From the NCBI GenBank assembly GCA_902581775.1, contig CACHPJ010000010.1:1-35752 (forward strand): 35,752 bases of DNA, given 5' to 3'. The stretch's first letter is position 1. Each line of letters starts with the position of its first letter. Source of the stretch: an uncultured Pelagibacteraceae bacterium (GTDB lineage Bacteria > Pseudomonadota > Alphaproteobacteria > Pelagibacterales > Pelagibacteraceae). Positions 1 through 35,752 of the stretch are shown here, piece by piece. The translations under genes and the position numbers were made by a program. The notes under the pieces are model-generated. The model was not told the DNA's origin. It did no database searches and was given only the letters and a program-made list of their open reading frames with translations.

Positions 1-391
1 TTATAATTGGGGAAATAGCAAATGGTGGAATAGAATACGTAATTAAAAATTTTCTTAAATATATATCCAACAGAGAACAAAAAATGATGCTTACAAAAAA
101 AACAAAGAAATATATTGAGCTATGTATTAAATAAGTTCCTATAATAATACCTAAAATTCCAGAGCTATATCCAAAAAAACCTTTTTTCCATTCTAATAAA
201 AAATCTTCTTTGTAAAATCTGTATGAGATAATGTTATTTATAGTAACCCCAGCTAGAGCGCCCAAAGCACTAAATGGAGAAATAGATAAAATTGAAAAGA
301 AAACTAAATAGCCTGATTTAAGATTATTTGAAAAGGCAATTTGAGCTATTCCATTAAATGTAGCTTCAAACCATTCTTTAATGCTTGCCAT
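1..391 (-). CDS. Urea transporter (UT) family membrane protein, partial
   Basis: This is an open frame of 130 codons starting at ATG 391 and running off the left edge, so only the N-terminal part is visible. I translated it by hand from the reverse strand. The residues NGIAQIAFSNN, SPFSALGALAGV and GFFGYSSGILGIIIG match the pattern of the bacterial and animal urea-transporter family: an amphipathic start, a first helix pair with a small-residue selectivity region, then a GxxGxxxxLxGI helix. The stretch YSIPPFAISPII resembles the family's Pro-rich filter loop. Members form trimeric channels for urea or small amides. The ATG lies 14 bases inside the end of the upstream decarboxylase gene, so the two are likely translationally coupled. 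No urease gene is visible, so the natural substrate is uncertain. The family call is by pattern recognition only. Confidence 0.68.
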   Translation of the reverse strand, partial: MASIKEWFEATFNGIAQIAFSNNLKSGYLVFFSILSISPFSALGALAGVTINNIISYRFYKEDFLLEWKKGFFGYSSGILGIIIGTYLIHSSIYFFVFFVSIIFCSLLDIYLRKFLITYSIPPFAISPII

Positions 392-1799
392 TAGACTTTG
401 ATGAAAGCCTTTTAGGAATAGTGTCTAAACTAAAAATATCTCTCCAGCTTTCTTTTTTTCTAATAATTTCTGAACCATGTGGCCCTAACAAAATAACAGC
501 TGGCCTAGTTTGAATAAATTGCATTGATTGGGTTAAATTATATGCACCAACATTAGAAAAAACTATCGTATCACCAACATTTGTTGAAGATAAATTTACA
601 GACTCATTAATTGAATCAATCTGCATGCACAGAGGTCCGTATATTTTTACTGGTCCACCATTATATCCGTTGCCATTGGTTTTTCTTACTCCATTAATTC
701 CATTTTTTTTAATTCCATTAGTTTTATTGGCTATTTTAGGTTCAAAATTATACCAATATGCAGTTGGCAAAACATTTACCCCTGCGTCTACAACAATATT
801 ATAACCACCTTTCGGATCTTTTTTTTTAGAAACTATTTTTGAGATTAATTGCATGCATTCATCTACTATAGCTCTCCCTGGTTCTAAAACTAATATTGGT
901 GTTCCATTATTGAACAAATGTTTTGCCTTTTTTAAATAATACATAACTTCATCGGCAAAACTTTTTAAAGTTTCCTCATTATATTTGCTTCCACCCGGAA
1001 TATCATACTCAGGTTTTAATTTATTAGATGAAGGAAAACCGCCACCAATATCAATTATTTTAGTATTAAGCCCAATTTTTTTAGCAAACTCTGCTAATTC
1101 AATTATAATCCTCGTAGATTTTGAGTATATTTTTGGGTCCACATTAAATGTGCCTGAATGGTTGTGAATTGCCTCAAATTTAAGGTTTTTCTTTTTAGAA
1201 ATTTCTTTTAAAGCTCTTTCAGCTTCTTTTGTTTCATAATTAAATCCAAATTTTGTCCACGACGAGCTTCCCATTATAAAATTAACTCTAATGCCCACTC
1301 GTGCTTTTTTTCCTAAATTTTTTGCAACTTCATCTAACAAATCTAATTCATCAAAATTATCAATATTGATTAAAGCTCCTTCACTAACTGCCTTACTAAG
1401 TTCTGATTTTGTTTTGTAACAACCATTAAAGATTATTTCTGCACCAGGTACATCTAAAGATCTAGCTAATTTATACTCCATGTCTGATACAACTTCAGCA
1501 TACGCTCCCTCTTCTTTTAAAATAGAACAAACTGCGGGAAGATAGTTTGTTTTATAAGAATAGCCAATTATAGTTTTAATTCCATCCTGAGTAAAATTTC
1601 TTTTGAATTCTCTATATTTTTCTCTTAATTTTTTTTCAGATAAAAGATAAAGCGGTGAGCCGTGTGCTTCAATTAACTTTTCAATATCTTCAACTTCCTC
1701 AAAAACTGAGGAAGTGTTCATATTCAAAATACTATGCTTGCCTATAGTACTTATTTGAATTAATTCAATATTTGGTGCTTCGTAATTATCTTTTTTCAT
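378..1799 (-). CDS. LysA-fold (type III) PLP-dependent decarboxylase
   Basis: This 473-residue protein has the fold-type III decarboxylase motifs in order. They are the PLP lysine in SYKTN (K83), HNHSG (212-216), the phosphate-binding IDIGGGF (249-255), EPGR (306-309), VVDAGVN near 337, and the catalytic-site GPLCMQID (C391, D395). It therefore most likely decarboxylates an alpha-amino acid or a carrier- or peptide-bound amino acid in the cytoplasm. Diaminopimelate decarboxylases usually carry CES where this protein has CMQ, so I do not call it lysA. An Asn/Gly/Lys-rich insert (residues 358-382) precedes the GPLC motif. ATG 1799 was chosen over a TTG at 1805 because it gives the same 14-base overlap with the upstream gene that the neighbouring junctions show. 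Context with ATP-grasp and PqqD-like genes suggests a biosynthetic role. Confidence 0.85.
   Translation of the reverse strand: MKKDNYEAPNIELIQISTIGKHSILNMNTSSVFEEVEDIEKLIEAHGSPLYLLSEKKLREKYREFKRNFTQDGIKTIIGYSYKTNYLPAVCSILKEEGAYAEVVSDMEYKLARSLDVPGAEIIFNGCYKTKSELSKAVSEGALINIDNFDELDLLDEVAKNLGKKARVGIRVNFIMGSSSWTKFGFNYETKEAERALKEISKKKNLKFEAIHNHSGTFNVDPKIYSKSTRIIIELAEFAKKIGLNTKIIDIGGGFPSSNKLKPEYDIPGGSKYNEETLKSFADEVMYYLKKAKHLFNNGTPILVLEPGRAIVDECMQLISKIVSKKKDPKGGYNIVVDAGVNVLPTAYWYNFEPKIANKTNGIKKNGINGVRKTNGNGYNGGPVKIYGPLCMQIDSINESVNLSSTNVGDTIVFSNVGAYNLTQSMQFIQTRPAVILLGPHGSEIIRKKESWRDIFSLDTIPKRLSSKSNGKH
654..728 (-). repeat. Asn/Gly/Lys-rich low-complexity insert in the decarboxylase
   Basis: About 25 codons encode repeats of N-G, K-N-G and T-N-G between the FEPKI and PVKIYG segments of the PLP decarboxylase. 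The DNA shows imperfect repeats of ATTCCATT on the plus strand. Family members normally have a short connection here. It is most likely a surface loop that has grown by slippage. Confidence 0.6.
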
Positions 1800-3966
1800 T
1801 TTCAATTATTTCTGATTTTAAAAATTTTCCAAATCGAACTCTATCTGCAGAAAATTCATTACAATTTCTTATAAAAACTAAATCCTCCTTTCGGTAAATG
1901 CTATCAGCTTTTCTGCCTAAAGCCAAATCTACAGCGATTAATGGTAGATTATGGCCTACATCTTTTGCGTAACTTATCCATGCGGGAAATCTGCAATTTA
2001 TTTCAATCAGTTTAAACTCTTCATCAAAACTATCTCTTATAAATTCTAACTCGATAGGCCCGACCCATTTTATTTCTTTAAGTATTTTTTTTACCTCTAA
2101 TTCTAATTTTGGCAAGGACACTTTTCTTGCTGCCCAAGTATTGCCTTGCTCGCATTGCAATAATTTTTTAATAGAAAGTTGTGCTATTAATTCATGATTA
2201 AAATTACAAACGCCTGAAATTGAAAACTCCTCACCTTTAATAAATTTTTTTGAAATAACACTTTCGAACCCATGACTATCATAAAATTCCCAAACATAAG
2301 GAATTTGATTTTTATTATAAACAATTGTTGGGCTGCCAGTAAAATTATTAATAACACCTTTAGTAACAAACGGAAAGCCAATTGAGTTTCCGACTAATCG
2401 TAAGCTTTCAATTGAGTCAGATCTAATTGTTTTCGGTAATGTGAAGCCTTCTCTTACTTTACCTTTGTGTCCATTAATACCTGTGATTTGTTTTGTTTTT
2501 TTAAATGAATTAATAGAAGGTAACAAAGTAGCAATACCTATTTTTTTTAAATCACTCTGAATTTCTATACAACTTTGTAATTCTGAGTCTAAACTTGGAA
2601 TAAGAACGTTGATTTTATGCGATCTATTAATTTCAGAAATTTTTTTTAATAAAATTTTTTTCGAACTTATATCTCTAAATAAAAAAATCTTATTAAATAA
2701 ATCTGTTCTTACTCCACCAGTATCATAAGGTCCATAAGCAAAGCCGTACATATCTCCAATTCTTTCACTTTCTGATAAAGCTTTTGCTACGCCTAAACCA
2801 GGCATTACGTAATCAAAACTATTAATCGCACTTATAGCAACTGAAGGTAAATTTTTATCTTTTGAATTCTTTTTTAAATGATGTTTTTTGTCAAAAAATC
2901 TCTTACCTAATGAAATAGTTTTATAAGTAGTTAGTGTTTTTATTTGATCAAATGGAACTGTAAGCTCTTCAATATTTCTAACAAAAGATTTTTTTAAATT
3001 AGTAAAGTTTCTTATAGGACAACCTGGGTTTAAAATTTCTTTTAGGACTATTAAAGGTTGATTGATTCCAGCAAATTGAGAGAGAAGTATCCATGAAGGA
3101 AAACGAGGATTTATTTCAATCAAATTATATTTATTCGTATTGTTGGATTTAATAAATTCTAATTCTAAAGGTCCTTTCCAATGAAGTTTTTTTAATATTT
3201 TTTGAGCATGATGAATTAAATCTGGATCATTAACTGGAGTTCCAATAATTCCTTTACCTCTTTGGTTTACGCCTAATTTTTTCATTGGTAAAATACTTGC
3301 ACAAGATCCGTCTTCTCTTGCAACCATTGACACATCAAACTCTTCTCCCTCTATCTTTTCCTGAATAATGGTGCCACCACCCCATCTAGAATTAAATATT
3401 TTTGCATAATATAAGGCGTCTGACCAATTATTTACTTTTTTTGCTGAAGCAATAACGCCTTTTACTACTAAAGGAAAAGTAAATTGATTAGCAACATATG
3501 GAACATCATAAATATTTGGAACATGGACTGTTTTTGGAGTTGGAAATTTATTTTTGTAACAAAAATAAGGAAGAGAAGTTTTTAAAGATAAATTATATTG
3601 TTCAATATCTGGGACTAAAACTTTGATGCCTTTACTTTTCAATCTCTCTTTTAACCTTGATAAAATTGGTATTTCTAATTCTAAACTAGGTATTATGGCA
3701 TGAAATTTTCTCTTTTTATTGATTTCAATTATTCTCTCATAAAATGCGTTTTCCCCTTCTGCTATTGGAGGCATGATATGAACATTGTCAATCAATCCAG
3801 GAGAAAAAGCTCCAGTCATCCAAGCGTCATATCCTAAAGCATCTATAGAAATATTTCCTTCCCAGCCTAACTTTATAGCCCTAGCAACAGCAGTACCAGG
3901 TTCTGAGTTATCTAATCCTCCAAAACCAGTTATAGCTATTCGTAATTCTTTTTTAAAGTTTTTCAT
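1786..3966 (-). CDS. Tandem-duplicated ATP-grasp ligase-like protein
   Basis: This 726-residue protein consists of two homologous halves about 371 residues apart. Each half has an N-terminal nucleotide-binding-like domain (RIAITGFGG at 9-17; VAISAINSF at 376-384), a GEEF segment (207-210; 578-581), LELEFI or IELEFI (267-272; 638-643) and a metal-binding EINxRFPxW (284-292; 655-663). These are ATP-grasp features, so each half probably activates a carboxylate as acyl phosphate and joins it to an amine. The paired organisation recalls carbamoyl-phosphate synthase large subunit, but the sequence lacks the usual CarB length and domains. The start overlaps the PqqD-like gene by 14 bases, and the end overlaps the decarboxylase gene by 14. 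Substrates are unknown. Both halves keep the Glu and Asn metal ligands, so both may be active. Confidence 0.85.
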   Translation of the reverse strand: MKNFKKELRIAITGFGGLDNSEPGTAVARAIKLGWEGNISIDALGYDAWMTGAFSPGLIDNVHIMPPIAEGENAFYERIIEINKKRKFHAIIPSLELEIPILSRLKERLKSKGIKVLVPDIEQYNLSLKTSLPYFCYKNKFPTPKTVHVPNIYDVPYVANQFTFPLVVKGVIASAKKVNNWSDALYYAKIFNSRWGGGTIIQEKIEGEEFDVSMVAREDGSCASILPMKKLGVNQRGKGIIGTPVNDPDLIHHAQKILKKLHWKGPLELEFIKSNNTNKYNLIEINPRFPSWILLSQFAGINQPLIVLKEILNPGCPIRNFTNLKKSFVRNIEELTVPFDQIKTLTTYKTISLGKRFFDKKHHLKKNSKDKNLPSVAISAINSFDYVMPGLGVAKALSESERIGDMYGFAYGPYDTGGVRTDLFNKIFLFRDISSKKILLKKISEINRSHKINVLIPSLDSELQSCIEIQSDLKKIGIATLLPSINSFKKTKQITGINGHKGKVREGFTLPKTIRSDSIESLRLVGNSIGFPFVTKGVINNFTGSPTIVYNKNQIPYVWEFYDSHGFESVISKKFIKGEEFSISGVCNFNHELIAQLSIKKLLQCEQGNTWAARKVSLPKLELEVKKILKEIKWVGPIELEFIRDSFDEEFKLIEINCRFPAWISYAKDVGHNLPLIAVDLALGRKADSIYRKEDLVFIRNCNEFSADRVRFGKFLKSEIIENEKR

Positions 3967-4237
3967 TTATTAAATTAAGATTTTTTAATTTTGTTAAAAA
4001 ATTACTAATATCTTTCCTTGCTATTGTTTTATTTATATCATGTGTTTTTAAAATTTCTTTAGTCAAATTAGAAATATCTGTTTTCCCTTTCTCTAATTTT
4101 TTGAGAATTAACAATGCTGTTCTGTTGCACGAACAGTAATTAGATGAAGTAGTGTCTATTAACATACCGCTTTTACCATCGGGATCTAACTCTAAAAAAA
4201 CGTTCTTTTTTAAAGACCACTTACTATTAGCATTCAT
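3953..4237 (-). CDS. PqqD-like (RRE) small protein
   Basis: This 94-residue protein matches the PqqD family pattern. It has a beta-rich N-terminal part, then a conserved segment around NYCSCNRTALLIL (residues 33-45), LEKG, and a C-terminal helix with KDISNFLTKL and NLI. PqqD-type domains (RiPP recognition elements) bind leader peptides and present them to modifying enzymes. Cys35 and Cys37 lie in the conserved segment. None of the other PQQ synthesis genes is present, so this is not evidence for PQQ production. The gene starts 8 bases after the TPR gene stop and its end overlaps the ATP-grasp gene by 14 bases. It probably acts as a binding or delivery partner for the neighbouring ligase or decarboxylase. 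No Shine-Dalgarno sequence is obvious, which fits coupling. Confidence 0.75.
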   Translation of the reverse strand: MNANSKWSLKKNVFLELDPDGKSGMLIDTTSSNYCSCNRTALLILKKLEKGKTDISNLTKEILKTHDINKTIARKDISNFLTKLKNLNLINEKL

Positions 4238-4245
4238 AATGGTTT

Positions 4246-7200
4246 TTAACTTGCTCTTTTTAGTCCAGCCTTAGCGTCTGGATAATATGGAGAAAGCTTC
4301 AAGGCATCTTGAAAATATTTCTTAGCTCCTGCCTTGTCATTTTGCTCTAACTTAACATAACCCATGCCAGTAATCGCGTCTATCAAGAAAGGGTATTTAT
4401 CTATTGTTTCGTTAAAATATTTAGCAGCTTTATCAAATTCTTTGTTTCTAAAGTGCAACCATCCTAGTGTAGATCTGGAGTCGTATACAACTGTCCACTG
4501 ATTTTTTGTGTTAGGTATTGGTACCACTTCGGTTATTGGTAATAATTTTTTTTCATCCTCGAATTTAATCAATGCTTCAAGTATTGGTTTGGCTTCGGCA
4601 TCTTTGCCTAACCTAAATAATGCAAAAGCTTTTCCTCTTTCAGCGTTTTTAGACTTTCCACCATTCTCCAAATATTGATTAAATCTTTTTAATGCTTGCT
4701 TATTATTTTTTGCAAAATAAGTTCCCCAACCCATACTATAATAAGCTCCTAACGATTTTTTAGGCTCTACTTGCAACTCATCATAGACCGGATCGATATA
4801 CGCTGGAGCTAAAGATGCTGCTATTGTAGCTTTTTTTGCTGACTTATCATTATCTTTCATTCCTTTATAAGTTTTGGCTAATAAAAATTGAATATCGCCT
4901 GAATAAGGGTAGATTTTTTCTCCAAATTCTAAGATATCCTTAGCGCTTTTAAATTTTTCATTTTCGATAAGTTCTTTTGTAATGAATGTGTAAATTCCTA
5001 CTCCTTGATAAGGGGCTAGAGATAATGATTTATATAAACTTTTACCTGCATCATCCCATTTTTTTTCAGCAGCAGCCACATAAGAAAGGCCTCTGTGAGA
5101 TAAATAAGCTTTTGGTTGTTTCTTAATTACAGTTGTAAATCCTTCTTTAGCTTTTTCGTAGTCTTTTTTATAGTATGAAACCCATGCTTCTCCATCATCG
5201 ACTAACCACTTCCAGTTTTCTTCCTTTATTTCTTCACGAGATTTTTTGAATAGCTCAAGAGACTTATCTAATTGAGCTTGCCTCTTTACATCATCCTTAA
5301 TATACAAGCTGTTGTTCGCTAAATAAAATGCTTTATTGTATAAAGTGTAACCAGAACGTTTGGCTTGAATAAGACCACTGCTTGAATACCAAAAAGATTT
5401 ATCTATTTTCAAAGCAGCTTCAAACGCTTGTTTTGCTGCTGCACTATTATCAAGTGCTAAATTCATCCACCCAACGCAATCTTGGGCAGCAGGATTATTA
5501 GATGCTTCTGCTTTCGAAATTTGAGAACTACATGATTTTAGAGCAGCTTCATATTTAGCTTTAGCACCTTCAGTTGTTTTCTCCTTAAATGCTTCATAAT
5601 AAGTCTTCCAACCATCTTTAACGATATCTCTTTTTCTGTATTGTAAAGTATTTAAACCACTGTTTGCTTTTATGTAACCAGGCCACTTTTTCAAAGCAGT
5701 TTCAAAATATTTTTTAGCTTCAGGGTAGTTTTTTTGATTATACTTAGCCCAACCCAAACCTGAATAAGCTTCAGCATCTAAATATTCCAACTTTTCTAAA
5801 CCTTTGGCAGTTTTTCTTACTGCTAGAGCCTTTTTAAATTCTGACTCTGCCTCGGAATATTTTTTTAAATATAGTTTATTTAACCCATTTCCATTATGAG
5901 CAACATAATATTTTCCACCGTTAGCAAAATATTGTTTAAATCTCTTATCAGCTTGTTTAAATTTTCCCCTATAATAATTATTCCAAGCTACAGAATAATA
6001 TGCACCAGTTAAGTTTTTAGGAGATAGACCAAGTTTATCAATTGCTGGGTCAATATAAGCTGGAGCTAAATTAGCAGCAATAATTAATTTTTGTTCAGCT
6101 GTAGTTACATCTTTCAAATTTTTATAAGCCTTAGCTAATAAAAACTGAATATCTGCTGAATAAGGATATATTCTTTGACCTAGTTCAAGAATATATTTAG
6201 ATTTTTCCCACTGACCAGATTTTTGCATTTTATTTACAGGGGCAATATAATCAGTCAATGGTTGATAAGGGTTTAAGTTTAAAGATTTTGTTAGTTGATT
6301 TGCTGCAGTATTAAAGTCTTTTTTCTCCATAGCAATATAAGCTAGTCCTTTATATGATCCATAAGCTTTTTCATTTTGTTTAATTATATTTTCAAAGTCT
6401 TTTTTTGCATTACTATAATCTTTTTTGTAAAACTTAATCCAGGCTCTTGCGTCATTCATTAAAAATTTCAAATCTGCATCAACTTTGGCTTCGGCTTTTT
6501 TTAATCTCTCTTCTGCTCTATCGAAACTTCCAACATTTATTAAAGCCCAAGCTTCAGTGTAATTGACTAATTGATATCTTTGCGCAGTTGAAAGTCCGCT
6601 TGAAGAAAAATAAAAGTACGGGTCAATTTTTAAAGCTTCTTTAAATGCTGTAGCTGACTTGCTGTACTCTTGTTGTGCAAGTAAACTCCAGCCCACGCAA
6701 TCATGTGCTGCTGGATTTTTAGCTTCTACAGCTGCTTTAATTTTTCCTTCACACACTTTTTGTTGTTCTTTGTATTTTCCTTTATAGTAAAGTTTCCAAC
6801 CGTCTTTAACTATGTCTCTCTTAGTAAATTTTATTGCAGATAAACCTGACGTAGCTAAATAATATCCAGGCTGTTTAGCTAAAGCTTTATTAAAATTTGT
6901 TTCCGCACTTTTATAATTTTTGGCATAAAGATGAGCATGACCTAATTTCGCAAAATATAAAGGATCTGTGTTCCATTTTTTAGATAAACTTTCATAAGTT
7001 TTAATTGTTGTTTCTTTTTCTCCCAATCCATATAATGCTGTATCTACAAGTGTAACTAAACCACTATTGTGTCTAATCGCTCTTGCGCCGATAACTGCTT
7101 CTTTTAATGCCTTTTTGTAGAATTCTTTTGCTTTTTTCTTATCTTTTTTAGCAAGAGATTTACTAGCTTCTGAAATATAAAATCTTGCTAAACCATCTCT

Positions 7201-7902
7201 GCAATAAAAACATTTCTTATCTCTCGTATTACCACTTTTGAAAGCTTTAACAGCTTTTTCCCAGTCATTTTGAAATACGTAAACCCATCCTTGTGTAATA
7301 GCAGAGTCTTTTAATTTAACTGACCACTTTGAAAGCGTGGCCTTATCGCCTTTTTTTACAAATTCAAGTGCATCGTCGTATCTTTTTTCTTTGATAGCAA
7401 TCCAAGCAAGTGCATCGTAAGCACCCCAATCGTGCTCATTTTTACCTACTTCTAAAGCTTTATTTGCAAAATCTTTACCCTTATCAAAGTTATTTAATTT
7501 TATATTATTCCAAGCTAATCCTAAATACCCGTTAAAATTATCCTCAGGTTTGTCAGATTGGAGTTTATTTACTTTTTCAAATATCACAGTTGATCCAGCA
7601 TAGTCGTTTAAAACAAATTTAGACCAACCTTGCCAAACGAGAGCTTCTTTGTAATTTTTATAATCTTTTTTTTCTTCTTTAGAAGGAGCTTTAAATTTGT
7701 TTAGATATTTGTTTGTGTATTTTAATGTTCCAACCCAATTGCCTTTTAAAAACATTGACTCTGCTCTTTTGTTTAAAGCTGTGATGGATTTCGGTTCTTT
7801 AAATTCGTCAACTTTTTCCTTTTTTTCAGCAACTGCTGAAGAAAAAACAAGAAATGATATCAACAATACAAAGATTGTCCTTAAATTAAAAATTTGAGCC
7901 AT
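4246..7902 (-). CDS. Secreted large TPR-repeat protein with internal super-repeat
   Basis: The 1218-residue product has a Sec signal peptide (hydrophobic residues 9-22, likely cleavage after AVA at 25), so it should act in the periplasm or at the outer membrane. The rest is TPR-like helical repeats, with recurrent patterns such as YSEAESEFKKALA, YPEAKKYFETALKKWPGY and AGAKKYFQDALKLSPYYPDA. A block of about 400 residues occurs twice (roughly 314-674 and 711-1095). Both copies carry RDIVKDGWK, NPAAxDCVGW, YSxDIQFLLAK and LAPAYIDP. The only six cysteines form three pairs: 231/234, 384/402 and 791/809. The second and third pairs have the same 18-residue spacing, which suggests disulfides. An AGAGGCG ribosome site lies before ATG 7902. 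It is the first gene of the PqqD/ATP-grasp/decarboxylase unit. Its role is unknown; TPR arrays usually scaffold protein or peptide partners. Confidence 0.85.
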   Translation of the reverse strand: MAQIFNLRTIFVLLISFLVFSSAVAEKKEKVDEFKEPKSITALNKRAESMFLKGNWVGTLKYTNKYLNKFKAPSKEEKKDYKNYKEALVWQGWSKFVLNDYAGSTVIFEKVNKLQSDKPEDNFNGYLGLAWNNIKLNNFDKGKDFANKALEVGKNEHDWGAYDALAWIAIKEKRYDDALEFVKKGDKATLSKWSVKLKDSAITQGWVYVFQNDWEKAVKAFKSGNTRDKKCFYCRDGLARFYISEASKSLAKKDKKKAKEFYKKALKEAVIGARAIRHNSGLVTLVDTALYGLGEKETTIKTYESLSKKWNTDPLYFAKLGHAHLYAKNYKSAETNFNKALAKQPGYYLATSGLSAIKFTKRDIVKDGWKLYYKGKYKEQQKVCEGKIKAAVEAKNPAAHDCVGWSLLAQQEYSKSATAFKEALKIDPYFYFSSSGLSTAQRYQLVNYTEAWALINVGSFDRAEERLKKAEAKVDADLKFLMNDARAWIKFYKKDYSNAKKDFENIIKQNEKAYGSYKGLAYIAMEKKDFNTAANQLTKSLNLNPYQPLTDYIAPVNKMQKSGQWEKSKYILELGQRIYPYSADIQFLLAKAYKNLKDVTTAEQKLIIAANLAPAYIDPAIDKLGLSPKNLTGAYYSVAWNNYYRGKFKQADKRFKQYFANGGKYYVAHNGNGLNKLYLKKYSEAESEFKKALAVRKTAKGLEKLEYLDAEAYSGLGWAKYNQKNYPEAKKYFETALKKWPGYIKANSGLNTLQYRKRDIVKDGWKTYYEAFKEKTTEGAKAKYEAALKSCSSQISKAEASNNPAAQDCVGWMNLALDNSAAAKQAFEAALKIDKSFWYSSSGLIQAKRSGYTLYNKAFYLANNSLYIKDDVKRQAQLDKSLELFKKSREEIKEENWKWLVDDGEAWVSYYKKDYEKAKEGFTTVIKKQPKAYLSHRGLSYVAAAEKKWDDAGKSLYKSLSLAPYQGVGIYTFITKELIENEKFKSAKDILEFGEKIYPYSGDIQFLLAKTYKGMKDNDKSAKKATIAASLAPAYIDPVYDELQVEPKKSLGAYYSMGWGTYFAKNNKQALKRFNQYLENGGKSKNAERGKAFALFRLGKDAEAKPILEALIKFEDEKKLLPITEVVPIPNTKNQWTVVYDSRSTLGWLHFRNKEFDKAAKYFNETIDKYPFLIDAITGMGYVKLEQNDKAGAKKYFQDALKLSPYYPDAKAGLKRAS
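4618..5772 (-). repeat. TPR super-repeat, copy 2 (approximate limits)
   Basis: This encodes about residues 711-1095 of the TPR protein. The landmarks match copy 1: RDIVKDGWKTYY, the C791/C809 pair, YSSSGL, PYSGDIQFLLAK, LAPAYIDP and GAYYSMGWGTYF. The offset to copy 1 grows from about 396 to 419 residues because of small insertions in this copy. Confidence 0.7.
5881..6963 (-). repeat. TPR super-repeat, copy 1 (approximate limits)
   Basis: This encodes about residues 314-674 of the TPR protein. The landmarks are RDIVKDGWKLYY, the C384/C402 pair, YFSSSGL, PYSADIQFLLAK and LAPAYIDP, followed by a GAYYSVAWNNYY segment. The copy is diverged at the DNA level, so the duplication is old. Confidence 0.7.
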
Positions 7903-7998
7903 TTTACGCCTCTAAGTTTTAAATTTATGAATTAAATGTCGCACTTTAGAAGAAGAAAGACAAGACCTTAAATTATTGTGATAAGAGCTTTTATTGCA

Positions 7999-8505
7999 TT
8001 AAGAATTCAACTCATCCGCGAAAATAGAAACTATTTCCCTATCTATCCAAATATTATTTCTATAACTGTCTTTTCTTAAAAACCCTTCATGCTGAAAACC
8101 CGCCTTTTCGTGAATTATTTTTACTGCCTCATTTGGAGTTAAAAAATCAGAATTTATTTTCCTTAATTGTAACTCTTTAAAACCATAATTTACAATTGAT
8201 TTAATAACACCAGAACCTATTCCCTTACCCCATAAATCTTTTTTTCCAATAACAATAAAAAATCTAGCTACTTTATTTTTTTTATTAACTAAATCTAAAC
8301 CACTTACTCCGATAAATTTTTTTTCATGCTCTATAGCTTGTCTATACCAACCATACATTAAATAGTTTTCAATGTTTGAAAAATCTTTAATACTTTGAAC
8401 TTCATCCTCTAACCAAATATTTACATCTGGATCCAATAAAAAATTAATATACTCCTTTACATCGCTCTGTTTTAGATTTCTAAGCTGAAATAATTCTTTA
8501 CGCAT
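7999..8505 (-). CDS. GNAT family N-acetyltransferase (RimJ/RimL-like)
   Basis: This is a 168-residue cytoplasmic protein of the GCN5-related acetyltransferase family. The acetyl-CoA pyrophosphate-binding loop is GKGIGSG (93-99) after the beta-strand FFIVIG. The C-terminal NEAVKIIHEKAGFQHEGFLR segment (125-144) is typical of the RimJ/RimL and sugar-N-acetyltransferase branch. It would transfer an acetyl group to a protein N terminus, an amino sugar or a small amine; the acceptor cannot be read from the sequence. The gene begins 36 bases after the EamA-type gene. It ends 96 bases before the TPR gene, a gap that probably contains the TPR gene promoter, although I see no convincing -35/-10 pair there. 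Confidence 0.82.
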   Translation of the reverse strand: MRKELFQLRNLKQSDVKEYINFLLDPDVNIWLEDEVQSIKDFSNIENYLMYGWYRQAIEHEKKFIGVSGLDLVNKKNKVARFFIVIGKKDLWGKGIGSGVIKSIVNYGFKELQLRKINSDFLTPNEAVKIIHEKAGFQHEGFLRKDSYRNNIWIDREIVSIFADELNS

Positions 8506-8541
8506 ATTTTATTTTATCACATATAACCCTGTAATAAAAAA

Positions 8542-9408
8542 TTAACTAGTTAAAGCTTTATTTTTATCAAAACTGTTCAAAACTATTGCCAAAATAATAA
8601 TAGCGCCCCCGATTAACACACTTATTGGTGGTATCTCGTTTAAAAATAACCATACCCAAACTGGAGCAAAGAGTGTTTCCGTTAGCATCAAAAGTCCAAC
8701 GGTTGTTGATGCGGTGGTTCTAGATCCAATAGTAATACATATAAAACCAAAAGCTAACTGTGGAACACCTAGAAAAAAACCCATTATAATATCTTTATTA
8801 GAAAAAACGTAAGATTCAGATAAAAACAACCCATATATAATACTAAAAATTCCGGAATAAAATATTGCAGGAACCATATCTAAATTTTTATTTTTTCTAA
8901 TTATCATTACTAAAATTGAAAAATTAATTGGTATAGCTAAAGCGATTATATTCCCTAAAAGTGATCCTGATGAAATAGAATCTCCTACCATTATTAAAAT
9001 TCCGCTCATAGCTAAAACTATTGATATAAAACAAATTAAAGATATTTTTTCTTTCAGAAAAAAATATCCAAATATTGCAAGAAACATCGTTTGAGTGCTT
9101 ATTATAAAAACTACATTGGCTACTGAAGTAATAGTCATTGAATAAACATAAGCTACAAAGCTTAAAGACATTACCAATCCTCCTATAAGAGCAGGGTAGC
9201 CAGCATTTTTTATAATTTTTATAGTATTTTTTTTATATGTACTTAATAGAAATAATATTAAAGCAATCATAAAAAAAACTGATCTAATCAAAAGAATTTG
9301 CCACACACTTGCTTCCTCGAAAGATCTCACAATAAATCCTCCCCAACTCAAACAAAACGCACCAAAAAGTAAAAGAGTATATCCGGGTATTTTATAAAGA
9401 AATTGCAT
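8542..9408 (-). CDS. EamA-family (DMT superfamily) transporter
   Basis: This 288-residue membrane protein has about ten hydrophobic segments arranged as two five-helix EamA repeats. The first begins GYTLLLFGAFCLSWGGFIVRSFE, and the second ends with the family-typical LTETLFAPVWVWLFLNEIPP followed by a hydrophobic helix and a short basic tail. DMT transporters of this type usually export amino acids, nucleosides or other small metabolites; the substrate is not predictable here. The ATG shares one base with the stop codon of the MATE gene (TAATG arrangement), so the two transporters are probably translated as a pair. Confidence 0.88.
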   Translation of the reverse strand: MQFLYKIPGYTLLLFGAFCLSWGGFIVRSFEEASVWQILLIRSVFFMIALILFLLSTYKKNTIKIIKNAGYPALIGGLVMSLSFVAYVYSMTITSVANVVFIISTQTMFLAIFGYFFLKEKISLICFISIVLAMSGILIMVGDSISSGSLLGNIIALAIPINFSILVMIIRKNKNLDMVPAIFYSGIFSIIYGLFLSESYVFSNKDIIMGFFLGVPQLAFGFICITIGSRTTASTTVGLLMLTETLFAPVWVWLFLNEIPPISVLIGGAIIILAIVLNSFDKNKALTS

Positions 9409-10724
9409 TAAAATTTTTTCAATATTTTAGGAAAATAAATGTGCAGAGATAGTGCCCTAAAAAACATAAATAATAGAAAAGCTAACCAAAGGCCGTTGTT
9501 TCCAAAATTGTTAGAAAGTTCTATAGAAATTATTATAAAAATAAATACAGAGATTATCATTGCGTTTCTTAACGCTCCTGTTTGTGATGTTCCAATGAAT
9601 ATCCCATCATATTGATATGAAAAAGATGCAATTGGAGGAATAAAAAATATCCACATTACAAAACCGTAAGTTAAATATCTTAAATATTCAATATCAGTTA
9701 AAATATTAATAATGTCTTTATATAAAAATAAAAAAATTAAAGATATGGTCAAACTTGTATAAAAACTTATTTCAAATGAATTTTTTACTAAAAAAACAAA
9801 TGCCTTTTTAATTTTTTTTCCTAATAAAAAACCCGCTACCCCTTCAGTTGAAAAAGCATAAGCATCTAGAAAAAAAGCAGAAATTATTACAAACTGTAAT
9901 AGAATGGCATTGATTGCGACATATTCCTCACCTAACAAAGAACTTTGGTAAGTAAACCACAAAAAGGAAAAAGTAAGCAAAATCGTTCTTACAAAAATAT
10001 CAAAATTTATATTAAATAATTTAAGTAATTTTTTTGGTGAAAATATTCTCTGATACCGAGGTAAAACCTTAAAGTTTTTCACAACAAAAAAATATGAATA
10101 AACAATAAAAATACTTATTGTTAGATATGATGAAACTACTGTTCCTAACGCTACTCCAAGTATATCTAAATTTAATTCACGAACAAAATAGATGCTTAAA
10201 AATATATTAGCCAAACTAAAAAAAGTAGTTATTAGGCTAGAAATAAAGGTTTTTTGAAGTCCAAGGTAAAATCCTATTAGAACATAGATTATTAGTTCTG
10301 CAGGTGTAGAAAGTATTCTTACAGTAATATATTTTTTTATAAAATTCTGTGTTTCAGGATCAGTGTTAAAGTAATTTTGAACTAAATCTAAAATTGGGTT
10401 TTTGCAAAACATTATTATTAGAGAAAAAATTATAGCCAAACAAAAATTTCTTAGTGTTATTAATACTATCTCTCTATAATCAGACTTGCCTAAAGCTTGG
10501 GAGACTAATCCTACTGTCCCCATCCTTAAAAACCCAAAACTCCAAAAAATCATAGTGATAATGGATGTTGAAATACTAATAGCTGTAATAAATTTAATGT
10601 TATCTAAATGACCCATAAGACCGATATCAATTATTCCAACAAAAGGTATGGCTAGGTTTGCAAAGAATATTGGAATAGATAATTTTAAAAGATAAAGTTT
10701 TGAGATCTTAATTGGGTATTTCAT
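9408..10724 (-). CDS. MATE family efflux transporter (DinF-like)
   Basis: This 438-residue inner-membrane protein has about twelve hydrophobic helices and the MATE hallmark region near the N terminus (SIPIFFANLAIPFVGIIDIGLMGHL), followed by FGFLRMGTVGLVSQALG. The DGLMG-like turn and the FLRMGT pattern place it in the DinF branch. Such proteins export cationic or other small organic compounds using a proton or sodium gradient. It lies 30 bases after the TerC-family gene and overlaps the following EamA gene by one base. The substrate is unknown. Confidence 0.88.
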   Translation of the reverse strand: MKYPIKISKLYLLKLSIPIFFANLAIPFVGIIDIGLMGHLDNIKFITAISISTSIITMIFWSFGFLRMGTVGLVSQALGKSDYREIVLITLRNFCLAIIFSLIIMFCKNPILDLVQNYFNTDPETQNFIKKYITVRILSTPAELIIYVLIGFYLGLQKTFISSLITTFFSLANIFLSIYFVRELNLDILGVALGTVVSSYLTISIFIVYSYFFVVKNFKVLPRYQRIFSPKKLLKLFNINFDIFVRTILLTFSFLWFTYQSSLLGEEYVAINAILLQFVIISAFFLDAYAFSTEGVAGFLLGKKIKKAFVFLVKNSFEISFYTSLTISLIFLFLYKDIINILTDIEYLRYLTYGFVMWIFFIPPIASFSYQYDGIFIGTSQTGALRNAMIISVFIFIIISIELSNNFGNNGLWLAFLLFMFFRALSLHIYFPKILKKF

Positions 10725-10754
10725 GTTTAAAATTTAACTTAAATTAATTAATAA

Positions 10755-11378
10755 TTAAATATTAAATAAAGGTTCAAATTTAGAATTTATTGATAAAATT
10801 TCTAAATTTATTAAACCACCAATAATTAGCTGTAAAGCAACAATCATTATCACAAATAAACCTAGGTAACCTAGCCATTGATGTGTTTTAATATAATTCG
10901 CAAAATACGATGCAAGAGTAAGTACTATAAATACTGATAATAGTAGACCTGCTATCATTAAGTAATAATAATCTTTGGCTGCACCAACAACGCCTATGAC
11001 ATTATCTAAACTTAATACTGTGTCTGCTAAGAGAACTTGGTAAACCCCTTGACCAAATGAAACAGTTTCTTTTGATTTTAAAGTTGGGGATCTTACTTTT
11101 TTTCCACCAAAAAAGTCGGTCCTTAGATTATTAATAATCCATAATAGTAAAGCTCCACCTAAAATTTTTACGAAGGGGTTCTCTAAAACTATTGTTGCTC
11201 CAAAAGCAAATATAACTCTAAATACAAATGCGGCAGCAACACCCCAAGCTATAATTTTTTTTCTGTTTTCTGGAGCAAAATTTGCAGCTATGAGACCGAT
11301 TATTAATGCATTATCAGCGGCCATGACAATACAAATTAATATTATCTGAATACTAATAATAAACTGCTCTAACATCAT
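10755..11378 (-). CDS. TerC family integral membrane protein (YjbE-type)
   Basis: This 207-residue protein has about seven hydrophobic helices. The two inverted TerC motifs are present: AADNALIIG (20-28, with D22 N23) and SLDNVIGVVGA (123-133, with D125 N126). The paired Asp-Asn sites are the presumed metal-binding centre, and some family members export manganese or load metals onto exported proteins. A basic central loop (GGKKVRSPTLKSK) separates the halves. The gene follows the outer-membrane protein terminator and probably needs its own promoter between 11379 and 11398, or read-through. I see no Mn riboswitch in this short gap. Confidence 0.83.
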   Translation of the reverse strand: MMLEQFIISIQIILICIVMAADNALIIGLIAANFAPENRKKIIAWGVAAAFVFRVIFAFGATIVLENPFVKILGGALLLWIINNLRTDFFGGKKVRSPTLKSKETVSFGQGVYQVLLADTVLSLDNVIGVVGAAKDYYYLMIAGLLLSVFIVLTLASYFANYIKTHQWLGYLGLFVIMIVALQLIIGGLINLEILSINSKFEPLFNI

Positions 11379-11392
11379 AATAAGCTATCTTA

Positions 11393-11426
11393 ATAAAAAA
11401 ACCCGCCTAATTAAATAGGCGGGTTT
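11393..11426 (-). terminator. Rho-independent terminator after the outer-membrane protein gene
   Basis: A perfect 11-base-pair stem (11399-11409 with 11416-11426) carries a GGCGGG core and a six-base loop. It is followed on the minus strand by a T tract (11393-11400). It lies 30 bases after the stop of the gene at 11456, so it should end that transcript. Confidence 0.9.
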
Positions 11427-11455
11427 AATTTTTTTAAAGTACTTTAAAAATGGAT

Positions 11456-12118
11456 TTAAAAGTTAAATCCAAGTTTTGCTTGTATTGCATCTACGTCAGC
11501 AGTTATTTTCTGACCAGTTGCACCAGTACTTGAGTTCAATGTTATATCATCAAAGTCTGAATAAGATATTTCATATCTTATTGCACCATTTCCTACTGGA
11601 ACTTTTGTACCAATACCAAATTGGAAACCGTCTATATCAGCATTTCCGTAAGTTGAGTTTGGTAGTGTTTCTGCAGTAGTAACTGTTGCTTGATGGTAAC
11701 CAAGAAGAATGTACGAATTAGATCCGCCCAATGTCTTAGTTGCATAAATTGTAGTTAGATCTGTAAGCTCTGCGCTAGCTGAACGATCACCTGTATCGTT
11801 GTCATCTGCGATTTGAACTGTATCAGTTCTTTTTCCACTTCCAATATCTGCATCCATCGGAACCATTGAGAAACCAAGTGCTAAACCGTTAGACCACTCA
11901 TACTCAGCAAATATGTCAGCACCAACAAATATGGCACCAGCATCGTGAGCAGTTTTCCCAGAGTCACCTGCATCTGTTCTCTCATGTTCAGTACCGCTTG
12001 CTTCCACAGCTCCAACTATACCGTTAGCTCCTACCGTGAAACCTTCAGCAGATACTTTTGATGTATAAACACCGCATAGGATCAGTAAAGAACCTATCAA
12101 TGTAGTTATATTTTTCAT
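11456..12118 (-). CDS. Outer-membrane beta-barrel protein, small porin-like
   Basis: The 220-residue product begins with a Sec signal peptide (hydrophobic residues 6-17, likely cleavage after KVSA at 24). The mature part alternates short amphipathic strands with Gly/Asn/Asp/Thr-rich loops. It ends in AKLGFNF, a terminal aromatic residue of the kind recognised by the Bam machinery, so it is most likely an outer-membrane barrel of about eight strands. Its high Asp and low Lys content differ from the cytoplasmic neighbours. AAGGAA lies 8 bases before the ATG. Its own promoter, a leader palindrome and a strong terminator suggest a monocistronic, well-expressed gene. The family could not be named more precisely. 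Confidence 0.75.
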   Translation of the reverse strand: MKNITTLIGSLLILCGVYTSKVSAEGFTVGANGIVGAVEASGTEHERTDAGDSGKTAHDAGAIFVGADIFAEYEWSNGLALGFSMVPMDADIGSGKRTDTVQIADDNDTGDRSASAELTDLTTIYATKTLGGSNSYILLGYHQATVTTAETLPNSTYGNADIDGFQFGIGTKVPVGNGAIRYEISYSDFDDITLNSSTGATGQKITADVDAIQAKLGFNF

Positions 12119-12134
12119 ATATTATTCCTTGTTT

Positions 12135-12150
12135 ATTTATTGCAATAAAT
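12135..12150. promoter_or_regulatory. Perfect 16-base palindrome in the leader of the outer-membrane protein gene
   Basis: ATTTATTGCAATAAAT is a perfect inverted repeat with no spacer. It lies between the proposed -10 element and the ribosome-binding site. It could be an operator for a dimeric repressor, or merely AT-rich chance. Confidence 0.45.
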
Positions 12151-12159
12151 AGTGATTTT

Positions 12160-12188
12160 CTTGTAATGGATTCTGACCCTACTGTCAC
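12160..12188 (-). promoter_or_regulatory. Candidate sigma-70 promoter of the outer-membrane protein gene
   Basis: On the minus strand GTGACA (12183-12188) is followed by a 17-base spacer and TACAAG (12160-12165). The -35 matches the consensus at five of six positions and the -10 at four. It leaves a leader of roughly 35 bases containing the palindrome and AAGGAA. Confidence 0.4.
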
Positions 12189-12219
12189 TAATTTTAATAT
12201 TTCAATTTTTAATTGTATA

Positions 12220-12268
12220 CGCTAAAAAATCAGTAAATTAGCGATTTTTATGTGATATTTTTATCACA
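12220..12268. other. Two inverted repeats between the prpD-like and outer-membrane protein genes
   Basis: CGCTAA/TTAGCG (12220-12225 and 12238-12243) and TGTGATA/TATCACA (12251-12257 and 12262-12268) form two short hairpins just after the prpD-like stop. The second could act as a weak terminator because A/T bases follow on the minus strand. Neither has a good T tract. The rest of the 169-base gap shows nothing else clear. Confidence 0.35.
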
Positions 12269-12287
12269 CCTATGCTTAAAAATAGGT

Positions 12288-13793
12288 CTAAAAAATTGTG
12301 TAAATTTTCCTCTTTTTTTTATGATGTTTTTTCATTATTTCAACATTGAGTTTTTTAAGTTCTTTGTGGTTTAAATTTTTTAAATTTTGAACAGTCTTTA
12401 AAAATTTTATACTTTCTTGTTTCGAGATTAACCCGTCAGTTAACGTTTTAAATTTATTAATATAGTCTGATCTTCTAAATGGTTTATTTCCATTCGGGTG
12501 AGCGTCTGCAACACCTCTTTCTTCTGTAATTATATCCCCGTTATCTAAATATATAGATACTTTTCCGCCAAAACATTTTTTTGCAGGATCAGTTTCATGG
12601 TATTTTTTCGTCCACTCTTTATCTTCAAAAGTTTGAATTTTATGCCATAATTCAACGGTGGTTTTTCTTCTAGCTCTTTCCGGCGTGTAAGATTTTAAAT
12701 GGTGCCACTTACCATCTTCTAGTGCTACTGCGAATATATACATTATAGAATGATCTAAAGTTTCTCTACTTGCTTTAGGATCCATTTTTTGAGGGTCGTT
12801 TGCACCGGTTCCAATTACATAGTGAGTATGGTGACTTGTATGAATTTCAATCTTTTCAATTTTTGAAACATCCTTAATTTTTTTATGTAAGCTTCTAGCT
12901 AAATCTATTAAAGCCTGAGATTGATATTCTGCAGAGTGTTCTTTGGTATAAGTTTCTAAAATTGATTTTTTTTCTTCATTTTTTTCAGGTAATGGAACGG
13001 TGTATTCTGCATTTTTTCCAGACAATACGTAAGCTATTAGACTATCCTCACCCTCATAAATTGGACTGGGAGATCCTTCACCTCTCATACATCTATCTAC
13101 TGCTTCAATTCCTAATTTTCCTGCGTGAGACGGGGCATAAGCTTTCCAGCTTGAGATTTCTCCTTTTCTAGATTGTCGTGTAGAAATAGTTGTGTGTAAA
13201 GCTTGTTGTATAGATTGATAAATTATGTCTGTGTTAAGTTTAAGTAAAGTTCCTAGACCCGCGGCAACACTAATTCCGAGATGTGCAATATGGTCAATCT
13301 TATGTTCATGTAAACATATTCCTTTCACTAAATTTACTTGAACTTCATAGGCTGTCAAAATACTTCTTATCAAATCTACACCATTACAATTTTTTTGCTG
13401 AGCTACGGCTAATAAAGGTGGAATATTATCTCCGGGATGACTGTAGTCTGCAGCAAGAAATGTATCATGATAATCTAATTCTCTTACGGCTGTACCATTT
13501 GCCCACGCTGCCCATTCACAATGAACTTTTATTTTCGAGTTTAATCCAAATAGAGTCGAACCATTTTTCCTAGGATGCGCTAGAGCCATTTCTCTTGCTG
13601 AAACTACCGGTCTTCTATTAAAGGATGCGACTGCAACAGAAGCATTATCGATAATTCTATTAATTACCATTTCTATTGCCTCTCCACCTGCACGTGATTT
13701 GTCAGAAGCAATTTCAGCAATTTTCCATGCCAATTGATCTTCTTTTTTTAAATTAGCTGAAGACGGATGAACTTTAACGATAATATTTCTCAT
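12288..13793 (-). CDS. prpD: MmgE/PrpD family protein (2-methylcitrate dehydratase-like)
   Basis: This 501-residue cytoplasmic protein matches the MmgE/PrpD fold over its length. It shows [10 protein letters not shown], the conserved [28 protein letters not shown] block (about residues 104-131), AYEVQVNL, the [18 protein letters not shown] block, and near 345 the [12 protein letters not shown] block. PrpD dehydrates 2-methylcitrate in the propionate pathway; relatives act on other citrate-like acids or itaconate precursors. The ATG directly abuts the acnA stop codon with no gap, so both are almost certainly one transcript. No prpB or prpC gene is in the window. The C terminus has an unusually basic tail (KKHHKKKRK). 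The symbol denotes the family, and the exact substrate is not proven. Confidence 0.85.
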
Positions 13794-16466
13794 TTAATTA
13801 AGCATATTTCTTAAAACGTATTGAAGAATTCCTCCATTCTTATAATACTCAACTTCATTTTGAGTATCGATTCTACAAAGAACTTTAATGGTTTTACTTG
13901 TTCCATCTTTATATTTTATTTCACATGACACTTCGTCTCTTGGCTTTACGCCTTTGTCTATATCAACTATAGTAATGAGTTCAGAACCAGTAATATTCAA
14001 TTTTTTTCTATCAAAGCCTTCTTTAAATTGAAGGGGCAAAACACCCATACCAATAAGATTTGATCTATGAATTCTCTCAAAACTCTCAGCAATTACAGCT
14101 TTAATACCTAAAAGTTTTGTGCCTTTAGCAGCCCAATCTCTTGAGGATCCGGTACCGTATTCTTTACCGGCTATAACTACTAAATCATTCTTTCTTTTTT
14201 TATATTCCATTGCTGCATCGTAAACGCTCATAACTTTTCCATCGGGTTGCAGAGTAGTGAAACCTCCTTCGGTTCCTGGAGCCATTTCATTTCTAATTTT
14301 AATATTTCCGAATGTGCCTCTCATCATAACTTCATGATTACCTCTTCTTGCTCCGTATGAATTAAAGTCTTTTTGTTGTACTTGGTTTTTCATAAAATAA
14401 TCACCTGTGGGGCTATCTTTTTTTATATTACCAGCTGGGGAGATATGGTCGGTAGTAACCGTGTCAGCTAGTAAAAGTAATAATCTTGCGTCTTTAATTG
14501 GCTTAAATCCCTCTGGTTGATCTGGTAAATCATCAAAAAAAGGAGGTCTTTTCACGTATGTAGAATTATCTTCCCAATTATAAATACTGCTATCCACTGT
14601 TTTAATAGATCTCCATTCTTTAGGGCCTTCTGAAATATTTGAATAGCGATCAATAAACATCTTAGCATTAATTGATTTTAACATTATGTTTTCAATTTCT
14701 TTATTGCTCGGCCAAATATCTTTTAAAAAGACTTCTTTACCCTCTTTATCCGTTCCAAGAGAGCTTTTATATATATCAAAATTCATATTTCCAGCTAAAG
14801 CAAAAGCAACTACAAGAGGTGGTGAAGCAAGATAATTAGCTTTAACATCTGGACTTATTCTTCCTTCAAAATTTCTATTTCCAGATAAAACAGAGACCGC
14901 GTATAAATTCTCTTTGTGTATCGCATCGGAAATATTCTTATTTAATGGACCAGAATTTCCAATACATGTTGTGCAACCATAACCAACTAAATTAAATCCA
15001 AGTTCATCTAAATATTTATTTAAACCCGCTTTTTCTAAATAGTCAGTAACTACTTTAGAACCTGGAGCCAATGATGTTTTTACCCACGGCTTAATCTTTA
15101 AACCTCTGTCTATAGCTTTTTTTGCAAGTAGTCCCGCTCCAATCATTACACTTGGATTTGAAGTATTAGTGCAAGAAGTAATGGCTGCTATTACGATATC
15201 TCCATCTGTGATTTTAAAATCAGCACCGGCAACATTAGCTTCAATGGGTTTTTCTCTCTTAGTATTTTCTTTATAAGCTTTAGCAAAACTTTTGGCAGAA
15301 TTTGTTAATAAAACTTTATCTTGTGGTCGTTTAGGACCAGATATACTTGGAACTACTGTGCTTATATCCAAAGATAAAGTATCCGTGAATTCCATGTCTT
15401 CACTTGCCCATAGACCTTGTACTTTTGAATATTTTTCTACAAGTTCAATAGTTTCATTATCTCTTCCAGATAGTTTTAAGTATTTTAAAGTTTCTTCATC
15501 TACTGGAAAGAACCCACATGTTGCTCCATATTCCGGTGCCATGTTTGCTATTGTAGCTCTATCAGCTAATGTAAGATTTTTTAAACCTTCACCATAAAAT
15601 TCTACAAATTTTCCTACTACGCCTTTTTTTCTGAGCATCTCAACAATTGCTAACACTAAGTCTGTAGCAGTTAAACCTTCAAGTAATTTTCCCTTAATTT
15701 CTACTCCAACAACCTCTGGAATTAACATTGAAATAGGTTGGCCTAACATAGCCGCTTCTGCTTCTATTCCACCAACACCCCATCCTAAAACTGATAATCC
15801 GTTAACCATTGTCGTATGACTGTCTGTTCCAACTAAAGTGTCTGGATAAGCATAAAGATATTCACCACTTTTAGATGACCACACCACTTTAGCTAGATAT
15901 TCTAGATTTACTTGGTGACAAATACCTGTTCCTGGAGGAACAACTCTAAAATTATCAAAAGCTTTTTGACCCCACTTAAGAAATGCATACCTCTCTCCAT
16001 TTCTAGAAAATTCCTTTTCGACATTTTGATCAAACGATCTACCAGATGCATATTCATCAACCATAACGGAGTGATCTATAACTAAATCTACAGTAGATAG
16101 TGGATTTATTTGATTTGGATCTTTGTTTTTTTCTTTAACAGCATCTCTCATAGCCGCAAGATCTGCAATAGCTGGAATACCAGTATAATCTTGCAGTAAA
16201 GTTCTTGCAGGCCTATAAGCTATTTCAGTATTTGATTTTTTATTCTTAAGCCAATTTTTTAGAGCTAATATTTGTTTTTTATCTACCGTAGTTCCATCTT
16301 CAAACCTCAGTAGGTTTTCTAGTAAAACTTTTAAAGATTTTGGTAGTTTTGAAATCCCATCTAAACCATTTTTTTCAGCATTTTTTAAGTTAAAAATCCT
16401 GTAGTCTACTCCCGAAGAATTGATTGTATCTAATGATTTAAATGAGTTTTTGCTATTAAATTCCAT
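13794..16466 (-). CDS. acnA: Aconitate hydratase A
   Basis: The 890-residue length agrees with the AcnA/IRP1 type (E. coli AcnA is 891). The [4Fe-4S] ligands are Cys432 in ITSCTNTSNP and Cys498/Cys501 in YGCTTCIGNSG. Other hallmarks are DHSVMVDEY, PPGTGICHQVN, GTDSHTTMVNGL, the swivel-domain GAGLLAKKA and SLAPGSKVV regions, and the C-terminal GKEYGTGSSRDWAAKG and ESFERIHRSNLIGMG. It interconverts citrate and isocitrate in the TCA cycle, and some members also hydrate 2-methylaconitate. It starts 3 bases after the LysE-family gene and is followed without a gap by the PrpD-like gene. That pairing would let it serve both the TCA and methylcitrate routes. Confidence 0.96.
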   Translation of the reverse strand: MEFNSKNSFKSLDTINSSGVDYRIFNLKNAEKNGLDGISKLPKSLKVLLENLLRFEDGTTVDKKQILALKNWLKNKKSNTEIAYRPARTLLQDYTGIPAIADLAAMRDAVKEKNKDPNQINPLSTVDLVIDHSVMVDEYASGRSFDQNVEKEFSRNGERYAFLKWGQKAFDNFRVVPPGTGICHQVNLEYLAKVVWSSKSGEYLYAYPDTLVGTDSHTTMVNGLSVLGWGVGGIEAEAAMLGQPISMLIPEVVGVEIKGKLLEGLTATDLVLAIVEMLRKKGVVGKFVEFYGEGLKNLTLADRATIANMAPEYGATCGFFPVDEETLKYLKLSGRDNETIELVEKYSKVQGLWASEDMEFTDTLSLDISTVVPSISGPKRPQDKVLLTNSAKSFAKAYKENTKREKPIEANVAGADFKITDGDIVIAAITSCTNTSNPSVMIGAGLLAKKAIDRGLKIKPWVKTSLAPGSKVVTDYLEKAGLNKYLDELGFNLVGYGCTTCIGNSGPLNKNISDAIHKENLYAVSVLSGNRNFEGRISPDVKANYLASPPLVVAFALAGNMNFDIYKSSLGTDKEGKEVFLKDIWPSNKEIENIMLKSINAKMFIDRYSNISEGPKEWRSIKTVDSSIYNWEDNSTYVKRPPFFDDLPDQPEGFKPIKDARLLLLLADTVTTDHISPAGNIKKDSPTGDYFMKNQVQQKDFNSYGARRGNHEVMMRGTFGNIKIRNEMAPGTEGGFTTLQPDGKVMSVYDAAMEYKKRKNDLVVIAGKEYGTGSSRDWAAKGTKLLGIKAVIAESFERIHRSNLIGMGVLPLQFKEGFDRKKLNITGSELITIVDIDKGVKPRDEVSCEIKYKDGTSKTIKVLCRIDTQNEVEYYKNGGILQYVLRNMLN

Positions 16467-16469
16467 GCG

Positions 16470-17057
16470 CTATACATAAAACAAAATTACACAAACGATA
16501 AGTAAAAAAGACATAGTATAATTAAAATTCTTAATAAATTTATCACTTGTGGCGAATTTTCTCATGTATTTGCCCATCAAACACCAAGCTGTCTGACTTC
16601 CTACAGCCATACAAAACCAGACTGATGTCAAAATTATTGAATCTCTTAAATAATTATTTTCAGTATCTATAAAAAGAGAAATAGAAGTCAGTCCAACAAT
16701 AATACTTTTTGGATTTACAAATTGAAACCAGAAAGTATTCAGAAAAGTTACTGGTTTTGGATCAATTTTTTTATCCTTTGTTTGCCCCCCAAAAGATAGC
16801 TTATACGCCATATATAGGAGATAAATCGATCCAAGAATTTTAATTATAGTTTGAATAAATTGATATTTTTCAAAAACTGCAGCAGATGTTAATTGCAAAA
16901 GAATGATTAAAAGCGTCCACCCAATTATTACACCTAGCATTGTAGGTATAGCTTTTCTAAAACCAAAATTAAAAGCAGTATAAGATGTCATTATGTTATT
17001 TGGTCCAGGTGAAAAAGCTGTAGCAATACCAAATAATATTAATGGAAGAATTTGCAT
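16470..17057 (-). CDS. LysE/RhtB family amino-acid exporter
   Basis: This 195-residue inner-membrane protein has about six hydrophobic helices. The family signature lies near the N terminus: TAFSPGPNNIMTSYTAFNFGFRKAIP, with the GPNN turn. A charged cytoplasmic loop (GGQTKDKKIDPKP) is followed by the conserved FWFQFVNPKSIIVGL, corresponding to the family's F(L/Q)NPK motif. Members export amino acids such as lysine, threonine, homoserine or leucine; the substrate is not determined here. The gene lies 71 bases after the DUF411 gene and 3 bases before acnA. Confidence 0.88.
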   Translation of the reverse strand: MQILPLILFGIATAFSPGPNNIMTSYTAFNFGFRKAIPTMLGVIIGWTLLIILLQLTSAAVFEKYQFIQTIIKILGSIYLLYMAYKLSFGGQTKDKKIDPKPVTFLNTFWFQFVNPKSIIVGLTSISLFIDTENNYLRDSIILTSVWFCMAVGSQTAWCLMGKYMRKFATSDKFIKNFNYTMSFLLIVCVILFYV

Positions 17058-17128
17058 TTTGCTTAGTGTGGAGCTCTAAAACTATTTTGACATGGTGAAC
17101 AATTATTCCACATTAATTTTTTCATGCC

Positions 17129-17611
17129 TCATATTGTCATGAATATAGAGAATTTCCCATCAATTAGTTGATAAATAATATAAGGCTCTTCTTTTTTTCC
17201 AGGCATTCCAGGTGTTCCTATTGGCATCCCAGGTAAAGCTATACCATCAATATCGGGTTGTTCTTTTAACAACTTATTAACTGCCTCAAGTGGAACATGC
17301 CCTTCTATAAAATATCTTCCCATAATAGTAGTATGGCAAGACTGCATTTCAAGTGGAATATTGTATTTTTGTTTTATCGAATGGAGACTTCTCATATCTG
17401 TCTGCTTAACATTAAATTTTTCTTTTTCTAGAAACAAAACATATCCGTAACAGCATCCACAGGAAGGGGTTTTAAAAACCTCAACACTCAGTTTTTTATT
17501 ATTTATTTTAGCTGAAGCGTTTTCTTTATCTTCAATAAAATTAAAAGAATAAAAAAGTGATACTGATAATATTAATATTATTATCGGCTTAACAAATTTT
17601 TTTAAGAACAT
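17129..17611 (-). CDS. DUF411 family metal-binding protein, exported or membrane-anchored
   Basis: The 160-residue product has an N-terminal hydrophobic segment (9-24) acting as a signal or anchor, then a DUF411 domain. The domain carries the family cysteines KTPSCGCC (48-54, C51/C53/C54), the MQSCHT motif (89-94), GRYFIEGHVP and the C-terminal PGMPIGTPGM (127-136). Family members are often found with copper-resistance genes and are thought to bind copper in the periplasm. No other copper gene is visible here. It lies 19 bases after csaA. Domain identification is firm; the metal and role are inferred from the family. Confidence 0.87.
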   Translation of the reverse strand: MFLKKFVKPIIILILSVSLFYSFNFIEDKENASAKINNKKLSVEVFKTPSCGCCYGYVLFLEKEKFNVKQTDMRSLHSIKQKYNIPLEMQSCHTTIMGRYFIEGHVPLEAVNKLLKEQPDIDGIALPGMPIGTPGMPGKKEEPYIIYQLIDGKFSIFMTI

Positions 17612-17630
17612 ATGATATCTCAGATTTAAT

Positions 17631-17966
17631 TTAAGCTACATCTAAACCATTATCAGTTTTCTGAGAAGGATGCACTAGGACAACTTTTCCATCTTTTTCT
17701 ATCGCTCCAAGCACTAATACCTCTGAAATAATACCAGCTATATTCTTAGTTGGAAAATTACACACTCCAATAACTTGTTTGCCTATTAGATTTTCAGCAC
17801 TATAGTAATGTGTGATTTGGGCTGAAGATTGTTTAATACCGATCTCTTTTCCAAAATCCACTTTTATTACTAAAGAAGGTTTTTTTGCTTTTTCATTTTT
17901 TTTTACTTCTAAAACCGTGCCGACTTTTATTGAGACCTTTTTAAAATCTTCATAGTTAATTTCCAT
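17631..17966 (-). CDS. csaA: CsaA-like tRNA-binding domain protein
   Basis: This 111-residue protein is a single EMAP/OB-fold tRNA-binding domain of the CsaA type. It shows FKKVSIKVGTVLEV at the N terminus, the conserved KKPSLVIKVDFGKEIGIKQSSAQIT block, YSAENLIGKQVIGVCNFP and IISEVLVLGA. The length and the C-terminal VLVHPSQKTDNGLDVA fit CsaA, proposed as an export chaperone in Bacillus. Its function in alphaproteobacteria is not settled. AAGGAG (17972-17977) lies 5 bases before the ATG and only three bases after the T tract of the livK terminator, so expression depends on read-through or a hidden promoter. Confidence 0.88.
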   Translation of the reverse strand: MEINYEDFKKVSIKVGTVLEVKKNEKAKKPSLVIKVDFGKEIGIKQSSAQITHYYSAENLIGKQVIGVCNFPTKNIAGIISEVLVLGAIEKDGKVVLVHPSQKTDNGLDVA

Positions 17967-17980
17967 TTTATCTCCTTATA

Positions 17981-18007
17981 AAAAAAAGGGGGCCTACGCC
18001 CCCTTTT
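17981..18007 (-). terminator. Rho-independent terminator after the first livK
   Basis: A perfect 10-base-pair stem (17984-17993 with 17998-18007) has a GGGGGC core and a CTAC loop. It is followed on the minus strand by seven T residues (17981-17987). It sits 19 bases after the livK stop and immediately before the csaA ribosome-binding site. Confidence 0.92.
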
Positions 18008-18026
18008 AAATTTTCAATTTAAATAA

Positions 18027-19130
18027 TTATAATTGTTTATAATTACCTTTGCTCCACTCATAAAAAACGTAACCTGGTAAACTTACGTCACCTTTTTTAT
18101 CAAAGCTTAAAGTTCCAAGCACAGTATTAAATTTTCCTTTTTTCATTGCTTGAAGAACTTTTTTTCTGTCGATTGATCCTGCTTGAGTTGCAGCCTGTTC
18201 AAATACTTGTAATGCAGCATATGAGTAAAGCACATAACCTTCTGGCTCAATTCCGGCAGCTTTAAATTTTTTCACTAATGGTGCAGCTTCTGGATTATTT
18301 CTTGGATCCGGGCTGAAAGTCATTAAAGTACCTTCCCCTGCGTCACCAGTAATTTGCCAATACTCTGCAGTTACTAGTGCATCTCCACTGATCAATTTAG
18401 TTTTCATACCTTGGTCTCTCATTTGTCTTACGATAAGACCACCTTCAGTATGGTAACCTCCAAGATAAACTGCATCAATATTGTTTGCTTTAAGTTTTGA
18501 AACTAGAGCAGAGTAATCTTTTTCACCTGCTGTGAATGCTTCGTACATAGTTTCTTTTAATCCACCTTTATTCATGTTTTTCTTTGTAGCATCTGCTAAA
18601 CCTTTTCCATAAGCAGTTTTGTCATGAATTATTGCAACTTTTTTTCCACTGTATTCTTTTGCTAAGAATGCGCCAGCAACTTCACCTTGCTGGTCATCTC
18701 TACCGCAAACTCTAAATACATTTGGTCCACCTTTGTCTGTGAACGCTGGATTAGTTGATGCTGGAGATACTTGGATAATACCTTCTTCTGTATATACTTT
18801 AGAAGCTGGTATTGAAGATCCTGAACAGAAATGTCCTGCAACATAAGTTACTCCTTGACCTGCAAATTTATTTGCAACTGCTACAGCTTGTTTTGGATCA
18901 CAAGCATCATCGCCTATTACTAATTTAACTTTTTCTCCCAAAATACCACCTTTTGCATTAGTATCTTTTAACCACATTTCAGCACCAGCTTTTAACTGAG
19001 CACCGAAAGATGCGTATTGACCACTCATTGGTCCAGCAGAAGCTACAACAACGTCAGCTTTTGCAGTTATTGATCCTAATAAAAAGATTGAAGCAATTAT
19101 TGAAAGAATATTTTTCATAATCTTAAACAT
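18027..19130 (-). CDS. livK: Branched-chain amino-acid-type ABC transporter substrate-binding protein
   Basis: This 367-residue periplasmic binding protein has a Sec signal peptide (hydrophobic residues 8-20, likely cleavage after AKA at 25) and then the LivJ/LivK-type start DVVVASAGPMSGQYASFGAQ. Other hallmarks are KLVIGDDACDPKQAVAVANKF, the VSPASTNPAF hinge region and GKKVAIIHDKTAYGKG. It should capture leucine/isoleucine/valine or related amino acids for the livHMGF genes directly upstream. The upstream ATG (MFKIMKN) is favoured over the internal one because GAGGG lies just before it. An 84-base gap with its own promoter, plus a strong terminator, indicates separate high-level transcription of the binding protein. 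Confidence 0.92.
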   Translation of the reverse strand: MFKIMKNILSIIASIFLLGSITAKADVVVASAGPMSGQYASFGAQLKAGAEMWLKDTNAKGGILGEKVKLVIGDDACDPKQAVAVANKFAGQGVTYVAGHFCSGSSIPASKVYTEEGIIQVSPASTNPAFTDKGGPNVFRVCGRDDQQGEVAGAFLAKEYSGKKVAIIHDKTAYGKGLADATKKNMNKGGLKETMYEAFTAGEKDYSALVSKLKANNIDAVYLGGYHTEGGLIVRQMRDQGMKTKLISGDALVTAEYWQITGDAGEGTLMTFSPDPRNNPEAAPLVKKFKAAGIEPEGYVLYSYAALQVFEQAATQAGSIDRKKVLQAMKKGKFNTVLGTLSFDKKGDVSLPGYVFYEWSKGNYKQL

Positions 19131-19146
19131 ATGTCCCTCTTTTTTG

Positions 19147-19166
19147 TTGTTAATTAATTAATTAAT
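19147..19166 (-). promoter_or_regulatory. ATTA-repeat leader element, livK copy
   Basis: On the minus strand this reads ATTAATTAATTAATTAACAA. The identical 20 bases occur at 35641-35660 before the second Liv-type binding-protein gene. Here it lies 16 bases before the start codon and just before a GAGGG ribosome site. Confidence 0.6.
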
Positions 19167-19173
19167 ATTGATT

Positions 19174-19202
19174 ATTGAACACTACCTAAGCTTTTTTGTA
19201 AA
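19174..19202 (-). promoter_or_regulatory. Candidate promoter of the first livK
   Basis: On the minus strand TTTACA (19197-19202) is followed by a 17-base spacer and TTCAAT (19174-19179). It lies in the gap after livF. The -10 and the following leader align closely with those of the second binding-protein gene at 35630, which strengthens the call. Confidence 0.5.
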
Positions 19203-19214
19203 TAAGGAAAAAAA

Positions 19215-19934
19215 TTATTTTTTTCCGCCCCCCTCAAGGTAAGCAGCTTGAATATCCTTGTTTTTTAATAAGTCTTGACCTGTGCCTTCTAAAGTAACAT
19301 TTCCATTAACTAAAACGTACCCTCGATCCGCAAGTTCTAAAGCTTTTTTAGCATTTTGCTCAACTAAGAAAATTGTCACTTTTTTTTGTTTATTAATATT
19401 TTTAATAGCAATAAAAATTTGATTTACAAGTTTAGGCGCAATACCTAGTGACGGTTCATCTAATAACAGCATTTTTGGTCTAGCCATCATTGCTCTGCCA
19501 ATAGCTAACATTTGTTGTTCTCCCCCAGAGAGAGTTCCTCCTCTTTGATTTAATCTATCTTTAAGAACCGGAAAAAGATCATAAACATCTTTTACATCGG
19601 TATCAAAATTCTTTCCTTTATCATATGCTGATGCTCCTAGCCTCAAGTTATCTTCTACAGAAAGCCTTGAAAAAATTCTTCTTCCTTCGGGAACTTGCGA
19701 AATTCCAAGATTTACTATTTCGTGTGGAGGTAAATTTTCTATGTGTTGATCATCAAATAAAATTTCACCGGTTGAAGCTTTGTTAACACCGCTTATTGTC
19801 ATTAATAAAGTTGATTTACCTGCTCCATTAGAACCAATCAAAGTAACAATTTCTCCGCTATTTACTTTTACATCTACTCCTCTTAAAGCCTGAATATTTC
19901 CGTAGAATGTTTCAACTTTTGATATTAATAACAT
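19215..19934 (-). CDS. livF: ABC transporter ATP-binding protein LivF
   Basis: This 239-residue cytoplasmic ATPase carries Walker A GSNGAGKST (34-42), the Q-loop region ISQVPEGRRIFSRLSVEDNL (78-97), the ABC signature LSGGEQQ (135-141) and Walker B LLLDEP (156-161). It also has the switch His-region replaced by FLVEQN, as is normal for LivF proteins. It pairs with LivG to power uptake through LivH/LivM. The VPEGR motif and the short length separate LivF from LivG. It starts one base after the livG stop. The stop codon lies inside an all-A/T palindrome (19206-19226) that could slow polymerase but is too weak to call a terminator. Confidence 0.95.
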   Translation of the reverse strand: MLLISKVETFYGNIQALRGVDVKVNSGEIVTLIGSNGAGKSTLLMTISGVNKASTGEILFDDQHIENLPPHEIVNLGISQVPEGRRIFSRLSVEDNLRLGASAYDKGKNFDTDVKDVYDLFPVLKDRLNQRGGTLSGGEQQMLAIGRAMMARPKMLLLDEPSLGIAPKLVNQIFIAIKNINKQKKVTIFLVEQNAKKALELADRGYVLVNGNVTLEGTGQDLLKNKDIQAAYLEGGGKK

Positions 19935-19935
19935 T

Positions 19936-20730
19936 TTATTCCTCTGTTCCTAAATATGCCTCAATAACTGCTGGGCTATTTTTCGTTTCTTTTGCAGATC
20001 CTTGAAATATTTTCTTTCCGTAATTTAAAACAACTACATGATCAGAAATCTCCATTACGACGCTCATGTCATGTTCAATTAACAAAATACCAGTTTTTTT
20101 TTCCTTTTTTATAAATAGAAGTAACTTATTTAATTCAGCAGATTCTTTTGCATTTAATCCAGCCGCCGGTTCATCTAAACATAGTAAATAAGGGTTAATA
20201 CACATTGCTCTTACTATTTCTAGTTTTCTTTGATCTCCATAAGGTAGATCACCTGCATCATCGTCAGCTCTATGGGTAAGACCTATTATGTCTAGCCAGT
20301 ATTTTGAAATTTCTATTGCTTCTTTTTCTTTTTTTACAAAAGAGGGTGCATTAAATAATCCAAAAATTGTAAATCCTGATGCGTCCATTAGTTTATTATG
20401 TTGAGCAACCATTAAATTTTCTAATACGGACATTTGTGGAAAAAGTCTAATATTTTGAAAAGTTCTAGCTACACCTGCTTTCTGAGCAACTTTAAAATCC
20501 GAAAACTTTTTTAAATTCAACCTCTCATTTTCTTTATTAAGAAACATTGAGCCTGCAGTAGCTTTATAAAAACCCGTTAAACAATTAAATACAGTTGTTT
20601 TTCCAGCGCCATTAGGTCCAATAATTGAGGTAATCTGATCTTTGGATGCTGAGAAAGATAGGTCGTCTATCGCTAATAATCCTCCAAATCTCATAGTCAA
20701 ATTTTCAACATCTAATAATTTTTGTGTCAT
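19936..20730 (-). CDS. livG: ABC transporter ATP-binding protein LivG
   Basis: This 264-residue ATPase has Walker A GPNGAGKT (38-45), the LivG-typical VARTFQNIRLFPQMSVLENLMVAQH segment, a signature helix in the form LPYGDQRKLEIVRAM rather than LSGGQ, and Walker B CLDEPAAGLN. LLIEHDM forms the switch region. These features separate LivG from LivF. It should form the LivF-LivG ATPase pair of the first Liv transporter. The ATG overlaps the livM stop by four bases (ATGA), indicating translational coupling. Confidence 0.95.
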   Translation of the reverse strand: MTQKLLDVENLTMRFGGLLAIDDLSFSASKDQITSIIGPNGAGKTTVFNCLTGFYKATAGSMFLNKENERLNLKKFSDFKVAQKAGVARTFQNIRLFPQMSVLENLMVAQHNKLMDASGFTIFGLFNAPSFVKKEKEAIEISKYWLDIIGLTHRADDDAGDLPYGDQRKLEIVRAMCINPYLLCLDEPAAGLNAKESAELNKLLLFIKKEKKTGILLIEHDMSVVMEISDHVVVLNYGKKIFQGSAKETKNSPAVIEAYLGTEE

Positions 20731-22004
20731 TTAATAACCTCTTTTTTGTGAAGAGTTATTGTTGGTTTTCTTGTTGCTAAAATTCCTCTAGGTCTAAAAA
20801 TCATTATAAGAACCATTGCTCCGCCAAATGCTATCATTCTGTAAGACTCAAAATCTCTAAAAACTTCAATTAATCCAATTAAAAAGACAGTCGCTAAAAC
20901 TACACCTGTTTGTGAACCCATACCTCCAAGCACCACAATTGCAACAATTATCGCTGACTCAATAAAAGTAAAACTTTCTGGGCTTATAAAAGCTTGTCTA
21001 GTTGCAAAAAAAGAACCTGCAAAACCTCCGAACATTGCACCAATGGCAAACGCTGTAAGTTTTGTATTTCTTGGGTTAACACCTAATGACTTGCATGCTA
21101 TTTCATCTTCTCTTAAAGCCTCCCAGGCCCTGCCTATAGGTAATCTTCTTATTTTAATCGTAAAAAGATTTGTAATTAAAGCTAAGACTAATATTAAATA
21201 ATATAAAAATATTATTCTTTGCATAGGACTATATTCTAAACCAAAGAATGTATGAAATGTTTGCTCCCCTTCTTCTGGAAAACTTTTAAACGGCAAGCCA
21301 AAAAAAGATGGTCTGGGTATGCCTGTTAAACCATCTGGTCCTTTTGTAAGTTGATACCAATTTAATAAAAGAATTCTTATCATTTCACCAAATGCCAATG
21401 TAACAATTGCAAGATAATCACCCCTTAGTCTTAAAACTGGGAAACCTAACAAAACTCCAAACATCGCTGCAAATATTCCTGCTATAGGTAAACAAATCCA
21501 AAAAGACCATCCAAAATGAATTGCAAACAATGCATAAGAGTAAGCACCTACCGCATAGAATGCAACGTAACCAAGATCAAGTAATCCTGCTAATCCTATT
21601 ACAATATTCAAACCCCATCCCAACATTATATAAGTTAACATCATGATGGCTATATCCATCAGATATCGATCAGTAAAAGGAAGGAAAGGAAAAATAACTG
21701 AGAAAATAATTGCACTTAAAGCAATTTGAGTTCCTTTTGTGTCTAAAAATTTCGTAATTGATTTACCAACAGTTGATTGTATTCCATATTTTTGATCTCT
21801 GTTGTAAATATACAAATTAGTAAGAAATCTTCCTAAAGCACAAACTATAACAATAACTAATACGATAAACCATTTAGGGCTGACAACTAGAACCTCATTT
21901 TTAGCAACTGTTCTTAAACCTACTATTGGACCAAATAAAGCTAAGGCAATTAAACCTGTAAAAAGACTATCTTTAATTGAAGAAACTAAAAAATTTTTTC
22001 TCAT
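20727..22004 (-). CDS. livM: Branched-chain amino-acid-type ABC permease LivM
   Basis: This 425-residue inner-membrane permease equals the E. coli LivM length and includes the long N-terminal part with extra hydrophobic segments before the conserved core. Core signatures are MLGWGLNIVIGLAGLLDLGYVAFYAVGAYSYAL, LRLRGDYLAIVTLAFGEMIRILLLN, and the ATP-binding-protein contact loop GRAWEALREDEIACKSLGVN. It forms the translocation pore with LivH. The start immediately follows the livH stop with no gap, and the end overlaps livG by four bases. Confidence 0.95.
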   Translation of the reverse strand: MRKNFLVSSIKDSLFTGLIALALFGPIVGLRTVAKNEVLVVSPKWFIVLVIVIVCALGRFLTNLYIYNRDQKYGIQSTVGKSITKFLDTKGTQIALSAIIFSVIFPFLPFTDRYLMDIAIMMLTYIMLGWGLNIVIGLAGLLDLGYVAFYAVGAYSYALFAIHFGWSFWICLPIAGIFAAMFGVLLGFPVLRLRGDYLAIVTLAFGEMIRILLLNWYQLTKGPDGLTGIPRPSFFGLPFKSFPEEGEQTFHTFFGLEYSPMQRIIFLYYLILVLALITNLFTIKIRRLPIGRAWEALREDEIACKSLGVNPRNTKLTAFAIGAMFGGFAGSFFATRQAFISPESFTFIESAIIVAIVVLGGMGSQTGVVLATVFLIGLIEVFRDFESYRMIAFGGAMVLIMIFRPRGILATRKPTITLHKKEVIK

Positions 22005-22922
22005 TTATACTTTTTCAATATCAGGCTTGCCTAAAAATCCAGTTGGATAAAATATTAAAACAACCACTAAAACTGTAAATGCAGCTATGTCTTTATATTC
22101 TATTGAAATATATCCTGACCAAAAAACTTCTATTAAACCTATTAACAATCCTCCAAGCATAGCTCCGGGTATGGAGCCTATTCCTCCGAGTACTGCAGCG
22201 GTAAATGCTTTGATACCAGCAAGAAAACCTATATAAAAATCTATAACACCATAATACATGACGAACATCATGCCAGCGACAGAGGCAAGTGACGAACCTA
22301 TTATAAAAGTTATTGATATCGTTCTGTCTACATTTATTCCCATTAATGCAGTCATAGTTCTATCTTGTTCACATGCTCTCTGAGCACGGCCAAGCGCTGT
22401 TTTAGTAATAAGTAAGGTAAAGACTGCCATTAAAACAATTGTTACTAAAATTATAAAAATTTGTAAGTAACTTAACGATACAGTAAAACCTGTATCTTCC
22501 ATGAAAGTAAAGCCGCCCTGAATTACTGGTTGCAAAGTTTTTATTCTAGCTCCTTGTGCAGCTTGAACATAATTTTGTAGAACTATGGACATTCCTAAAG
22601 CTGATATAAGAGGAGCTAATCTAAAAGATTTTCTTAAAGGTTTATAAGCTAATTTTTCTACCGTCCAGCCATAACAAGCTGTAAAAACCATTGCTATTAA
22701 AAGTGTAAGTAACAACACTATTGGCAATGCAATACTTGTAAGTGCAAATAATATAAATGAGATTAAAGCGATAAATGCTCCAACCATGAAAATATCACCA
22801 TGAGCAAAGTTTATCATGCCGATTATTCCATAAACCATAGTATATCCTATGGCTATCAATCCATAAACTGAACCTAAAGTTACACCATTAATTAATTGTT
22901 GTAAGAAATAAGCAGTATCCAT
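22005..22922 (-). CDS. livH: Branched-chain amino-acid-type ABC permease LivH
   Basis: This 305-residue membrane protein has about eight hydrophobic helices. LivH signatures are QQLINGVTLGSVYGLIAIGYTMVYGIIGMINFAHGDIFMVG at the N terminus, the coupling loop GRAQRACEQDRTMTALMGINVDRTI, and FTAAVLGGIGSIPGAMLGGLLIGLIE. It pairs with LivM. The gene starts 10 bases after the ProC-like gene, so that reductase is likely in the same transcript. No clear Shine-Dalgarno is seen, which agrees with coupling or read-through. Confidence 0.94.
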   Translation of the reverse strand: MDTAYFLQQLINGVTLGSVYGLIAIGYTMVYGIIGMINFAHGDIFMVGAFIALISFILFALTSIALPIVLLLTLLIAMVFTACYGWTVEKLAYKPLRKSFRLAPLISALGMSIVLQNYVQAAQGARIKTLQPVIQGGFTFMEDTGFTVSLSYLQIFIILVTIVLMAVFTLLITKTALGRAQRACEQDRTMTALMGINVDRTISITFIIGSSLASVAGMMFVMYYGVIDFYIGFLAGIKAFTAAVLGGIGSIPGAMLGGLLIGLIEVFWSGYISIEYKDIAAFTVLVVVLIFYPTGFLGKPDIEKV

Positions 22923-22932
22923 ATTTAGAGTT

Positions 22933-23691
22933 TTAAAATTTTTTAAAGATGTTATTTAAAACTGTTTGTTGGACTTTGTAAAATTTCTTTTTTTTAAGCT
23001 GATTAAGTACGTAAGCATTGGTTCCTCCTGGCGTTTGGGATTCTAGTACCAGTTGTTTTAAAGAATTTTTGTTTTTATTTATTGCATCCTCTGACAACGC
23101 TAAAAAAAGTTCTCTAGTATAATCTTCTGCATCTTTTCTTTTTATACCTTTTGAAGTTAACCAGTTACTGGTTTGATTTAATAAAAAGTAAAAAGAAGCC
23201 ATGAACGATGAAGTTGACCAAAAAGCTTTTGAAGTTTTTTCATTCTTTAGTTCTATTACTTTACCAAGATGCCTAAAAAAGTTTTTTAACTGATTATCCT
23301 TAGGACAAATTATTATAGGCCCTTTTCGCATTCCTATGAATGGCAAAGGAATAACTCTAAATATATTTTTGCTTTTTGTATATTTTTTTAATTTTTCTAA
23401 GTTTATCGTTGATATAAGACTTATTATTTTTTTATTTTTATTAAATTTAAGTTTATTTAAGATCTTACTTCCTACTTGGGGTGTTACTGCTAAAAAAACC
23501 CAATTGGATCTATCGATTACCTGTTGATTGTTATTTGCGATAGTCACTTTTTTAAATCTTTTACTTATTTTTTTTGATATTAATTTATTTCGAGGGGAGA
23601 TATAAATTTTTTTGATTTTAAGCTTAGATTTAGAAATACCTTCAATTATAGAAGATGTGATATGTCCTGAGCCTAAAAAACCAATATTCAT
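22933..23691 (-). CDS. Pyrroline-5-carboxylate reductase-like protein (ProC family)
   Basis: This 252-residue protein begins with a Rossmann motif GFLGSGHI (4-11). It continues with the ProC-type segments VFLAVTPQ (69-76), RVIPLPFIGMRKGP and the C-terminal-domain signature ESQTPGGTNAYVLNQL, the counterpart of the SPGGTT motif in P5C reductases. It would reduce an imine such as pyrroline-5-carboxylate with NAD(P)H in the cytoplasm. It is shorter and more Lys-rich than a standard ProC and may act on another imine. It precedes livH by 10 bases, tying an amino-acid enzyme to amino-acid uptake. The start is only 5 bases from the start of the divergent AbrB-family gene. Confidence 0.78.
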   Translation of the reverse strand: MNIGFLGSGHITSSIIEGISKSKLKIKKIYISPRNKLISKKISKRFKKVTIANNNQQVIDRSNWVFLAVTPQVGSKILNKLKFNKNKKIISLISTINLEKLKKYTKSKNIFRVIPLPFIGMRKGPIIICPKDNQLKNFFRHLGKVIELKNEKTSKAFWSTSSFMASFYFLLNQTSNWLTSKGIKRKDAEDYTRELFLALSEDAINKNKNSLKQLVLESQTPGGTNAYVLNQLKKKKFYKVQQTVLNNIFKKF

Positions 23692-23696
23692 AATAA

Positions 23697-24770
23697 ATGC
23701 AGAATAACCAGTCTATACCAATTAATAAAGAAAATTTTAAACTGATTTTTTCTAAAGAATTTATTTTGGTAATTATATTCTCTATTCCTGCAGCAATAAT
23801 CGCAGAGTATTTTAACATCCCTTTAGCTTGGTTTTTAGGTCCTATGATTATAACATCATTGTTGTCTCTATTAGGTCTAAAACTAGTCATGCCTAGATTG
23901 GTTTTAAGTATGATATTGATACTGTTAGGTCTTTATATTGGAAATTATATAGACAAAAATTTGTTTTCTCAAATGCACCAATGGGTTTGGACATCTTTAA
24001 TTATGTTAGGCTACATAATTTTTAGTGTCTTGTTAGTTTCTAAATACCTAGAAAGATTTTCAGGATATGAGAAAAAAACATCAATTTTTTCTGCCGCTCC
24101 AGGTGCCTTAGGTCCACTTTTAATCTTAGCAGAAGATGAAAAATCTGATCTAAGTCAGGTTGCTACTTCGCACTTAATTAGATTGATAATAATAATAACT
24201 GTATTCCCATTTATTGTAGATAGTTTTTATGATCAAAATAAAATTGAAAATATAGAAATAATTATTGAGCAAAATATTTATGATTTATTAATTTTAATAT
24301 CTTCATCTTTACTAATTATTTTCATTTTTGATAAAATAAAAATACCTGCAGCACTCTTAGCGGGTACACTTGTAGCTAGTGGATTATTGCAGATTACAGA
24401 AGTTGCAAGTTACAAATTATCTCCTGGAATTATTGATTTTTGTTTATTAATACTTGGGTCTTCTGTGGGTTGTAGGTTTGCAAATAAAACTTTTAGTGAA
24501 ATAGGAAAAAATGCTTTACACAGTTTTGTTGCTACCTTTTTTTTGGTCGTTCTTGGTGTGTTAGCAGCTTATATAGCAAGTTTAGTAATAGATAAAAATT
24601 TCTTCACATTATTATTGTCTTATTGTCCTGGTGGAATTTACGAGGTTGCGGTAATAGCTATTTTTTTCGATTTAGACCCAGAATTTGTTTCTTTTCATCA
24701 TATTATAAGACTTTTATTAATTCTATTTATCGTCCCAATAATTCTTAGGTTAGTTCAAAAGAAAAACTAA
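23697..24770 (+). CDS. AbrB family membrane protein
   Basis: This 357-residue inner-membrane protein is the only gene on the plus strand. It contains two AbrB-type repeats: IPLAWFLGPMIITSLLSL with SAAPGALGPLLILAEDEKSDLSQVATSHLIRL in the first half, and IPAALLAGTLVASGLLQ with SYCPGGIYEVAVIAIFFDLDPEFVSFHHIIRLLLI in the second. These proteins are often mis-named ammonia monooxygenase; they are probably transporters or regulators of unknown substrate. The N-terminal helix needs this start or one very close to it. No Shine-Dalgarno is seen, so a leaderless message is possible. Its stop codon overlaps that of the convergent tctA gene. Confidence 0.85.
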   Translation: MQNNQSIPINKENFKLIFSKEFILVIIFSIPAAIIAEYFNIPLAWFLGPMIITSLLSLLGLKLVMPRLVLSMILILLGLYIGNYIDKNLFSQMHQWVWTSLIMLGYIIFSVLLVSKYLERFSGYEKKTSIFSAAPGALGPLLILAEDEKSDLSQVATSHLIRLIIIITVFPFIVDSFYDQNKIENIEIIIEQNIYDLLILISSSLLIIFIFDKIKIPAALLAGTLVASGLLQITEVASYKLSPGIIDFCLLILGSSVGCRFANKTFSEIGKNALHSFVATFFLVVLGVLAAYIASLVIDKNFFTLLLSYCPGGIYEVAVIAIFFDLDPEFVSFHHIIRLLLILFIVPIILRLVQKKN

Positions 24771-26266
24771 TTTTTTGGAGAAAAACTTTTATAAATTTGC
24801 CATCCAACTATGAGCAAAATTGAAATCATGATACAAATAGTAAGTGGCCTATCCCAAAGAAACGACCAAGAACCATCACTAATAAGTAAAGATCTTCTTA
24901 AATTTTCCTCCATTAAACCTCCGAGAACAAAAGCTAGAATTAAAGGTGGCATAGGAAAATCATAAAGTCTTAAAATAGTGGCAATCACAGCAATTCCAAT
25001 CATTAAAAATATATCAAAATTATTAAAAGACATTAGGTAAATTCCTGTTACTGAAAAAAATAAAATCATAGGAATTAAAAAAGTTCTAGGAACTGCAAGT
25101 ACTCTTGCAATATATGGGATCAAAGGAAGGTTGAGGATTAAAAGCACAACCATTCCTATATACATTGACATAATTACCGACCAAAAAATTTCGGGATTTG
25201 TTTCATATAACCTTGGTCCTGGTTGAATACCAAATCCCAATAACGCTCCAAGCATTACTGCTGTAGTTCCACTTCCTGGAATACCTAGTGTAAGTAGAGG
25301 TACAAAAGATCCTGAGCATGCTGCATTATTTGCTGTTTCTGGTGCCGATAAACCTTGCACACTTCCTTTACCAAATTTCTCTTTCTCTTCGCTTTTAACA
25401 AAGTTTCTCTCCATTCCATACGCTAAGAAAGAAGCTATTGTTGCTCCTGCTCCTGGCAATACACCTATAATAAATCCTAAAATAGAAGAACGAGGAATAG
25501 TTGCGGCCATCTGTTTAGTTTCCTCTCTATTTACTTTAATTGATCCCAAATCTGTTAATGAAATTTGTTTTGCTGCTTTAGCGGGATCATTACCTTTAAT
25601 TATTATAGTTAAAGCCTCGCTCATTGCAAAAGTTGCCATCACAACTAAAACGAAGCTTATACCATCCGATAAGTTCATGTTATTAAAAGTAAATCTTGGA
25701 ATATCAGATAAAGTATCTTGTCCAACAGATGCTAACATTAAACCCAATACACACATCATCATAGCTTTTAAAAAATTTCCTTTTGAAGAAAAAGCTGCAA
25801 CTGCAGTCAAACCTAGGATCATCAAACCAAAATAGTCTGGTGATCTAAATGATAAGCTTACTTTTGATAAACTTGGTGCTGCAAATAATAGAAAAATTGC
25901 TGAGATTGTTCCGCCTGCAAAAGAACTATAAGCGGCAATGGCTAGTGCTTTACCAGCTTTACCTTGTTGTGCCATTGGATAGCCATCAAAAGAAGTTGCT
26001 ACTGTTCCTGGAACACCTGGAGCATTAATTAAAATAGAGGAAGTCGAACCGCCAAATACAGCACCATAGTAAACTCCTGCCATTAAAATTAATCCTGTTG
26101 CAGGGTCAAAACCATAAGTAATTGGTATCATTAATGCAATTGCCGTCATGGGGCCTAAACCAGGAAGCATTCCTATGATGGTTCCAGCGAAACATCCGAT
26201 CATCACCATCATTAGGTTTTGAAAAGATAAAGCAGTTTTTAATCCAATTAAAATTCCTTCAATCAT
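24767..26266 (-). CDS. tctA: Tripartite tricarboxylate transporter large permease TctA
   Basis: The product is 499 residues from ATG 26266. TctA signatures are present: GCFAGTIIGMLPGLGPMTAIALMIPITYGFDPATGLILMAGVYYGAVFGGSTSSILINAPGVPG near the N terminus, and the mirrored GVLPGAGATIASFLAYGMER with SAPETANNAACSGSFVPLLTLGIPGSGTTAVMLGAL in the second half. It is the main membrane channel of the TTT system for di- or tricarboxylates. ATG 26266 is preferred over a 39-residue upstream extension because it gives a four-base ATGA overlap with tctB and matches the family N terminus. The gene converges on the AbrB-family gene with overlapping stop codons. Confidence 0.95.
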   Translation of the reverse strand: MIEGILIGLKTALSFQNLMMVMIGCFAGTIIGMLPGLGPMTAIALMIPITYGFDPATGLILMAGVYYGAVFGGSTSSILINAPGVPGTVATSFDGYPMAQQGKAGKALAIAAYSSFAGGTISAIFLLFAAPSLSKVSLSFRSPDYFGLMILGLTAVAAFSSKGNFLKAMMMCVLGLMLASVGQDTLSDIPRFTFNNMNLSDGISFVLVVMATFAMSEALTIIIKGNDPAKAAKQISLTDLGSIKVNREETKQMAATIPRSSILGFIIGVLPGAGATIASFLAYGMERNFVKSEEKEKFGKGSVQGLSAPETANNAACSGSFVPLLTLGIPGSGTTAVMLGALLGFGIQPGPRLYETNPEIFWSVIMSMYIGMVVLLILNLPLIPYIARVLAVPRTFLIPMILFFSVTGIYLMSFNNFDIFLMIGIAVIATILRLYDFPMPPLILAFVLGGLMEENLRRSLLISDGSWSFLWDRPLTICIMISILLIVGWQIYKSFSPKN

Positions 26267-26733
26267 CCCATTATCCCTATGTATTTTAATAATGGATCTC
26301 TTAGATAAACAGCTAACAAGCCGTGTAGAAGATACATAAAAATTGCAACGAATGGGAATGAGAAAATTATAATATATTTCCATCTCCTTTCTCCCAAAAA
26401 ATAATATGAGAAGACTAAAAAAAGTGAAGTTGATAAAAAGAAACCAACTTTGAGTATTGTTGCCCCATAAACAATCATTGTAAGTACTAACAAGATTGTC
26501 TTTTTAAATTCTAAATATGTTGGATCTACTTCGATTGGTTTTCGATCTGGTAAAACTATCTTCAAGCCTGAAAAAAACATTCCTGCATAACCTAAGTAAA
26601 TTGGAAAGGTTTTGGCATTGAAAGGCGCTCCTTCGTCGAAGGCAAAAACTTGTATTTGATGTGCTGTATATAAATAAAATGCTGATAAAACGAAGAAGAG
26701 CAGCGAAATAATTTTTACTGAATTTATTTTCAC
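26263..26733 (-). CDS. tctB: Tripartite tricarboxylate transporter small permease TctB
   Basis: This 156-residue membrane protein has about four hydrophobic helices, as expected for TctB. Typical features are an N-terminal helix ending before FDEGAPFNAKTFPIYLGYAGMFFSGLKI, where family members carry the G-x-x-x-FP pattern, and a C-terminal helix pair around GFFLSTSLFLVFSYYFLGERRW. It assists TctA in substrate transfer. It lies 34 bases after tctC and overlaps tctA by four bases. The pairwise context makes the assignment firm although the family is poorly conserved. Confidence 0.9.
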   Translation of the reverse strand: MKINSVKIISLLFFVLSAFYLYTAHQIQVFAFDEGAPFNAKTFPIYLGYAGMFFSGLKIVLPDRKPIEVDPTYLEFKKTILLVLTMIVYGATILKVGFFLSTSLFLVFSYYFLGERRWKYIIIFSFPFVAIFMYLLHGLLAVYLRDPLLKYIGIMG

Positions 26734-26767
26734 TGCTCTTCCTATAAGTTCAAAGTATTTAGTAAAA

Positions 26768-27748
26768 CTAAATTACTCCTAGTTCTTTCATTAAATTTGT
26801 CATTTCTTTAGTTTGTTTTTTTAAGAAACTGTCAAATTTTTTTCCTGGATTATAAATATTAACCCAAGCATTTCTTTTTCTTACTGTCTCCCACTCTGGT
26901 GTTTTTTGAACATCGCCTAACATTTTAGCAATCTTCTTTACATCGCCTGAGCTCATGCTTTTAGGAGCAAAGAATCCTCTCCAGTTAACAAACTGAACAT
27001 CAAATCCTTGTTCTTTTAAAGTAGGAACTTCTGGGGCATCACCAACTCTACTAGGTGCAGTAATACCAATAATTCTTACTTGGTCTCTTGCTCCCATAAC
27101 TTCTCCTAAACCAGTTGAAAGAATTTGAGTTTCTCCAGATAAAAGTCCAGCTAATGCTTTTCCACCTGCATCATAAGGAACGTAAACAACTTTATTTGCA
27201 TCAGCTCCTGCTTTTTTAAATGCGAGTGCTCCAATTAAATGGTCCATACTTCCTCTAACAGAACCACCAGCCATTTTTATTGACTTAGGATTTGCGTTGT
27301 AAGCATCGACTACATCTTTAAAATTTTTGTAAGGTGAGTTTTTAGCAACTGCGATAGCACCATAGTCACCTATTACACCAGCTATTGGCTTAACATCTTT
27401 ATAAGACAATACACCAGATCCAGCTACGTAACCTTTATGTCTTGTAATTGATCTTAGTACTAAAGGCGTTGATTGAACCAATACAGTTCCTTCAGGCTTA
27501 GTATTAATTATGTAAGATAGAGCTTTTCCTCCACCACCACCTGACATATTTTCAAATGATGCACTTTTTAGAAAACCAGCTTTTGTTAAAGCTTCTCCAG
27601 TTCCTCTAGCAGTTCCATCCCAACCACCACCAGCTCCACCACCGATAATGAAATGTAACTTATCGATCGCAAAACTTGTTGATGAGATTGAAGTTAAAAG
27701 AACGGTAGCAAATACTAGGCTGATAAATTTTTTAAATTTATTAAACAT
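26768..27748 (-). CDS. tctC: Tripartite tricarboxylate transporter substrate-binding protein TctC
   Basis: This 326-residue periplasmic protein has a Sec signal peptide (cleavage near SFA at 27). The BUG-family ligand motif IIGGGAGGGWDGTARG follows at the start of the mature protein. Other signatures are AVAKNSPYKNFKDVVDAY, KMAGGSVRGSMDHL, VVYVPYDAGGKALAGLLSGE and the C-terminal VPTLKEQGFDV. BUG receptors bind carboxylates or related anions, often through a water bridge; the ligand is unknown here. GGGAG lies before the ATG. The gene has its own candidate promoter and leads the tctCBA operon, directly after the CsiD-like gene. Confidence 0.93.
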   Translation of the reverse strand: MFNKFKKFISLVFATVLLTSISSTSFAIDKLHFIIGGGAGGGWDGTARGTGEALTKAGFLKSASFENMSGGGGGKALSYIINTKPEGTVLVQSTPLVLRSITRHKGYVAGSGVLSYKDVKPIAGVIGDYGAIAVAKNSPYKNFKDVVDAYNANPKSIKMAGGSVRGSMDHLIGALAFKKAGADANKVVYVPYDAGGKALAGLLSGETQILSTGLGEVMGARDQVRIIGITAPSRVGDAPEVPTLKEQGFDVQFVNWRGFFAPKSMSSGDVKKIAKMLGDVQKTPEWETVRKRNAWVNIYNPGKKFDSFLKKQTKEMTNLMKELGVI

Positions 27749-27779
27749 ATGTTTCTCCCGTTTATTGTTAATAATTCTG

Positions 27780-27808
27780 ATTAAAAATAATTAAAATGAA
27801 AGAGTCAA
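27780..27808 (-). promoter_or_regulatory. Candidate promoter of tctC
   Basis: On the minus strand TTGACT (27803-27808) is followed by a 17-base spacer and TTTAAT (27780-27785). A leader containing TATTAACAA and GGGAG follows. The -10 is identical to that proposed for the second Liv-type binding-protein gene. Confidence 0.55.
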
Positions 27809-27814
27809 TATAGA

Positions 27815-28711
27815 TTAATTGAAAAAAGTGCCTCGAATTCTTAATAATTCTCTTGAAAGCCCAGAATGCTCTTTAAAAGCCCGTCTACCGTGTAACCAAA
27901 AATAATTATTTGAAAAAATTGTAGAGCCCACTGGTAAAGGAAAACTTATTTTATTTTTGCTCTCCTCCAACGCATCGGATAGTTTTTGAAGAAATAAACC
28001 TTGTTTCATATTCTTCGGCTCAGGAAATTGATCAATATAAGAAATAATTGGTTTGCCTTTTTTATCTTTTGAGAAAACAGGATGTTCTACTTTATAACCA
28101 ACATTTTTACTTTTTGGAGAGCCCCACGTAAAATTTTCTTGACCTGTTGGGTCATTACTTAATTCTTCCAAGTGCTCCCAATCATCTAAATGTAAAATAA
28201 CACTTTCACCACCACTTACATTTTGCTCTTCCATTTTAGTCATTATCAACCAATCAGTTTTCTCTTTAACATATGTTCCATCAGTATGAAGATCTAAATT
28301 TGTATAGGCTTTCCTTAAATAGGAGTCACTGCTATCCTGGTGCTTAACATAAAATCTTGCATAATATTTTCCCGTCATTGAGTCAAAATTTGGGTTTCCT
28401 ACTAGATAGGCAAGACCAGTGGATAGCTTGACTAAAAAATCTTTGTCGAATTTTTTATTATTTATTTCTGGTTCAACTATAATAGTACCCGAATTTCTAT
28501 CATTAAGTATATTTTTTAATTTACCGCTTAATTCATTTGCAAAAACTTCATCCAGACTTTTGGCTAAGCTAAATCTCGAGAAAGGTTTGTAATCAAGAGA
28601 TGTGGTAGTATGTTTTTTAAATGGAAATATTAATTTATCTAAGTCCTGTTCCAAAAATTTTATAACTTTAACTCTTTTTGAGATATTGTGATCTTTTATT
28701 TCTAAACTCAT
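27815..28711 (-). CDS. glaH: CsiD/GlaH-like glutarate 2-hydroxylase
   Basis: This 298-residue protein matches E. coli CsiD (GlaH) along nearly its full length. The shared blocks are LDYKPFSRFSLAK, YYARFYVKHQDSSDSYLRKAY, HTDGTYV, EEQNVSGGES, LHLDDWEHL, YIDQFPEPK and NNYFWLHGR. The Fe(II) ligands are His142, Asp144 and His274, with the 2-oxoglutarate-binding Arg at about 293; all agree with E. coli CsiD after an 18-residue shift. The enzyme converts glutarate and 2-oxoglutarate to L-2-hydroxyglutarate, succinate and CO2. The start overlaps azlD by four bases, so it is the last gene of the large Liv operon. No L-2-hydroxyglutarate oxidase is in the window. The substrate is inferred from similarity. 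Confidence 0.88.
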   Translation of the reverse strand: MSLEIKDHNISKRVKVIKFLEQDLDKLIFPFKKHTTTSLDYKPFSRFSLAKSLDEVFANELSGKLKNILNDRNSGTIIVEPEINNKKFDKDFLVKLSTGLAYLVGNPNFDSMTGKYYARFYVKHQDSSDSYLRKAYTNLDLHTDGTYVKEKTDWLIMTKMEEQNVSGGESVILHLDDWEHLEELSNDPTGQENFTWGSPKSKNVGYKVEHPVFSKDKKGKPIISYIDQFPEPKNMKQGLFLQKLSDALEESKNKISFPLPVGSTIFSNNYFWLHGRRAFKEHSGLSRELLRIRGTFFN

Positions 28712-29031
28712 ATATTATTTAAAACTGTTAAAAGTATAGCAGATATTATTGTAGGTAGTACTAGATTTTTTTTTGTAGATAAAAAAATAAATATACAAAC
28801 AACTAAAATCAATACTCTTGTGATAATTTCTGACTCCGCAAGTACTCCAGCTGGGAATACTATCATTCTACCAAGCAATGCTGCTAATGTTGAGTAAGCT
28901 ACGCAATTAAACCATTTGAAAATTTTAGATTTAACACTTACTTTTTCTGAGGTTATCGCGCCCATAAATCTTGAAATAAAAGTTGCTAATGATGTTGCAA
29001 TAATTGCTAATATAATAAAATGACTACTCAT
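28708..29031 (-). CDS. azlD: AzlD family branched-chain amino-acid export subunit
   Basis: This 107-residue membrane protein with about four helices matches the AzlD family in its length, its position directly after azlC, and the pattern LATFISRFMGAI followed by FNCVAYSTLAALLGRM. It is the small partner of AzlC in exporters of valine and other branched-chain amino acids. The ATG at 29031 is preferred over a longer frame from 29070: it gives an eight-base overlap with azlC and the standard hydrophobic N terminus. Its stop overlaps the CsiD-like start by four bases. Confidence 0.83.
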   Translation of the reverse strand: MSSHFIILAIIATSLATFISRFMGAITSEKVSVKSKIFKWFNCVAYSTLAALLGRMIVFPAGVLAESEIITRVLILVVCIFIFLSTKKNLVLPTIISAILLTVLNNI

Positions 29032-29728
29032 CGTTTTTACTCCCAAGTAGAAAAGCGACTGTTCCAGCAATTAATCCTGCAAATAATAATGCCCATTCAG
29101 CAGAGATTAAATAAATCACAGGACCTAATATCGTTCCTAAAATTACTGAGATACAAACACTTAAATTTTTCATTGCCCCTATCATCATACAAAAAAAATA
29201 AACTGGATTTACAATTGCTAAACCAACTAACATATCTTTATTTAGATAATCGGCAGATAGATAACCAATGATAGTCATTAAAATAGCAGTGGACCAAGTG
29301 CCAATACCTATACCAATCCAAAAATCTATTCTGTGTCTTTTGTTAATTTTTTTGTAACTATCTTTAGCAATTAACCATGAGGAAACTGCTAGAAAATGAC
29401 AAGATAAGTAATATTTCCATTTTGGTTGTGATTTATGCTCGAGTAAGGGAAATAATGAAACAGTCATCGGATAAAGTCTAAAATTTACTAACCAAACAGC
29501 TAAAAAAATATTTATTATTGATGCGCCTACCAATAAAGACTCCGCCATCACCAGTTGACCAGGAAGTGCATAGGTAAATAAGCTAGATGCTGCGCTTTGT
29601 TGAAGATTAAATCCAGCATCTTTTAGTAATGCACCTAAAGCAACAAAACAAGCAGCTAGCGGAATAGCAGGACTTCTAGAACCCTTTAAAGATTTTAAGC
29701 CTGTAAGAAATATTTTTGAATTAATCAT
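29024..29728 (-). CDS. azlC: AzlC family branched-chain amino-acid export permease
   Basis: This 234-residue inner-membrane protein has about seven helices. AzlC signatures are IPLAACFVALGALLKDAGFNLQQSAASSLFTYALPGQLVMAE near the N terminus, NFRLYPMTVSLFPLL in the middle (the family's conserved N-R pair), and GLAIVNPVYFFCMM. With AzlD it exports branched-chain or related amino acids. The ATG overlaps the LivF-type gene by four bases. An exporter gene in the same operon as an amino-acid-type importer could prevent overload or exchange a product. Confidence 0.88.
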   Translation of the reverse strand: MINSKIFLTGLKSLKGSRSPAIPLAACFVALGALLKDAGFNLQQSAASSLFTYALPGQLVMAESLLVGASIINIFLAVWLVNFRLYPMTVSLFPLLEHKSQPKWKYYLSCHFLAVSSWLIAKDSYKKINKRHRIDFWIGIGIGTWSTAILMTIIGYLSADYLNKDMLVGLAIVNPVYFFCMMIGAMKNLSVCISVILGTILGPVIYLISAEWALLFAGLIAGTVAFLLGSKNDE

Positions 29729-30510
29729 CCACCGAGGAATAATCTTCCAACGTCTGGATTTTTTAAAAGATCGTCACCTTTTCCTGCGATAGCAGTTTGA
29801 CCTGAAACTAAAACATATCCGATATCAGCAAATTCTAAACCTTTTTTTGCATTTTGCTCTACAAGTATAATAGTTTTCTTTTCAGCTTTTTGAAGATCTT
29901 CTAAAATTTCAAAAACCATACTTATGTATTTAGGTTCTAAACCAATTGATGGTTCATCAACTAATAATACTGAAGGTTTCATAACCAAGGCTCTAGAGAT
30001 CTCTAATAATCTTCTCTCACCGCCTGATAAAACTTTTGCAGGTTGATTTCTTCTATTTCTTAATCTTTCATATTTTTGAAAAATTCTTTCAGCTTCTTCA
30101 TAGGCTTCATCCTGTTTATTTTTAATATAACCTCCCATTAAAAGATTTTCCTCAACTGTCATATCAGGAAACACTGAGTTGTCTTGCAAGATGTAAGCTA
30201 TACCAACTTTACTTAATTTTTGTGCAGGAGTTAATTTTGTAATTTCATCACCTTCTAATTCAATTTTTCCATCAAAAATATTTGTAAAGCCGTAAATAGA
30301 ATGGAGTATTGTTGATTTTCCTGCTCCGTTAGGTCCAATTAAGCATAATGATTGAGCTTTACTGACAGTCAAATCAAAGTTGTGAAGGATTTCCATTTTT
30401 CCATACCCGGCGTTTAAACCTCTGATAGTTAGATGAACATCTTTAGGAGATAGTTTGTTGAGGTCCTCTAAACCAGGTGCTTTACCTAAAACATCATATT
30501 GATTTACCAT
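29725..30510 (-). CDS. Second Liv-type ABC ATP-binding protein (LivF-like)
   Basis: This 261-residue ATPase carries Walker A GPNGAGKST (59-67), signature LSGGERRLLEISRAL, Walker B VLLVDEP and the LivF-type FVEQN-like region ILVEQNAKKGL. A 28-residue N-terminal extension precedes the ABC domain. In place of the usual VPEGR it has ILQDNSVFPDMTVEENL, so it is a divergent LivF. It pairs with the next ATPase gene upstream. Its start shares one base with that gene's stop, and its end overlaps azlC by four bases. Confidence 0.92.
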   Translation of the reverse strand: MVNQYDVLGKAPGLEDLNKLSPKDVHLTIRGLNAGYGKMEILHNFDLTVSKAQSLCLIGPNGAGKSTILHSIYGFTNIFDGKIELEGDEITKLTPAQKLSKVGIAYILQDNSVFPDMTVEENLLMGGYIKNKQDEAYEEAERIFQKYERLRNRRNQPAKVLSGGERRLLEISRALVMKPSVLLVDEPSIGLEPKYISMVFEILEDLQKAEKKTIILVEQNAKKGLEFADIGYVLVSGQTAIAGKGDDLLKNPDVGRLFLGG

Positions 30511-31244
30511 TACTGAGCTCCTAGATAAGCATCAACAACTCGCTTATCATTTTTAATTTGATCAGGTGAACCTTCTGCTAACATTTTTCCGTGCGCTAAA
30601 CAGAAAATTTTTTGCGCTAAACTCATAATCACTTTCATATTGTGTTCTATAACTAGTAAAGTTATTCCGTAATCTTTGTTTATTTTGATCAGTCTATCTA
30701 TAATTCCGTTAATTAAAGTTGGATTAATTCCAGCTGTGGGTTCATCTAATAAAAGCATTTTAGGTTCATTCATTAAAGCCATTGCTAATTCGAGTAATTT
30801 TTGTTGTCCGAATGATAGATCTCCTGCTCTCAAATTTCTTTTTTGATAAAGGCCTACAAAGTTTAAAAGGTTTTCTGCTTTTTCAGTAAGTTCAGCGGGC
30901 ACTTTTGCAAAAATAAATCCAGAGTCACTAGCTTTATGACTTATGAGCATATTCTCTACACAATTTAATTTTGAATAAATTCTGGTTTGTTGAAAAGTTC
31001 TTAATAAACCAAGTTTGGCTACTGCTGGAACAGGCATTTCTGACACCTCTGTGTTGTTGAAAATAATAGATCCTTTATCTATTGGATGTGTTCCTACAAT
31101 AGAATTAAATAAAGTTGTTTTACCTGAACCATTAGGTCCAATTAAACCAACAATGGATCCTTGTTCTACCGAAACAGAAATATCTACATTGGCTTGCACA
31201 CCGCCAAAAGATTTACTTACACTTTTAACTTCTAAAATACTCAT
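30510..31244 (-). CDS. Second Liv-type ABC ATP-binding protein (LivG-like)
   Basis: This 244-residue ATPase has Walker A GPNGSGKTT (36-44), LLRTFQQTRIYSKLNCVENMLISH as the LivG-type Q-loop segment, signature LSFGQQKLLELAMAL, Walker B MLLLDEPTAGINP and LVIEHNM. It energises the second Liv-type transporter. The start overlaps the LivM-like gene by four bases. The substrate is set by the binding protein at 35630, not by this subunit. Confidence 0.94.
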   Translation of the reverse strand: MSILEVKSVSKSFGGVQANVDISVSVEQGSIVGLIGPNGSGKTTLFNSIVGTHPIDKGSIIFNNTEVSEMPVPAVAKLGLLRTFQQTRIYSKLNCVENMLISHKASDSGFIFAKVPAELTEKAENLLNFVGLYQKRNLRAGDLSFGQQKLLELAMALMNEPKMLLLDEPTAGINPTLINGIIDRLIKINKDYGITLLVIEHNMKVIMSLAQKIFCLAHGKMLAEGSPDQIKNDKRVVDAYLGAQ

Positions 31245-32299
31245 TTTAGTTCCACCTGTGCTTTACGATCTTTTTCATCAATTACTTCGCCAAATCTTTC
31301 AGGATATTTTTCTCTTAACCAACCCATCAATCCTTCTGGGAAATAAACAACGATCACAACGATTAAAACTCCTAGCGCAACATATTGCCAACCCAATATA
31401 AAAGTCCAAAGACCTTCTTTGAAAAAATGGAATAAAGTTGCACCAATAATTGGTCCCCACAAAGTTCCTTTACCGCCAAGTATTGCCATAAGAACCATAA
31501 ATACTCCCATCTCTCTTCCATCAAATGCAACATCGGTAGAGTCTATGTATCCAATTAGTCCACCCATAATTCCACCAGCAAGACCGCAGAAAAATGCAGA
31601 GCACATCCAACCAACAATTTTATATTTCATTGTTTGAATGCCCATTGCTTCTGCTTTATCTTCATTATCTCTTATCGCATTTAAAATTAATCTAAATCTA
31701 GAACCGTAAATATATTTGACAAAAACAAATGCTAGAACTAATACTAAAAAACTTAAGAAGTAGAAAAATTGTCCTCTTGCTTCAGGATCAACTATTTCTG
31801 CTGGGAAAGGTGGCGTAGTGAATCCCTGACCTGCTCCAATAATTTCTATCCCTCCGGCGATTTCACCTGCCGCAATTCCTAAACCTAAAGTACAAATCGC
31901 AAAATAATGACCTCTTAAACCTAAAATAGCATAACCAATCGCACCAGCAACAATTGTTGGTACGATAGCTGCAACTAATAATCCAACACCTATTCCTTGA
32001 AAATATTGCGCTGTAGTATGTACAAATGTTTTTTCACCACCACTTTCTGTCCATTCTGCTAACGGGAAAAACATACCTACTTGAACTGAAGCAGTAAGAT
32101 ACATTCCAAGACCATAGAAAAGAATATTTCCAAAAGAGTTGTAGCCCATTTCTCCACCTTGTAAATTCCAAGTCATTGCTAAAACGATCAAGACGCAAAG
32201 ATATGTAAGCTGAACTTTAAAAGCAGAAAATAAAAAAGGCGCTGCTAAACCAAGAATAATCAAACCAGAGTATAAAATTAAATCTTTTTGTTTAATCAC
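31241..32299 (-). CDS. Second Liv-type ABC permease (LivM-like)
   Basis: This 352-residue membrane permease lacks the N-terminal extension of the LivM in the first system. Core signatures are LAMTWNLQGGEMGYNSFGNILFYGLGMYLTA, ILGLRGHYFAICTLGLGIAAGEIAG, and the coupling loop GSRFRLILNAIRDNEDKAEAMGIQ. The segment between helices (around WTESGGEKTFVHTT) is a longer periplasmic loop than usual. A charged C-terminal tail (YPERFGEVIDEKDRKAQVELK) lies in the cytoplasm. Its start overlaps the hydrolase gene by four bases, so the pore subunits LivH and LivM are separated only by that gene. Confidence 0.92.
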   Translation of the reverse strand: MIKQKDLILYSGLIILGLAAPFLFSAFKVQLTYLCVLIVLAMTWNLQGGEMGYNSFGNILFYGLGMYLTASVQVGMFFPLAEWTESGGEKTFVHTTAQYFQGIGVGLLVAAIVPTIVAGAIGYAILGLRGHYFAICTLGLGIAAGEIAGGIEIIGAGQGFTTPPFPAEIVDPEARGQFFYFLSFLVLVLAFVFVKYIYGSRFRLILNAIRDNEDKAEAMGIQTMKYKIVGWMCSAFFCGLAGGIMGGLIGYIDSTDVAFDGREMGVFMVLMAILGGKGTLWGPIIGATLFHFFKEGLWTFILGWQYVALGVLIVVIVVYFPEGLMGWLREKYPERFGEVIDEKDRKAQVELK

Positions 32300-33429
32300 A
32301 ATAAATTCTCCTTAAAAAAATTAATGAATTGTGGCATATAAGCATCAGCGTTATCTCCACCTATAGTAACTCCTTTAGAAATACATTTTTCTTTTTTCAT
32401 TACTTTAAAAGCGGTTTTCCAAGCTTTTCTTGGTTCTGTTTGTGCAGTTTCATAAAATGCTTCTACGGAAGGATATTTTTTGTGTTTATTGACCATCCAC
32501 TCTATCCATATCGGATTAGTAAATCGACCTTCATTATCAACATAAAAATCAGGACAGTCATGAAGTGTCATTGCCATTTTTTCTCTCCAAGGTTTTTTAC
32601 CTGCATGCCATGCATGATACCAACCCTCTTTAATATCAATTTTTACTTTTCCTGGTGGAGCTTTTATTCTCTCTGCGTGCTCCTTACAAAACTTTGCCAA
32701 AGTATAATCATCTGCACCGCCGTGCACTACAAGCATTGTTGTGTTGGAGGTTAATTCTGGTTCTGCAAAAAAACCAGCCATTCTACATTCTGCTGCTTCC
32801 GGGAGGATTGCATCAAAACCTTTTGTACCGCCAAGAAATTTAGATGTAAGTTTAACATCTGCCATGAAAAAAGCATTAGTTCCACCTCTAGAGTGACCAG
32901 TTGTTCCAAATTTTCCGTTGGATCTAGGGTGAGATTGTAAAACTTTTAAAGCCATAAGTGCATCAATTGCTCCGTTTATTAAAGGAACTTTAGATTGATC
33001 TCTCCATACAGTCCTAGCCCCTCTTGAACAAAAATTATCAATATACATAACACCAATACCCTCTTTCAAAAGATTTTGTGCAGCATGATATACAAAGTCA
33101 TCCCAAACATAATCTCCAGGTCCACCACTACTGTGAGTATAAATAACTATAGGAACTTTGCCTGTTCCTTCTGGCAATCGAAGATATCCTGTTATTTCAA
33201 TAGGATTATTTAGATGACCATCTATTAAGACTGTTCTTTGATCAAGTCCTGTATAAGAATTAAATTTAATTATTTCACCTCCTGAATAACCTTTTAGTTT
33301 AGCGATTGCTTTAAGCATTGAATGCTTTTTTCTACAGTTATCTTTAGAATTAAATTGTTGTGGGGGGGAGTGAGCCAATAAGCTAGTTGTAAATAAAACT
33401 GCAAATATAAATAATACGATCTTTCTCAT
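32296..33429 (-). CDS. Secreted alpha/beta hydrolase (dienelactone hydrolase-like) inside the Liv operon
   Basis: This 377-residue protein has an N-terminal Sec signal (hydrophobic 4-18, cleavage near LLA-H), so it should act in the periplasm. The alpha/beta hydrolase core shows VIYTHSSGGPG (oxyanion region, 95-105), DNFCSRGARTVW (131-142), the nucleophile elbow GHSRGG (Ser180), the acid in HGGADDYT (Asp240 or 241) and the histidine in GWYHAWH (His272 or 275). The closest family pattern is dienelactone hydrolase or a peptidase-like esterase. Seven cysteines could form disulfides. It lies between the LivH and LivM permease genes with four-base overlaps on both sides, so it probably releases the transported compound from an ester or lactone. 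The substrate is unknown. Confidence 0.82.
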   Translation of the reverse strand: MRKIVLFIFAVLFTTSLLAHSPPQQFNSKDNCRKKHSMLKAIAKLKGYSGGEIIKFNSYTGLDQRTVLIDGHLNNPIEITGYLRLPEGTGKVPIVIYTHSSGGPGDYVWDDFVYHAAQNLLKEGIGVMYIDNFCSRGARTVWRDQSKVPLINGAIDALMALKVLQSHPRSNGKFGTTGHSRGGTNAFFMADVKLTSKFLGGTKGFDAILPEAAECRMAGFFAEPELTSNTTMLVVHGGADDYTLAKFCKEHAERIKAPPGKVKIDIKEGWYHAWHAGKKPWREKMAMTLHDCPDFYVDNEGRFTNPIWIEWMVNKHKKYPSVEAFYETAQTEPRKAWKTAFKVMKKEKCISKGVTIGGDNADAYMPQFINFFKENLL

Positions 33430-34319
33430 TTTAAATACTCTCTTTTTTTTGAAAGTTTAAATCTTCTATAAACTAATATGAAAACAAGCAACATAAACAC
33501 TGCTCCAATTCTAAATTCAGTTCCTAAAATATAATCTGCAAATTCCTCAAATAGACCTAAGCCCATCCCCGAAACTGCCACAGCTGGTAAATTACCAAGA
33601 CCTGCAACTATAACTATCATGAAAGATCTAACTGTATATGGGAGACCTACGTATGGATGAAGAGTAAGAGTAATTGAAATTAAAGCTCCTGCAATTCCAC
33701 ATAAAGCTGCATTAATTCCAAAAGTTGCAGCATAAACTTTTTCGGTATCTACGCCTAAAATTTTTGCAGCTCTCGCATTTTGGGCTGTAGCTCTTATAGC
33801 TCGTCCAAGTCTAGATTTTTTCATATATATTACTAACGCAATTGCATATAAAACACTTATTACAGCAGAGAATATTTTTGAATTTGGCAGTGTTACAGAA
33901 TTATCAAATAACATTGTTGTACCATATCCTGATTGAGCAACTACAACGTCTGCGCCAAAAATAAAATTCATTAGTTGTTGAAATACGATAGCAATACCAA
34001 AGGTTGCTAAAATTGAAATAAATAAATCGCGGTCTACAACTTTATTAATTACTAACTTATAAAGAGCCCAACCAACAAAATACATTATAATTGGAGAAAC
34101 AATTACTCCCCAAGCCGGATGAATTCCAGCAAGATACATAGTGTATGCAATATAACCTCCAAGTATTACTAAATCACCTTGAGCAATGTTGATTATATTC
34201 ATTACTCCCCATTGAAGAGCCATACCGTAGGCTATTAATGCAAATAAAATTCCCAGAAGAATTCCGTCCAATGATGCTTGGACCATTAGCATTGGAGCTT
34301 TAAAAATAAGAAAGTCCAT
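33426..34319 (-). CDS. Second Liv-type ABC permease (LivH-like)
   Basis: This 297-residue inner-membrane permease has about eight helices. LivH signatures are LDGILLGILFALIAYGMALQWGVMNIINIAQGDLVILGGYIAY, the coupling loop GRAIRATAQNARAAKILGVDTEKVYAATFGI, and MIVIVAGLGNLPAVAVSGMGLGLFEE. It follows the binding-protein gene after 69 bases that hold a strong terminator, so it is expressed by read-through or at a lower level. It overlaps the hydrolase gene by four bases. Confidence 0.93.
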   Translation of the reverse strand: MDFLIFKAPMLMVQASLDGILLGILFALIAYGMALQWGVMNIINIAQGDLVILGGYIAYTMYLAGIHPAWGVIVSPIIMYFVGWALYKLVINKVVDRDLFISILATFGIAIVFQQLMNFIFGADVVVAQSGYGTTMLFDNSVTLPNSKIFSAVISVLYAIALVIYMKKSRLGRAIRATAQNARAAKILGVDTEKVYAATFGINAALCGIAGALISITLTLHPYVGLPYTVRSFMIVIVAGLGNLPAVAVSGMGLGLFEEFADYILGTEFRIGAVFMLLVFILVYRRFKLSKKREYLK

Positions 34320-34341
34320 AAAACATTAAATCTTATAAAAG

Positions 34342-34369
34342 AAAAGCCCCTAGTTTGCTAGGGGCTTTT
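34342..34369 (-). terminator. Terminator or attenuator between the second binding protein and LivH
   Basis: A perfect 12-base-pair stem (34342-34353 with 34358-34369) has an AGCCCC core and a TTTG loop, and is followed by a T-rich stretch on the minus strand. It lies after the binding-protein stop at 34389 and before the permease start at 34319. It should make the binding-protein message the most abundant part of the operon. Confidence 0.9.
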
Positions 34370-34388
34370 TCTAATTACTTAAAAGATA

Positions 34389-35630
34389 CTAACTTCTTTC
34401 AGACCACTTAGGTATTGGGTGGTAGAATTTGTCTGAAGCCCACTTTGTTGGAGCAACAACTTTATTCTCACACGTATCACCTTTACATCTTACTTGGAAC
34501 AAAATCATCGGCTTGGCAACGTTTTGGCCACCAGGTCCAAATTTAATGTTTCCATAGAAAGTTTGCATTTCTGTGTCAACCAGCGCATCTCTAACTTTAT
34601 CTCTATCAAATGAATTTGCTCTTTCGAACGCATCTTTGAATACTAATAAAGCTGCAGATGATTCAGCTGATTGGTAAGGTGGAGCATAACCAAATTCTTT
34701 TTTAAAGTCTTTGTCATACTTCTTACCTGAACCAAAAAACTTATCTTTATAACTTAAGTTTTTATGCCACTGAGAAGCACAAAGTGCGTATTCTGAATTC
34801 TTTCCGTGTTGTTTAGAAAGTTTTGCAGCATCACAATGTGTCATCGCTAACATAGGAACGTCAACTTTCATCTCAGAGATTTGTCTGATTGCAGTTAATG
34901 CACCTTTAGTGTGGCCAGATACAACAAGTACATCAGGTTTAGTTGCTTTAACTTTAGCTAATGTAGCAGCCATATCATTTAACTCTTTTGGCAATTTATC
35001 ATCAATGATGATTTCAGATCCAGTTCTTTTTGCGGCATCTAAGATTCCAAGTCTCACGTCTTGTGAGAATGCATCTTGTTCAAATGCTTGTGCAATTTTT
35101 ACTGGCTTACCACCATTTTTTTCAACAGCAAGATCAATTGCTACTTCAAGGTATTGGTTAGCTGGTGATAACACCGCGAACAAATATTTATATCCTTTTG
35201 TAAATAAAGATCTTGATGCACCATTCGCTTCAACCATAGGAATTTTATATTTCTCGGTTACCGGTGCAATGGCTTTCGTTAAACCTGAACTGTATGGTCC
35301 AAGCATATAATGAACGCCATCTTGTTTTATTAATCTTTCAGCTAGCTGAGCAGCTCTTTTAGGATTTGACTCATCATCGTAATAAATGATTTCAAATTTA
35401 TAAGATTTTCCACCAACTTTTACTCCACCCATTTTATTTATTCTATCAACAGCCATGTTATAGCCATTTTGAGTGTGAACTCCGTTAGAAGAATACTTTC
35501 CTGTAAGAGATATCGCAGAACCTAACACGATGTAATCGCCTTCCACTTTTGCAAAAGAAGAAGAGATACTTGCTAATGTTAAAGTTATAGCTGAAATAAA
35601 TATAGTAAATAGTTTTACTAGTTTATTCAT
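34389..35630 (-). CDS. Second Liv-type ABC substrate-binding protein
   Basis: This 413-residue periplasmic protein has a Sec signal peptide (hydrophobic residues 7-23, cleavage near SFA-K at 27). The mature start GDYIVLGSAISLTGKYSSNGVHTQNGYNMAVDRIN is typical of the LivJ/amide-binding family. Later hallmarks are YDDESNPKRAAQLAERLI, YMLGPYSSGLTKAIAPVTEKYKIPMVEANGAS and the C-terminal TEMQTFYGNIKFGPGGQN. It is longer than the LivK of the first system and closer to the group that binds amides, aromatic or short-chain acids, so its ligand may not be a branched-chain amino acid. It carries a conserved Cys pair near the C terminus (RCKGDTC). It leads the long operon that ends in the CsiD-like gene. 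Confidence 0.92.
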   Translation of the reverse strand: MNKLVKLFTIFISAITLTLASISSSFAKVEGDYIVLGSAISLTGKYSSNGVHTQNGYNMAVDRINKMGGVKVGGKSYKFEIIYYDDESNPKRAAQLAERLIKQDGVHYMLGPYSSGLTKAIAPVTEKYKIPMVEANGASRSLFTKGYKYLFAVLSPANQYLEVAIDLAVEKNGGKPVKIAQAFEQDAFSQDVRLGILDAAKRTGSEIIIDDKLPKELNDMAATLAKVKATKPDVLVVSGHTKGALTAIRQISEMKVDVPMLAMTHCDAAKLSKQHGKNSEYALCASQWHKNLSYKDKFFGSGKKYDKDFKKEFGYAPPYQSAESSAALLVFKDAFERANSFDRDKVRDALVDTEMQTFYGNIKFGPGGQNVAKPMILFQVRCKGDTCENKVVAPTKWASDKFYHPIPKWSERS

Positions 35631-35640
35631 TAGTTCCCCT

Positions 35641-35660
35641 TTGTTAATTAATTAATTAAT
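35641..35660 (-). promoter_or_regulatory. ATTA-repeat leader element, second copy
   Basis: On the minus strand this reads ATTAATTAATTAATTAACAA, identical to 19147-19166. Here it lies 10 bases before the start codon, directly followed by the AGGGG ribosome site. Confidence 0.6.
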
Positions 35661-35667
35661 TTCAATT

Positions 35668-35696
35668 ATTAAAACAAGAAATTGAGAGGATGACAA
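35668..35696 (-). promoter_or_regulatory. Candidate promoter of the second Liv-type operon
   Basis: On the minus strand TTGTCA (35691-35696) is followed by a 17-base spacer and TTTAAT (35668-35673). The -10 and the downstream bases align with those before the first livK. The remaining bases to the window end show no gene. Confidence 0.5.
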
Positions 35697-35752
35697 CAGT
35701 AAGAATGTATTAATAACTCTGTGTCACAGCAATATAAATTGCTATTATAATT

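Follow-up and report, generated by a model that had tools for sequence, protein, structure and literature searches.

Gene content of the locus

The window analysed here is the whole stretch of 35,752 nucleotides of contig CACHPJ010000010.1 (C10) in the assembly of an uncultured Pelagibacteraceae bacterium (GCA_902581775.1). The beginning of the window carries five consecutive genes on the minus strand, and all of them were confirmed at the positions given by an earlier, sequence-only reading of the same DNA:

2–391, minus strand: membrane protein of the urea-transporter (UT) family, first 130 amino acids only (Pfam UT, 56.5 bits)
378–1799, minus strand: PLP decarboxylase of the alanine-racemase fold with a leader-like N-terminal tail; C-M-Q loop as in FigC/FslC
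1695–1799, minus strand: N-terminal tail of the decarboxylase, about residues 1–35, outside the LysA/FigC alignments and predicted to be disordered
1767–1784, minus strand: YEAPNI in the decarboxylase tail, matching the motif [YW]xxPx[L/V/I/F/A] that discrete lasso-type RREs recognise
1786–3966, minus strand: tandem ATP-grasp ligase with a CPSase-like/PylC-like N-terminal fold and two ATP-grasp stretches
3953–4237, minus strand: predicted discrete RRE (PqqD-like; Pfam PqqD, AlphaFold2), nearest to lasso B1 proteins according to structural and profile matches
4246–7902, minus strand: large TPR protein with an N-terminal signal-like sequence and many TPRs (Pfam)
7999–8505, minus strand: GNAT acetyltransferase (Pfam), within the inserted island
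8506–8541, no strand: island boundary, adjoined by an EamA transporter gene (8542–9408)

The decarboxylase is counted from its first ATG; a TTG is located at 1805. The last four of the five genes had been described as coupled by overlaps, and each junction among the PqqD-like, ATP-grasp, decarboxylase and UT genes indeed has an overlap of 14 bases, while the TPR and PqqD-like genes are separated by a gap of 8 bases. The first base of the window is also that of the contig, so that the UT gene is truncated by the end of the assembled sequence; a search of the same genome's assembly did not find the rest of the UT/SIR2 gene.

The PqqD-like protein as a discrete RRE

RREs are known as the precursor-binding components of RiPP pathways. 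Profile and predicted fold both indicate that the PqqD-like protein is an RRE, in agreement with the earlier suggestion: it is matched by Pfam PqqD with 38.7 bits (cut-off 23.4), and its AlphaFold2 model (pLDDT 94.4) shows a PqqD-type winged-helix fold with a leader-binding cleft. The best structural matches of the model are TbiB1 and TfuB1, both solved with a leader peptide (Z-score 13.9–12.3, rmsd 1.3–1.9 over about 85 residues), and the profile comparison gave E-values of 5e-14 and 1e-12. An assignment to the PqqD of PQQ biosynthesis was rejected (14 bits, equivalog cut-off 46), and the protein was not filed under the PqqD of HPr-rel-A (TIGR04353) because the scores, 13.7 bits for the window protein and 30–31 bits for its relatives, are below the cut-off of 35.

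The discrete lasso RREs (TbiB1, TfuB1, PbaB1), which recognise leaders with [Y/W]xxPx[L/V/I/F/A], share fold, profile kinship and motif with the present operon, but in lasso clusters the motif is found on a short precursor and here on an enzyme. No lasso protease or cyclase is recognised beside the present RRE, and the Pfam scan, which covered the operon and two genes beside it, revealed neither a lasso leader peptidase (B2) nor a cyclase (C). The neighbours of the module in its relatives belong, as far as scanned, to families other than lasso B2 and C. The RRE-Finder paper noted orphan matches to the discrete lasso RRE model without lasso machinery (PMC7470986); these are likewise lasso-like discrete RREs without lasso genes, and the present family may be among them. 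That paper gives the orphans no partner or function, whereas a candidate partner is proposed here.

An RRE recognition motif in the tail of the decarboxylase

BLAST and HMM matches to LysA and FigC start at residue 29 of the decarboxylase or later, and the predicted structure has a pLDDT of 45–67 in the preceding tail and above 90 in most of the core. The tail carries a motif of the form [YW]xxPx[L/I/V/M/F/A] in all 85 decarboxylases compared, in most cases some 42 residues ahead of the enzyme, with a main range of 40–44 residues to the GSP anchor; in the controls, the motif occurred in 5% of shuffled tails and in 2.3% of 989 neighbouring proteins. Of 80 members, 74 have the stricter form [YW]xxPx[L/V/I/F/A], an established ligand motif of discrete lasso RREs (PMC13381572), in the interval where it was expected. 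The proline of the motif (Pro9) is invariant in 54 aligned members. The motif is followed by a lysine, within an NKFG/GKH stretch, in 77 of 84 tails (more than 90% conserved in the alignment); the other seven have it replaced or displaced, and four of these, from Accumulibacter loci, have R, S or T instead. A correlation was sought between Y or W in the motif and the pocket residues of the RRE; the differences are concentrated at the RRE C-terminus (residues 88–89) and, as they coincide with a single large clade, nothing is concluded from them.

According to the sequence-only reading, the substrate might be the TPR protein, a free metabolite or even the PqqD-like protein. From the sequences another candidate emerges: in their best reading, the tail of the decarboxylase is the putative partner of the RRE, although the tail could have a different one; two loci (L033 and L034) have the tail without a detectable RRE nearby. 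The absence of a precursor peptide, reported before, extends to the relatives: among small ORFs within about 10 kb around each locus, none with the motif recurs, and the few chance matches are unrelated. A lasso cluster was also rejected as a candidate, as no such short precursor is shared by the 80+ loci.

The enzyme core and the accompanying proteins

The core of the decarboxylase matches Orn_Arg_deC_N with 113 bits and the lysA model with 212.3 bits, under the equivalog cut-off of 297.9, and its active-site loop has C-M-Q where the aligned LysA chains have C-E; the description of a PLP decarboxylase without the DAP signature is thus correct. The best match in the PDB is FigC, which has C-M-Q as well, and C-M-Q, C-M-N or C-M-A is found in 77 of 84 members, the other seven being outside the search pattern. 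BtrK is a detectable relative, and the NCBIfam FslC model gives 204 bits against a cut-off of 500. The substrate decarboxylated by FigC is N-citrylornithine, and the FigC subfamily is active on conjugates (PMC7857480). With an active site resembling that of FigC, the present enzyme may decarboxylate an amino acid in amide linkage; this probable substrate class is deduced from the short active-site loop and a remote similarity of the ligase to PylC.

The catalytic Lys, Glu, Asn and Arg are kept in both halves of the fused ATP-grasp proteins; in the split versions of loci L017 and L020, the second unit does not have the E/N/R set. The ligase has a PylC-like N domain and an ATP-grasp domain in common with PylC/CPSase-like ligases, but it is tandem-fused and far under the cut-off of the PylC model (32.5 bits, cut-off 248.3), and no pyrrolysine genes were recognised nearby.

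The assignment of the last gene to the UT family is confirmed by the Pfam score given above, but the gene does not encode a plain channel: in relatives it is fused to a SIR2 or M23 domain. A full UT domain is present in relatives (e.g., 227 bits in L018), and the Yut equivalog (cut-off 274.6) gives 111 bits for full-length L018 and 41 bits for the 130-residue fragment in the window. UT-SIR2 fusions were found in L007, L008, L011–L017 and L020, and in L056 UT and SIR2 are encoded by separate adjoining genes. The tree places the clade of the window in the SIR2 type, and by analogy with this clade a SIR2 domain is expected beyond the truncated UT part in the window. The NAD-binding and catalytic motifs and the Cys4 zinc site of SIR2 are kept in the relatives, while the HxH motif of M23 is found in 67 of 68 (the regular expression used for the first His/Asp was too strict to count that site). 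A hydropathy scan resolved some of the UT helices, at most eight per UT part, and the side on which the C-terminal domain lies is deduced from the need of SIR2 for cytosolic NAD, not from topology. Matches to the TPR protein (phmmer) are located directly upstream of PqqD in most SIR2-type relatives (L007, L008, L010, L012, L014–L017, L020 and L056) and are absent beside L011.

Distribution of the module

Relatives were searched for with the decarboxylase in about 85,000 GTDB species, using a pattern that favours this subfamily, and the loci were collected without selection on neighbours. The scan gave at least 574 candidate loci, the best 80 of which belong to about 17 phyla, and the module has representatives in cultured lineages. 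PqqD is encoded directly upstream in 63 of the 65 loci with room for it, and of 75 loci 74 encode an M23 or SIR2 domain, in most cases joined to UT; the SIR2 loci have two ATP-grasp units and the M23 loci one. The order TPR, PqqD, tandem ATP-grasp and decarboxylase is repeated in distant alphaproteobacteria with an ATP-grasp identity of 37–41%, and this, together with the relatives in about 17 phyla, indicates that the arrangement is not due to chance. The five genes had been proposed to form a unit, and the order of all five, UT included, is repeated in distant bacteria; clearly they neither occur together rarely nor have an order unique to this genome. Curated families offered no name for the gene set and the open-access literature no paper on it, and it can still be called undescribed. 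An anti-phage defence system was considered and rejected, as PADLOC gave no match for the window genes and only marginal SIR2 matches in L007.

Proposed function and alternative explanations

The best overall explanation, to which we assign a probability of roughly 0.6, is that the window carries a SIR2-type version, with a tandem ligase, of a widespread and undescribed biosynthetic module, in which docking through the RRE brings decarboxylase and ATP-grasp ligase together for the production of a small molecule. The RRE would bind the decarboxylase tail by β-strand addition, as lasso RREs bind leaders, and would thereby keep the two enzymes side by side. The ligase may couple an amine, probably that of a diamino acid side chain, with a carboxylate; PylC ligates onto lysine likewise. 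The decarboxylase would then strip the α-carboxylate of the conjugate, as FigC does with N-citrylornithine, to give an N-acyl diamine or a similar amine, with two ligations presumed for the type found in the window. The UT domain would pass a small neutral product, which the attached SIR2 (deacylase) or M23 (peptidase) may trim or release. Handling of the product outside the inner membrane may fall to the TPR protein, whose place in the M23 type is taken by an outer-membrane protein and a short TPR protein; the roles of M23, SIR2 and TPR in this scheme are guesses.

An unlikely alternative, though the strongest of those considered, is that the tail is the substrate itself, a RiPP precursor built into the enzyme, which the RRE presents to the ATP-grasp ligase for the addition of an amino acid. 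The conserved lysine of the NKFG/GKH stretch would be the obvious attachment site, the decarboxylase would act on the attached group, as its relative BtrK does on an ACP-bound group, and SIR2, as a lysine deacylase, or M23, as a peptidase, would free the product; sirtuins take acyl groups off lysine side chains, which fits such a role. The seven tails with a replaced or displaced lysine argue against it, as the module is otherwise complete in the four Accumulibacter loci with R, S or T, and a whole enzyme used as a stoichiometric carrier would be costly.

Even less probable is a conventional RiPP precursor encoded elsewhere, with the tail competing for the RRE or left over as a relic from a fusion of precursor and enzyme. 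Precursor peptides are the usual partners of RREs (PMC7470986), and the ORF search covered the surrounding 10 kb or so; on the other hand, that search yielded no motif-bearing small ORF shared between the loci, and a motif proline that is invariant across about 17 phyla is at odds with a relic. That the decarboxylase is an ordinary LysA of the lysine pathway with unrelated passengers as neighbours is highly improbable, for all its score to the lysA model and the lack of a true lysA in the present incomplete assembly, given the C-M-Q loop, a separate lysA (415–448 bits) in 13 of the 15 congeners searched and the conservation of the module around the decarboxylase in many phyla.

Docking of the decarboxylase through the RRE can be compared with several known systems. 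The C-M-Q loop is common to the present decarboxylase and FigC/FslC of rhizoferrin biosynthesis (a subfamily with SbnH, AcsE, MccE and BtrK), but the former is under the FslC cut-off and has a leader-like tail, and in place of the NIS synthetase of the FigC/FslC setting, which was not recognised in the loci, an ATP-grasp ligase is found. The butirosin side chain is made with the ATP-grasp enzyme BtrJ, the carrier BtrI and the decarboxylase BtrK, so that an ATP-grasp enzyme and a LysA-fold decarboxylase work there, too, on a carrier-bound amino acid; butirosin, however, has an acyl carrier protein, and here an RRE and a leader motif are present and no acyl carrier protein. In daptide biosynthesis, an RRE delivers the substrate to a decarboxylase, but that enzyme is oxidative and NAD(P)-dependent, acts on a precursor peptide and belongs to a family unrelated to the present one; the text of the daptide paper contains no ATP-grasp enzyme (PMC10036551), in contrast to the present loci.

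What is new is the apparent RRE recognition motif on the decarboxylase itself, in a previously unnamed gene set. If the motif binds the RRE, a large group of orphan RREs acquires a concrete partner, the RRE-leader pairing extends from substrate delivery to enzyme docking, and caution is advisable in genome mining that deduces a peptide product from a discrete RRE. A tentative extension, with odds slightly short of even, is a precursor-free pathway in which RRE-leader pairing serves as general enzyme docking, and the decarboxylase may carry its own amino acid on the tail until SIR2 or M23 releases it at the mouth of the UT channel. The number of candidate loci and their presence in cultured lineages suggest that the module may make a widespread small molecule.

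An island in a Pelagibacterales genome

The gene set does not have its home in marine alphaproteobacteria; in Pelagibacterales the module is an island found in one of 397 genomes of the order. A plasmid search (E-value 1e-40) gave no match and does not support a plasmid-borne origin, and IMG/VR, searched with single-sequence patterns, yielded no sequence related to the ATP-grasp protein and hence no viral link. The GNAT gene at the edge of the island is absent from 60 congeners, is not located between EamA and gcvT in relatives and is not conserved with the module elsewhere. In relatives, EamA is followed by gcvT, and here it is followed by the island; contig C14, which ends inside gcvT, is probably the other side of the gap next to C10. 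An assembly chimera that joined the cluster of another bacterium to this contig might be suspected from the position of the cluster at the contig end and its absence from all other genomes of the order, but it is very improbable, as the module-bearing relatives examined have a GC content of 57–65% and the cluster about 30%, like the rest of the contig, the cluster is continuous with EamA and MATE genes of this lineage, and the far side of the gap fits as well.

The module genes and the RRE ligand

All five minus-strand genes of the sequence-only reading are present where it placed them. Pfam and NCBIfam searches of the window recognised TPR repeats, a PqqD domain, two stretches of ATP-grasp and with them a PylC-like N domain, a decarboxylase of the alanine-racemase fold and part of a UT protein. 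Each of the last four genes, PqqD to UT, shares 14 bases with its neighbour, and the PqqD gene is preceded by an 8-base gap; the UT gene is truncated, since the window begins at base 1 of its contig, C10.

The predicted fold of the PqqD-like protein (pLDDT 94.4) has as its nearest solved structures TbiB1 and TfuB1 (rmsd 1.3–1.9, Z 12.3–13.9), lasso RREs (RiPP recognition elements) whose structures were solved with leader peptides; these two were also the top matches of the family profile (E 5e-14 and 1e-12). Discrete lasso RREs have [Y/W]xxPx[L/V/I/A/F/Y] as their leader motif, and complex formation in the related LPP system requires YxxP (PMC13381572). The motif [YW]xxPx[L/V/I/F/A/M] was found within the N-terminal tail of all 85 decarboxylases inspected, nearly always 40–44 residues ahead of the GSP anchor and with a G..NKFG or GKH stretch after it; its rate was 5% in shuffled tails and 2.3% in the first 50 residues of 989 neighbouring proteins, and its proline is invariant in 54 aligned decarboxylases. 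The LysA and FigC (N-citrylornithine decarboxylase) alignments begin only past this tail, which in the AlphaFold 2 model of the window protein contains no strand (pLDDT 45–67, most of the core exceeding 90). The operon thus contains a lasso-type RRE and, judging from sequence, a single protein that bears a putative ligand for it, the decarboxylase. No small ORF carrying the motif recurred among the loci.

In one locus (L064:6523-7329), a TetR-type DNA-binding domain (TetR_N 27.6 bits) precedes the RRE in one fused protein; the RREs of L032, L037, L045 and L088 have N-terminal parts of similar length, with no Pfam match where scanned. Such a protein may be a regulator sensing the decarboxylase tail.

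No protein of the set scored above an NCBIfam cut-off that would place it in a family named for the set, PADLOC was negative for the module, and text searches restricted to published open-access papers gave no description of it. RREs that match the lasso model but have no lasso genes are noted, as unexplained, in the RRE-Finder paper; the module may account for part of them.

Distribution and two types of the module

Of 147 genomes of the order, the window genome alone was found to have the tandem ATP-grasp protein, and the decarboxylase occurs in one of 397. Within the class, ATP-grasp relatives were found in four distant genomes. Three show TPR, PqqD, tandem ATP-grasp and decarboxylase in that order, with UT fused to SIR2 downstream in two and the third cut by a contig end; in the fourth, PqqD is accompanied by one ATP-grasp unit, the decarboxylase and a UT-M23 fusion. 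When GTDB species genomes were scanned with the decarboxylase alignment, at least 574 relatives were confirmed. Among the best 80 of these, on which the locus counts rest, a PqqD gene lies directly upstream in 63 of the 65 loci whose DNA extends far enough; 74 of 75 have an M23 or SIR2 domain, in most cases detected along with UT; and about 17 phyla are represented by the organisms that the records name. Loci L033 and L034 contain leader-tagged decarboxylases with no RRE detectable nearby; in L034, no ATP-grasp gene was found nearby either.

SIR2 loci carry a pair of ATP-grasp units, either in one fused protein or in separate genes, and M23 loci carry one; L055 and L084, which looked like exceptions, turned out to be extended frames holding one domain. 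A decarboxylase tree built from the catalytic part (midpoint root, short search, window row of unusual composition) falls into two groups, with M23 loci in one and SIR2 loci plus the window in the other; the window and eight UT-SIR2 loci make up a group of nine with full support. The large TPR gene stands directly upstream of PqqD in ten SIR2-type relatives (L007, L008, L010, L012, L014–L017, L020 and L056), but not in L011; many M23 loci have instead a protein that we take, from its sequence, for an outer-membrane barrel, for which Pfam has no family, and a short TPR gene downstream.

Sirtuin motifs are kept in the SIR2 domains. In the fused clade (L007, L008, L011–L016), the usual sirtuin motif GIP(D)FR is altered to GIPDY plus T, V, I or L, the other motifs being intact. 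In L056:11347-13238 (Omnitrophota), UT and SIR2 are separate adjoining genes, which supports a functional link between them. In L040:13592-15136, a HAMP/HisKA/HATPase sensor kinase comes after the UT-M23 gene, and genes of similar size follow UT-M23 in Accumulibacter loci.

Possible chemistry

The best PDB match of the decarboxylase is FigC, and both have a C-M-Q loop, whereas the LysA chains aligned with them read C-E; the loop is C-M-Q, C-M-N or C-M-A in 77 of 84 family members. FigC decarboxylates N-citrylornithine, and its subfamily has no part in polyamine synthesis (PMC7857480). The ATP-grasp protein resembles CPSase-like ligases, its likeness to PylC being remote, and catalytic residues are kept in both halves. 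In a simple scheme for the module, the ATP-grasp enzyme would ligate a partner to a diamino acid, and the product would then be decarboxylated.

Because SIR2 domains depend on NAD, the C-terminal domain of the UT fusion is expected on the cytosolic side of the membrane, and the M23 domain would by analogy lie there as well.

The insertion site

In the congener genome G532, TerC and outer-membrane genes near the site are 94–98% identical to those of the window, and gcvT, gcvH and gcvP come after EamA; the same EamA-gcvT junction is present in three further congeners, in one of them (L107) with an extra gene between. After EamA, the window genome has a GNAT gene and the module:

7999-8505, GNAT acetyltransferase gene, travelling with the island in the window genome

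This gene is absent from 60 congeners; its product is weakly similar to PseH and spermidine acetyltransferase and might act on an amine product. Another contig of the same assembly (890 kb, 77% complete), C14, terminates two bases past its gcvT match, which is without about 56 N-terminal residues; since C14 ends inside gcvT, the remaining UT and the far island boundary lie in an assembly gap. The cluster has a low GC, compared with 57–65% in the relatives examined closely, and this speaks against an assembly chimera.

The 77%-complete assembly yielded no true lysA; congeners have one, and its absence is most likely an assembly gap. By sequence reading, the window also encodes two amino-acid-type ABC importers (18027-22922 and 29725-35630); in the second, a hydrolase gene (32296-33429) lies between the subunit genes.
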